Assembly: GCA_025267735.1 (NCBI GenBank)
Contig: CM046311.1
Coordinates: forward strand, 22,714,020 to 22,778,019
From: Mactra quadrangularis
Lineage: Eukaryota; Mollusca; Bivalvia; Venerida; Mactridae
DNA length: 64,000 nt
Direction: 5' to 3'
Position numbers and translations under genes: made by a program. Shown here in pieces: positions 1 to 64,000 of the stretch; position 1 is the stretch's first letter, and each line of letters opens with the position of its first letter. The notes beneath the pieces are model-generated. The model was not told the origin of the DNA. It searched no databases and saw nothing but the letters and a program-made list of their open reading frames with translations.

Positions 1-430
1 ATAGCAATATTTAACAATGTTAATGTTTCAATCATATTCATATTCAGAATTGAACTATTTCATTCAGTTGCACAATGTCTAAATTTTTACTCATTATATG
101 CATTTTGAATCGTAGTTCACTATATTTCTTATGAGTATTCAACCTCCTGACAAATGCATATTGACCCCGGACAAGTTGATTTACAAATAGGAAAATAATA
201 AGACTTCCACATCCTTGATAATTGCAAAATACATCCGGTCCTATAGGCCTATAAGTCACTATATTGAATTATGAACTAACACATATTCTCAATTGACCAG
301 TCAATTTGCCAACCCCGGTATAAATAATACACAACCACCAAACTCAATGAAGGAAGGTATGTCCTGCTCAGATTCAAACCCCTGACCCTTTTATCAGTAT
401 TCAGAAGTACTAAAACTGTGTTTAACATAG
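1..430. other. AT-rich intergenic or intronic DNA
   Basis: I see no splice-bounded exon, domain motif or repeat structure here. The one open frame is short and resembles nothing I recognise. Confidence 0.5.
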
Positions 431-499
431 GAATATCAACAGTTATTGTGATTATAATGCAATATCACATGATTATGAATTTGGTTTGCATGTGAAGAC

Positions 500-1262
500 A
501 GTAGTAGCGGTAGTACAGCAGTACAATAGTAAACCGTTACTGCTAGAAGTTTCGGCAAGACACCAGTACAACAGTAAACCTTTTCTGCTAGAATATTCGA
601 CAGTACAGCAATACAATAGTAAACCCTTACTGCTAGAATTTTCGGCAAGAAAACAGTACAACAGTAAACCACTTCCGTTAGATTTTTTGACAGTACAGCA
701 GTACAACAGTAAACCTTTTCGGCAAGAATTTTCGACAGTACAGCAGTACAACAGTAAACCTTTTCTGCTAGAATTTTCGGTTGTATAGCAGTTTAACAGC
801 TCTGTTAGAATTTTTGGCAGTACAGCAGTACAACAGTAAACCTTTTTTGCTAGAATGTTCGGCTGTATAGCAGTTTAACATTTCTGTTAGAATTTTTGGC
901 AGTACAGCAGTACAACAGTAAACCTTTTTTGCTAGAATGTTCGGCTGTATAGCAGTTCAACAGTTCTGTTAGAATTTTCGACAGTACACCCGTACAACAG
1001 TAAACCGTTTCTGTTAGAATTTTTGGCAGTATAGCAGTACAACAGTAAACCCTTACTATTAGAATATTCGACAGTACACCCGTACAACAGTAAACCGTTT
1101 CTGTTAGAATTTTCGGCAGTATAGCAGTACAACAGTAAACCCTTACTATAAGAATTTTCGACAGTACACCCGTATAACAGTAAACCGTTTCTGTTAGAAT
1201 TTTCTGCAGTATAGCAGTACAACAGTAAACCCTTAATATAAGAATATTCGACAGTACAACAG
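500..1262. repeat. 45-bp minisatellite with a 90-bp higher-order unit
   Basis: About 17 head-to-tail copies of a 45-bp unit with the core cagtacaacagtaaacc followed by a variable tail (tgctagaattttcgg or similar). From about 982 on, two unit types alternate strictly. The variant cagtacacccgta recurs at 982, 1072 and 1162, exactly 90 bp apart, so the distal part is a dimeric higher-order array while the proximal part is monomeric. Because 45 is a multiple of three and the unit lacks stops in several frames, long open frames appear on both strands. These follow from the repeat and are not evidence of coding. Confidence 0.95.
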
Positions 1263-1279
1263 ACTGCTGTATCATTCTT

Positions 1280-1960
1280 CCAATTTATTTTTAATTGTGT
1301 CTAAAAACTTGATGACGTATATATAATAGTTGGGTTTGTATCTATGTTTTTTAAATAAACATGTTTTTTTTACAAAAATTGTCCCACGCACTCAGAAGTT
1401 ACTGCCAGTTCTAGCGACGTAATGAACGAAAACTATGCCATTTGATACTCACTTTCATAACGCTGAATGAACCAGCTTTTATTTGGTATATAATACTGCT
1501 AGAAGTGTTTGTAAATATTTCACGATGAATGAGTTTTATTACGAACATTTTTTAATGTTCATTTGAATTCTCTACATGGAGATCCAAATTAAACGTACAG
1601 ACAGGGCATGTTTATGATGTCAATATTTGTAGCAAATATGTAACACAATCATTGATATTATATAATGTCCCATTAAGTTACTGTTGATTCTTGTAGTCCA
1701 GTAAACAAAACACATCAAGTCAGACTAACTGTAACATTTTGCTTTATGTCAAAAGAAAGTACATAGTCTACATATCTTGAAGAAAAAAGTTGCACTATGT
1801 GCGCTCCGGCAGAACATAATAAAATGCATTTAAAAATCAAAATAACGTTTTCTTTATTGTACGACGCTCATGACGTTTACGATGTGCCAAAGTCGCTACT
1901 CTTTAGAGCTGAAGGTAAAGAAACACCAAAAAGTTTAATACGCGGCGTACGTTTTTTTTT
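1280..1960. other. Unassigned AT-rich stretch
   Basis: No exon, RNA gene or repeat structure can be supported here. Confidence 0.4.
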
Positions 1961-1967
1961 CTCAGCG

Positions 1968-2010
1968 ATGAAAATCGTATATTTTGTGTTTTTATTTCTT
2001 TTTATTAAAG
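1968..2010 (+). CDS. Candidate signal-peptide first exon
   Basis: An ATG at 1968 opens a run of 14 codons, MKIVYFVFLFLFIK. It has one early Lys followed by a strongly hydrophobic stretch, as in a signal peptide. It is followed directly by a good splice donor (gtaaga at 2011) in phase 1. The arrangement matches the more convincing secreted-protein start exon at 28157 on the other strand. I found no following exon on the plus strand, and AT-rich DNA easily encodes hydrophobic peptides, so this is tentative. Confidence 0.25.
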
Positions 2011-2019
2011 GTAAGAAGC

Positions 2020-3150
2020 TTTTATGAATATTTTTACTAGATACCACTGACTTAGGCGAATTATGTGTTTCTTTTCCGACCTAAATGTCTTTTGGTTTCG
2101 TCCTTAATGTCGTTCGTAAGACGACGAATCTGATTTCTTCAAATTTTGTATATAAATGAATTTATACGCTTCTACAGTGGCTATACTTAAAAGGAAACAT
2201 TAAATTGAATTGAAAAGAAGCTTAAATGCACTAAAAATGAGAAAATACGCGTTTTGATTACCTTTCCTTTTTATTGTAGTTTCAAGTATGGAACGCCGTC
2301 CGCGTCATACATGTTGATATTTATATACATTAACAATATAATAATCAGAACAGATAACTGCGTATTTATTGTTACAAAATTAAAATGATCTTTATAATAT
2401 TTTCATTAATCTTAATCATCAAATTGTATTTGTTTGTTGGTGGCTAAATCGTTTAGTCAACAAACTGTTATAAATGACTTCCACTTGGTCAAGAAATCGT
2501 TGATCACGACTCTATGTGATTAAAAAAGCCATCGTTTTTAATTTTTAAAGTAAATTAAATATTTATATGTAAAACATGTTTTTATTTATCACTTTTTTAA
2601 TCAGAATAAAATAGTAAGTTAAGATGGTTAGCTACTCACACTACGCATGCGCGAGAAAATGACGTGATTTTTCACGAATTACCAAAATAATACGGCAACG
2701 GTTTAAAATTTTCACGATTGTTATATTTTACTGCTACACCGTTAACTCTACGTAAATTGCGCCTTTTTTCGGCTGTCTGCTTACTTTGTTTTCGTACATA
2801 ACTGATAAATATTCATAGATACTTACTAGAAAACGTATCAACACTCTAAAGTTAAGTATTTTATTATATATATTTGCTACTTATTGCTTAAATTTTGTTA
2901 CTTATTGCAGTAAATATTATCTATTGAAGTGTCTTTTGATTTTTTATATTTTGACATTTCATTTCCGTCCGTTCGTTTAAACCACTGTATTGTCGCATCG
3001 CGTTAATTTGTTGTTGTTGTAATGAATTACTTGTGCAACTCATTTTTCTTGTATTTTATCTATAAAATTCTGATTTAATATTTTCTGAAAGGGACAAGTC
3101 GGTAACCCTTCATTCTAGACTTGCACATCTTTGCAAACAAGTGAAAAGTC
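2020..3150. other. Upstream region of the transposase pseudogene
   Basis: Mostly AT-rich with no recognisable exon. A small CpG-containing patch at about 2641-2655 includes cgcatgcgc (2644-2652), the core of an NRF1-type palindrome about 500 bp before the putative transposase start. One short motif is not enough to call a promoter. Confidence 0.3.
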
Positions 3151-3840
3151 ATCATGCAGTGTGTCCGTGGCAAATTTGTGAAATCTTCAAAATCTAGGTT
3201 GGATTATTTGAATAAGTTATCAGTTTCCATGAAAAAGCACAATTCTAGCTTTGCGATTGACCATGAATATGCGTTATCAAGTTCTGATAGCTTACACAGC
3301 TTACCAGATATATCTTCAATTGACCATGGAGAAGTTTGCAAAGATAGTGATAATCTAGATTGAAGGGAGGGAAGAGTTATCATTGAATTAAGGATTTTGG
3401 CTGATGAACAGTAAGGATGTAAATTTTGTGAAATGCCAATTTCATTATCAAACACTGCATACACAAAATCTGTTAGGCTGGCTACTATTATTTATTTAAG
3501 GTGAAATAATTGCAAGACACTGAATACAATATCTACAGCGAAAAACATGGGAAGATATTTGCTATCATTTCTAAAGCTGCTGCTGGTTAATACTCATTTT
3601 ATTTTTAGTCTAAATCTTAATGAAATACTTCTCGTGGATGGAGTTTAACCTTCACCCAATGCAATTTTTCAATTATGGTTTGTTGTCTCGCTAAATCCTA
3701 ATGACTGAGAGTCGTAAATTAGGCCCTCTTTATGGTACATTACCTGATCAGGGGAAGTAACTCTTCGATTATAGTTTTAGTGCGGAGTTAAGAGATGCAT
3801 TGTGGGTAATAACAATGCAGTTCATGGAGTGCGTTGCTGT

Positions 3841-3956
3841 AGCAAATTGCTATGTATCGCTTTGTGTCCAGGTTCCCTTCTTGCAAAAGAGAAATAAGAG
3901 AGTGACATTTGATTAAGGGTACCAGGGTACAAAGCGATACATAGCGATTTTGTTAA
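3841..3956. repeat. Hairpin-forming inverted repeat
   Basis: Left arm 3841-3878 (agcaaattgctatgtatcgc and on) pairs with right arm about 3917-3956 (containing gcgatacatagcgatttt), with few mismatches over about 38 bp and a loop of about 40 bp. It lies in the first intron of the transposase pseudogene. It may be a small foldback element. No target duplication was identified. Confidence 0.7.
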
Positions 3957-6705
3957 GCAATTCTCCTCTGGCCTATTTTAGTTTTTTACATTCGTGGGTT
4001 ATAGATTCATTTTAACAGTCATAGAAACTAGCCTAAGGACAGGTAACATTCCCTTAACTTCAGGTTTTGCATTGTATACATTAAGCTTAATAGGACACAG
4101 ACAGTTCACTTTTGTTTGCGTTAAGCAGGTGTCCATCTACTGCTAGGCTCTATCAATAATGAAACTAAGGCAGTTCAGTGAACCCAGTTGCCTTTGTTCA
4201 ACAGAGGACTGTGGGTCTAAGCATATTACCATGCTTCTTAAAGATAGAAATATGGCTGAGCATATCAGTATTTATCTTGATTGATAGTCCCATGGAATAA
4301 AATCAAAAACATAATGACCAAATTGATAATTTGTTTCTGCTAGTGTAATCATCATGTGTCATATCCATAGATTCAAAGCTAATATTAAAAGCAAAAAACA
4401 TGTGATCAATAGAACACACCTTTCTTGATAGAGATTAACTTTGAAAGATTATTTTGATATGTTTAAGCCATGATACATGCTGGAATTGGTGAAAGACAAC
4501 TAAACAGTTTATTAGGTACTCTCAAAATAAAAACTGTGACTCATAGAATGCTAGATGCAAGGTATGAATTTTTTAAATGTACTTCATACTACCTCTATAT
4601 AAATTATTCAAAATTGGTATATAAGTGTATGTTTAGCTTTTGTGGATTTCTTTTTATTGATTATTGTGTTTAACATATTGATTGTTACACAATGTTACTA
4701 GAACATTTTTATTCTCATGGGTACAATCTACTGCTGTCGTTTGGTCGCATTTATCCTTTAATCTTGGTTACATGTCTTTATCACTGAAATGTTGAAATCT
4801 TTGTGCTACTTAAAAATGACTTACAGTCAAGAAATACAAGAAGTGGGTAAGCTGATTGAAAATGTTGCTATGGACTCAGTCAATTTCAGTCTTCTTGAAG
4901 AAGCATCATTAAATGAAGAGTATTTTTTTTATTTATGCCTAATGGTCTTGCATGCACTATCCACATTTTTTTGTTTAAAAATACTTTTTTCGCAAATTAT
5001 AGATAACTAAAAATAATATGTTTTATTATTCTACAAAGCTTGTTCAACGTTACCTTTGTTGAATCTTGACCCCTCCCAAGCATAGAAGATGCTTAGATCA
5101 TAACATTTATGTAACAATAAATAAGAGTAATTATTTAAATTATTTTGCTTACCTGTGAATGAATAATGGACATAAGTTTCAATTTGACAATATTGCAATC
5201 CTGTGTTATGATTTATGCTTTCAAAGTTTATAATTGTTTATGTAATATTCTTAGTTATTAAAGACCTATAATGAGTAGTCTTACCAGCAATTGTTTATTT
5301 TTATTTCAATAAGTTTTAATTAACCTATTTCAAACTATATGGTAAATGTTGTTTCATTATTTACATTTAGTGGTAAGAAAGAGATGGTTGCTAGTGTAGA
5401 TGCGTGTTGGCAGATGAGAGGTTCATATAGAGCATACAATAGTTTGTCAGGTAAAACTTAATTTCTACTTATAAAACATTGTATTTTTTACATTTCAATT
5501 AATTTTAATTTAAATTTTGTTTTAATTACCTTTATAAAAATCATTAATAAGTTGTTAGTTATACTAGAATGTAATCATCCTTTAATCCAAAATGTAATTG
5601 TCATTATTGAAATTAAAACAATTCTGTAGAGAACGGGAACAGTCATATGACGGAAATAAAGATAATTGAAATAAATAAATTGTATGAGTTTTGACTTTTT
5701 TAATGAAATTTCGGCGTATAATGCCCCACCAAGCGGAGCTCTTGTTATTGTTTGTTCTGAGGATTACTTTACAACTCTTGTCGCTTGCGCTATCAATCTA
5801 ATAAATTTTACACGTGAACTGTCACTGACCTAGGATGGCCACCAATGAATAAGTGTGATGGCTAAACACTTTGATCTTTCACAGGCAAGATTTTGTTCGG
5901 TATATATATATTGGAAACTACTATAGTTTATTTCAGGACATTGTACAATGAAACAGGAAAAGTAGTGGGGTATGCGGCTAAAGTTAAGAAGTGTAGGAAG
6001 TGTAACAGTGGAGATCAACAACATGAATGTAGGAGAAATTGGAGTGGATCAGCAAAGGCAATTGAGACAGATATTGTATTAGAAATGGTCAAGAAAACAT
6101 CAGAGAGTGGAATAAGAACGTCAGCGATTACAGGAGATGAAGCCAGCTCAACAATAGCTTAGATAAGATCATTATTTAATACTAATATTGAAAAAAATTC
6201 TGATAAAATTCAATTGAAAAAGTCATGTAGTAATAGCCTGTATAAATTAAAACCACATTTTCCAGCATTAACTCCCTCTATTATTAATAGTTTTGTCAAT
6301 AATTTTAATCATATCTTGTCTCAAAATGTTGGTAATAAGGATGGTATTAGAATTGATTTGAATGCTGTTATTTTACATCCATTTGGTGATCATTCCAGTT
6401 GTGGTAAATGGTGTAATTTTGTTGCTAAAAAGAAACTTACTTATAGCTCACTTCCATATGGTAAACCATTGATTGACTTATTTTTAAAAAAAAATGCACT
6501 GATTGATCTTGTAAAACCTTTTAAAAATGCAAAAATGGTAATTATACTAGGCAGTACCCAAGGCAATGAAAGTTTAATTATAATTATTTCATCTAAGGCA
6601 CCTAAAACTCATCATTTTTCACGTTCTTCTAGTTTTAATTACAGATTAGCTGCTGGTATTGCAAAAAAAACTTTGGTGTTATATTTTAGATGTAAGTACA
6701 GTTAA

Positions 6706-7600
6706 AGTTCATTCTCTCGAACACCACCAGCTCGAATTAATTGTCTGAGTAGAACACATTGTCTGGCACCGATCAATTTCCCTTCTATATCTATATAAAA
6801 CAACCTCTTCTGAGTCGAACAGGACAGGGTCGAACTCTCGAACCAATATCACGGTCCCGTGGTTTACAAATTCACTATAATACTATTGTCTCTCTCTAAC
6901 AATAGATTTTCACACATCAGCGACAAAGGTCTGATCGTAGGTATTGTTTGTAATGCGTGATAATAACACGGCGTAAAAATCGCTCAACATTAAATTTGTT
7001 AATTGATTTTATTTGTCAAAATATTTTGTTGTGTGATCACATTGTCGCACAAAAATGCTTAACAATAGAATTGTTTGAAGATTGCACATTGTTGATGGAC
7101 ACAAGTTATAAAGTGTCATGGTATGATTAAAAATCAAGAATAAAACGAGTAACTAAGACCTCGCTAAAACAAATGAATTAGCGCGTATACAGCTTGTATG
7201 TTTGTTTTAATTATGATAAAAATTGCAAACAAAATGTTAATGCAATTTCAGTATAAATCAGTGCAAATTTACGATCGGTCTCAATTCAAAATGTTAGAAA
7301 AGAATATACCCACAGATTCAACGACTGAACAACTAAGTGAAGGACCCGGTCTTTAAGACATAACCAGTTCACTATCATCGCAATCAAAGCACAATTATTA
7401 AATACAGTATTCCAATTATTAAATGCAGTATACATAGTATTACTAATTGATACAGTGAGTTGACTTATGACATATAAATGCAATTTCCATATTTCAATTA
7501 TAAGTTTAAAATTGTGAATAAAACAAATCAGATAGAAATAATGTTAATTATTGGATGGCTATTGTAAGGTTACTTATTAAAACTTTATGCATTATTATTT
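6706..7600. other. Last intron of the transposase pseudogene
   Basis: AT-rich sequence between the penultimate and last recognisable exons of the Mutator-like gene. The donor is gtaagt at 6692 and the acceptor is atag at 7601-7604. Nothing else is recognised. Confidence 0.45.
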
Positions 7601-7739
7601 ATAGGTACATATAATAATTGATTTGTCCCCCGGAGAGCATGCTAGGATGATATTTGTTTTGCGGCACTTACGAAGAAAGAAGAGAAAAGCTGTTGCTATT
7701 ACTACTAATGCTAAAAAGCAAAAAATTATATTAAAGTAA

Positions 7740-8288
7740 AAGAGGTATTATTTATGTTATTATTTCACTTAATGTGCATGTCATGTTCATTTTTCAAGAG
7801 ATGTCGACCAGTATAAAAATATCAAGCATACAGATTATATGGTATCTTGTAAATGTAATTCTTATGGTTCACTAGACAATATTTAAAACTGGATATATTC
7901 TGTATGCGTAGATGAAGTCTTCTGTATTTTTGTTTAGTATAAAAGAGTTTCATAAGTTATGCAACATAAGTCCAGCACCAATATAAACAACTACACTTCT
8001 GTCTACTGATCAATTATGTATATTAAGTAGTCCAACTTGAACATCTTTCTCATTGTGTTTTTGTATAAACAGAATAGCAAATGATTCTGTAAATGTACCT
8101 AGTAATTTTTCAATTACAGATCTAGACATCAAGAATCTATCGAAACCAGGAAAGGACCCTCATAAAAGTAATATTTATACTTAATCATAGATTTTTCAGT
8201 GAATTTAAATTATTTGAGGGAGGTCATGTCCAGGTTTAACTGTGACGATCTTAACACAGAGTCAAATAGTAGTTTGTGGTGTACCGAT
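7740..8288. other. Unassigned spacer
   Basis: AT-rich sequence between the transposase pseudogene and the terminal-repeat-bounded element. No exon or repeat is supported. Confidence 0.4.
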
Positions 8289-9269
8289 GGCCACGAAGCT
8301 CGCGGTATTAACACGTTAGCAACGAATAAGTTACGAATATCGATTGTCCTAATTTAATTGTTTTCAAAACCTGTTAATTTAGTCTAATTTCTATTAAATG
8401 ACACATTTGCACAACAAAAACATCACTCAAAACTGTTTAAATAGGTCATCGAAATATCATAACACAGCCGCCATTTGCAATCAGGGGAGACTACTAAACT
8501 CGCGGTAGACTGGTTTACTCATTAAGTTTTCCAAAATAAGGTTACAAACCACTAAATTTTAAAGTCAAATTTTGAATTATGGTATGGAGTTAGAAAGTGA
8601 AAATTTTAAACTAGTCTAAAATGTTCATCCAAATTATGTTATAAGTGTTTTTACTAGATACATTTTAACTATTAACTTAAACTATCCTCTAAATATAAAG
8701 AGATGGTGTCTCAACTGAAAATAAGATAGAATACATCAATCTCATTGATGTTTTTATCAAATAGAGCACTAATTTGTCTCCATAGTTGAGAATGTTTGAG
8801 AAGTCATAAAAAAGGGCTTCCGTTCCAGATATCAAATATTCCGCATTGGTACAAAACTCGTAAGTTACATGTTACAACTAGATCTTATTACTACTCTTAA
8901 ATCTTGAAAATAGATAATATATAGAAATTGGAACATGGAGTTTATTCGTTAATTTAATTCAACTATTGTGGTTGTAGCAGTTGTTGCTTGCTTTTATATT
9001 GTTAATTAAAACTAATGCATGTGCTTAATGTTACCAAATTTTTGCAACATATATCCTGAACAGACTTTCACAGAAGGTTGTCATTTTTTCTGTAGCACAA
9101 CACATTATAAATAGCTGTTAAAAGTTGAATAATTTAACCTACCTAAACCAGTTGTTTCCAATCGAAAAAAAACTTCAATAATGTTAGCAGGGAAATCTGA
9201 TTTCTCTCATATCGGGCATTATATTAGTAGTGGGAAAAAGGAAAGAAAAAAAGATCATCATTTAACAGT

Positions 9270-9425
9270 TATCCTTGAATTTTTTACAACATTTGCAGAA
9301 GAAACCGACACCTCGTCTCATATATGCTGTTTCACAACAAAGTGTGGTATGAACCCAGTGTCCATATGTGTCACATTGCACCCACTTAGGGATGTTCAGA
9401 CCGGGGTAACATCTCAAACCTGGTC
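9270..9425 (-). pseudogene. Decayed PHD-finger coding remnant
   Basis: The minus frame reads a PHD-like pattern: PKWVQCD, then HWVH, then LC, then FFCKCC, stopping at a TAA soon after. In a PHD finger the expected arrangement is CD-x-C-x2-W-x-H-x2-C followed by C-x2-C. Here the second Cys of the central pair is Tyr and the His-to-Cys spacing is one residue too long, so zinc binding is probably lost. The upstream half of the finger is interrupted near the MITE that begins at about 9445. It may derive from a transposon- or LINE-encoded PHD finger. No parent gene can be named. Confidence 0.45.
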
Positions 9426-9444
9426 GAAATGTATATATGTATTG

Positions 9445-9696
9445 ATATTGTCCGTTTTTTCTAAACTGTCAAAGCTTGACTAATTTCACGGTGACTGAAT
9501 GCATTGTTTTTGTACTGGCGGTCTAATTTTTATCAAATATATCTTGACTAAACTTATAATACAGTATAAGAAGCTTAACCCAATCATATTACACACTTTT
9601 GGAAACTCATGGGTGCGTTACACAATAATTTTAACCAACGCATTCACCGTGAAATTATTCATGTTTTGACAGTTGAGAAAAAAAACCGAACAATAA
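9445..9696. mobile_element. MITE copy 1 (tattgtccg / aactgtcaaagc family)
   Basis: Long imperfect terminal inverted repeats: the left end runs tattgtccgttttttctaaa then ctgtcaaagcttga, and the right end carries the reverse complement (tgttttgacagttgag, aaaaaaaccgaacaata). Arms are about 50 bp, including cacggtgaatgcattg, and the interior is noncoding. A second copy lies in opposite orientation at about 51135-51381 and shares the internal segment ggaaactcatg(g/g)(g/a)tg. The two copies establish this as an interspersed family. Confidence 0.85.
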
Positions 9697-10235
9697 CAGG
9701 GTTCATTGTTTTCTTCCAAAGAGGAATCCTCACACTCAATGCCTTCATACTGGATATTAAGGCAAGTTTTATGTGAAAAACAAACTAAATAAGGGGAGAT
9801 AATGATGAAAAAACTTTAGTGGTGTCATACCTAATCTATTGTTGGACACAGTCTACCCAATTTGCGTATAATAATCTGACCGACGACAGCTATCAAACAC
9901 ATCAACACATGTTTCGATTTTTTTCTAGGAAAATGTTACTGAAAGAACTTACCATTATTGGATGAAAAAGGTAAAATTATATCAATTAAATGCATATATC
10001 TACCCAAATCGATGGCATATTGTTGAAAAATGTTTATTTTGTCAGTGTGAATAAATGGGTCACGATTGTTTACCTATGGTACTGTAGACGGCGCTTTTCA
10101 AAATGCCGCGAGTTCAGTGATACCGCGAGTTTCGTGGCCTCGAGTATACATATATATGTACTATGATAATATCCACATAATGCCACAATCTGTTATTTAA
10201 GAAATATTACGTATATTCAATTACCGCCGTTATAT

Positions 10236-10277
10236 GACCTTTAAAACGTGTTGCTACGGCGTTAAATCCAACAAAAC
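10236..10277 (+). repeat. SINE 3' tail fragment
   Basis: The stretch gtgttgctacggcgttaaa followed by tccaacaaaacaaac matches the 3' tail shared by the SINE copies at 53776, 51437 and 60886, here on the plus strand and without a body. Confidence 0.7.
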
Positions 10278-10891
10278 AAACATTATGATCAATTATTATA
10301 AAATTGGATACATTTCAATGAAATCTTAAACACTTATCGTATTCACTAATATCAGACTCATTCCGAAAATTCAATACAACATCTACCTTTTAAGCAAGAA
10401 ATTTTGCCTAAACACCTACTAGCTTTTGCTAATTAATTTGAAAACTACCCTATTAAATTTTACTTTATATGCATTTACACGTCAATATAAGTAAATATAT
10501 ATTTAAAATTTGAAATGATAGTAGCGTTTATGATACTTTATACAAAGGTGGTTGTTTTACATGATCACTTAGAACGTTTAGATACACCTAATACGGAATT
10601 CAAATTGATGGGGTTTTCCGTTCGTGAACAGCCTGTACAAACAAAGTTTTCTACACATTATAGCTAAATAGCACAAACTATGCATTAAACTCTATTTTTC
10701 TTTGTACACATGTTTTCGTTGTAATGGTGAAAGTTTGTTTATACCGAAAGGGAAAACTTAAATATTTGACTTCCGGATATAGTCTATTTTTCAAGTATTT
10801 GTCAAAAGTTAAAAACAAATGACACATTTTCCAACGTGTTAAGCTAATTATGGATGGCTTAGTATAACACATTAGTGTATTATTAATTTAC

Positions 10892-10978
10892 CTTGACATG
10901 AAGGTTCAGTTCCATTCCATTTAAAATCTTTAACACAATGTCTTGTGTATGTTTCCTGAGTTCCAAAGATACGGTATC
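10892..10978 (-). CDS. Exon 4: sushi domain 2, second half
   Basis: Encodes YRIFGTQETYTRHCVKDFKW followed by NGTEPSCQG, supplying the third and fourth Cys and the conserved Trp to complete the domain begun in exon 3. The donor gtaaat follows. Read through, the frame stops within six codons. Confidence 0.78.
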
Positions 10979-13900
10979 CTACAATTGTTAAGACACATTA
11001 ATTCATTATTCCTTAATAGCTGGTTCAATATTTGCCAAATATATATAAGAGGACAATATCAAAAGGTACAAGCTTAACATCATGTCGTAAAATAATTGAA
11101 ATAAACATTGAATAGACTGTAAAGCAGAATACTAACTATAAAGTAAGATAAGTGGTTAACTGGATACAGTATAATATGGAGAAGTTTCCGTCCTCGTGGA
11201 AGAGCATCTGGGTACTGGTTATAGACAAGGGTCCAGGAAAGCTAGGTTAGGTGCGTTGGACGCCGTAAAGTAACCTAAATATTGTGTTGACGTGACGTTA
11301 AACCAAGTATTATAATAGTCAAAAGCTGACAAACGTATAAAAGCGTCTTTTTTCATGACAATAAATAAACAATCATAGTAAATACAACAACCACTGTCAT
11401 CAAACTGGTATCATTCCAATGTACTATTTGAATTGTACACACAATCTTCAGGTTGATGGCAAATAAATAAAACAAAGTACCGCATGTTCCTATTCATTTT
11501 ACTTGAATGTTTTGTATTGGTCACGTAATAAGTCCACCCTGATACAGAATCATATCTATGGGACTCGTCAAACTGAATCGCTAGCAAGTTGAGTGTGAAC
11601 CAGTTAATATGTAACTAGCTGACTTTTATGTGTATTCTTGTATTACAATATCAAGATACGAGTCCTGTGACAGCAATATACAGTATATACTAAATTCGGG
11701 TAGAAAATTTTAATAAACGTTTATGGTCCAAACATTTATGACACGAATTCCAAAGTATCTATCCTGAACGTTGTTTTAATAGGAATACAAACATTTTAGA
11801 ATGTCTTATCAAACAATTATAAAATGATTCTAGTAGGACATCACCTTTCTTGCATGTATACACTGCTTTACTATTCATATAGTTTCTCCCATCTTTGTCA
11901 GCATCTTGAGATACATAACCATTTGGGATTGATGTCAATACTTCACAAAACGTAGCTACAATAGAATAACAATGTGTTAAATAAACACTACCATAGAGTA
12001 AAATCTAGTTTAAAATGTTTCTATTACTTCATCAAAATTTTATATAAGGTTATGTACGAATGTGACTCACCTAACATCTTATGTGGGATTTAGATCTATC
12101 CCAAGTTAAGCAATAGCACTGTGTGCTGTGTTTTGCCTTATTGAGGCATCTCGCATCTGAGTGCTTAAAAAAAACTTCCATAAAGCGATCATAATTAAAT
12201 TTAAAAAAGTCATTAATGGAAAATAACATAAAAATATATGATAATTAATGAAGAAAACTTTTGATATTTCAAAATATTTATATCTCATTGATATTTCATC
12301 GATATAACACTCTGAGGTATGGTTGTATCAGATCAAATATGACAGAAGACTAGTACCCTCTACGTTGGTTCGAATCTTGTTTAGAAGTAACTACCTTGTT
12401 TCTTCGTACGAGTTATGTTGATGAGAATATATTTATCAGTATCAGAAAGTGGTGGTGCTTAATAGTGTAATAATCAGATACATGCGTACCAGAAACTTTA
12501 TTGCTATGTACTGGATAAGGAAGCAGGCTTGAAAGTGGTTATTCTTGGTTGTGAGAACTTGTTTCAATATGAAAGTTAATTTTTTAGACAGTTGCACATT
12601 AATTGAATGTATCCTCTGCAAATATGTAGAAGAAGAAGCGAATTTATTTGTGCAACACTAGGTAAATGGGTCCGTATGAAACATACCAATGCATTTCATA
12701 AAGTATACAATCACGTGACAATGACATAATAGTTATTTATGATCAACAAAAATAATGCTAATATGCGAGCGCTATTTTGTAAACTTACAAAACTGAAATA
12801 TTTTCTAAAACTCGGCTTTAAACTACTGCTATGTCAGGTTTAATTTTTATGGTGTAGAATACTAAACATAATCGCAGGTTTTGCTTTAATGGCATATATG
12901 CAATCCATCCAGCTTTTTCCTTATTTTGCGACTAATGAAACTATATCTATGCAATAGCCCGAGTTTAAACTCTGGATTAAACTCGAGATTATCTTTTAAC
13001 AACAATTATGCAATTGATCCGGTTTTGATATCTGTGTGTTCTTTCCTGATACTACAACTATGATTTGTCTCCTTAAAACCATGTTATGCCAAAACCGTAA
13101 ATTAACAAAGCTACTTGTTTATGACCCTGTAACTACAGGAATATGACCACAGAATACAGTAATTACATGTTGTCATTGCTATCATTTAATTGACCGTAGC
13201 GTAAATATTTTTCATGTAAAGCTAATGATTAAATTCTATTATATACATGATTTTAAACAACACATAGCATAAATGTATTCATCAACAAGAATGCTATGAT
13301 GGCCTTTAATTGCTCCGATTGCCAATGTTAGCCCTTTGCTAACGATTTGAACTATCTTATAAGTTGTCAGATAGACAAATCTACGTAGCAAGTGCTTAAG
13401 ATCTCGGCATTGCGATTTCAAACAAGATTCTAAAACATCTTTCGATATAAGCCTTTATAAAATCAAATGATCCGTGGAATATATCTAATGTATAAATGCA
13501 TTCGTATTAGTGTTTATTTGAATGTATGATATAAAATGGTTTCCACGAAATAAATTATTAGAATAAATGATAAAAAACTGACCAAATTTCCATAATATTT
13601 CAGCTGAAAAACGTAACCTCTAGACTTTTAACAAGGTTTCCATATTACGACTCTGTTGCCTAGTTTGACAGCACGTAACCCAAATTAAAAATAAACATAT
13701 ATTTTATTTAACATTTTGGCCAAGTTTCATAAAGATCAGTCCGTAAACGTTACATGTAGAATGTTAAGAGATATTTACAAAGATTTGAAATAGTGACCTA
13801 GTTTTGGGCTGCAATGGCCCACATTTGATCTCAAATTTGAACTTTGATTCAATTTAAATTTTTAAGAGATAAGAAATTTGACCAAGTTCCATATTAATTA

Positions 13901-16900
13901 GCTAAATAATGTGACCTCGTTCACAATGTTTTCCTTTTATCTGACCTTGTGACATTATCTTTATCCAAGATAACTGACATATAGAATGCTTACGAAGTCA
14001 TTGTTGAGGGCTTAGGCTATTAATACTGTATGTTAACTGTTGTATATAATACCGACTATAAATTAAAGTTAGTATTTTGTATCAGGGCGTAGGACAAAAA
14101 AATCGATTTCAATACCTCTCACTGTCACTACGTGACACGTGACCTTAAATAACTAGGGAACGTTTGGTAATAATATGTACATCTAGGTCTGATGAAAACT
14201 TGGTGGGACTGGTTAAATGAGGTTGCATGAATATTCCGCCTAGTGTGAGTCAAAATTGTTATAAGATTATAAACCAATAAGGAAACATTATATCTTCATA
14301 CGTCCACACTTTGGTGGTAATCCATATCCCCCTTCACCTACGGTATCACATAATTACCTAAGAAATAATGTTTCCAATCACAAAATGCTACCTTTATATG
14401 ACGGGATGTTGCGTGTTTTAGCTCGCCTTAGCAGTATCTCAGGGTGAGCTTTTGGGATTGTACGGAGTCCGTCGTCTGTTTACAATTGTCTGTGAACCCT
14501 CTAGTGGTTACATTTTTGGCTCATTTTTGTCAACGCTTGTCTAGGTTATTGCTCGGATAAATTCAAACATTATTCATCTCGGATGAAAAACTAGAACATA
14601 GGAATTAAAAAATAGAAAAACCTTGTTAACAATGTTGTGGCTACTGTTTTTATCGAATTATAATGGGAATTGGTTTGAAAGATTGTTTTGATGGGTCATC
14701 TTGGATACTCAGGTGAGCAACAAATGGCCATTATGACCCTCTCGTTCCATTTCATGGTACCGTGTAGGGAAAACAATTGTCGGTGTCTGCAATTTGCATT
14801 GGTTCATTTGAAAACAAGTCTTATTTTCGATCAGCAGCATGCGGATTTCTCGTGCAATATCGTTATAAATAAAGTCAGAGAAAATGCGATAAGTGCATAA
14901 ACGGTTTACCATTTTATAGGATGGAGAGAATAAGCTCCCGTTCATCGTGACGTCATTAGACAACTACTCGTCAAACGTTTTAGACGAAAGAACTAGTCAG
15001 TTAACGCAATGTCTATTAAAATATTTGACATAGGAGTCGACTTGTTCAACAAAAAACATTTAAGCTGAGCATCAAATACCTCCGGATGGAAGTAGCCGCA
15101 TGTTTTTATACAGCGAAATAGAAACCAGTGATATATGCGACTAAAAAAAGGCTCAAGAATTTGACGGCATTATATCATATAAAAAAGGATAGTATACTAA
15201 ACATGTAAAATGCTCCGTGTTTAGCAACAAAGTTTTTTTTATGTAGAAGTTAATTTTATATCTAAATTTCATTATGTTTACTATTCTGTTAAACAAAACT
15301 GCAAAAACTCTTTTTCGTATTCAATAACAGAGTTGCGATTTGATTGCATGTTTTACGTGTTTACTGTAGTATTTAAAAAAGAAACTAGATCTTTGTTTCT
15401 GCTCAAATTATTTTTATAAAATGACAAATACGACCGGTTATCATCAATTCGTGCCTTTAATTCAAACTTTATTCTTTTAAAATAGAGGTTACACGATCTC
15501 TACGACTATGCTGACGATAACACGCTGTTCAGTGCCCACCACTCAGTAGAAACAGTAGAAAAAACCTTGAATTTGACAGTAGATATTAAATTAATTAGTT
15601 TACAAGCTATAAAATGCAAGCGACTCCCCCCAAAAAAGTCCCATTTCCATTGGTACAAAACACACAGTCAAAACGTGTTTTTTATATTGATAGTTTTGAT
15701 ATACACTGTGATGAAGAGGTTAAACTTTTGGGCATTACAATAGAATTAAAACTTAATTTGATAAATATATCTCTTTTAAATACATAAAGACTTCAAACTA
15801 ATTAAATGTACTTACAAGAATTGGGAAATACCTTCATATGCTCGGCAAATTGAATAGTTTTTACTCCTTTTATATTACTCCAATTTTAATTACTGTCCGC
15901 TTATATGGCATTTGTGTAGCAATGCTGACACCCAAAAATTGAAATATACTGAAGATACCTCTCCGTTTTATATATAATGATTGTACGTCCAGTTTGGAAT
16001 CTGGTTTGAAAAAAGCCAGTTTTACCAACTTTGAGAATAATACGTTTATGTATAATGGCTATTGACAGCTTCAAATCATACATAAAACTTACCCAAATGT
16101 AACTGTTGTATATAATACCGACCCTGAATAAAAGTTTGTATTTTGTTTCTGGAATTAGGCCTAACGAGGTCCTTAAACTCGTCCGAGAGTCGATCTTCTT
16201 TATCAGAAAGTAACATTTCAACGCTATTGCAATCAAAATGCACAAACAACTTCTATAGATTCCCCGTCTATTTACCAACATTGGACCTTTCTGTTCTACG
16301 CTATCTGGAAACTCTAGTTTAGTCATTTTTACGTGACCTAGTTTAATGAACAATAATTGTAACTTACAGTTTCGGAGAAAAATTATGCTATGGTCATAAT
16401 TCGATTAAACTAATCATTTATTGATACCAAGCATGTTTGTAGGAAATAGTTATTTTCAGCGACTAGTTGTCAAAGGAGGTTGCATTCGGATGTTACCAGA
16501 ATTTATCTGTACGATATGAGTTTTTTTATCTATTTTTGAAAATATTTCATCTCTTTTCAACAAGTTTGATATTTTAAGCTTTTTATAATTAAGCACCGTT
16601 CCATCAGTACTACAATTATTTTATTTTGTAAGGCGCCCGTTCACAAAAATTTTTTTGTACACTTTTCTGTTGACTGTGCATACAAAAGAAACTCTCAAAT
16701 TGAGAAGTTTAGTAAATTCCTGTCCCAGATTATTGTGACAAAATTTGAAATAAGCTCATCATAAATGAAATGTAAAATAAAATGCCTATATATATACCTG
16801 TACACTGAAAATCTACTTTCGTCCATTTTCCATTTTTGCATGTTGTGCGTATATTTCCGTTCATTATATAATCATCCTCACAATTATAATCGATGTATGA

Positions 16901-19900
16901 ACCTTCATCATACCGGTTATTATTTCCATTATGTGATTTTTTCGTGATATAAGAATTAGCGGGTATATCTGGTTCATCACAAAATCCTCTCACACCTGTA
17001 ATAGACAACTGGAATTTTAATTGAGAAGATATAAAATACAATACAACATGAGAACTGTTTTGTTGTTTCCAAGAGTTCTTTTTCAATCAATACATTCTTT
17101 AACCTAGTCTAGTAGGATTCTTGATACCTCGGGGTACGAGAATGTAATCAATATATATTACAATATAATAATTATGTATAAAGTCAGAAATGATTCATGC
17201 ACATAGTATTAATACAATTTTATGTCGAGTTAAATTCTAAAGTCATATATAGTAACAATGTGTATACATGCATTAAATTTATCATCATACAGAGGTCATA
17301 ATATGGAGATCCTTTTTAATCGTATGAACAACTGTATAATTGCCATGCTACAAACACAAAAAATTCAAACATGTCGTGAATACCTTATGCCGAGTTTCTT
17401 TACATTATCGTGAACTAACACGAGATATAACGCCCGATATGTTTCTTTGCCTTCGAATTAGTTTAAACTCTAGTTATAATTCTGTTAAAAAATGATCTAG
17501 GAGTATTTGTTAAATTGCGTTTCTTTAAATACTCTCAGAGTTAAGTCACTTAACGAAGACAAAATCTTTATCATCAATCTCAAAACAAGTAAAATTATCA
17601 AAATGCAAAAATATATAACTGCTTAGGGGTTATAATAACTCTCTCTCTTTAGCGGGCTCCCTTGTAGGGGTCAAGTTCTTTAAAATATCAATTCCTTATA
17701 AAAGTGGGATACTTTAATTATAATATTTAATTTAGACAATGAAGGTACCCTCTCAGTCAATTAAATTGTTTAAAAGTGGTTTCAGAAAATTTACACAACC
17801 GCGTTGTATAACGTATACAATATTGCAGAGTGTTTGGTATATCATATCGTTTTTCCAGTGATTTTTACTCGAGAAACCAGTGTGTGCAAGTTTTGAGTAC
17901 GCACATATCTACACTGATGTTAAAAAGAAACGCTCTATTTCAACTAGGTACATAATTTTGGTGATTCAGAATAACAAGAGAAAATATTGATGTTGTTAGC
18001 CTTTAAGAAGTGCTTAGTGGCGTGTGCAACGCGGGGTCTGTCGTTTTTATGCTGTTAGACAAAGTCTTAACGTTGCCAGAATTATCAGACGCTTACTGGG
18101 CATATTAACTGGTCGATGAGAAGTTTCCAAGAGATTACCTTGGCAAACAATGAGCTATGACTTAAACTCGTTTTGAGACGCTGATAAGTCTAAGAACTTT
18201 ACATGAGTCGAAACACGACTTATCTCTGAACACTACATTCTCCCAACACCAAGTCCGCGAAGATTCGAGCGGAAAGATAGACGTTGGTGAACTTTAGAAC
18301 TAGCCTGCGGTACGGTTTTTGTCAAACATGTAAATTTCCCATTGTTTGTCGACTTATTTGCCATACACGATTATCCTTTCACCACACATGACGTAGATAC
18401 TGTCGCAAAAATCTATTACGTATGAAAGCTGATTTTCGTTTCTTCGTCGCGAAGATTAAAAAAAACGAAGGCACGACAAAACCATAGCTTGTCGTATCTT
18501 CGCATTTTCATTTTTCCTAATCGTTGCGGCGAAGAAACGAATACACGCCGAAATAAATACAACAATTCGTCAGATAAAATGTGTCGTGTCTTCGCCTTAC
18601 ATCTGTCGTTTCGTTTTTTCGCCACGAAGAAGTGGAAAAAGAAACGTACGACAAATTCAGTTTGTCGTATCTTCGCATTTTCGTGTTTTCTTACCTTTGC
18701 GGCGAAGAAACGAATACACGACAAAATAAATGCAACAATACGCCCAATAAAATGTGTCGTGTCGTATAGTTGCATTTTTGCAGATATATAAACGTATCCT
18801 TATTTATTTCCAAAACATTTATAAATGTATGAGAGCAAACCCACATAAGCAAAGATGGCGAAACATGCATATCAAATGAATACATATGCAAAGACGAAAC
18901 AAATTATAATCTATATTATTTAGCACTTTTTAATCAACATACCAGATGGCCAACATCCTTGTGTTGTCATTAACGTAATTTTCATGAATAATTATTATGC
19001 ATTTCATGTAGATCAGTTATTTAATATTTTATCCAACTCTATTACTATACGCTAACATAACCACACATAATACACTTTTGTATATTGTATTGTTGTATTT
19101 TGAGCCGACGACTTTGATTTTCTTGAATAGAATTTGTCTTATCTTGTTCGTATTGACAACATAGTGACATGGTCACCTAAGGGGAGCATTTGGATTTATT
19201 CACATGAACTTTGTTGAGTAAAACACTACTCGTGTTAATTAATTTCAACACACCAATTAATATCTAATTCTTATAATATGCGCAATAGAAATACCCCTGA
19301 ATTTAAAACAATCTAAGACTATATAGCGGATAAGCAAACCCCAAATAAGTCAGGAGTTAATCCGTCAGTAAAGTAATTGGGCATTAGATGAGAGTTTGCG
19401 TTACTTAAAAAATAGAAAATAAATCAGAGATTATTTCGGTTGTATTCGGGGTTATTTCTTAAAAGATAGCAAATCCAAGATTATTTCGGTTGTAGAAAAT
19501 AAATGACACGAGTAGCGATCACTATTAAAGTCCACGTGAATTAAGTGCAAATATTCCTCTAATGTCCTATGTCTTTACTGGAGGATTAAATCCTTACAAA
19601 TTTGGGGTTTACTAACCCGCTATATTATTAATTGTTTTGAATTCGGGGTTATTTCTGTCGCGTTTCTTTAATTACATATCTCTTCCTTTGTTTAACATGG
19701 GTTAATATATTTCGGAACAACTTAGTAAAACAAAAGATTTCACGTCCAGGTAACGATGGATTTACAGTAGAGTTTTTTTAAATTCTTTTGGAAAGACATT
19801 GGAATGTTTCTTGTAAGATCAATGAACTTTGCTTTTAAAAAAGGAGAACTTTCAGTAACCCAGAAACAAGGAGTAATAACATGTATTCCTAAGGGAAATA

Positions 19901-22900
19901 AAGACAAGTTGTTTTTAAAAAATTGGCGACCAATATCATTACTTAATGTTGCATACAAAATTGCATCCTCATCTATAGCATTTAGAATAAAAAATAAGTT
20001 AAATTCTATAGTAAATGAAGATCAAACTGGTTTTATTCCGGGCAGATTAATGGCAACAAATATTAGACAATTATATGACCTTCTTTATCAGACAGAAAAA
20101 AAATAAAATTCCTGCATTACTGTTGCTAATAGACTTTGCTGCTGCTTTTGACACAGTGTCTTGGGAATATATGCATAAAGTTTTTAATTTATGTTAATTT
20201 TGGCAGATCAATAAGATCATGTCCAGAATATAATCTAGGCTGGAACGACACCAATTTTACAGTATTAGAAGTAAAATTTTCTACTAATAAAAACTTATCA
20301 TTGATCCTAATTATGATCCGAAAATCATTATTTTCTAACTGGTCAAAACGAGTTTTCTCCCCTATTGGCAAATTAGTGGTTATTAAATCACTTGCTTTAG
20401 CAAAATTAAATCACCTTAGTTTAGGCATACCAAACCCTCCTTTAGACAAAATCAACATGATTCAGAATTTATTTCATAAATTTCTCTGGAAAGGGGGTGT
20501 TGATAAGATAAAAAGAAATATTATTACCCAAGAATACAAATATGGATGCTAAAAGATGGTTGATTTAAAACATTTTATGTATAGCTTAAAAATTACCTGG
20601 TTGAAGAGATTTTGTTATTCTAATAATAAATACTTTGAATTTGTAAATACCACATGCCCATATTTTAAAGAAATTAATAACTTTGGAAGTGATTTTATTA
20701 AAAGGAAAAAAATAACAGAATCAAATCCCTTCTGGAAAGATGTTCTATATGGTTAAATAAACCACAGGATACTTGCAACAAACCATTTACTCAATAAAAT
20801 GAATATCGTGAATTCTGACTTATAGACTTTTTGTGGTAATAATAAAGAAACGTTGCCTAATTTGTTTTATGAATGTGAATATTCAAAAATTAAAATTGAA
20901 CAAAACTGGTCTATCTATGATATCATATTTGGAAACAAGCAACTGCATCAGATGGCTAATTTAATTATACTGCAAGCTAAATATCACATTTATTATTGTA
21001 GAAGTAACAAAATAAGGCCTAACATAACACAATTTAAGACTCTTTTATGTACTTTTTAAAAAATAAAAAAAAATATACTGCAAAACAGTCCCAAAAAGAA
21101 GAAAGCTTCAGAAAACCATGGGAAAAATATATTAATCTAGTTACATGATAATGAATATCACTTAAGACTAAATACATACTAGTCCTATTGTTATAATTTA
21201 TACTTAAACTCATATATACATTTAAGTTAATGTAATGAAATTTGCCTCTTGTTGTTTATGTGTTCTAATAGTAATTACAACTTTACTAAATACTTAAGTT
21301 TCAATATATTGTACCTGTATATTTTGCTGTCTCTGTTTATTTCTTATGTGGCTATTCTCATTTAAATGTTGTATACGTATAATAAATCCATACTAATATG
21401 CTTTATACAAGATATGCAATATACTGAAGTTAGCATTATTTTAATCATAAGTGAACATTTGGATACGTGTACATTGAGATATATCTTTTGAATGCAAGCT
21501 CAATTGTAATATGTAATAATTTTTTGCTTTGTTTTTATTACTCTTTCTATGTAATGCACACAATGTTTAAATAGGAAAATATAAAGCATTTATCTCCTTT
21601 AACATCAGACATTGTTGACAATATTACCAAGAGTTATGTAACAATGAAAAAAAAACCAGAACAGCCATTATGATTATAATCAAAGCACTGGAGTGCTGGA
21701 GGAACGATGTCCTGAACTGTTTTAATAAATAAAGATTATAATTATGTAAAAAATCAAACTTGTGCAGCAATATTATCTATAAAATAATGTACATTGTAAG
21801 AAGTATCAATTAATAGAATTTAACAAGAGCAGTCCAAGGATAGAACTAGACTTTTCGAGTAATTTGCTAATTGCAAGGTTTATCTTACTTTATCAAACAA
21901 ATAAATCAGTCAAAGAATAATAAACCAATTCATATAAGAACTGCTATAACATAAGTCCATAGTAACGTCCCTTCAAAGTTAAGAAGACGTACGTACCATC
22001 AATGAATTAGCACATCTATTTTCATTTTGATATCTTAATTGACTTAAAGTATGCACATGTTAACTAGACACTTTATGATTATGTCATTGCAACAATTGTT
22101 CCATTTTGAGAAAGAAGTCTAGGCTAAAACCGAACTCATGCCGTATTACGGAAAAACTCACGACAAGTCAAGGAAATTTATGATAGTGATCAAATAATTT
22201 GTCTTAGACCACTGTGAGAGAGGCTAGTGACTTTAAGTATTATTTTCTCTGTTTTTAGTTCATTTTTATCGGAGTTCCACATGCACATTTATGTGTTACG
22301 TTCGGGAAGGAAACGGGGTTTTGGTAGATCAGATAGGGTACGATTAAACGTTTTTTCTTGTTTAACGTCAGATAACTTTCTTCATGTGCTTTTCATCAAT
22401 AAACTTTTATATGCAATCGACAAATTAAGCATTTGTTTGATAAATAAGACCAAGTTTTTGAAAATCGACCCAGAAATAAAAACACAAGAGCCCGTTGAAT
22501 AAGGTCGGTCATTTTTTTCTTGGTTTCTGAGTTGACCAGTTGCATACCTTTACTATAAATATGTGTGTGTGTATAAAAAAGATTTTTTGGGGTGGGGGAC
22601 TGTTTTGTGACGGCAACCTGTGAATTGTATGCGAGAGAACTTAATTTCTTAAATTAATCGGACACCTGCAGTCTGCATCGCGTAATCTTTGGAACTTTAC
22701 TATCGAATCTATCGTTTACATTATTTTGTAAACTAGTCAAGCGATGTGGTCGTTTACTGCCATTCCATCGATTGGAAAACCATCGATTTTGAAATTATTG
22801 CATATGTACAGTACTCGATGGTGCATTTGCGCAATGGTGCGTTTTAGATTGAACACTGGATTTATACAGTTAAATCTCCGATTCGCCAATGTTTGTTCCA

Positions 22901-25900
22901 TTTCGTTCATTTGCGCAGAATTCTCCATTGCGTGTTTAAGTCATATCCTGTTGTTTTATTGCTGATAATATATTAACGCCCAAAAAAGTAATTTAAAAAT
23001 TAAAACTTCATTTCGCTACTGACTGCTTTCGTCCATTTTGCCCCTAATTCTCTATTGCGTGTTTTAGTCATACCCGCAGTAAACCGTATCATGTTGCTCT
23101 ATTCGCTACTGACTGCATTTCGTCCATTTTGACCCTAATTCTCTATTGCGTGTTTTAGTCATACCAGCAGTAAGCCGTATCATATTGTTCTATTGCCGGA
23201 TGAAAAATCAAATCTATGGAAATAAGTTGCAAGCGATTATCAGGATAATATACTTACCGGAAACATCCGAATCAAATTTTGCAGTAATGATATGCGGAGT
23301 GGATCGGGTGTTTTGCTTAGATTCAATGCTTGGAGCCGAAATTACGGTTTGTTAACTCTGGAACGATGTTAAGACATCGTTCCAAAAATGGGAAATAATC
23401 AGTATACATCAATACTCTTCTTCATGTTGTAATAATCTCATGTATTATTGTTTTTAAGAATATTAATGAATGTAATTTGATTAAGTTGATGTCAGAGTAT
23501 TTTTTTATTTTGTTACACATACTATGTAAATGTATTAGTTTGAAGGACATGTTCCTTTTGTTTCATATGTATATATTGGAAAAAATGGGCAACAATTAGT
23601 TGCTGAAATTGAAAAAAATATTTCACATGAGCGACGTGAGCGAGTTGATATTTAGATATCAACCCGGCCACGTGAAAAGAATAACTGCTCTCGTGAAATT
23701 TTAATTTGTCTATTCAACGGAACGTGGTCTGCGTGTAAATTTAGAATTTAGAATCAGCAAGAACTGTTTAATTTTGAAATATTGTTTTTACAAAAAATCT
23801 TATTTTATTTCCATGAAATGTTTATTACTTAAACTTAAATCATTTTGAAAATATATATACAGAACTTTGAATTTCTTTAAAGTACATGAAATGTGAAAAT
23901 TAGTATTTTCAGTTGTATTTATTCATATAATGATATTAGTTATGACGTTAACCACCTAAAATACACCCCATTTAGACTCATTGTCTACGATATTACCTCC
24001 AAATCAAATGTAATCGGGAATGAGTTTGTAAAATATCACTGCTCATAACTATGTCCAACATGAAAGGCGTACAATTGTGTAATTAACCGAAAAATTATAT
24101 GGCGGCGTTGAATTAGAACTAAATATCAGCCCTCATAAATTTTAACAAGATAATAAATCCAGAATCTTATTCATACATTTACTGTTTATTATCAAATACT
24201 ATTTCCCTTCCTGGATTCTAAAACATGCAATCCAATTACGCTCATTACTGTTAGTTAATCGTTTCAGATCCGCTAAACTCTCGTGAGAGAAAAATATGCA
24301 TCAAAATTAAATTCGTTTACAAAATATAGTCCTTGCCCAATCAGTGTGCATGTGTAACTAATCACTTGAATCGTTGTGTAAGTCGGATATGAACATTGCG
24401 CTACGGATTTCCTGTGTTAAAAACCTAGTTCTTCTAATTCGGAAAACCCTCGCAAATAATATCCTTTACATAAAACTAGCAAATCAGAGATTAATTCAAG
24501 TGTTAAAAATAATTGACACTAGAGGCCTTATTCTAGGTCATGCGTGTTTTTTTTACGTTAAATAATGGAATGGCCCACTAAATAGGTTAATATGAAATAA
24601 TGCATGAATACCATTTTAATGATTTAAACACACCACTTTGATATTAAACATATATTTTAAACAGTGTATATGCACATTATAAATGTTATATAATGTCTTT
24701 TATTAATGATGTGTTTATAAAATAAGTGTAAACTAACTATAAATTTGTAGAAATAATTCAGTCCTATATATTAATGCGTAATGAAACCGTTTATATACGC
24801 AATGTTTACGTGGACGACCTGTAGTAAGGATTTTATCATTAAAGTTCACGTGAATTAATTGAAAATGCTCCCCTTAGGTGACCATGAGACTATGTTGTCA
24901 ATACGAACGCTGATGATATCACAAGAGTGCACTGGTATGATGAAAAAAAGTTACTAATTAGGATCTTAAAATTTGTCCTAATATAGTAAATTGTTTTTAA
25001 TTCAATATATATTCTTTTGATATGTATGTATTGTCATATTTTATTATGTAGTTTTGTCCCCGTATATTTATCAATGTTATAATTATCAAAACAAAAAACT
25101 ATTAATTAAGAATATTTATTTACTTAAAGATAATATTGTACATATCAAAATTAAAAACATTCGATTCATATCACAACATATAGTTTACAAACCATTTTTT
25201 CTATAGTATTTTACGGCTCTCGTGGAAACGTTTGCAGAAAATTCGACGCGCATTTTTAAAAGTCGCTGGTATCATGTGTAAAATTGACACTGACCTGACC
25301 TTTATGCAAGAATACACATTAAATTGAATACGATGTAGTATTAATGCTCGATTACACCATGGCCTTGAGAATTATGTGTTGAAATTCAAATAAACATACT
25401 TCTATAATTTTACAATCGCTGCCGAAATGTAGAATAGGCGTGATACTGGTTATTCGGCGGGATATGTTTAGATTATTATTAGATGCAAATGTGAAGGGTC
25501 AAATCGGGGTCAAAGTTTGCGCACAATACTCCTTGTTAACATATGGTAAATTGCAATTTAAGAAAGCTGAGGTATATACACTCACCAAAATTTCTAATCG
25601 ATCATCCCATTAATTCCTTTTTTTTTCAAACAAATGAAATAAACTTTGGACTTCGCACTATAATGTCCCTTATTGTTCTTTTGGTTTCTAATAGTGACCT
25701 TCCATAACGAAAAATATGCTATTTATAATATATAATATTTTCCAACCCGAACCATTTCAGTGCCTTCAGCGCTTTAATTAACGTCGTATTTAACACATAT
25801 TTAGGCTATATACACGACGGTCTGCTCTTCCTACTAATGGTTTCCTGGGCACATTTTTATCACCAGTACTAACTTACCCTACCATGAGGCCGACAACTCA

Positions 25901-28157
25901 TGAATAGGGTATAACATACCGCGACGCGGGCTCGAACTTGTGATCTCCGGATACGAAGTCAGACAGGCTAACCACTACGCCACGGCCACGGCTTTTTATA
26001 TTAATTACATTTATAAATGTATGAGGGCAAAACTAGATAATAATAGATGGTAAATCATAAATATCAGAAGAATAAATACAGAATTAAAACAATTAACTGT
26101 ATTAAGAAAAATAATCTTAATTATTAAATATTTTTCAATCTACATACTGATGTCATCAGCAATCTAATTGACAACATAGTCACATGGTCACCTATAGGGA
26201 GCATTGTCATTTAATTCACATGAACTTTGGTGAGTAAATCCTTACTCGTGTCAATTATTTTATACACTCGAATTAGTATCAGATTTGCTATTTTTTAAAC
26301 AACGCAATAGAAATAAGCCCGTAATCAAAACAATCTAAGATTATAAAGCGGGTTAGCAAACCCGGAATTTGTGAGGAGTTAAACCTCTAGTTAAAAATTG
26401 GGCACTATAGTAGAGTTATTTGAACAATAGACAAATGACACAAATTTAATCTGAAAATTTAAAGAAACGCATTAACCAAATACACTCAGATCATTCACTA
26501 ACGATAATATAATTGAGCATTAAACTATTTCGAACGTAAAGAAACAGACCGGGTGTAATACCTTGTGTTAATTCACGATATAGCACTTGGGTAATGTAAA
26601 GAAACTGGCCATTATATTACCATGTGAGTGGTAGTTACGCACACGTTGATGATATCACAAGAAGACACTGTGATGTGAATATTGTTATCATATTAAGATA
26701 ATAATTTAATTTATTTTAAATATAATAAATTATTTAACACAAAATGTATTCGTCTGATATATACCCTGTTAAATGAGAATGAACGTTAATTTATTTGTAC
26801 CACTTGCAAACTTAATGTTATGTTGCATTTGTTACGATCTTGAGGCAAAGCTACTTACAGTTGATTAAATTTTGTAGCTCATTACTGGTAGTTAACTTAT
26901 TAAAACAATAAACGTCTTACGGTCTTATGGTGTTTCATTTGTAGCAATGAAAAATAATATTTTGCACGTACGAACTTATTAGCTTCAATGAATTACGCCC
27001 CAATTGTCTATTAAGTCTTATAAAAATGTCTTTTGATAAAGAGTCATAGATCTTTTTCAATCCTTTGTTATGGTTCAAGAACACATGGTCTAAGAGTATT
27101 TTTAGAATTAAAGTAAACCATTTTAGAACGTATCTATCACTAAACATGAAACAATATTTCAAGTATGAACGATTAATTTCTGCTTTCGGTTTCGATTATT
27201 ATTCAAGTGCCAAAAAACAGCATCAAAGTTCAGCCAAAGTTATATTTGGACTTTTTTCAGCAGAATCTTTTTAAAACACATTCTATTAATTCGATTGCTT
27301 AGATCTATTATGGAGATAGATTTGGTCTTGGTATGGAAGTGTTTATTGCAATTATTATCATCTAGTCCGTATTTCTATAAATATATATATTTAAGTGTCT
27401 TTTGATTATTTTACAAATAACGCTTACATATAAATGTGTTTCCCTTCAAAAACAGAACGTACAAATATAATTAACTCGATTTTGAAGCTTCAAATGGCAT
27501 GGAATTCTAATATCCCTAATTCATTCTTTGATAACATATCATTCTGCGACTTGCGTCAGGAGCATTAATTTAATTGACCAGCATTTCAGTTCAATTATGA
27601 TTATACACTCGAATTTAACATAAAGTTGATCTGAGAATTTTTTTTTAAAATACACACTTTACCAAATACACTCGGATCATTTTCACATGATAAAGGATTT
27701 TTTAGGAACCCCAACAGGAGCTATATCTCTAGCTAATTCTTCATATAACACCTGGTTAATATAAAATAAGCAGAACATAAAATGCGTTTACAAAGTCTTG
27801 GGTGCTTTCAAAATTACGACAATACTGACTTGCATAACCGTAAAGTGCTTTACCTGTGGATTGTTTCGTCTATGTAGCATAGGTTACATATTCTTCTAAG
27901 ATCACCCACGAGCACTTCAGACATTATTTATATGATAAACGATCAACAAAATACGAAAGCACAATTTTACAATTAAAATGAACGTTATTTCTCTCTTATA
28001 TTGATATTATGGAACATTACACGAACAAATGATATTTATCAAGTCAGTTGGCAACAAATTTTCTTTAAAAGAGACCTAGACAATAGAGAAAACTGATTTA
28101 CTTACCTACTGAAAGATGAAATAAAACAAATACTATTAGCGTCTTTATAGTAAACAT
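10892..28157 (-). CDS. Secreted sushi-domain protein gene (5' part, four exons)
   Basis: Exons on the minus strand: 28157-28106 (start and signal peptide), 16995-16798, 11955-11845 and 10978-10892. Every junction is phase 1 and every splice site is GT/AG, so the segments join into one open frame of about 149 residues with signal peptide, CCP1 and CCP2. CCP2 is split by an intron. Exons 3 plus 4 total 198 nt, the same as the single-exon CCP1. The frame beyond exon 4 would stop after a few codons if the donor at 10891 were not used. I found no further exon to the left, so the 3' end is unresolved. Sushi proteins of this kind act outside the cell in recognition or adhesion. The specific role is unknown. 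Confidence 0.72.
11193..11312 (+). repeat. SINE fragment, 3' half
   Basis: Contains tactggttatagacaagggt, ccaggaaagctaggtt and the tail (gacgccgtaaa, gtgttgacgtgacgttaaac), matching the reverse complement of the fuller copy at 53776-54054. The tRNA-like head is absent. Confidence 0.75.
11845..11955 (-). CDS. Exon 3: sushi domain 2, first half
   Basis: Begins ATFCEVLTSIPNGYVSQDAD and ends VYTCKKG, giving the first and second Cys of a sushi domain, then splices in phase 1 at gtgatg. The acceptor is ctattgtag. Confidence 0.78.
11960..13570. other. Intronic AT-rich DNA
   Basis: Lies in the intron between exons 2 and 3 of the sushi gene. Several short open frames occur but none has a domain signature or flanking splice sites. 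Confidence 0.4.
13575..14000. repeat. Degenerate about 150-bp tandem repeat
   Basis: Three diverged units each begin with a form of gaccaagtttcataaagatc (about 13581, 13720 and 13880). Each continues with a gtgacctcta-type segment, an attgttaaca- or gaatgttaag-type segment and gacctagtttt. The phrase order is conserved while the bases have drifted. The pattern resembles dispersed repeats common in bivalve genomes. It is noncoding. Confidence 0.65.
14036..14090. repeat. Short dispersed repeat, also at 16099
   Basis: The segment taactgttgtatataatacc followed by gactataaattaaagtt recurs at 16099-16150 with few changes. The second copy lies inside the decayed LINE at 15485-16320, so both may be LINE-derived. 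Confidence 0.55.
14100..15480. other. Intronic AT-rich DNA
   Basis: Two overlapping opposite-strand open frames near 14690-14960 have no recognisable domain and no splice context. Nothing else can be supported. Confidence 0.4.
15485..16320 (+). mobile_element. Decayed CR1/Rex-like LINE reverse transcriptase fragment
   Basis: The plus frame reads DLYDYADDNTL, the YADD catalytic box of the polymerase palm in the wording usual for this LINE group. It then reads EEVKLLGITIELKL and, further on, matches to the family C-terminal region (RLCIMAIDSFKSYIKL, and a FYAIWKL-like remnant of the final box near 16300). Stops and frameshifts interrupt it from about 15785. The finger part before YADD and the endonuclease are missing, so the copy is 5'-truncated. 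Confidence 0.75.
16798..16995 (-). CDS. Exon 2: sushi (CCP) domain 1
   Basis: It encodes about 66 residues with four Cys in sushi order, starting GFCDEPDIPANS. Central elements are YIDYNCEDDY and RTTCKNGKWTK, ending FQC. The Trp before the last Cys and the NG-xW arrangement are typical of the family. The acceptor is tattacag and the donor gtatat. The flanking introns are long (about 11 kb upstream and 4.8 kb downstream). Confidence 0.85.
17380..17545 (-). repeat. Fragment of dispersed foldback repeat family D
   Basis: In reverse complement it reads gtgttagttcacgataatgt followed by aaagaaactcgg, and attcgaaggcaaagaaaca. This matches the middle-to-right part of the fuller copy at 26160-26665. 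Confidence 0.6.
17550..18410. other. Intronic sequence with no recognised feature
   Basis: No exon or repeat is supported. Base composition is somewhat less AT-rich near 18000-18320. Confidence 0.35.
18420..18770. repeat. About 174-bp tandem repeat rich in tcgt/cttcgc motifs
   Basis: Two full units start at about 18489 and 18662, each reading cttgtcgtatcttcgcattt or its variant, then gttgcggcgaagaaacgaat and aaaatgtgtcgtgtc. A partial unit lies upstream in mixed orientation, with inverted copies of gaagaaacga/tcgtttcttc. The block has open frames on both strands because its units differ mainly by substitution. I treat them as noncoding. Confidence 0.8.
19145..19660. repeat. Foldback repeat of family D (inverted arms)
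   Basis: The left arm (19148-19390) contains atggtcacctaaggggagca, cacatgaactttgttgagta and tatagcggataagcaaaccc. The right arm (19500-19640) carries the inverted equivalents: acacgagta, cacgtgaattaa and ggggtttactaacccgctat. Related copies are at 24800-24910 (inverted) and 26160-26665. The two arms make a long imperfect palindrome, as in foldback DNA elements. Confidence 0.7.
19738..21059 (+). mobile_element. L1/Tx1-like LINE remnant, reverse transcriptase and C-terminus
   Basis: Begins in frame with PGNDGFTVEFFKFFWKDIG and QGVITCIPKGNKDK, then WRPISLLN, DQTGFIPGR and LLIDFAAAFDTVSW (palm motif A) after a frameshift at about 20106. The segment that should carry YADD is missing: sequence jumps from the helix after motif A (about 20190) to the thumb-like region (WNDTNFTVLEVKF, 20240). 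It continues with SKRVFSPIGKLVVIKSLAL and a KMVDLKHF block after a small indel at about 20550. The end (20853-21059) keeps only a scrap of the zinc-knuckle tail. It is 5'-truncated and cannot be active. The nearest relative in the window is 32480-34939. Confidence 0.88.
21070..22900. other. Intronic AT-rich DNA
   Basis: Contains a 91-codon plus-strand frame (22227-22502) starting with a hydrophobic stretch, but no domain, homology or splice support. No other feature is seen. Confidence 0.35.
22905..23200. repeat. 92-bp tandem duplication
   Basis: Two near-identical units, marked by ctattgcgtgttttagtcat at 23051 and 23143, include gctactgactgc, tttcgtccattttg and the cagtaaaccgtatcat/cagtaagccgtatcat variants. 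A third, more diverged partial unit precedes them (ccattgcgtgtttaagtcat at about 22926). Confidence 0.85.
23200..24790. other. AT-rich intronic DNA with a short hairpin
   Basis: Around 23640-23690 the sequence gagcgagttgatatttagat, followed by atcaacccggcc, forms a small hairpin of a kind common in dispersed repeats. Otherwise nothing is recognised. Confidence 0.35.
24800..24915 (-). repeat. Fragment of dispersed repeat family D (inverted)
   Basis: Reads aaagttcacgtgaattaatt and ctccccttaggtgaccatg on the plus strand, the reverse complement of the left end of the copies at 19148 and 26162. Confidence 0.7.
25000..25765. other. AT-rich intronic DNA
   Basis: No supported feature between the family D fragment and the SINE at 25770. 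Confidence 0.35.
25770..25993 (-). repeat. tRNA-derived SINE, family B, near full length
   Basis: In reverse complement the head reads gtggcgtagtggttagcctg (A-box-like) and then agttcgagcccg (B-box-like), as in a tRNA. The body (gagttgtcggcctcatggta, ttagtactggtgataaa, aggaaaccattagtaggaag) and tail (ccgtcgtgtatatagcct, tacgacgttaatt) follow. The second copy is at 63488-63694 on the plus strand. It is not a functional tRNA, because the acceptor stem does not close. Confidence 0.85.
26160..26665 (+). repeat. Dispersed repeat family D, fullest copy
   Basis: Starts attgacaacatagtcacatg and runs through gggttagcaaacccgg and gaggagttaaacctc, then ttaattcacgatatagcact, and ends near accatgtgagtgg. 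The ends are loosely inverted (acatggt and accatgt). Segments recur at 17380, 19145, 24800 and probably 27640. No coding capacity. Confidence 0.7.
26670..28100. other. AT-rich intron 1 DNA with a possible repeat fragment
   Basis: At about 27640-27770 phrases such as accaaatacactcggatcat resemble family D (26465-26500). The overlapping open frames near 26935-27274 have no domain support. Confidence 0.4.
28106..28157 (-). CDS. Exon 1: signal peptide
   Basis: The ATG at 28157 encodes MFTIKTLIVFVLFHLSV, with a Lys near the N-terminus, a hydrophobic core and a small residue at the end, followed by gtaagt. The single leftover base G joins the next exon's GT to give Gly. The preceding intergenic DNA is AT-rich, with no obvious TATA box chosen. 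Confidence 0.7.
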
Positions 28158-28284
28158 TTCCACAAATCTATCTGCGACACTTTTTAATACACACGTCTTA
28201 GTTTTACAGAAACACAACTGATTATATCCTGAATATGAACACTTGGTTGTATGGAACGGATACTTGTTAAACAAACTCGAGTTG

Positions 28285-28500
28285 AAAATTACAATAATCT
28301 AAAAATAATAACAATATTTATATTATTGAATATTTATCATTACCATTATTATAATTATTAGTATTAGTATTATTATAATTATATAAATACGATAAAAATA
28401 ACAATAACAAAAACGAATCAACAAAAACAAAAACAACAATAAAAATATCAATATCAACAATAACAATATTAATTACAATAATTTCAACTTCTATTACTAT
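28285..28500. repeat. Low-complexity A/T/C simple-sequence tract
   Basis: Dominated by imperfect taa, ata and aac trinucleotide runs such as taataacaatatttatatta and caaaaacaaaaacaacaata, just upstream of the sushi gene start exon. Confidence 0.85.
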
Positions 28501-28509
28501 GTTACCACA

Positions 28510-31500
28510 ATATCACATTTACTCCTGTTTTAAACTTTCAACTAACTCGAATGTTTCATTCCTTGTAACTTAAACGATTTATAAAAGACCTCTTCTAGGA
28601 CCTTTAGAAAATTTCCACTGCTGACGTTTCTAACTTACATAACAAAACAGATGTTTCAAATTAACAATATTTCTGAGAAACACGGATGTTAATTTTTGCT
28701 TCTTAGATATACGCATAAACAAACCTAGCACATGTGTACGTGAAAACATTTGTTTGTTTCGAAATTCAAGATACGTTATCATGAAAAAATCTAATTGAGG
28801 ATGTATGGTTGAATTGCTACTTTAAGTTTGGCGACTTTGGTATTTTTGAAATCATTTTCAGCGGTTTCTGTTAGACTTAATGCTGATAGGCCCAACATAT
28901 TTATTGTAACTTATCGTCACATCATTGTATTATTATAACTATGGTTTACTTATTGAATAAATTAAACAACATAAATATTCTCTTTTTTGAATCTAATTGC
29001 AGTTAGTTGCATACACAATTGTCTTACAACATAATATTGTTCTTTGTACTACATACACGATGAACAAAAACGGTAAGAGGAAGTATAATAAAAGTAACAC
29101 TAATTAGTTTATTCAATCAAAAGGCCAGACTATTTCATAGTTTATAAGCAAAAACAGAATGGGGAATGGGGATCGTTTCAAACATATTTTGGGCGTTTAT
29201 ACATGTTAGTGTCGAGGGAGGTTTAAACATTGAAATACATATTAAAAACAATCTTAAACACAATTTATACTTTAAGCATTTGTATATGCATTTGTAGAAA
29301 CAATTCACGTGGGTTTTCCTGCGTGTGTAAACTAGCCTACTTACTAGTCGATTGACACCACGCAGTCAATGTAAATTAGCTTATTTGCTTGCTCAAATAT
29401 GTCGCAAATCACAGCCGTTAGTCTGCTTTGTTGAGCGTAGTGTAGGTCATAGGTAGCCTATGGAAGTATGCAGGTATAAACCAGCTCCATCGATCACTAT
29501 ATGCTTTTTTGTATTCTAAAGATTCCAAGATAAAACTGTTCTTAAATCTAAGTCCATTTATGATTAGTGACGTGTCATATCAAATGCACACACATAGTAC
29601 TAACAATATAAACCGTACCCATTTCCCATGGATACCAAGTCATTCAAGAACAGAATGCAATTCCAATACACATTCGAGTTTCACGTTACATACATAAAGA
29701 CAACTATTTACAATAAACATCGATGGTTCGTGAAGTAAATCGAGTTACCAGACCGGGGTCACAGTATATTTACTTTGGACACAGGACATGCCGGTTTACT
29801 ACGGTTTCGTCCAGTGGTATTAATGTGGAGGTTCCAACCATGCCGGAAGAGATATTGTAATGCCCCGGGTCTCTCATAATGAACCGACTTGGGTTAAGCT
29901 CCCCAATCAAATAACAATTTATTAAAGTTTAAACACCACCTTGGTCACTTCCCAAACATTGCCGAAACAACACCGTTTATCCTTATTCAATTCTGTTATT
30001 CAAGGCTTCGCGGCGGTTATAGTTTGTCCCGATACGTTCCAGGACATTGGGACAGAGAGAACAAGGTTAAAAAAAACTGAATGATAAGTGGAAGGCACTA
30101 GCTGAAAAATTCTCAACATCTCAACATGAAAAACCTTAGCATCCTCGTACGTATGAGTGACATTAAAGAATTAAGTAGAGAAATCAAGAAATATACATCA
30201 ACTTCATGTAAATGACAAATGAACTATGGGAAATTTTAATATAAACAATCTTATTGAATTGAATTTTTTGGGTATCAAATAAAATGAAATTTATTCTATA
30301 CAAATAATTAAGAGTGTAACTTTTTGTTTTTTATACACTCTCTTTTTCAACTTTCGCTCTCCGGCTTCGATGAAACATTTCTTTTAGTCAGTAATGGAAG
30401 GCCATAAGTCTAATTGTGGCAAATTTCTCGAAAGCTGCGTATAACCATATTTCTAGCAATTATTACTGCATAACAACTGCAGATATATGTGGGTACAAAT
30501 TTAGTAAACAATAGTCATTTCAATGCATAATAAATTATTTTGTGAAATTAAATAAGCAAAACATGTAGAATTGTTGATTAACCCTCGTATCTTCGCAAAT
30601 AATTATAGAAATAATTGCAAAAATGGTCTACATTAATTAAATAATTCAACAGGAAAATATACAATTTTCAGATTATACTAGGAATCACATTTTGGTCAAT
30701 ATTGTCACCAAGGGCAAACCTTATTTTTTAGTTCTATATGTAGATTTTGTTTTTACTTCTTCCTTAATTCGACCTTTGTTTTAATATAAATATTTAAGAA
30801 TGTATCTATTCTTGAAATCAGTTATGAATGATTGGTTGTTTCCCTTTGTTGCATCTTTGTCGCGAAAACCTGTGAAAATGTCGAAATATATACGCAAATC
30901 ATCATTTTTTAGATAATTTGTTATGTGTTACATTCACATGAAAAGGGTCTGTCCATGTTTATTGATTATCTTTAAGTAGAGTTACAATTTTCAGGTCACA
31001 ATTGTAGTAACAATTTAAGTTACAATGGAATCAAATGATCACTCAAGTCAAAACTTGCCTGTGTTAATTAAATTTATAAAGAGATCAACGCTCAATATGG
31101 GTTAGTTGATCTTATAGTTTTTTAAACAAAGTAATTTCATTGAACTGAACTGAGTTTAAATCATATTGATTATGTTTATAATACAATGTAGTAGTGTTCA
31201 GATTCAAAGTTGATTTCTTTCTATCCTATAAATACGGAATGTGATCAAGCGCTGTCCATCGTAGAAGTAAAGGAGTTTTTACTTGTTTTCCGACACTATT
31301 TCAGACATTTAGAGGCAATCATGCGTTATATTTTTTTATAAATTTAAAACTGCCGGTGCTGTGCGCGCACTTTTTTTCTTTCCCTACCTCGAAGAATTGT
31401 TTTTCTTTGCTATCTTTTCGTACCCCCACTTCATCTTAACAAAAAAGTTGGGTTAAAGTATATGACTCAAATCTGAACACAGAAACTTCAAGATTTATCA

Positions 31501-31600
31501 TATATTTTAGGTTTAGACAACTTGATTGACAACCTTCACCAGTAGCATGTTCTTGGTTTCGTCACGATTTGTACTTCCGACTGCGAAATATGAACGTCTA
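28510..31600. other. Intergenic DNA upstream of the sushi gene
   Basis: No exon, RNA gene or clear repeat found. A less AT-rich patch at about 29740-30060 has no recognisable domain in any frame. Confidence 0.4.
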
Positions 31601-31605
31601 CCAAG

Positions 31606-31711
31606 ATGTTTCAGAGGTTCCTAGCCTTTACACTGCTTGCTGCGGTCCTTGTTGTGAAGAATATACAGCTTGGTAAAACCCCAGATGATATTGGTAGGAT
31701 TTTTGATGACA
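31606..31711 (+). CDS. Candidate signal-peptide first exon (plus strand)
   Basis: The ATG at 31606 opens MFQRFLAFTLLAAVLVVKNI, a convincing signal-peptide profile (Arg, then a Leu/Ala/Val core). About 15 more residues follow (KTPDDIGRIFDD). A strong donor gtgagt begins at 31712 in phase 1. An alternative donor lies right after QLG (gtaaaa). Downstream the intron is occupied by LINE sequence from about 31880. I found no second exon, so the product is unknown. The composition is less AT-biased than the surroundings, which favours coding. Confidence 0.4.
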
Positions 31712-31879
31712 GTGAGTCAGTTTTTTACCTTTAATAACTTGTGATTGCAAGGTATCCCCGTCAGTTCAAATGATCTTGACCCTTCTTGATTATACATGTA
31801 TAACAAAACGCAATGGTCATGTCTGCCGTGAGCGACTAATCTTGCTATACATATGTATGCCACTCCTACAGGAATAATT

Positions 31880-32470
31880 TGCACCTGAACTTAATCCGGG
31901 TGCTTGGCAACCCAAGTATCCATGTGGAGTCTTTCAAAAGGCTGCAAAATGGACATCTCCAGGTGTGCAGTGCCACTCCTGCAATATATGGTATCATACT
32001 GACTACATAGGCATAAACAATGAAGTATAGCGAGGTCTACATAACATATCTTAGGAATGCTTTTAATGAGAAGTCCCAAACTTAAACTCCAGTTTTTTTA
32101 TCTGACATTTAAAGAAACCATAAACAGTTTCAACTCCCTGAAGGATGATTGCCAATTTAGATCAGATGGATTGAATTTTAGTTTCACCAACACCTTCACT
32201 ACGCAAGGAACACCATCACGTCACCGTATAGCTAGTGACATAAGAATTCCATTACTGTGGATAATAATTGTACCTATCCCAGTTTTTCTGTGAAGAAGAT
32301 TTTCAATATGTACAAAACCGTGCTAGACAACGGGATGACATTCCACTGAAAGTTGTTACCCTTAACTGCCAGTCAATATCATCAAAGAAGTCATCACTGA
32401 ATGTCATGTGTGAAAGTATTGATGCTCATAAGGTGATTGGTACTGAATCTTGGTTGACCCAGAATAATTA
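31880..32470 (+). mobile_element. LINE fragment: PHD finger and start of endonuclease
   Basis: The frame at about 31905-32028 reads YPCGVFQKAAKWTSPGVQC, then CNIWYHTDY and a stop, a PHD finger of the type found at the N-terminus of some molluscan LINE ORFs. Two zinc ligands are altered: Cys to Phe in the first pair, and Cys to Tyr after the His. After frameshifts comes a Ser/Thr-rich linker (32057-32290) and then the start of an exonuclease-endonuclease-phosphatase domain: LKVVTLNCQSISSKKSSLN, ending at GTESWLT (32325-32460). There it breaks off abruptly against a different LINE. Confidence 0.7.
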
Positions 32471-32479
32471 ACTTTAGAC

Positions 32480-34939
32480 TTGATAAAATTTAAAAAAGGT
32501 TTTTCATATTGGAAGATGAATAATTCACTATTAAAAGATTGTCAATATGTGTCTGAAATCAATAAAATGATTGAAAAAATAAAACTTAAGTATAGCTCTC
32601 AAGTTCAGAACACTAATCTTCCTTTAAACTTAATTCCTGATACCGAGTTAAAACTTGCTATTTCAGATCAGTTATTCTTTGAAACCATTTTCACAGCTGC
32701 TTTCTATAAAGTTTTTCTGGTCAAAAATTTGTCATTTTCTTGTTAGGTCAATCAATTCAGCTTTTGATAATGGTGAACTTTAAGTTTCTCAAAAACTTGG
32801 CGTAATAACTTGTATACCCAAAGGCAACAAAGACAAACAATTTCTAAAAAATTGGCGTCCTATATCTTTACTAAATATTTTGTACAAAGCGTCTGCAGCC
32901 ATAGCCAACAGAATTCAATCAGTTCTCAATACTGTAATAAGTGAAGACCAAACTGGGTTTATTCCAGGACGTTTCTTAGGTGAAAACATCAGATTAATGT
33001 ATGACGTTATGTCTTATACTGAAAAGTTTAATTATCCAGGAATGGTTCTACTCATTGATTTTGCTACAGCATTTGATTCAATCTATTGGGAATTTATGTC
33101 AAAAGTCTTAGACTTTTTTAACTTCGGTTCAGATATAAAAAAAATGGATACATGTTTTTTTCATAAGAATTTTCAATCATGCGTTTTAGTAAACGGTCAT
33201 TTATCTGATTGGTTCTATGTTCACTGAGGATGCAGACAAGGAGACCCTCTTTCACCTTATCTTTTTATTTTATGTGCTGAAAGCCTATCTTTACTGATAA
33301 AACAAAATAATGATATAAAAGGAATCAAAATTAATGATCAGAAATACTTAATTTCTGAATATGCTGATGATACATCCTTATTACTTGATGGTTCTGAAAA
33401 GTCTCTGTATAATTCAATCAATGTTTTAAAATTCTATGCCAAAATAGCCGGCCTTAATGTTAATATAGATAAAACAAAAGCTGTATGGATAGGTTCAATG
33501 AAGAACACTGCTCATGTGATTTGCCCAGAATTAGGTTTAACCTGGGAAAAAGAATCTTTCAAATTGTTAGGTGTAACTTTTACATTAAATCTCAATAACA
33601 TAATAAATACTCATTTTAACCATAAAATAGAAGAAATCAAATGCATGTTATCAACCTGGTCTAAAAGAATATTAACTCCAATAGGGAGAAATACTGTCAT
33701 TAAATCTTTAGCTCTACCTAAATTAATAAGTTTGATGATGGGTCTACCATCCCCATCTGATGAAATTAATAAAAGAATTCAAAACATGTTTTTGAAATTT
33801 CCCTGGAGCAACAATCCTGATAAAATTAAGAAAAAACTTATCACCCAAGATTATTGTTATGGTGGAATTAGAATGATAGATGTATCATACTTTAGTCAGT
33901 CTATGAAACTTACCTGGGTTAGACGGTTAATTAACTGCAATACAAAATATTTTAATCTTGTCGAATCTATCTGTCTGTTGCTCCAACATTTTAGCCGGTA
34001 CGGATCAGACTATGTAAAGAAAACCATTACTAATTGTCATAATGAGTTCTGGAACGATGTGTGGAAAGCATATATTTATTTCAACGAAAAAGCTTTAGTA
34101 AAATCTTGGTATGATTTCTTATCAATGCCAGTGTGGCACAATTCAAATTTTAAGATTGCGGGTAAATCCTACTGAGACAAAAACTACATTATAAAGGGCA
34201 TTTTGTAGTAAACGACTTTGTTAACAATATGGGAAACTTTTATTCGTATGATGAATTTAAAAATAAATATTCTTGTGCAACTAATTTTTTGCAGTATAAC
34301 AATATTGTTCATTCAATAAAGAAATTCCTCAATAATGCTAGATAACATCAGTTATCATGTAATAGTTACAACCCTATTCAACCATTATTTATTAAATTGA
34401 CTTCACAATCTAAAAAAGGGTGTCGCATATTTCATGATGTTTTAAATTTACATCCGGTTACCAGAAATTCTGAAATGAAATGGAAACATGACCTCAATGT
34501 AAACTACATTAACTGGAAACAAATATACAAAATGCCTTTTAAAGTTTTACAGGAAAGCAAACTTCAATGGTTTCTATATAGAATTAACCAAAGAATTCTG
34601 GGTACAAAATCCTTACTTAAAAAGATGGGCATACAAAATGATGATAATTGCACATTTTGCAATTCTTCAACTGAATCTATAGTTCATTTATTTTTTGACT
34701 GCGATGTGGTCAAGACATTTTGGCAGGCCGCTAAGTTATGGATAGCAAACAACTGTCAAGACATTAGCACTAATTGGTCAAAACAGGATATTTTGCTTGG
34801 TAATGACAGACATCAAGAGATGTTATACAAATTCCTTATACTAGCAAAGCAGCATGTATTTAAATGTAAAATGAATTCAATGATTCCTAATTTACAAGAT
34901 TTTCAGAAACAGTTGGTCTCATACTACAAAGTTGAATAA
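32480..34939 (+). mobile_element. L1/Tx1-like LINE, nearly complete reverse transcriptase
   Basis: Reads FSYWKMNNSLLKD at 32503, then GVITCIPKGNKDK, WRPISLLN, DQTGFIPGRFLGENIR, LLIDFATAFDSIYW (palm A), GCRQGDPLSPYLF (palm B), EYADDTSLLLDG (palm C, intact), and the thumb region with TPIGRNTVIKSLALPKL. The frame from 32880 runs to 34175 with only one break, a TGA at 33225 where Arg is expected before GCRQGDP (consistent with CGA to TGA). A TAA near 32779, a frameshift at about 32746, and stops or shifts at 34173 and about 34340 are the other lesions. The C-terminal zinc knuckle (CTFCNSS, IVHLFFDC) is at 34397-34939. The endonuclease is absent. This is the youngest-looking LINE in the window. 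Confidence 0.9.
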
Positions 34940-34944
34940 TACAA

Positions 34945-36940
34945 TGCTATTATATCGTCAAGTCTTCATACATTTGATAGGATGTGGTCTCCATTAATTC
35001 CTTTGGTATCAACATATCAAATGCAGTAACAGCTGTCAAAGATTATGACGTTATGTATTATAAACTGGACATCTTCAAACAATTCACCAACCCTTTGTTC
35101 CTCCACCTACCACAGCTATGTGTTTATATCCTAACCATCCACTGGATGGCTTTTCCGCTTTTATTTTTTATTCCCCCTTTTCTATACTTCTATCCTTCTT
35201 CTATTTCTTTATTCTCTCTGGATTCTCAAAAAACTACCAACTTTGTACGCAGTTTATATTGTTTATTTGAAAGTACATGTATTTACCTGACTTAATGTTT
35301 GATTGTTTATTCATTGTAGATTGGATCTCCAAGAAAAAAACGTTTGATTATGTTTGTGAATGTGTGAATTGTTACATGAATATTTATGGGTGTATAGATA
35401 ATTTTATACATGTAAAAAGAAGAAAACTGTATTGAATATATTTATAATATTAACTCAGTCTAAATGTTATCTGCATATTTTCATTCTTCTTATGAAATAA
35501 ATCATATTTACTTTTGGACAAGTGTAAAATCAAATTATTGTACCTATTATACGGTTCTTATTATATCAAAATAATTTATGTCTACTGTTGTTTTTGTTTA
35601 TTTTACCTTCAGTGAGTGATAATGTTATACTCATTATTGACTTATCATTCAAGGGAGAATACTCTTGTATAGTTCATGTCTTTTTATCTCCCTTGTTAGT
35701 AACAATTTTAAAAGGTAACCTTCAGTGGTAAATGAAATATTGTATTTGTTCTCTAGAGTATTTACTTTATTTTTTTTTTTCATTTTTTGTTCCATACTGC
35801 TGACCTTAAGTAACCACCCAAAATACAAATTTTATCTAGTTTCTATTCAGAAATTTAATACTTAGATAATGTTCTTGTTTTTAGATGTGTCAAAATATTC
35901 ATTATATTGATACTCAATTATACTAATAAAAAACCTGAGATGGTACTTTTATGTATACATTTATAGATGTTTTTGTATCATTTTGACAAGTCTCATACAT
36001 ATGAAACTCAAACACAATTAAGTTGATTGACTTTTTTCCATACATAATGTTTTTCTTTTTATGGATTGTTTTTTCTTTTCCATGGCTAAAATAGTCAAAC
36101 AGTGTCAAATAAGTAACTATTTTTTGTTAAACATTCTCCATAAATCTATAATATGATTTTATATACAATAATATTATTGGATTAAAAGTTGTTTCTTTTA
36201 TTAAACTCTAACAACACTTGATAAGGTTAACATGGTAAATCAACATGCATATATTATTATATAATCATTGTACTAATATACTTGTGTTTTAATTATCGAT
36301 TATTATCATTATACATGTATTTTACTTGTAAACTATATGAAAATAAAAAGAATCACAAAAAAAAAGAATTTATAAAAATCTCAAGTATATATTGCATGTA
36401 AAGCCTTCACAACAACACATATGAATAATGAATGGTTAGTTTTATTCTTTTTAGTGAAACTATAGATTTGTCATTAAATCATTTTAGAACCTATAATGAT
36501 GTCACTTCAGAGGAGAAATATTAATGTGATGATTCTTGAAAAATAGGCCTATATATGAAAGAACTACTTTCGTAATATTGTGGCATGCACTTTTAGATAA
36601 TCCACGTATATTTACATCATTAGGTAAAAAGCACTTTAAAACAAATTACCTGTATGTATGTCGGCTATTTGGTCTCGACCAATTGTCCATTGTCCTGACT
36701 GGTAGCAGCGCATCAATATAGGTGATTTGAAATTGACTGAGCACACTGACTGACTTTATCAAAGCCTTTCATTTTGCCGACAGCCACTAGTTTCTTCTGG
36801 ATATCTGTAGAAAGTAATCAACAATACGGTGACATTATAGTGTGCATAATGGTTTTTGTTTTGTTTTTCATATTCACAATGATTATCTTACACTTGCTTT
36901 TTTGTAATTGTATACACCCTTTTGAAAAACGGGACTTAAT
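34945..36940. other. AT-rich DNA after the LINE
   Basis: The first few hundred bases may be LINE 3' untranslated sequence. Open frames at 34984-35295 and 36536-36721 have no domain support. Nothing else is recognised. Confidence 0.35.
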
Positions 36941-36949
36941 TTTTAAGGT

Positions 36950-37190
36950 GTTTCTCTGGCTGTGCGTCCGTCTGTCCGTGGACAATTGCTTGTCTGGATG
37001 ATAACTCAAGAATTGGTGTACATAGGTTCCCCAAATTTTATGCGTCAAAGGTCAAGAACACTGGAACTAATATTGTATCGAAACTTTGTCCAGGCAATAG
37101 CTCAACAATGACTGTACCTAGGTTCATCCAATTTTATGTCATGGTACCCCATATGTCTTGAATACGCCCTCTTGGTTTTGAGGCTCCATG
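36950..37190. repeat. Degenerate repeat of the gtccg / gataactcaag type
   Basis: Two diverged units of about 115 bp: gcttgtctggatgataactc followed by aagaattggtgtacatagg, and tgtccaggcaatagctcaac followed by aatgactgtacctagg. Both then read caaattttatg or ccaattttatg. It starts with ctgtgcgtccgtctgtccgt. Such units are frequent in bivalve introns. Confidence 0.6.
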
Positions 37191-37209
37191 GTTAAAGGTA
37201 AAACGGAAA

Positions 37210-38320
37210 AGCTATGTTGTCTTTACATAGGTTTAAACACTATTATATGTTTTATGCTCTTTTGTCAATGATGTTAATTAGTACAATTATGCAATTGTTT
37301 TCACAAGTTACTTGTTCTTGCTTATATTTTAATTCAGACTATTATGTAGTACTAGCCATATTTATTTAGATAAAATAATGTTCAACGGTAATTTTGCATT
37401 AAGATTTACATTTATCAATTCAAATTTATTTTCCTGACTCAATAAGAAAAATATAATATCTATGTGTTAGAAGTGTTTTAAATTCAATATACTGACTTTT
37501 TCATGTTTACATACATAAAAATTGACTGCCACACGTTTGAGGTTGACAATTGAAAGTCTTCTTCTCTTTCGCTCCTATCCAATTTCTTTCATTTATTTTT
37601 CTCTCCCAAAACACTTAGTATGTCATAATTGCTTAGTTGCCATGTTTTCTTATTGTTCAATTCTATTTTTGACATGCACTTGTATTTTTCTATTTTTACA
37701 AAAATAGTAAAAAGTCACCTTGTCCTGAATATCTGTCTTAGATCTCCTATAAACCTATCAACCCTTGTCAACCTCAATATCTATTAGTGTTTTGATTGCA
37801 TTTTGTTCATAAACTTACTCTTATAAAATTATACATAAGTACCACAGTAGAAATTATACTGCATATGTATATTCATGTATTTTCTCTTCATACAGTTGCA
37901 TGTTATTGATCATATATAAAATGTAATTGTCACGTGACTGTATATTTTATGAAATGCGTTGTATGTTCACACGGGTCCATTGGCCCAGGGATTCCATATA
38001 ACGGGGATTTGTAACTAGGTACTTTTTTAATGTCACTGTCCATTACGGGCTGAAGCAGGCTGTGCAAACTATTTCAGCGCTTAAAACCTTGATTTATGTT
38101 TTTGTACATGTCTTCCATGCAACGTGTGAATGTTTTTAAAGTTTTTGATAAAACATTCTTGCAATTATGACCGCAAATATGATTTTAGGTGATGTAAAAT
38201 GGGACTAAGAATGGCATATCGGCGGGAAAATGCATTATTTTTCGAAACAGTCTAATATGAATATCTTTATTTAAACTTGCTATACTTGTTTTCCATATTG
38301 GTCGAAATATCAGCGACGAT
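37210..38320. other. AT-rich DNA, nothing recognised
   Basis: Several short open frames but no motif, splice context or repeat structure. Confidence 0.35.
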
Positions 38321-38331
38321 AGTGAAATTTG

Positions 38332-39165
38332 TAGGGCTGCCACAATATACCGGTATACCGGTATATTGCGATACGTATCGCGGTACGAATTTAGCGTACC
38401 GGTATTTGGCGATATTTTTTATTTTATCCAAAAATGTAGCTAATCGTCAGTTTCAAATGGTTCATACGATTGAAAATTAGGCTCAACGCTCAGAGCGCGT
38501 TCGTTTGTACTGGACTTGTGCAAAACATATTCTTGTTTCTTCACTTCTAGGCATTTTATATAAAATTATGTAATACATTATTGTAGCCCTTATTGACCCA
38601 ACAAAAAGAGGCTGACTATATCATGCAAAAATGTTTATCATTATTTTTTATATTTCTAACTGATATGCTTTCAATAAACCTAAAAGAAACTCAATATTAT
38701 GCTCTTGTAAGTTCGCCATGACTGTCACGAGAAATTACCCTAAAATTTGACCCTTATGTATTCACAAGATATGCTTGTCATTGTAATCTTTGGACTGTAA
38801 TGCAACATGTAAAACATACGTTGATAAAAAATTTATTTACTTTACACGACTTGCAGTGTTTATTATATATTATAGGCCAAATAACACACCATTCCATTTT
38901 TTTCTCTCATGAAGTTGTATTCTTAAATTCACTTTTCATGGAATAATCTGTTCCCATAACTAAAAAAATGTGAAGTTTTTCTCAAGTTTGTTACAGGCAC
39001 TTTCCTTAAAAAATCAACACTCACAAACTAAGCAGTTTAATTAGTTGTTTTAAGCAGAGGGCACCTGTTGGTTTGCAAAGCAATATATCGCGGTACGTAT
39101 CGCGATACGGAGCTAGCGTATTGCAATATACCGCGGTACGCTTCTGACGTATCGTGACAGCCCTA
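38332..39165. mobile_element. 834-bp hAT-like non-autonomous element
   Basis: Bounded by an exact 8-bp direct duplication, gaaatttg at 38324-38331 and again at 39166-39173. The left end tagggctgccacaatataccg is inverted at the right end (gacgtatcgtgacagcccta). TIRs of the form TAGGGCTGxCACxATA with an 8-bp target duplication fit hAT elements. Subterminal arrays of cgatacgtatcgcggtac and related palindromes fill both ends (38350-38420 and 39080-39140). The interior is noncoding AT-rich DNA, so a transposase in trans would be needed. The exact duplication suggests a fairly recent insertion. Confidence 0.92.
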
Positions 39166-39374
39166 GAAATTTGATGGAAATCTATCACATTTACTTATTG
39201 TTACAAATCCCTGATATATGAAATTCCTGATTGGCCTATTCATTTAACAATAAAATCTTAAAATCTTCTTCTTCTTCTTCTATGAAATGCCCCACACATT
39301 GCTTTTTTGATTCTCAAAGCCAGTGTCGTTTTTATGTCTAAATTAAGGCTTAAGTTCCGAGGTACCGAACACTT

Positions 39375-39690
39375 ATAGAGCGTTAGTTGAATACATTCCG
39401 ACCTAAATGTATACCATGTGACGAGCATTTCAATGTAAAACACGTTCTCCTCGACTGTCAGGATCCTAAATACATTCGTGACAAACATTTTAAAGTGAAC
39501 TCACTTAAAGACCTTTTTGAATCTGTATCATCATATGCGATACTTAACTTTTTGAAAGTAGCAAATGTTTATAATAAGATAGAGAGCTTTACATCATTGA
39601 TTACGTTTGAATTAATAGTATCATTGATTGCTTCCGGTGCGATATGACCTTTTTGTGTTGGTGCGCCGTAAAACCCAAACAAACAAACAA
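39375..39690 (+). mobile_element. LINE 3' end with the SINE-type tail
   Basis: The frame 39387-39647 encodes a C-terminal zinc-knuckle-like segment, CIPCDEHFNVKHVLLDCQDP, then SLKDLFESVSSYAILNFLK, typical of the end of some LINE ORFs that carry C-x2-C, KH and DC motifs. Immediately downstream, gcgatatgacctttttgtgt followed by tggtgcgccgtaaaac and an (aaac)n run matches the 3' tail of the local SINEs. The copy is heavily 5'-truncated. Confidence 0.7.
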
Positions 39691-39694
39691 AGAA

Positions 39695-40375
39695 TACTCT
39701 TCGACTTTATACCATTCTCCATAATTTGTCTCGACCACATTAAGTGATCTCACTATTTTGAAGGTAGAATATACAGATTCGTGATGAGGTAAAACTTTTT
39801 GGAGTGTTACACAAACTTACGATTCAAACTCTTTTGAATTTTTTGCTCGACTGGTGAGATTGAAATTATCAAATTAAATGTCACTGTTTGTTATAGCCTT
39901 GGTTCAAACACACTTATACATGGCAAAAACACACATACCCTCTTAACATGAATTTATCAGCATCAAAAAAGTACTGTCTTAAACAAATAACGATCTAACA
40001 TAAAATGTTTAAATTATGTACATCAGGACTAATTAGTGTATCATTATTATTCTGTATGTATGTTCCGATTCTCATATATTACTGAAAAAAATCGTGAACT
40101 GTTTTGAAACAAACAAATCTTAAATATTTGTAAAAGTTCACAGCTTTTACACTTTCTTTCATGCTGTATGGTAAAACGTCGCGTTATTTGATGAAAATAA
40201 ACGACGAAAATATGAACTTTATATTTTCATCGTAGTGACAATATAACCTTATATTTTCATGGTTCATGACGTCATATTAGAAGATAAATGACGTCATCTT
40301 AGAGTATAAATGACGTCACGTTATAATTTGTGTAAAATACATTAAATAAAACACAAAACTACGCATGAAACAGAA
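39695..40375. other. AT-rich DNA
   Basis: Short direct repeats of atgacgtcat/atgacgtcac at about 40266-40320 are the only structure noticed. No exon was found. Confidence 0.35.
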
Positions 40376-40381
40376 ATATTC

Positions 40382-40538
40382 AGAATATTCGTCAACTTTG
40401 GTGTAAGATCTTATATATTTCAACTCGTGAACTCGGAAAATGACATTTTCACTTGTGGCTATGCCACTCGTGAAACTATGTTTTCTGAGATCACTCGATG
40501 AAATAGGACTCGATCTTACACCAAAGTTGACGAATATC
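40382..40538. mobile_element. Short MITE, copy 1 (gaatattcgtcaactttggtg)
   Basis: A near-perfect inverted repeat of about 28 bp: agaatattcgtcaactttgg with gtgtaagatc at 40382-40410, and its reverse complement at 40512-40538. The interior (aactcgtgaactcggaaaat, cacttgtggctatgccactc) is itself partly palindromic. A diverged second copy is at 47818-47956. Confidence 0.85.
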
Positions 40539-41068
40539 CTCTATTTCTATCTTTCCATATCAAAAAGTTGTAGTCATGGTAATTCATCAGTACTACGTTG
40601 GTATTTTCCTCATATTCAGCAACTTTTAAAATCAAAACACGGGTAAAGTCCTGAAAAAATATTTTAAGGAACGTATGAACAAGCGATTCGTCAGATATAG
40701 CTTTTAACTGTTTAATAACCGCTGCGTAACGCACAGCTATCTAGTTAGCACGGTAACTCATACATTTGACAAGTCATGTATATACCTGGTTCCAGAATGC
40801 AAGTATAACTTTTAATGTCGTCAATGACACTAAAAACAAAACCAAACAAAAAAAGGAACTAATAAAATAATACATGAAGAGAAAGGCTTGAAAGCAAAAT
40901 GATTGTTTGGAAATATTACATTACATTAAGTGCATGTTTGTAGTTATAATGATTGTGTTCTTTCCAATGCAAATCGCATTCTCCGTCTACAAAATATCTA
41001 ATATAGAATACACGCAGTTCAAGGCGGTATAAGATATTTGCCTAATGAATTTTGCTCTTTTAAAGTCA

Positions 41069-41227
41069 TTACATCGCAAAAATAACCATTTCGGGCTTCT
41101 TCCCGAAATGAAATAAAGAAATAGATTTATTTAAAATGACTTTATCAGTATCTGCAATACAATAAGCAGCTATAAGTATCCACTTAGAATCAATTAGAGA
41201 TCCTTCACATTGTAAAACATCTTTTTT
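41069..41227 (-). pseudogene. Trypsin-like serine protease exon with His-to-Tyr change
   Basis: After a good acceptor (tttatttcag, plus strand 41228-41237), the minus frame reads KKDVLQCEGSLIDSKWILIA then AYCIADTDK. This is the S1 peptidase block CxGSLI..WILTAAHC, in which His of AAHC is the first catalytic residue. Here the codon (41164-41162) is TAT, Tyr, a single C-to-T change from His, and Thr in ILTAA is Ile. The 3' limit is uncertain: the frame ends shortly after GKKPEMVIFAM. No exons for the Asp or Ser boxes were found nearby. It could be a non-catalytic protease homologue or a decaying exon. Confidence 0.6.
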
Positions 41228-41519
41228 CTGAAATAAATAGATGCACATTATAAAATTATTACGAGACTTCAAATACATTCAATATTGTGATACATTCGTA
41301 CAACAATTGACTTTACCCCGGACCTCCCTCAGATTGCGTCATGTAAAACACGAGTTGCTGCATTATAAAACCTTAAGATACTGTTGGTAATTTTAGATAT
41401 GACAATTTATATGATTATATTTGTTATGTTTTAACAGCAGTATGACCAGCCAATTGGCATAACGCCAGTCATCCCAGTTCTAAATATTCATTATCCGTTC
41501 ACTAATGAAAGGATTAGCG

Positions 41520-41650
41520 TATACTTGGACAAACATCACTCTTTATTATTTATTATTATTATCATATACCGCATTTGTATAGCGCTCTTTTTATATTGAA
41601 TACATGTTCAAATGCGCTCCACAATCACATGCATTATTAGGAAAAACGAG
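41520..41650. repeat. Dispersed repeat fragment (tatagcgctctttt type)
   Basis: Contains taccgcatttgtatagcgct and gttcaaatgcgctccacaat, loosely inverted around agcgct/gcgctc. This arrangement is common in dispersed invertebrate repeats. The limits are uncertain. Confidence 0.4.
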
Positions 41651-41799
41651 CTAAAATTAAAACGAAAATGATTAAGATATAAAAACATAAACTGAAAAAT
41701 AATGTTAAACTAAAATTTGTGATCAATAAAGTGCTCATAGTAGTTTAAAAACGACAACAACAACAAAACAAGTGAATTTTCAAATTTAAAAAATAATAA

Positions 41800-42475
41800 A
41801 AGAGAGGTATGGATTGTTGGTAGAACGGCAGCCATGTGGTCAATGAGGAATCAGGCCAAATGCCCCGAAAATCCACGATTGCAAGGTGCAAAGTCGGATT
41901 CTTATCCAAGGCCCTTACCCAAACATCCATCAGCATTAGCGCCGCGCGTCCCCCAACCATGCATTTTATATGATATAGTGATAAAGTAAAAGTGATAATA
42001 GTTATGATTAGAGTATGAGAGAAGGCAGCCACCGACCAATAGGGAATCCAGCCAAATGCCTTGAAAAATACATGATTGCAAGGTGCAAAGTCGGATTCTA
42101 ATCCAAGGATCCCTCCATCAGCGTCAGCGCCTAAATTGGTTAGATAAGGTATTAATCTTAAAAGTAATGAGTATATATATGGTGGAAAGGCAACCCTTAG
42201 CCAATGGGGAATCCGGCCAGATGCCCTAGAAAATCCATAATTGTAAGGTGCAAAGGCGGATTCCAATCCAAGGATCCTGCCAAAACATCCATCAGTGTCG
42301 GGCCTACTTGGTTTGATAAAGTATTATTCTTAAAGGTAATGAGTATATGATCGGTTGAAAAGCAACCCCCTGCCAATGGGGGAAACTGGCTAGTTGCCTT
42401 GTAAAATCCATAATTGCAAGGTGCAGAGTTGGAATCGAATCCAAGAATCCCGCCAGAACATCCATCATTTGGTCG
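41800..42475. repeat. About 170-bp tandem repeat, four units
   Basis: The landmark gcaaggtgcaaagtcggatt recurs in variant form at 41881, 42078, 42243 and 42416 (spacings 197, 165 and 173). Each is preceded by aatgccttgaaaaatac- or ccctagaaaatcc-like sequence and followed by aatccaaggatcc and catccatcag. A 173-codon minus-strand open frame across it is repeat-derived and shows internal repetition rather than a domain. Confidence 0.88.
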
Positions 42476-42718
42476 CGCATTATTTTGTAATAGACCTAGT
42501 TCAGAATTATTAATTTTTTTTTCGTTAATCTATGATGTTATATGTTCGTAATTAGGGTATATCTTAAGATCATTCAGCCAGATAGTTTATATTGATTAAA
42601 GAAATGTCACTGTAGTATTATTGGACGTATTAATTAACAATTTTAAGTATTCTAAGATTAGTTCATATTAATACTGATCCATTCCACAATCTAAGTTTTT
42701 TGTCCCAGGGTGATTGAT

Positions 42719-45700
42719 TTAGTGACCATAGTAATGGACAAACAGGTAGGTCTTTAACTTTTTCTTAAAAGTATTTAGAGACTGAGCACACTTGACAGAG
42801 TCTGGAAGTGAATTCCACAATTTTGGCGCGGCATGGCTGAAACTACGATTACCAAAAGTAAGTGTCCTAGACCGTGGGACTGTAATAGATAATGAATTGC
42901 TAGATCAGAGGTCTCTGTTGGGTTTATTAACATGTATTAGGTCTTGGATATATATGGAACATTGGTTGCTAAGTGCTTTATATGTATATATCAAGAGCTT
43001 GTAGCTGATCCGCTGACAAACAGGAAGCCAATGAAGTTCTCGGAGCACTGGTGTTATATGGTTCTAGTGATGATTCTTGCTGCTGTATTTTGTAGACGTT
43101 GAAGTTTATTCAGATTTGACTTTGAAGTATTTGCAAGAAGGGCATTGCAGTAGTCCAATCTTGATGTAACCAGCGAATTTACTAACGTCCTTGTAGCATC
43201 CACAGTAAGAAACTTTCTTATGCGATCGATATTTCTTAGCTGATAATAAGACGATCTGCATACAATATTGACATGATTCTCCATATCCATGTGTGGTGTG
43301 AAGTAAGCACCAAGATTTCTAATACAGTTTTTAGAGTTTATGATTGAATCACCAACTCTAATGGACACGTCTTCAACATGTTTACGATTATGTTTTGAAG
43401 AGAACAACATAACTTCCGTCTTGTCTGCATTCAGTTTCAGCATGTTGGCATTCATCCATGAAATAATTTCAGTCAAACATTTTTCAATACGACTTAATGC
43501 GTCTGATCTTGAAATATTATCAATTGGTTTAAAGGATATGTATAGTTGAGAATCATCAGCATAGAAATGATGTAACAATCCATGTTGCAAGCAGATGGCA
43601 CCAACAGGCTTAGTGTACATGGTGAAATACTTAGGCTCTAAGACAGATCCTTGAGGAACACTGTATTTCATCAGCACAGGGTCAGAAAGTTCTCCACCAA
43701 CACAGACTGTTTGGTATCGGTCATTCAGATATGACTTTATCCAATTTAGAGCACCATCAGCAAGACCATAGTGATCATGCAGTCTGCTTAACAATGTATG
43801 ATGGTCTATGATGTCGAAAGCAGCCGATAGGTCTAGTAACACCAATATTGTTACACAATTATTGTCTAAAGACTGAACTTTTGCCATCTCTGCCAGCAGC
43901 TTCAATTTTGTCTGAGTAATAGTCTTTACGGGCTTCAATCAGCAGTTTGTTATACACAGCACATTGATTTCTGTAAATCTGATGATGGATCAAAAGTTTC
44001 CCTCCATTTGTGTTCTAATTTACGTTTCAAATGTTTAGCAGAATGTAGCTCCTCATTAAACCATGGAGATTGAGGACGAACTGTAATTGTCTTTGTGTGT
44101 AAAGGAGCATGTTTATCTATCAATTTGGTTAGCTCACTATTATAGATATCAAGAAGTTCTTCAGCATCCAAATTTTGAGAAATTATTTTATTGAAGATGA
44201 ACAAGTCTTGTTTGAACAAACCAATGTCAATAGCTCTTAACTTTCTGTATGTAACAGTTTTGTATATTGGCTTTGGTTTAGTTGTATCAATGTTAAAAGT
44301 AATAGCAAAATGGTCCTGTTTCATATTCCCCTGATGATCACATAGTCCAGGGTCGGTAACCACAATATCAGAAACAATCGTGCAATTGTCGCGTGTTATT
44401 ACAACATCAAGTGTGTGACCCTTCACATGAGTTGGTTCATTTACCCACTGCTTTATACCACAAGAGTCAAGTATATTGGAGAAAATAATAGTATCTCTGT
44501 TTGTTCTAGTATCAAGATGAAAGTTCAAATCACCAACAATTAGAATTTCATTTTTTTCTGTGGCATATTCACTCAAGAAAGAGGGCCATTCACATTCAAG
44601 AAATTTTGAAGTTTTTAAGGACTATGTAATTTACGAATGTCCTTCATGACTTTAAAATAGGTGTGGTTGCAATAATTGAAATTTACAAATAATTTTCATA
44701 AATTTCAGTTTTCATTTTAATCCTAATGAAATAAATAAGTAAGTTTAATAGAAAAATATCAAAAAAGTGGTTTAGTAATATTTATTTTTTATGAAAAAAG
44801 TGAGTTTAAACATGTAAACTTTTGTGCAAGTTTACACGAAGTACAGTGAAAACAGTTAAAATAAAATCTTCCAATCAGATTGTGTACACCCCCGTTCAGA
44901 TGCACTAAGAGTTAAAAATACAAATTAATTTATACATTGTCTGAAATCAGTATAATAAAATATCTCTATATACTAAAATTCATAATTTTCAACATGTCCA
45001 AAATACAACTTTACACAAAAGAAGTAGTACAAACAAAAAGTACGGTGTCCAATAATGGACACGTGTAATGAAAGGAACACACTTAAAATAGGTATAATTC
45101 ACTAATGTCATTATTGAACGGCCTGTTAGCGGAAAACGTTTCAGGCAAACAGCTAACGGTTTAAGTATATAGTACGCGAGTATGAAACAACCTGAAACAA
45201 AATAGTTCCAGTATATTGTGCAAATTAGTAAATGCCATTACAACGAAGTCGGTGGTGTTATACTCCCGTTGATTTAGATCAATAAATTTACAATAAAAAA
45301 GTAAACAAGAAAACAATTCCTCCTCTCCGAATTCTTCTAATAAATTGAAGTAAAGATTCTCTTGTCCGCTATCTTTAAACGTTCGCGCTTCAACGGATCG
45401 TTCAATTAACCGTTCATTACGGTAACGGTGATTGACAAAGTTAAATGCTTACTGAACGCAGGGATGATAAAGAACTGGGACTGTTTAATGAGAATCTTAC
45501 GTAAGATAGCGAAATTTTCGAAATTACTTACTTACGTTAAACTTACGTTTACGATGAGAGAATTTCAAAGACGCACTCGAAACTTAAAATCTTTGCTTCA
45601 ATAAGACCTGTCTTAAGTCAACGACAAGTGGTGAAGCCCTCAAATACATTATAAACTACAAAACATTTAAAGAATACAATATGTTCTACAAACTTCAACA

Positions 45701-46963
45701 AACAATTTCACAAACGGAGATTAGAAGCTCTCGAAGAAAATGCACGAGGGCTATACCGAGCCACCACACTCTTGATTTTTCAATACACGGCCAATTTAAA
45801 CAAGGGTGGTATGACACAATAAATGGTCATCTGCTAACAAAACATCGACCAATTTAAGACGAAACCGATGGATGTCAAAATAAAGTAATTAGGCACAAAA
45901 AAGTTTCCACGTGGCGTCAAATAAATACCTTAAAACAATAAATCATCAAATCTACAGACATATATAATAATAACTTCATAAAAAATAAACCATTCTTAAG
46001 ACATTTTATCGAAATCTTGCAATCTTTTAAAAGAAGTTCAGTTCGCGTATGTACACAGGTTTTTGAAATTAGCCCCTGACTTCCGCAAAGATGTGTAATG
46101 AATAAGTTTTCAATACACACAAAATGGACGCCCAAATTTTGATTACAGAGCCCACTTGTTTGTTTGTTCATATATGTAAATTCAGTCACAGATATAGAAA
46201 ATGTAAGCCTCAGTGCATCTAGAGTAATATTAGTGCATTCATTATCTGCATATGTATTCTGAAATTGTTCGCTAGAATAAAAGGAAACTTGCACAGAAAA
46301 TAACGTATTTATTTCTGTATTCACAGGTGATGTGAAGTACCTACGATAATATTGCCTGATCCAAAAGATTTCAGGCAAGAGGGATGATTAAACATTATGA
46401 TATTTTTAGCACTGCATTTACCCTAACCTACTTTTTTAGGGCCGGTACTTAAAGGTACCTTTCTGTAATTTCAACTTTTACATAGTCCTTAAACCGTTTG
46501 CTTTTGATGGGGGTGGCCTATAGACAATAGCTAGACACAGATTGAATCCACCTTTGTCTAAAAGACAGTCAAATAGTTCAAACTGTGACAGTTGTCTACA
46601 TTCCAGCTTTTTCAATGTAATTGAGCTCTTATAGATCAAGGCGACGCCCCCACCACGTTGGGAGCTGCTTCTCATAATCTGTTTCATAGTGTATCCGGTA
46701 GGCAAAAGATCATTTATACTGGAGTCATCGTTACTTGTTAGCCAGGTTTCTGTTAAGGCGACAATGTCAAAATTGTTTGAAACTATGAAATCACACAGGA
46801 ATTCGGCTTTATTTTTGACAGATCTAACGTTCATACTACAAACACTCAGTTGTTTTGTTCTAGTTTGATAATTCTTATGATTTTGGACACAAAATATTAC
46901 TTTGTTTAACAAATTTGATAGTTGTTTAAGGTTGTAGTTAAAGTAGCCACACCGTAATGTCAA
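42719..46963 (-). mobile_element. CR1/Jockey-like LINE, interrupted and internally deleted
   Basis: The minus-strand ORF2 begins at 46963 with the endonuclease: SVCSMNVRSVKNKAEF, IVALTETWL, RGGGVALIYK and YRPPPSKANG. It is broken by a 1.87-kb insertion (44619-46488) and resumes with WPSFLSEYATE, ILIVGDLNFHLD and CDHQGNMKQDHFAI. After a frameshift at about 43960 a linker follows, and the fingers of the reverse transcriptase are deleted: sequence jumps to LLVLLDLSAAFDIIDHH-like palm A, then YSVPQGSVLEPKYF (palm B), HHFYADDSQLYISF (palm C) and the thumb, to 43055. After one more shift the C-terminus (ITPVLRELHWLPV, FSHAAPKLWNSLPDSV) ends at a TAA, 42719-42721, with one extra in-frame stop near 42920. 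Confidence 0.9.
44619..46488. mobile_element. TTAA-flanked insertion (piggyBac-like target) inside the LINE
   Basis: The insert is bounded by TTAA on each side (44615-44618 and 46489-46492) and by inverted termini ggactatgtaa/ttacatagtcc, 11 bp exact. If one TTAA and the insert are taken away, the endonuclease frame of the host LINE reads on without a break (codons GGT TTA AAA ACT), so both boundaries are set by the host frame. TTAA duplication is the target preference of piggyBac elements, though the usual CCC/GGG terminus is not present. The interior (1870 bp) has no piggyBac transposase motif. Its longest frame (minus, 45917-46378, 153 codons) has no recognised domain. Confidence 0.88.
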
Positions 46964-46974
46964 ATGTCATATTG

Positions 46975-47640
46975 TTTATATTTCAAGTGCATGAATATTT
47001 TGTATTCAGTATTTATTACATTGAAAGTATTGTCTGACTTAATATAAATTAAAAGACACGGATACTATATCATAGCATTTTAAGAAAAATACATGATTTT
47101 TTCCTATGGCATATACATGTATATAGGGAATAAGAAGCATCTTAGGATACCATTCTTGGTTGATATGCTGAATTATGCGAACAGTGGGCAATGTATGCCT
47201 TGCTGCATTTGATGAATTATATATATTATACATTTATTAATAATTCGCCAATATGATGCCTTGTATTAATAATTATGATAATTATTAAACTGCTGAATGT
47301 GTTTCTCGTTTCTCTTTTTAACATTATCACTTAGCACAGGTTAAGTTAACGGATTGAGTAATCTATCGTTCAGTTAATACAAGCTTGATAGCGAAAAAAT
47401 TCTTATAACTTGGATAAATCATTTTCAAGTCTGCTTCTTGATCTGTCAGTACTGAGCTGGTAGGATAAAGTTTCTTGCTCAAGGACACAAAGTAGGATTT
47501 GGATGGGGTTTTACCCAACGTGGAACTTGCTATTCAATGGTAAGCAATTCAATGTTGAAACCACTTGACCATACCTACCATCAATGGAGTTATTTCGTTT
47601 CTCGTCACAATCTTTTGAACTTACACCCTTGTCAATAACC
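46975..47640. other. DNA upstream of the CR1-like LINE
   Basis: Contains possible LINE 5' untranslated sequence next to 46963. A tRNA-like phrase, ttgctcaaggacac followed by cacttgaccatacctacc (about 47475-47580), may be another SINE fragment. No exon was found. Confidence 0.35.
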
Positions 47641-47817
47641 AGTACACACCTATCCTTCAACAAGACCGGAGACTTCTTCATTATTATCTAATCAATGCAG
47701 AAAAATTGACATTATTGTCAATTTTCCAAGGAAGGATATAATCTCCTCTGGTTGGCTTCGAACATATACTCCCTTCGGGATACGATATTTAAATCCCGGT
47801 GAGCTACCAAGCTATGG
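47640..47817 (-). repeat. SINE fragment, family C head and body
   Basis: In reverse complement it reads tagcttggtagctcaccggg (A-box-like), tgttcgaagccaacc (B-box-like) and gaagtctccggtcttgttga, then tactggttattgacaagggt. This is the same order as the fuller copy at 53776-54054. The 3' tail is missing. Confidence 0.6.
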
Positions 47818-47956
47818 AGTAAGATAGCTTTACGTTTGAACTCGTGAGCCCAGAATATGACACTACCACTAGTGGTTACGGTTCTCATGAAAATATGTTT
47901 CAGAGTTCAAACAGTAAAACAAAAATCGATCTTACACTATAATTTACGAATATCCT
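47818..47956. mobile_element. Short MITE, copy 2 (diverged)
   Basis: Shares tttgaactcgtgagcccaga, accactagtggttacggttc and gatcttacactataatttac, followed by gaatatcc, with the copy at 40382-40538. The left terminal repeat is degraded. Confidence 0.65.
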
Positions 47957-47959
47957 AAG

Positions 47960-48455
47960 TAGCCATATTTATGGTTATATTCATTGGCTTAGAGAAATAA
48001 GTGATATTTACCTGACGCAAAATTTTGTATCATCCGTGTTCCCATATTTGTTTCTGTATTGGCTCGTCGAGGAAGTATGAATACAAGTATTAACACTTTT
48101 GAAAAGAACCTTTGTAACTTTCATATTATCACAATTCAAGTCCAATTGTTTTACAATCGTATGTTTTCATAGAAATAAAGAAAAAAAAACATCTTTATTT
48201 ATCAGTTTTAAAATCGTAAAAGTAAAATAGTTATTGTGACGTATTGTAACTTACCCTCGGAGACAAAATAACTTAATGCATGTGCATAGTACTTTCTTTA
48301 AATCAATTATGATATAACAGTGGTGCTTTTCACGAAAAATCTCACGATAAAAATATCGTAAGTCAAAAGCAAGAAGCAGCCGTAATATGGTCATATTTGT
48401 TCAAATAGTTCCAACTATTATTGAATTATATAGATTACTGTTAGCCGGAATTTTC
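47960..48455. other. AT-rich DNA
   Basis: No supported feature. Confidence 0.3.
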
Positions 48456-48459
48456 AACG

Positions 48460-49680
48460 AAAAATTTGGCTAATTGTTTGGCGAACACGGGCGGGTGGGT
48501 GTCCGGTCGGATTGGCGGGCGGGCGGTTGGGCGGGCGTCCGGTGCTGTTAACAATTGCGTTAAAGTTTTTAAAGTACTTTATATTTCTGCCATATATAGT
48601 CAGATCTCTACAAAACTTTATGCGATGATAATATACTATGTAATGAACAGAATAAGACAGTTACCGCAACTATACCTGGTTTATTTATGGATTATTGCCC
48701 TAAGTAATTTCGGGTGTCTGTGGTGTCGTTAACAAGTGCGTTAAAGTTTTTAATTTGGCATATTTTTTTGCCATTTATTGTTAGATCTTTACGAAACTTC
48801 ATTGAATGATAACATACCATGTGATGAACAGATTAAGACAGTAACCACAACTCTACCTGGCTATATAATGGATTATTACCGTTTTTGCGTTAAAGTTTTC
48901 AAATTGTTGGATATCTCTGCCACTTATGGTTGGATGTTTATAAAATTTAATAAAATTATTACATACCATCTGTTGCAAAAAAAGACAGTAACAACAACTC
49001 TACCTGGCTTAAAAATGGATTATTTCCCTTTGTTAATTTTGCGTTAAAGTTTTCAAATTATTAGATGTCTCTGCTATTTCTGGTTAGATGTTTATGAAAT
49101 TTTATAAAATGATTACATACCATCTGTTGAAAAGCATTGGACATTAACGGCAACACTATACCTGACTTAAAAATGGATTATTTCCCTTTGTTATTTTTGC
49201 ATTTAAGTTTTGTTGGATATCTCTGCCGTTTATGGTTCGATGTTTATGAAATTTCATATAATGATTACATACCGTCTGTCGCAAAGAATAAGACTATAAC
49301 AGTAACTCGACTTGACAAAATAATACATTACTTTCCTTTTTTGCGTAAAACTTTTTAAACTGTTGGATATCTCTGCTATTTATGGTTTGATGTTAACGAA
49401 ATTTTATCGAATTATTATATACCATTTGTTGAAAATAATTAGACGGTAACCGCAACTCTGCCTGGCCTAATAAGGGACTTCCTCCATTTGTTGTTTTTTT
49501 GCGTGAAAGTTTTCAAATTGTTGGATATCTCTGCCATTTATGGTTAGATGTTTATGAAATTTCATACAATGATTACATACCATGTGTTGAAAGAATTAGA
49601 CAGTAATGGCAACTCTACCTGGCTTAAATATGGATTTTTTCCCTTTGAAATTTTTATGGTAAAAGTTTCAGTATGTTGGA
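48460..49680. repeat. About 155-bp satellite-like tandem array, seven units
   Basis: The landmark gcgttaaagttttcaaattg recurs in variant form at about 48556, 48731, 48886, 49043, 49198, 49343, 49501 and 49655 (mostly 145-175 bp apart). Each unit continues with ttggatatctctgccattta, atgtttatgaaatt, gattacataccatctgttg and caactctacctggcttaaaa. The array starts with a G-rich leader (gggcgggtgggtgtccgg, ggcgggcgggcgg; 48488-48535). Several frames stay open because the units vary. I consider them noncoding. Confidence 0.9.
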
Positions 49681-49775
49681 TCTCTCCAATAGCAAGTATA
49701 TTGGCATTTTCCAGTCATATTTTCGATCTCTCCAATAGCAAGTATTCTGGCATTTTCCTGTCATATTTTCCCGCG
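49678..49775. repeat. About 48-bp tandem duplication
   Basis: Two adjacent copies of gatctctccaatagcaagta followed by ttggcattttcc and gtcatattttc, at 49680 and 49728, differing at two positions. Confidence 0.92.
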
Positions 49776-49784
49776 ATTTTTGTT

Positions 49785-50375
49785 TCAACAATTCACCATT
49801 TGCCATATAAGATTTTTTAAATTTAATTCTCTTACCATTTCATACCATTAGTTTGGCTTTATTTTCATTGATATTTTCATGTCTTATGCCATCTTAGTCA
49901 AATACCAACAAAATACTCAGATAACATACAATAGGACAAATATATAGTAACTGAAACTCTTTTTTTCCTTCAAGATTCATTATTGCCCTTTGTATACCTT
50001 CTGAAAAGTAATTTATCAAATGACTTTCTTTTGTAACAACGTTAACTTGTTCTCAATGTTCCCATATGCAGAAAAATCGGCTTTAATGTAGCTCCCGCAT
50101 TATTTTTCTTATATACCTTTTGAATATCATATCATATTTATGTTTATTATTCTTCCGACGTTTATGAAATTGACTTACGATAACTATTTTCGTAAGATTT
50201 TTTTGTTAAAAGCTCCACAAATATGTGGAGATTGTTTGACACACACCAGCTACATGTATAAGTTTGCACCTGATAAAATCTCATTTTAAATCACATGTTT
50301 GCTTAAAGAATTGTAGGAATTATTAATGAAATATATTAAATGTAATCCGTGTTCATTTTTCAGCTTATGGTTACA
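49785..50375. other. AT-rich DNA
   Basis: No exon or repeat is recognised. Confidence 0.3.
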
Positions 50376-50377
50376 GT

Positions 50378-50515
50378 GGGTTTAACGTCATATCAGGTTA
50401 TTTTACGGCGTTCAGCGCACCTAACCAAGCTTTCCTGGACCCTTGTCTTAAACCAGTACTAAACTACTCGTACACTCTCACAAGTCTGGAAATTCTTCAT
50501 AAACCTTATTTAAGG
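50378..50515 (-). repeat. SINE 3' fragment, family C
   Basis: The plus strand reads gggtttaacgtcatatcagg, ttttacggcgttcagcgcac, aagctttcctggaccc and aaaccagtact, the reverse complement of the 3' half of the 53776-54054 SINE. The head is lost. Confidence 0.8.
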
Positions 50516-50519
50516 TGTT

Positions 50520-51130
50520 TATACCACGTGACTTTGACATCATATATGCTACGGTCTTGTCAGATTTCAATGTTACATACGCGAAGTTAAACAGAAAAGT
50601 GTTTACTATTTGCTATAGATTGTTTTCATCTCCAACGCCAGTTTTTTTACTTTTTAATTAAATCCTGGAATATTTTTCCTCTTTAAGTGTGTTACAACGT
50701 CCTTTTTTTAAAAAGGAAAAACGTTGATACTAGTAGTTTTGGATTGCCAGCTTCCAATTTGTTCAAATTCTATCCAAAAACTACTCCTTTGTTTCTTTGA
50801 GCTAGACACTTTATCCGATTAGCTTAGAACGGGTGACCTGGGCCTGTATTACAGAAACCCCTAAAAAGATAAGGATAAGATGATTTCGTAATACGGGCCC
50901 TGGAAGCGGACTCGAGAGTGAAAATTACTTATATCCCTATCGATCTAAAATAAATTAGTACGTGTATATTTTCATTTGTGTGGAAAATTTAAAGTTTATA
51001 ATCAAATTTCGCGAATTGGGAATTTTATTAAAAACGAAATGCAGTATTTACTTTAAACTTTCCTTGATGCCATGTAAGTATTTGTCCAGAAAGAGAAACC
51101 GGCTAAAAGTGTGTAATTGTTCACCTTATA
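50520..51130. other. AT-rich DNA
   Basis: No supported feature. A short inverted phrase near 50840-50900 (gggcctgtattacag and cgtaatacgggccc) hints at another small foldback repeat. Confidence 0.35.
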
Positions 51131-51134
51131 AGCA

Positions 51135-51381
51135 TAGTTCGTTTTTTTCTCAACTGTCAAAGCATGAATAATTACATGGTGAATGCGTTTGTTAAAATTA
51201 TAGTCGTAATACATCCATGAGTTTCCGAAAGAGTGTATTATGATCGAGTAAAGCTGCTTATGCCGTATGATATGTTTCAGTCAACATGTTTTCATAACAA
51301 TTAGGCCGCCAGTACAAAAACAATGCATCCAGTCACCGTAAAATTATTCAAGCTTTGACAGTTGAGAAAATATGGACAATA
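51135..51381. mobile_element. MITE copy 2, inverted relative to 9445-9696
   Basis: The left arm gtttttttctcaactgtcaa, agcatgaataattac and tggtgaatgcg is inverted at the right end: gtcaccgtaaaattattcaa, gctttgacagttgagaa and tggacaata. The interior matches the reverse complement of copy 1, including the catccatgagtttccgaaag segment. Confidence 0.85.
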
Positions 51382-51436
51382 TACATGTATATATAGGTAA
51401 TTGTTGTAAACCGAGTGGCTATAGACTCTGATATTG

Positions 51437-51739
51437 TTTTGTTTTGTTGGGTTTAGCGCCGTAGCAACACTTGTATTTGTCATATAACGGAAGTCAGTCA
51501 ACCTACTCACTGCTCCTGGAAATGCTTAATCTCTGGATTTAGCTGTTAGCCAACTACTAAGCGCATACTTTCGTCAGTGACTGACAACTGCCATGCATAA
51601 TTAAAAATCATTGGTAGGAGGGAGAATGACCGTATAAATAATTTCATGACCAAGCTCCACGAAAGTATGTCCCGCCCGGGAATGGAACCAACGACCAATC
51701 AGTAGATTTGCGTGCTACCAATTGAGCTAGTCGGGTGGC
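51437..51739 (-). repeat. tRNA-derived SINE, family A, full length
   Basis: In reverse complement the head reads ccgactagctcaattggtag (A box) and then ggttccattcccgggcgg (B box), followed by gacatactttcgtggagctt and a body shared with 60886-61194. The tail ends in gttgctacggcgctaaaccc followed by aac repeats. Confidence 0.88.
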
Positions 51740-51744
51740 TTCTA

Positions 51745-52395
51745 TGTTGGGATTGACCAATGTGAAACTAGCTTTTATTAGTTACTAGTCACAAAAATAC
51801 AACAAAACTGATATTGAAAAGAATATTGCTGTCATTTATTCAATAAACCATTTCACAAAAATATGTTATTCTAATGAATAAGTGAACAATAATTATTAAT
51901 TGCTTTATATCAGCATTTAAACATGTTTATTGTAGTAGCTATCCATAAGCTTTAATAACATTTCTTATAAAGGCATTAGAATAATACTTTACAGTACCCA
52001 CCAAAAGTTCGGAGACAAAAAATTACACCGATTCTTGGATTATGTTGATTATTCTTGCTGAATCATTATTTTTCAAATATTTAAGCATCGTTTGTGATAA
52101 AATAAAAACAAATTTCAAGCTTGCAACACATTCATAAGATCCAGCATCTGACATCCTATAGCCTCCAAAATCATGTTCATGGTTACTGTTTTCAGTTACA
52201 GCTTTTATGCTATTGTTGTAGTCTCAACTATTATAATAATGATAACCAGAAAATAATGCAAAATACAAAGCATTTCAAAATAAACAGTAAACAAATTCTG
52301 ATAAAAGCTATTTGGTAGGCCTACAATCTGATAATGTCTGTACATTATACTCAGTAGTTCTTCAAAAGTTATTATACAACATATACATGTAGTTT
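51745..52395. other. DNA downstream of the sushi/PAN gene
   Basis: AT-rich, with no exon found. The 3' untranslated region of the minus-strand gene probably ends near 52398. Confidence 0.35.
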
Positions 52396-52397
52396 CA

Positions 52398-52403
52398 TTT
52401 ATT
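52398..52403 (-). promoter_or_regulatory. Candidate polyadenylation signal
   Basis: AATAAA on the minus strand, the first such hexamer downstream of the stop codon at 52522 (about 120 nt away). It is a reasonable distance for the gene ending there, but AT-rich DNA gives this hexamer often. Confidence 0.4.
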
Positions 52404-52521
52404 GTTTTATGCACTAATATTCCTAATATTCACGCATTAAAAGAATCAAACTCATACAGCTAATCACGTTTTAATATCATTTTCTCTAATAGATCTACAT
52501 GTACTTGCAGAAACCATAATT

Positions 52522-52802
52522 TCATTTCTTTCTACAAATTCTATTAAAGGATTTATATTGTCTACGGGTTTCATCTTGAAAGTTGTCTCTAAAGTGGTTA
52601 CTAGATGCTGAATCTCTATGTAATGTACAATGTCCTTTATTTTTACTTGACGGCATGAAAAATACACTGGCACATCTAAAACTTTCTTCTTTTACACAAG
52701 CTTGTTTACATCCTCTTACGGAAGTCCAAATTGTACTTGGTCTTCTTACGGGGGTTCTATTTAAAGCCTGTGTGTATGTATGAACACAACGTTCTGGATG
52801 TC
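52522..52802 (-). CDS. PAN/apple-like terminal exon
   Basis: Encodes 92 residues with six Cys in PAN/apple order: GHPERC, VRGCKQACVKEESFRC, GHCTL and FNRIC, then KK and TGA. The C-x3-C-x(7)-C cluster (GCKQACVKEESFRC) followed by a later HC and a final Cys fits the three-disulfide pattern (1-6, 2-5, 3-4). PAN domains bind proteins or carbohydrates. Acceptor: tatttttcag. Confidence 0.75.
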
Positions 52803-55800
52803 CTGAAAAATAAAATGTGTTTTAGAAAGTTTCCTCCTGACAGAGTATTAAACGCTCAATATTGAATCTTAGTTGAGTGTCGACATTCAGTATGAATTAA
52901 AAATTAAGCTCTATCATTAGACAGATTGACCATTGGAACAATACTATCATATAAATGCTTTGCAAATTTAAAAATAGAAGTTTTGTTGTAAATGAAGATG
53001 GCATAAATGTCAAAGTTTGTTAAATGATTGTTTTAGATAGATTTATATTAGATATAAATAATCAATTTTAAGCTTTTTTCACTTGGCAGTTGACATCATC
53101 AAGAAACTATGTTAGGTGCCAAAGGGCTCATTCTCATACCCAGAAGTAATCAAGGTTCTTGATGTAAGTATCCAGCATACTGATATCTTCTGTGTATTGG
53201 AATGTAAATGACTATATAAGCATAGTGCATTTTACATCAAACAAATACACCAATTTTGGTTATAAGTTTTTGAAAACTGTTTATTTTCTTGAACATTGAT
53301 TCTCAAACTCAAATAAGTTGTGTATTGGCACTAACTCGAATAAATGGTTGAAACTGTACAACTAAATGCGGTTACAACACTTCTGCATTCAAGACAGCGA
53401 CATACGATTTCCAGAAGACTTAATTACAAATCCGTTGAAATAGTGTGAGCAAGAATTATCTTGACCTTACAATTCAGCCAATCCGGTCATTGATATTTTT
53501 TTTACCCATTATGCTAACAAGCGAGATATTCAAGAGCTACCGGACCAGAAAGTGGAAACAGACGCACAAACGACATACAATACATCATAATGAATTTCAC
53601 TTTTTATTCAATAATAAATATCAATACAATGTCAAATGGACGAAACTATTGTATGTTATACTTAAAGATCGTTTTCTTTCCGTATATACAACCAACAAGG
53701 CGGAAACGACAGCAATAGAGAGACACAAAGATGACTTGTTGTATCTTTGTCATTTTAGACTGTTTAACTTTTTAATTGTGTTGGGGTTAACGCCGTAGCA
53801 ACACATTATATAAGTCATTTAACGGCGTCCAGTGCACACAACCTAGCTTTCCTGGACCGTTGTCTATTACCAGTACTCATCTACTCTTCCACAAGACCGG
53901 AAACTCCTCCATATACCTTTTTAAGCGGAGGAAAATTGATATAACTGTCGAATTTCATGAAGTGTAATAACCTCCCCGGGTGGGATTCAAATCTGTTCCC
54001 CCTCGGGAATCTAGATTCGAAATCCAGGTGTGCTACCAATAGCGCTAGCAAACAGGGTTACATTTAGACTGAGTTCAAAATGAAACAGTTTTTTCCTTTA
54101 ATTTTATCACAAGTCTAGCCCGCTTGAATCGCCTGTCTTGTTCCTTGAACATATTCAAATACCCATAGAAGACCACCATAATTAAGAAATTAACATACCT
54201 GATATGGTAAAAGTTCTTGGTGTATCTGACGTCAGCCATTTATTTCCTGGATGTTGGTCTTTAAATACATAATAATCATCATATGCCGGAACAAATATTG
54301 ATACATGATCTATCAACATGTTATCATCGCCTGCAACCTTTGTTTTCTTACTGATGACAACATGATCTATCTAGAAAAACAATACAAAAACTAATTATAC
54401 TTGACGTTGATTGCAATTACAGTTTTAAGGCTCAAACGGAAACTGTGTGTAGTTAATCAAAACCGTATTACACTTTACGAGTTGAGTTTGATTGCACTGT
54501 TTGTTTTTTACAACTGCATTTAGAATTTACATTTGGAATTCTTACTTGTAAAAATCTAAAACTATTCACTGATATAAATGTTAATATTTGCCTTTCAATG
54601 TTTATTTTCGAATCAATAGTTCATAGTGAAGCCTTATTTTTGACCTAAATAAATCATTTTTGACGCAGGAAGTATTTCCAGATTGGAACGAACGTTTTAG
54701 AAAGCAAACTAGAAAAGAGGACTAGAATAAATTTTAAGTCCAGAGAAACAAGCACCAAAGAGTATGACAAATGACATTGTACACAAATATAATATACTGA
54801 AAGGATAAAGAAACGCAGGGTAACATTTCTTCCGATATTTTGAAAACGCGTTCTCCAAATAAAGTTTTGTGGATTGAGTAATTGGGTCATATTACACCTT
54901 GCCATGTATCGAAAATTTAGTCACTGTTCAATGTGCAGTTCTGGTAAATGGAGGAAGGAAAAAAAAATATCGTGCACCGTGTTGTTCTGGTCTCATGCAG
55001 CGTTGGTCAAGTCACTCTGCGTTAGTTTATTATGACCAATTGCTTTCCAAAAATTAATTGAGAATTTGATTTGTTTTAAGAATGGCACGACCCACAGAAG
55101 TTTTAAGGGGTCAGGCTATTCAGATGCTGATGCAAGGACAGCTACAAAATTAGGTTGCTAGGCAATTTGGTGTTAATGTTTCCACCATAGAACGTCTTGT
55201 AAGAAGTCTTCGGAAACTGGCGATTGGGCGATTGGCCGATTGACCTAGGTCAGGCCGTCCGCGCGTAACGTCACGACGTCAGGATCACTATATCGTCGTC
55301 TTTCATAAGTGTAATCGGCGCCTTACTGCCGTTGAGAGTGCACTTAATGTTCGTGGAAATAATGGGTGTCCTATAAGTTCAAAACCGGTAAGAAATCGAT
55401 TACGAGAAGTTGGTGTAAGAGCACGCCGCCCCTACGTAGATCCACAACTTACCCCTACTCTACGTCAGCGTCGTATGATCTGGGACGCTGCACATACTCC
55501 ACGACGGTTTCCACTGAGGCAGATTTGCCAAGTCTTTCTGGCCAATAACAACATTCAACCACTAGATTGGCCGCCATATAGCCCTGATTAAGCATCTTTG
55601 GGACCAGTTGGATAATCAGGTTCGAAAGCACCAGCGTCCCCTGCTACTCGACAGCAGTTGCCCAGAGCTCTGATTAAAAAGTAGGACAACATCCCCATAA
55701 CATCCCCATAAGACGGATTAACGCTCTCATGAACTCTATGACCAGAAGAATAAGGACCATGACCACGGCAAACGGTGGACACACAAAATATTGATGACTC

Positions 55801-58800
55801 AGATCAATTTTAAAATCCTATGGATCGACTCAATTTTATCGTCAATACTACTAAACCAATTGACAAATGCAATATACAGACTTTGGAATTTTTTAAGCAT
55901 TAATTTATCTGTAAGTATACGAAATTTCGTTTTAAAAAACGCCCGATATCAAACTTAATTTCTGGTTTATATTTCTCACTGCGTTTCTTTATCCTTTCAG
56001 TATATATACCAGATAATTATACAGATTAAATACACTGCACGTTGTATCCTACAAAAATGAGAACAATCTGCACTAGCTGGTGTTATAGTACATGTTATTT
56101 CCACTTGTCGACCCATTCTGTCTTTAGATGGCAAAGTTATGCTACGGACAAAAGAATTATAAACCGATCGAGACACACGCCATCAATTATTCCATAATAC
56201 GTCTTGCCTTCTTTGTTTGTTTGGATTTTACGGCGCACCAACACAGAAAGGTCATATCGCGCATCTTTTCTTCGACGAGAGTATAAAAATTCAAAAGTTT
56301 CATAGAATAAGTATATTGCATTATTGTATGATGTATTTTACTTACAGGGGTAACGTCTGTCCCGTTGTAGTTTATTTCTGATAATCCACCTTCACCCCAT
56401 GTGTATATTCCTATTTGATCTGTTCTTTTCCCATTCGTTCCAACAATTTCAATGTAAACATAGTCTTTAGTTGAAGAATACCGTCTCTTAGATAATTGAA
56501 AGCTTATAACATATTTAAAATTGGACCCTTGAATGTAAAAATGAGTTTTTTATTAGTTCAGACATCGTAATGAATATCAATTATTAAACCTGTAAGCCAG
56601 GACTTAACATATAAACACATTCGCAGGTTAATTATAAAATGTCAATGTTAATAAGATATTATTCAGTATGATAATTACATAAATGGTAGTTAAATAGTCA
56701 GTCGTTATACATCTTTGACATGCTTATACGGAGAAGAACTTTCGTTCAAATTATATTCAAATAATGTTTAGATATGTAAACTATTGTCAATTATATATTT
56801 TATATTACAGTGAACATTCTGACATATAGATCTATTTACTCTAGAACAACTTTTTTATGAAAATTGGCTGACATATTAAGAATACTGTTTACAAGTCATT
56901 CGTATCAAGTCTCTTTACCACGAACCCATGGGATCAACCTAAGGACAGTAATTTCTATATTGACATGCAATTAAATACACACCACTAAATTTATAACGTG
57001 GAGCATAGTGATGTCAGTCTGTCTATTCAACATTTTTTTGAGAAAATAATCCACTGTATGTTCTGAATTAAAGATAATTTTTATAAGCAGATTCAAACAT
57101 TTTAATGTCTTACAATCGGTCAGTTACAGCTTACCACATAAGAAATAGAACACACCACGGAAGGCCTCCTGTTCTAATAGTGACCGACCATTAAGCCCTA
57201 TGACAAATAGTGGACTGAGGCCGAAGGCTGAGGTCTACTATATGTTAGTGGACTGACTGAGAGGTCACTTTTAGACCAGCAGACGCTCAGTGGTGGGTAC
57301 TGTTTCTTATATTTTAAAGCACCTTTTTAACAATTAATATTTTGCAAAAGCAAAATAATAAATAAAATTATTGTTTAACAATTTAAGGTAAAAAATGTAT
57401 AGCATCAAGTTTGTTAACACGGCGAAGTTTTCATGAAAATTACATAGTGGGTTACACGCCACTAAACCAGTATTTAATGGTTTCGACTGAATATGGCGAC
57501 AGCGGGCCACTATCATATTAGCGGGTCACTGTCATATTATTACGGCCTGCTACCGAAATATGATTAAAAAATACCCGCTATGTTAATACGCGAAGAAGTA
57601 GCAATTTTATGTAAGGTATACTATAAATTGATATTGAATAATATTTTTATGGATAATCAATTGTTTAGTTACTTGTCAGGTAATATTCGAGTATTGCTTG
57701 TCAGGTAATATTCGAGTAATAGTAAAATTACATTAAGTTTTATTTGGATACACGTACTGCCAAACAGGTTGAAGTAAACACGACAAAAAACTTAAATTGA
57801 TGACAAGCAGCCATTGTATTTAACATGGAATGCTGTACATACATTTTCATTTTGAATAAAGAACATTAATTGATTTAGCTGCATGTAAAAACACGCAACC
57901 CCATACAGACTGTTTCCTCTCAATCACTGAATATAACATAAGTTTGAAAACAATAATTACGTAAACATGTGATGATATTATCCCACGATCCATCTTCTGT
58001 ACATGTCATTACAGGGTTAGATGGTTCGTATTGTTGAGGACATTCCATTTTGTCTGAGTAAATTGATTCATGAACCTGAAATACTTGTCTGTTGCTCTTG
58101 TACGGAGCTGTTCCGGCTGGTAAGTCACAACCTGTTAATTAGAAAAAATTGAAGTAAATATAAATGTAAACAAATCCATTCAGGCTTTCAAAAAAGTATT
58201 TATATAAAGTAAGAAGATTATTGAAAAAAGAAGGAAAAAGTAGGACTCCCTTTCTATTTTTCGGCCGCTAAAAACTACATTAACAATCTTACGACAATTT
58301 AACAGCCCATTCATTAAGATAAATTTACCAATCAAAATACAGCTGTTGTTAAATTTACAATTTCATTGTTTAAACTTTTAAGTCTAATTAAAACAGGTCA
58401 GCATAGTATGGATTAGCCGAAAAATGTTACAAAAACTGATATTATTCATAGCGGACTTTCTCATCATTTCATTAAAAATAGTACACTAGTCAGAGGCTTG
58501 CACATGTCAAAATGGATTATAATCTAGTTTCTGAGGACACTGTACATTGTTGTAACACAAGGCTCAATCAGAAAGGGGGATTTTTGCCTGTCCAGGGTCA
58601 AAAATTCAAGTTCCGAGTGTTTTGCTTTTATAGGTGCTAAACTATGGAATAATCCAACCAGTATTTCAGACATTGACAATGTTTATTCTTTTAAGGTGGA
58701 CATCAAGAATCATTTCTATCAAAGTTATAAACATTCTAAATATTGTAATAACAATGCTGCATAGGCTTTTAAATTTGATCTATACATGTACATGTACTAG

Positions 58801-61800
58801 TTTGTTTTTTCAGCGCAGCTTTCTAGGCCAACTTTTTAACCTACATTTTAACAAAAACAATTTGCTCTACCATAGCTGTTTGTCCAATGAAAATCCTTCA
58901 CGGTATTAAGAAATGGATAAAACACATGCCACCATTGGCTATTTGTGATAAATAGGTGCGTAGCATTCACAGTAGTCGCTGATTTTTTACTCTGTGTATA
59001 ATGAGAGACTAACTCTGCTAATAGATCACCCATTCGTCGTGGTACGCCCTTTGCGGTATAACTAAACTGCGAATATGACTCGGCGCACGATCGAAATGGG
59101 TTTTCATTTTGTCATAATTATGTAAATGACCAACTTTTATACTTCAAACCGTTGAAAAGCTATTGACTTTCAGGTATAACAAATCTGTGAAAATAATGTT
59201 ATATTAAAAGTAATATATAATATAGTTTTATTGTATGACAATATTGTGATATTTTAGGTGATATTTAATTCAATTTGACATTTTACAATATAATATTATA
59301 AGTGTTTGACATTTGTCCCTCTATGTCCTGCCACCAATACAAAGGACAACAATGGAAATCAAAACTACATCGTTTTTGTAATATCCTTGGAAACGGGTGG
59401 CATGTCATGGAAATATATTTCTATACCTTTTTCTAATGCCCTGTGTTATTTATTGTCTAATTAACTAAATGTAATTTGTACTCATGATTCCGTCAGAATT
59501 TTTAATTGAACCATTAAGTGTTGCCTAATAATGAAATAAATATATGTAGCTATATTGATACCGTTAATCGTAACCTCAAACAGACACAATTTCGTATTTG
59601 ATCAGCCGACATACACGTTATGATTTTGTTGCAGATGATCAGAGTAACTCTGCAATAGTGACAATTGATCTAGTTTAAACAACCATTACAATTAGTAATT
59701 ATATCAAAATTCAACATACCTTTTATTTCACAATTTTTACCATAACTACCCACTGGACATACACATTTACCTGAGTTATCACATCTACCTTCATTTTCTA
59801 CACAAGCATCTGGACACTTAACTACAAGTAAATGCTACAAGTATACACTACATTTTTGGTAGTTGCGTATTCCGTTCTTATTTGTAAAAATGTATGTTAT
59901 TCAATGAATATAAACAGCAGAAATATCAATTTCAGTAAGAATACAAATAGTAGCAGCAAGATCAATCTTCCTGCTATTCAAGAAAAACTGGGAATTAAAA
60001 GTTACTCAAACATCATGCAAGGACTGCTTTGCTGTTAAGCATGTTGCCTAAGGTGAAATAAGAAAAGCAAAATTGGCTTATCATATAATAAAACCGATGA
60101 CATAATGTGTACAGAATATTATCATGATATGCCATTCTTTGTAAAGGGTGTCATTAATGTCCTGTTTGTCATGAATACAGAGAATGTTTGCACTAGGATA
60201 AACCTACATTGCCGGCGCATCCGGCTTAAAAATGACGAACCTATTAAATATCTTTCGAAAACCCAGACCATGCAGTGAAAGATACGATAATTGGGATGCA
60301 TCAGAAAATGTATGGAGCAAAAAATGATTTGGCGTCATCTAAGAGATGGTTATGGATGGAGAGACTTAGTACCATCAAAACTTATTTTTGTAATGCAAAA
60401 CCTAGTTTCCATAGCATTGTTCCAGATAACAATTTGGTTCAAAATGCGTAACAACGCTAAATGACGACAATGACGTCGTAAATATATATCCACCCCATAT
60501 CCATATCATGTCATATATTAAAACAATATAGAAATAACAAGTAAAATGGAATAATGTTATGAAAACATCACTTGATATAGCCATCGGTTGTTATATATAA
60601 AATTAGAGTTACTCATTTTATATGTAGTAAATACGTTAGTACTATTCATACAAGCAAGAAAATTAGTGAAATCTTGTAAGTGTTTGTCGTATATCAACCA
60701 GTGAATACACAACTAATATTCAAATAAAACATTTAACTTATGTACAAATTTTACCTTGTTCACATCTATTCCCAGTATATGATTCACCACAAACACATTT
60801 GTTATCTACGTGACATTTGCCGTCATTTTCACAAGGAGGATCACATTCAGCTTTAACAAAACAGAGAGTACAGTACTAGTGGTAAGTTTGTTTGTTTGTT
60901 TGGTTGGTTGGTTTTACGCCGTAGCAACAAATTTAACGGCGGTTAGTCAACCTAATATTTCCTCTTGGAATGACTATATCACTGGATTTGACTGTTAACC
61001 AACTACTAAGTGCATACTTTCGTCAGTGACAGACAGTGACTGTCCTACGTAATCGAAATTCATTGGTAGCAGGGAGAATAGCCGTAGAAATATTTTTATA
61101 TCCAAGCTCCACGAAAGTATGCCCCGCCCGGGAATCGAACTCACTCCCCCTCGATCAGTAGACTGAGTGCTACCAACTGAGCTAGTCGGTCGTGTTAAGT
61201 TTGGTCTATAATAGCAATTAAGCACCTAGATGACAACTGCAATTTATAAAACATTAAACACGGTGCTTATATAAGATGGGAGTATTTATTTCAAGTATTT
61301 GATCTCTTACCCATAAGGTATTAAAATAGCACGTAAGCGAGACAACAAAGGTTCGTGAAAAGCCGAAATACAAGCTCTGAAGGCAAATACAACTATTATG
61401 TTTACTTGGTAGATAAACGTGTAAGACAATGCAGACTAAGAAAGGGTAATGGTTTTACTTATCACAATATACATTGTTGTCCATTCTCATACACTGCCCT
61501 CCAAAAGTACCTTCACACATTCCCAATTTACATTGAACTAAATTGGAATTCAAAATGTTGTATAAGCAATCAATTGCTAAATGACTTAAATTTTACTATT
61601 TGAAACCAGTACATTTTTCCCTATGATTATGACATTACAAAAATATCTCAAACTTTAAATTGACTGATTGGGATACAATGGCCATAGTTTCGATGGCTGT
61701 TACTTAACTTTGGCTGCAACTTAAATAATAAAATTTACCGATAGAAAACAATTTTCATTACATGAATAATGAACTAAATAAATAATGATATAATAATTCT

Positions 61801-63347
61801 GCAAATTCGAACATAGAAATTGTAGCAATTCAATTAGTTGTACTGTAAAGAAACTTTTGGAGGGCAGTGTATAATGTTTCAGTCATTAGAAATGTTAGAA
61901 TCATTAATTCTGACTAACTAAGTATTTCACTAAACACATCTAACCTACCTTCTTTACATTCAGGAAATGTTCCATTGGTCACAAATGACCAACTGTTTTT
62001 ATCAAACGCAATCCATTTACCCTCTCGACATTTAAATGATCTATTAAATGGCTCATAGATCATGTTTGCAACTTTAGAACAACTAAATATAACATCATCC
62101 CCAGCTTTTATTACATTATCACCGCCAATATACCTTTGGTTACCGTCTTTATTTTGAGTTAATGTTAAACGACTGTCAAATTGAGATGGAATCGTACAAT
62201 CATCTGAAAATTGAATTGACAATTTTATTTTATTTATATCAGGTCTTTGATTAAAAAAATGACGTGCGTATGTGTTGCTTTTTCATGAAAATATTACATA
62301 AAAACCATTGATAATGAGATGTATCAGGATTTTAATTATCAACTGCACCGTATATTCTTCCTTCCTCTTTTCCATATACTTAAATGTATTATATGCTTTG
62401 CTAATGATTAAAATATGTTTAAGTGCTGTAAACATGTTTTATAGACAAGTCAAAACAAAACTTATCACATTTTAGAAAATCAAGGCCATCGGTCTAAAAT
62501 ACAGCGATATAATACACAAAATGTTATGTTTATTTTGATTTTTAGCATTAAAAGGAGACAACATTTAGAAATTCTTTACTAATTATTATACATTTGTACG
62601 TATCAAAGAAATTATGACCACCGGTCCGAAATACAACAATACATTATACAAAAGTGTGTTTTTATAATGATTTATTAGTTATATGGTAGGACAATATATC
62701 GAATTACTATATATAAATATAAATTCTGTTAATTGATACCTATAAGATATATCCAACATTCCTTCATAAAAACATTGGAAGCTAGTTATGATGAAGTTCA
62801 ATGTGTTTTTACTGAAACAACGAAGCAATTCATTCAATACTCCTCATGATTGATTAAAACGCAGATGATTTGCAATCTGAAGTTTACTACTAGATGGATA
62901 ATCCGAATAGATTAACAAACGGACTAACGCCAACAGACGGGTTGTGTTGACAGATAGCTGGAGGGCTAATGCAGGGGTAGAAAGTTAGCCTATATTTCAG
63001 CATTCTTGCTCAATACTGGAATATATTGCCCACATTTTGGCTATATATTTGTTATTATTTTAAGAAGCATATGCAATAAATATATAGATATTACATTTGT
63101 AAACATACACATCACAAAGACAACTACAAAGAACAAATGTATTGTATTACTGAATACTTACCTTCTAAACAGACAGGTATTTTTCCACCTGCACATGTAA
63201 TTTTTTGATTATCACAAGTACACGGTACCTCTGGACGTACATTAAGATGAAATCCGTGGTTACATTCGATAGTATATTTGTCTAGTTGAGCCTCACTTAA
63301 TATTTTACCATGTTCGACTATAAAGTCACTACAAGGTTCATATGGTA
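52522..63347 (-). CDS. Modular secreted protein gene: sushi, EGF, unassigned beta-rich domain, PAN (5' end outside the window)
   Basis: Eight minus-strand exons: 63347-63162, 62203-61949, 60850-60755, 59821-59720, 58131-57961, 56527-56346, 54370-54199 and 52802-52522. All have GT/AG sites. Phases are 1 at every junction except the one inside the beta-rich domain (phase 0), and the frame is open throughout to the TGA at 52524-52522, giving about 480 residues. Order: sushi-like, sushi-like, EGF, EGF, sushi, beta-rich domain, PAN/apple. The first exon enters in phase 1, so more exons lie beyond 63347. No transmembrane segment is seen, so the product is probably secreted or cell-surface bound. 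The domains fit adhesion or recognition. A complement-like or lectin-like role is possible but not shown. A Tc1 element and two SINEs sit in its introns, and the exons are intact. Confidence 0.8.
53776..54054 (-). repeat. tRNA-derived SINE, family C, near full length
   Basis: In reverse complement: gctattggtagcacacctgg (A-box-like), tttgaatcccacccgggg (B-box-like), gagtttccggtcttgtgga, gtactggtaatagacaacgg, tccaggaaagctaggt, and the tail gtgttgctacggcgttaacc. It lies in the last intron of the sushi/PAN gene, on the same strand. Confidence 0.8.
54199..54370 (-). CDS. Beta-rich domain of unknown family, second exon
   Basis: Continues in frame: IDHVVISKKTKVAGDDNM, IDHVSIFVPAYDDYYVFKDQ, HPGNKWLTSDTPRTFTIS. 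VSIFVPAYDDYYVF followed by KW is the kind of strand pair that closes a beta sandwich. The phase-0 acceptor (tttttctag) matches the previous exon and the phase-1 donor (gtatg) matches the PAN exon. Confidence 0.68.
54793..56004. mobile_element. Tc1/mariner-type element with deleted catalytic core
   Basis: About 27-bp terminal inverted repeats: atatactgaaaggataaaga aacgcag at the left end (from 54793) and ctgcgtttctttatcctttc agtatat at the right (to about 56004), next to TA-rich flanks. It lies in the intron between the two beta-rich-domain exons of the sushi/PAN gene. At about 1.2 kb it is shorter than intact elements of the family (about 1.6 kb) because the middle of the transposase is gone. 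Confidence 0.88.
55082..55795 (+). pseudogene. Tc1-like transposase, truncated internally
   Basis: Begins MARPTEVLRGQAIQMLMQGQ, a helix-turn-helix start (VARQFGVNVSTIERLVRS), then PRSGRPRVTSRRQDHY, RLTAVESALNVRG and RARRPYVDPQLTPTLRQRR, to RRFPLRQ. At about 55520-55550 it jumps to PLDWPPYSPD, the conserved block near the end of the catalytic domain, so both catalytic Asp regions are lost. A stop replaces a residue at about 55156, with more stops and shifts at 55240 and after 55588, although the C-terminal phrases (RALIKK, DNIPI, ANGGHTQY-like) are still readable. Confidence 0.88.
56213..56264 (-). repeat. SINE/LINE 3' tail fragment
   Basis: The plus strand reads ttgtttgtttggattttacg gcgcaccaacacag aaaggtcatatcgcgc, the reverse complement of the LINE tail at 39640-39690. 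Confidence 0.8.
56346..56527 (-). CDS. Beta-rich domain of unknown family, first exon
   Basis: Encodes about 60 residues without Cys: FKYVISFQLSKRRYSSTKDY, VYIEIVGTNGKR, IYTWGEGGLSEINY. The alternating hydrophobic pattern and the VYIEIVGTNG segment recall PLAT/LH2-type beta sandwiches, but I cannot assign it. It ends in phase 0 (donor gtaagt), the only non-phase-1 junction of the gene, as expected for a boundary inside a domain. Confidence 0.68.
57137..57309. mobile_element. 173-bp foldback MITE
   Basis: The left end taagaaatagaacacaccac is inverted at the right end (gtggtgggtactgtttctta) with three mismatches. The inner arms also pair (tgttctaatagtgacc with ggtcacttttagaccagcag). It lies in an intron of the sushi/PAN gene and has no coding capacity. 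Confidence 0.8.
57662..57720. repeat. 26-bp tandem duplication
   Basis: Two adjacent copies of cttgtcaggtaatattcgag followed by ta(t/a). Confidence 0.9.
57961..58131 (-). CDS. Sushi domain exon
   Basis: Encodes GCDLPAGTAPYKSN, then KMECPQQYEPSN, VMTCTEDGSW and ITC: four Cys with the conserved Trp between Cys3 and Cys4, a standard sushi module. The donor gtaatt leaves a C in phase 1 that pairs with GG of the next exon to give Arg. Confidence 0.85.
58140..59715. other. Intron of the sushi/PAN gene
   Basis: About 1.6 kb of AT-rich DNA between the sushi and second EGF exons. A plus-strand frame at 58634-58909 contains LWNNPTSISDIDNV-like words after a shift (aaactatggaataatccaac, about 58639), possibly the C-terminal end of a LINE ORF. 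Confidence 0.35.
59720..59821 (-). CDS. EGF-like domain 2 exon
   Basis: A 102-nt phase-1 exon reading VKCPDACVENEGRCDNSGKC, VCPVGSYGKNCEIKG. Cys spacing is 3, 6, 5, 1, 8. The GxYGxxC end is typical of MEGF/tenascin-type EGF repeats. Confidence 0.88.
60755..60850 (-). CDS. EGF-like domain 1 exon
   Basis: A 96-nt symmetrical phase-1 exon reading AECDPPCENDGKCHVDNKC, VCGESYTGNRCEQ. Cys spacing is 3, 5, 5, 1, 8, canonical for EGF modules. The calcium-binding D/N-x-D/N-E start is not present. It is too short to show as a long open frame. Confidence 0.88.
60886..61194 (-). repeat. tRNA-derived SINE, family A, full length
   Basis: In reverse complement: cgactagctcagttggtagc (A box), gagttcgattcccgggcggg (B box), then catactttcgtggagcttgg, and the body ending in gttgctacggcgtaaaacca followed by (acc/aac)n. 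It closely matches 51437-51739. It sits in the intron between the long sushi-like exon and EGF 1. Confidence 0.9.
61200..61945. other. Intron of the sushi/PAN gene with a split inverted phrase
   Basis: The phrase cactgccctccaaaagtacc (about 61492) is inverted at about 61855 (ggagggcagtgtataatg). The intervening 370 bp may therefore be a foldback element with short termini. No coding signal. Confidence 0.45.
61949..62203 (-). CDS. Long sushi-like exon
   Basis: Encodes about 85 residues with four Cys: DDCTIPSQFDS, VIFSCSKVANM, FKCREGKWIAF and GTFPEC. Insertions before Cys2 and before Cys4 make it longer than the usual 60 residues. Trp in GKW is conserved. Confidence 0.72.
62225..63155. other. 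Intron of the sushi/PAN gene
   Basis: AT-rich, no feature recognised. Two related phrases, aaaatcaaggccatcggtct and agaaattatgaccaccggtc (62475 and 62607), suggest a decayed duplication of about 130 bp. Confidence 0.4.
63162..63347 (-). CDS. Sushi-like exon with extra cysteines
   Basis: Encodes about 62 residues: VPYEPCSDFIVEHG, then KYTIECNHGFHLN and PCTCDNQKITCAGGKIPVC. The six Cys and the GF aromatic position resemble a sushi fold with an added Cys pair. The usual Trp before the last Cys is absent (GGKIPVC), so it is an atypical member. Confidence 0.7.
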
Positions 63348-63487
63348 CTGAAATATGCATAATACTATATTAGCTTTAATCAAGTGCAGAAAAATGTAGG
63401 GTTCTAAAACAAAAACAGTACACGGATTCAAAATGAATATTGTGTTCAAGTAAGGATAAGTGAAGCAGAAAGTAACAAGTTATGTAG

Positions 63488-63694
63488 ATTTAAGTTCAGA
63501 TTTCGAATCCGGAGATCGCGGGTTCGAATCCCGGTCGCGGCAGGTCATACCCTATACATGAGTTGTCGGCCTCGTGGTAGGGTGAATTAGTACTGGTGAT
63601 AGAAAAAGTGTCCAGGAAACCTATAGTAGGAAGAGCAAGCCGTCGTGTATATAACCTATATATGTTTTAATGCGACGTTAAAAAAATTAAATTG
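63488..63694 (+). repeat. tRNA-derived SINE, family B, 5'-truncated
   Basis: Starts inside the tRNA-like head (atccggagatcgcgggttcg aatcccgg, with a B box), continues gagttgtcggcctcgtggta, tagtactggtgataga, aggaaacctatagtaggaag and ccgtcgtgtatataacc, and ends at gcgacgttaaaa. It matches the minus-strand copy at 25770-25993. Confidence 0.85.
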
Positions 63695-63699
63695 TTTGA

Positions 63700-64000
63700 T
63701 TTCTTTTGTTCTCTTCTTTTGCAACTTATTACTGGACCTCCAATGATAACCAATTACTTTTGTGTAAAGTTTGGAGTACATCCCTTCAATGATTTCAAAG
63801 AAAAAATGTAGCAAGAAAAAATACAAATGTGAATGATATTAACATGCTACATATACATTTAATGAAGAAGTGCTACGCCGACTCTGACAAATAGCCGAGT
63901 ATGAGCTGTTATCCGAATAGTCGAGATAAAAACCGTGAGGTTTTGAATACCAAATAAGTATAATGTATTATTAAATAACAAACTGAAATTCACGCAACAC
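63700..64000. other. Window end, AT-rich
   Basis: No exon of the upstream part of the sushi/PAN gene could be identified here. Confidence 0.3.

What the first reader, a model, noticed from the sequence alone, without database searches (positions are those of the whole stretch)
52522..63347. Modular extracellular gene with an unusual domain order (sushi, EGF, unassigned beta-rich domain, PAN)
Eight short exons join in a single open frame, with all but one junction in phase 1. I do not recall a named family with this order, and the 118-residue Cys-free beta-rich domain before the PAN domain is not assignable by eye. The order suggests a secreted recognition or adhesion protein built by exon shuffling. 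What I see: exons, Cys patterns and phases. What I infer: function.
Basis: partly seen in the sequence, partly recalled or inferred. Interest (0 to 1): 0.75.

Follow-up and report, generated by a model that had tools for sequence, protein, structure and literature searches.

The report
Mosaic secreted protein with PLAT-PAN tail
This stretch of an animal genome holds the end of a large gene for a protein, probably secreted, built from complement-like (sushi), EGF, lipid-binding-type (PLAT) and PAN modules in an unusual order, one of a small fast-changing family on one chromosome.

Summary
Eight minus-strand exons (52522-63347) join in one open frame; six of seven junctions are phase 1, one phase 0. 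The gene continues right of the window as sushi-like exons, up to an N-terminal sushi exon about 51 kb beyond it. The unassigned Cys-free domain is PLAT/LH2: under Pfam's cut-off here, above it in two paralogues. The last exon is a divergent PAN/apple domain (six-Cys spacing; moderate profile match; no Pfam match). Order: sushi(n)-EGF-EGF-sushi-PLAT-PAN-stop. The own genome (979 Mb) shows this PLAT-PAN tail at four loci, all on contig C19. One is a tandem copy, whose 5' exons I place in this same window; it keeps all eight exons, splice sites, phases and 32 of 32 cysteines, without a stop. Pairwise dN/dS is high (0.68). The 3' ends of the tandem copies are 94% alike, other colinear blocks 68-92%. 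Two copies double an EGF exon and lack matches to others. Relatives at 33 Mb share N-terminal modules but show no PLAT-PAN match. I read it as a secreted recognition/adhesion family growing by phase-1 exon shuffling. The modules are known; I found no published match for the combination, within a limited search. Function is inferred.

The parts
63162..63347 (-). exon A: sushi/CCP-like module with six Cys (phase 1 to 1)
   Evidence: by Cys pattern, no Pfam match alone; conserved in the tandem copy with all six Cys
61949..62203 (-). exon B: divergent sushi/CCP-like module, four Cys (phase 1 to 1)
   Evidence: by Cys pattern, no Sushi match in Pfam alone; 84 codons aligned with the tandem copy, dN/dS 0.32
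60755..60850 (-). exon C: EGF-like module
   Evidence: EGF_2 27.6 bits over cut-off 22.1 for exons C+D scanned alone; under the cut-offs when the whole protein is scanned
59720..59821 (-). exon D: second EGF-like module
   Evidence: as exon C; a doubled match in paralogues P3 and P4, both exons read in P3
57961..58131 (-). exon E: sushi/CCP module
   Evidence: PF00084 21.9 bits over cut-off 20.7
56346..56527 (-). exon F: first half of PLAT/LH2 domain (phase 1 to 0)
   Evidence: PF01477 over F+G, 21.9 bits, cut-off 23, E 3e-4, profile 1-112 of 117; 17.5 bits in the whole protein; 23.8 and 23.9 bits in paralogues
54199..54370 (-). exon G: second half of PLAT/LH2 domain (phase 0 to 1)
   Evidence: as exon F; hhalign of four paralogues against six PLAT domains of the same genome, probability 84%, E 7.6e-6
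52522..52802 (-). exon H: C-terminal PAN/apple domain and stop codon
   Evidence: Cys spacing 25-3-7-14-30 against 25-3-7-11-26 in one PF00024 match of the same genome; hhalign probability 36%, P 3.7e-4
52398..52403 (-). polyadenylation signal AATAAA
   Evidence: its printed coordinate is one base low; position read
16798..16995 (-). N-terminal sushi exon, taken to belong to the tandem copy P2
   Evidence: PF00084 37.2 bits; one of six strong copies of this exon in the genome, all on C19
11845..11955 (-). P2 sushi exon, first half
   Evidence: PF00084 43.6 bits over both halves joined; DNA match in P1 at extended coordinates 92408-92585; exon ends read by eye
10892..10978 (-). P2 sushi exon, second half
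   Evidence: as above; DNA match in P1 at extended coordinates 90587-90719

Best explanation
The exons are the 3' part of a large gene (about 62 kb from its first recognised sushi exon to the stop) for an extracellular mosaic protein: a row of sushi/CCP modules, two EGF modules, one more sushi, a PLAT/LH2 domain and a C-terminal PAN/apple domain. It belongs to a local family on one chromosome: four copies with the PLAT-PAN tail, plus relatives that share N-terminal modules but show no such tail. The family changes by tandem duplication, by doubling and apparent loss of phase-1 modules, and by recent duplication or conversion of 3' ends. Shown here: gene model, domain identities (PAN at moderate strength), paralogues, module differences and fast protein change. 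Inferred: the 5' exons outside the window join this gene; the protein is secreted; the sushi/EGF row reaches for a ligand (microbe, gamete, matrix or self protein) while PLAT and PAN bind lipid, calcium-dependent or glycan/protein partners, so that it works as a recognition or adhesion bridge, most likely in body fluid or mucus as part of innate immunity. Likelihood: about 0.93 for gene and architecture, about 0.45 for immune recognition.
For: Gene model: frame, phases; donor scores, poly-A signal; all eight exons, splice sites and phases in tandem copy P2; 7.8 stops expected, none seen; 32 of 32 Cys kept, 364 of 470 residues identical. PLAT: (4 of 4 paralogues match, best E 4e-6), (2 of 2 sequences over cut-off; only 5-lipoxygenase in the PDB, over its PLAT region, E 0.35). 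PAN; crossed profile controls (73, 74) give 0.1%. Family: 12 matches at E <= 10, the F, G and H exons of four loci, all on C19; 24 matches, of which six are strong, all on C19; four of these lie on the same strand as the four PLAT-PAN loci, 28-62 kb from the end of exon H; 28 of 29 A-E matches on C19. Module differences. Fast change: dN/dS 0.68 for P1-P2 and 0.67-0.99 for PLAT-PAN between P1/P2 and P3/P4. 3' block 94% identical over 2.4 kb.
Against: No transcript, no signal-peptide exon identified and no expression site, so secretion and role rest on domain types. PLAT of this copy is under Pfam's cut-off of 23: 21.9 bits alone, 17.5 in the whole protein; the profile of four paralogues finds 5-lipoxygenase only at E 1.3. 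PAN has no Pfam, PDB or useful fold match; its lone-sequence model is poor (pLDDT 65). Scanned whole, the P2 protein shows no Sushi match at E <= 1. dN/dS values are simple pairwise NG86 estimates; some point estimates exceed 1 (C+D 1.32, G+H 1.34), but none was tested for significance, and they could also reflect relaxed constraint. Exon B of P3 carries a stop in its match, so at least one copy has decayed in part.
Confidence: 0.6

Rival explanations
1. A structural extracellular-matrix, shell, mucus or byssus protein of the Polydom/SVEP1-like mosaic kind, with no role in recognising non-self; the fast change reflects weak constraint on linker-like modules.
For: Sushi/EGF mosaics with PAN/apple domains are described among matrix proteins of a sea anemone and other cnidarians (Polydom, PMC12549020, passages). 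dN/dS below 1 overall and all Cys kept fit a scaffold.
Against: No vWFA or pentraxin domain was matched in the stretches scanned. Copies differ in modules, which I take as more usual for recognition families (inference).
Confidence: 0.33
2. A decaying gene family: P1 and its copies are losing function, and high dN/dS is relaxed constraint.
For: dN/dS 0.67-0.99 in PLAT-PAN between the two pairs of copies; exon B of P3 has a stop in its match; at E <= 0.01 there was no match to exons C and E in P3, and none to A, B, C and E in P4 (the P4 stretch was not read).
Against: P1 and P2 have no stop over eight exons where 7.8 would be expected; their length differences are whole codons and splice sites and all 32 Cys are kept; exons F, G and H match without stops in all four copies.
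Confidence: 0.1
3. The exons belong to two genes, a sushi/EGF gene (A-E) and a PLAT-PAN gene (F-H), read as one.
For: Relatives at C19:33 Mb carry A-, B- and EGF-like exons with no F-H match at E up to 10.
Against: All junctions keep frame and phase; P1 and P2 both keep A-H in order; at all four loci an N-terminal sushi exon lies upstream on the same strand, 28-62 kb from the end of exon H. I did not look for an initiator exon between E and F.
Confidence: 0.06

Closest known systems
Polydom / SVEP1 (sushi, vWFA, EGF, pentraxin 1), including cnidarian Polydoms with PAN/apple domains
   Same: Mosaic with sushi rows, EGF modules and, in cnidarians, a PAN/apple domain (PMC12549020, passages seen)
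   Different: No vWFA or pentraxin matched here; PLAT domain and C-terminal PAN instead; different order
PLAT/LH2 domain proteins (lipoxygenases, pancreatic lipase, polycystin-1, LOXHD1; mostly recalled)
   Same: The F-G domain matches PF01477 over nearly its whole length
   Different: No catalytic or channel partner seen; the PLAT sits between sushi and PAN and is split by a phase-0 intron
PAN/apple domain proteins (PF00024)
   Same: Six-Cys spacing and profile register like PAN_1 matches of the same genome
   Different: Below detection by Pfam; the own genome's 129 listed PAN_1 matches (150 of 448 candidates scored) include none of the four loci, and the nearest to any of the 56 listed PLAT matches is 446 kb away
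Wnt inhibitory factor 1 and teneurin EGF modules
   Same: The EGF pair C-D matches WIF1 best in the PDB (E 1.3e-15, residues 141-215)
   Different: Only the EGF stretch matches; no WIF domain seen
Regulators of complement activation (CCP arrays; recalled)
   Same: Tandem sushi/CCP modules, mostly one phase-1 exon each
   Different: EGF, PLAT and PAN modules added; several sushi-like modules very divergent

Membership tests
PLAT/LH2 domain (PF01477) | Match to the curated profile above the gathering score (23 bits) | tested here: inconclusive
   Met in paralogues: P2 23.8 bits, and P4 PLAT 23.9 bits. The window's own copy is under it: 21.9 bits alone, 17.5 in the whole protein. 4 of 4 copies match at E <= 1
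PLAT/LH2 domain (PF01477) | Profile similarity to accepted PLAT domains over the whole domain | tested here: met
   hhalign 84%, E 7.6e-6, 99 columns, against 6 of the 10 PLAT stretches read from this genome
PLAT/LH2 domain (PF01477) | Beta-sandwich fold | not tested
PAN/apple domain (PF00024) | Match to the curated profile | tested here: not met
   0 of 4 paralogues match Pfam PAN_1
PAN/apple domain (PF00024) | Six-Cys pattern of apple domains (pattern recalled) | tested here: met
   Spacing 25-3-7-14-30 against 25-3-7-11-26 in one PF00024 match of this genome; hhalign 36%, 35 columns, four Cys in register
PAN/apple domain (PF00024) | Apple fold | tested here: inconclusive
   Single-sequence model pLDDT 65; no trustworthy fold match
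Sushi/CCP (PF00084) | Match above gathering score (20.7 bits) | tested here: met
   Exon E 21.9, P2 pieces 37.2 and 43.6, two P1 5' exons 44.3 and 50.5; exons A and B not matched; 5' pieces: 2 of 9 over, 2 under, 5 unmatched
EGF-like | Match above gathering score | tested here: met
   C+D alone: EGF_2 27.6 over 22.1, EGF_Teneurin 25.6 over 24.3; under the cut-offs in the whole-protein scan
Polydom/SVEP1 | vWFA and pentraxin domains | tested here: inconclusive
   Not matched in the stretches scanned, but the full 5' end was not reconstructed

The most novel reading that the evidence does not exclude
A lineage-specific, chromosome-restricted recognition family that diversifies by swapping phase-1 sushi and EGF modules, while a common PLAT-PAN tail, homogenised between neighbours by gene conversion, serves as a lipid- or glycan-binding anchor: a germ-line diversified innate receptor system not described before.
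Probability: 0.2. Interest if true: 0.65.

Novelty: new variant of a known kind. Interest (0 to 1): 0.42.

Why it matters
If the reading is right, it gives a compact natural case of exon shuffling in progress: same-chromosome copies that differ by whole phase-1 modules, a tail present in one branch and not matched in the other, and a sharp boundary of 3' homogenisation. It also places PLAT, best known from enzymes and channels (recalled), in a complement-like mosaic next to PAN.

Tried and rejected

Rejected: that F-G is a new fold (it is PLAT by profile); that the window holds one gene only (its left part holds sushi exons that I assign to the tandem copy); that the organism can be named. C19 is 51.7 Mb and matches fall on C1-C19 of a 979-Mb assembly, which suggests 19 chromosomes and fits several bivalve groups, but that is a recalled guess.

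Own slips found on checking: the second sequence joins exon F of P4 with exon H of P3 (exon G is the same in both proteins), so it tests P4's PLAT but is a mixed PLAT-PAN sequence; in alignment A2 the last residue of rows 2-4 is read one codon into the donor site; one search prints the poly-A signals one base low.
Full report
What was claimed.

The exons are real. A script that joined the exons gave 480 residues plus a split first codon without an internal stop, introns GT-AG, six of seven junctions in phase 1 and one (F/G) in phase 0. Of 758 GT dinucleotides on that strand of 52001-64000, five score 8 or 9 of 9 against the donor consensus, and four of these five are exon ends. A poly-A signal lies about 120 bases past the stop.

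Independent support comes from the genome itself. The window lies at C19:22714020-22778019 of a 979-Mb assembly with 447 contigs. The 80 kb on each side were read. A tandem copy, P2, has all eight exons in order, from about window coordinate -379 to -19126, with AG/GT sites and the same phases. 364 of 470 aligned residues are identical and 32 of 32 Cys are kept. Length differences between them are whole codons, at three places in exons A and H. Random substitution at the same level leaves 7.8 stops on average, and none in 0.04% of 5000 trials; P2 has none.

The gene is longer than the finding. To the right, at extended coordinates 64003-114770, lie more sushi-like exons on the same strand. Of nine pieces tested, two match Sushi above the cut-off (44.3 and 50.5 bits), two below it (18.6 and 16.7), and five do not match. 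The N-terminal sushi exon at about 114.57-114.77 kb (C19:22828588-22828788) has 24 listed matches in the genome, of which six are strong (E 2e-23 or better; the next is 1.4e-7) and all six are on C19 (150 of 290 candidates were scored). Four of them lie on the same strand as the four PLAT-PAN loci, 28-62 kb from the end of exon H. The window's left part holds the sushi exons that I assign to P2 (16995-16798, 11955-11845, 10978-10892). So the window seems to cut two tandem genes: the 3' end of P1 and the 5' end of P2. No initiator exon with a signal peptide was identified.

Domain identities. EGF: C+D alone are above cut-off, though not in the whole-protein scan; the best PDB match is the EGF part of Wnt inhibitory factor 1, E 1.3e-15. 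Exon E: Sushi above cut-off. Exons A and B: by Cys pattern only; Pfam has no Sushi match to them. F+G: PLAT/LH2, PF01477, profile positions 1-112 of 117, 21.9 bits against a cut-off of 23, 17.5 bits when the whole protein is scanned. All 4 of 4 paralogues match at E <= 1, best E 4e-6. The whole P2 stretch reaches 23.8 bits and P4's PLAT 23.9, both over the cut-off. A profile of the four against six of the ten PLAT stretches read from the same genome gives 84% probability, E 7.6e-6. The only PDB matches are 5-lipoxygenase sequences over their PLAT region, E 0.35 with the single sequence and 1.3 with the profile. Exon H: no Pfam or PDB match, but its six-Cys spacing is that of an apple domain, and its profile aligns with that of the eight PAN_1 matches read from the same genome (of 129 listed) at 36% probability, P 3.7e-4, over 35 columns with four Cys in register. 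Crossed controls give 0.1%. I take it as PAN, with less certainty than PLAT.

Family. The PLAT-PAN part has 12 matches at E <= 10 in the whole genome, exactly the F, G and H exons of four loci, all on C19: P1 (window), P2, P3 (12.99 Mb) and P4 (23.19 Mb). P3 and P4 are 95-98% alike in the DNA compared. The A-E part has 29 matches at E <= 0.01, 28 on C19: five each in P1 and P2, four in P3, two in P4, twelve in a cluster at 32.999-33.154 Mb with 32-45% identity, and one on C7. That cluster has the N-terminal sushi exon twice but no match to PLAT-PAN at E <= 10. One 10-kb stretch of it shows EGF-EGF followed by more sushi-like modules. P3 has exon A, a match to B that carries a stop, exon D twice, and no match to exon E or to a separate exon C in the stretch read. 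Losing or doubling phase-1 modules keeps the frame, which fits what is seen. In the lists of single-exon matches PLAT and PAN do not go together elsewhere: the nearest of 56 PLAT and 129 PAN_1 matches are 446 kb apart. The PAN list is a lower bound (150 of 448 candidates scored; PLAT 74 of 74). Neither list contains the four loci, so a pair of equally divergent exons would be missed too.

Tempo. P1-P2 dN/dS is 0.68 over 470 codons; exons range from 0.32 (B) to 1.18 (D), while C and G have no synonymous difference; C+D give 1.32 and G+H 1.34. For PLAT-PAN the four comparisons between P1/P2 and P3/P4 give 0.67-0.99, P1-P2 gives 0.84 and P3-P4 0.34. These are pairwise NG86 values without a significance test; in G+H of P1-P2 the 21 nonsynonymous and 4 synonymous differences stand close to the ratio of sites (357 to 90), so positive selection is not shown. 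The last 2.4 kb (exons G, H and the 3' flank) are 94% identical between P1 and P2, while the other colinear blocks are mostly 68-82%, with one of 92% round exon C. That fits gene conversion or a later exchange, which I did not test further.

How it probably works (inference). Sushi and EGF rows are extended binding arms; PLAT domains in known proteins bind lipid surfaces or partners, often with calcium, and PAN domains bind proteins or glycans (recalled). A secreted bridge that holds a target with its N-terminal modules and a surface or partner with PLAT-PAN is the simplest reading. Fast change, tandem copies and module differences lean towards innate recognition; a matrix role is the main rival.

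Known or new. All modules are known. Polydom/SVEP1 is the closest described mosaic that I found; in cnidarians it includes PAN/apple (PMC12549020, passages). I saw no paper with sushi, EGF, PLAT and PAN in one protein in seven searches of the held library, of which four showed only their top rows. Animal protein databases were out of reach, so the same order may exist unannotated elsewhere. I call it a new variant of a known kind.

Noticed in passing
window 55100-55800: Fragment that looks by eye like a Tc1/mariner transposase, in the intron that splits the PLAT domain (plus-strand frame 55244-55591).
   Followed up: no
window 32468-34939 (+) and 43054-46966 (-): Two non-LTR retrotransposon-like reverse transcriptase regions, by eye.
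   Followed up: no
window 51438-51734 and 60899-61189: Two copies, 77% alike over about 300 bases, of a repeat that looks by eye like a tRNA-derived SINE; similar pieces recur in the flanks.
   Followed up: partly
window 508-1262 and 48547-49655: Tandem arrays of 45/90-base units and of roughly 150- to 181-base units.
   Followed up: no
C19:12.96-12.99 Mb and 23.16-23.20 Mb: P3 and P4, 10 Mb apart, are 95-98% identical in the DNA compared: a recent duplication, or an assembly artefact.
   Followed up: partly
extended coordinates 120227-120707 and window 22148-22622: Block 81% identical between P1 and P2 about 5 kb upstream of the N-terminal sushi exon; could be promoter, 5' exon or repeat.
   Followed up: partly
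extended coordinates 74930-75130 and 79281-79481: Two very similar sushi-like exons in P1's 5' part, which looks like an internal exon duplication.
   Followed up: no
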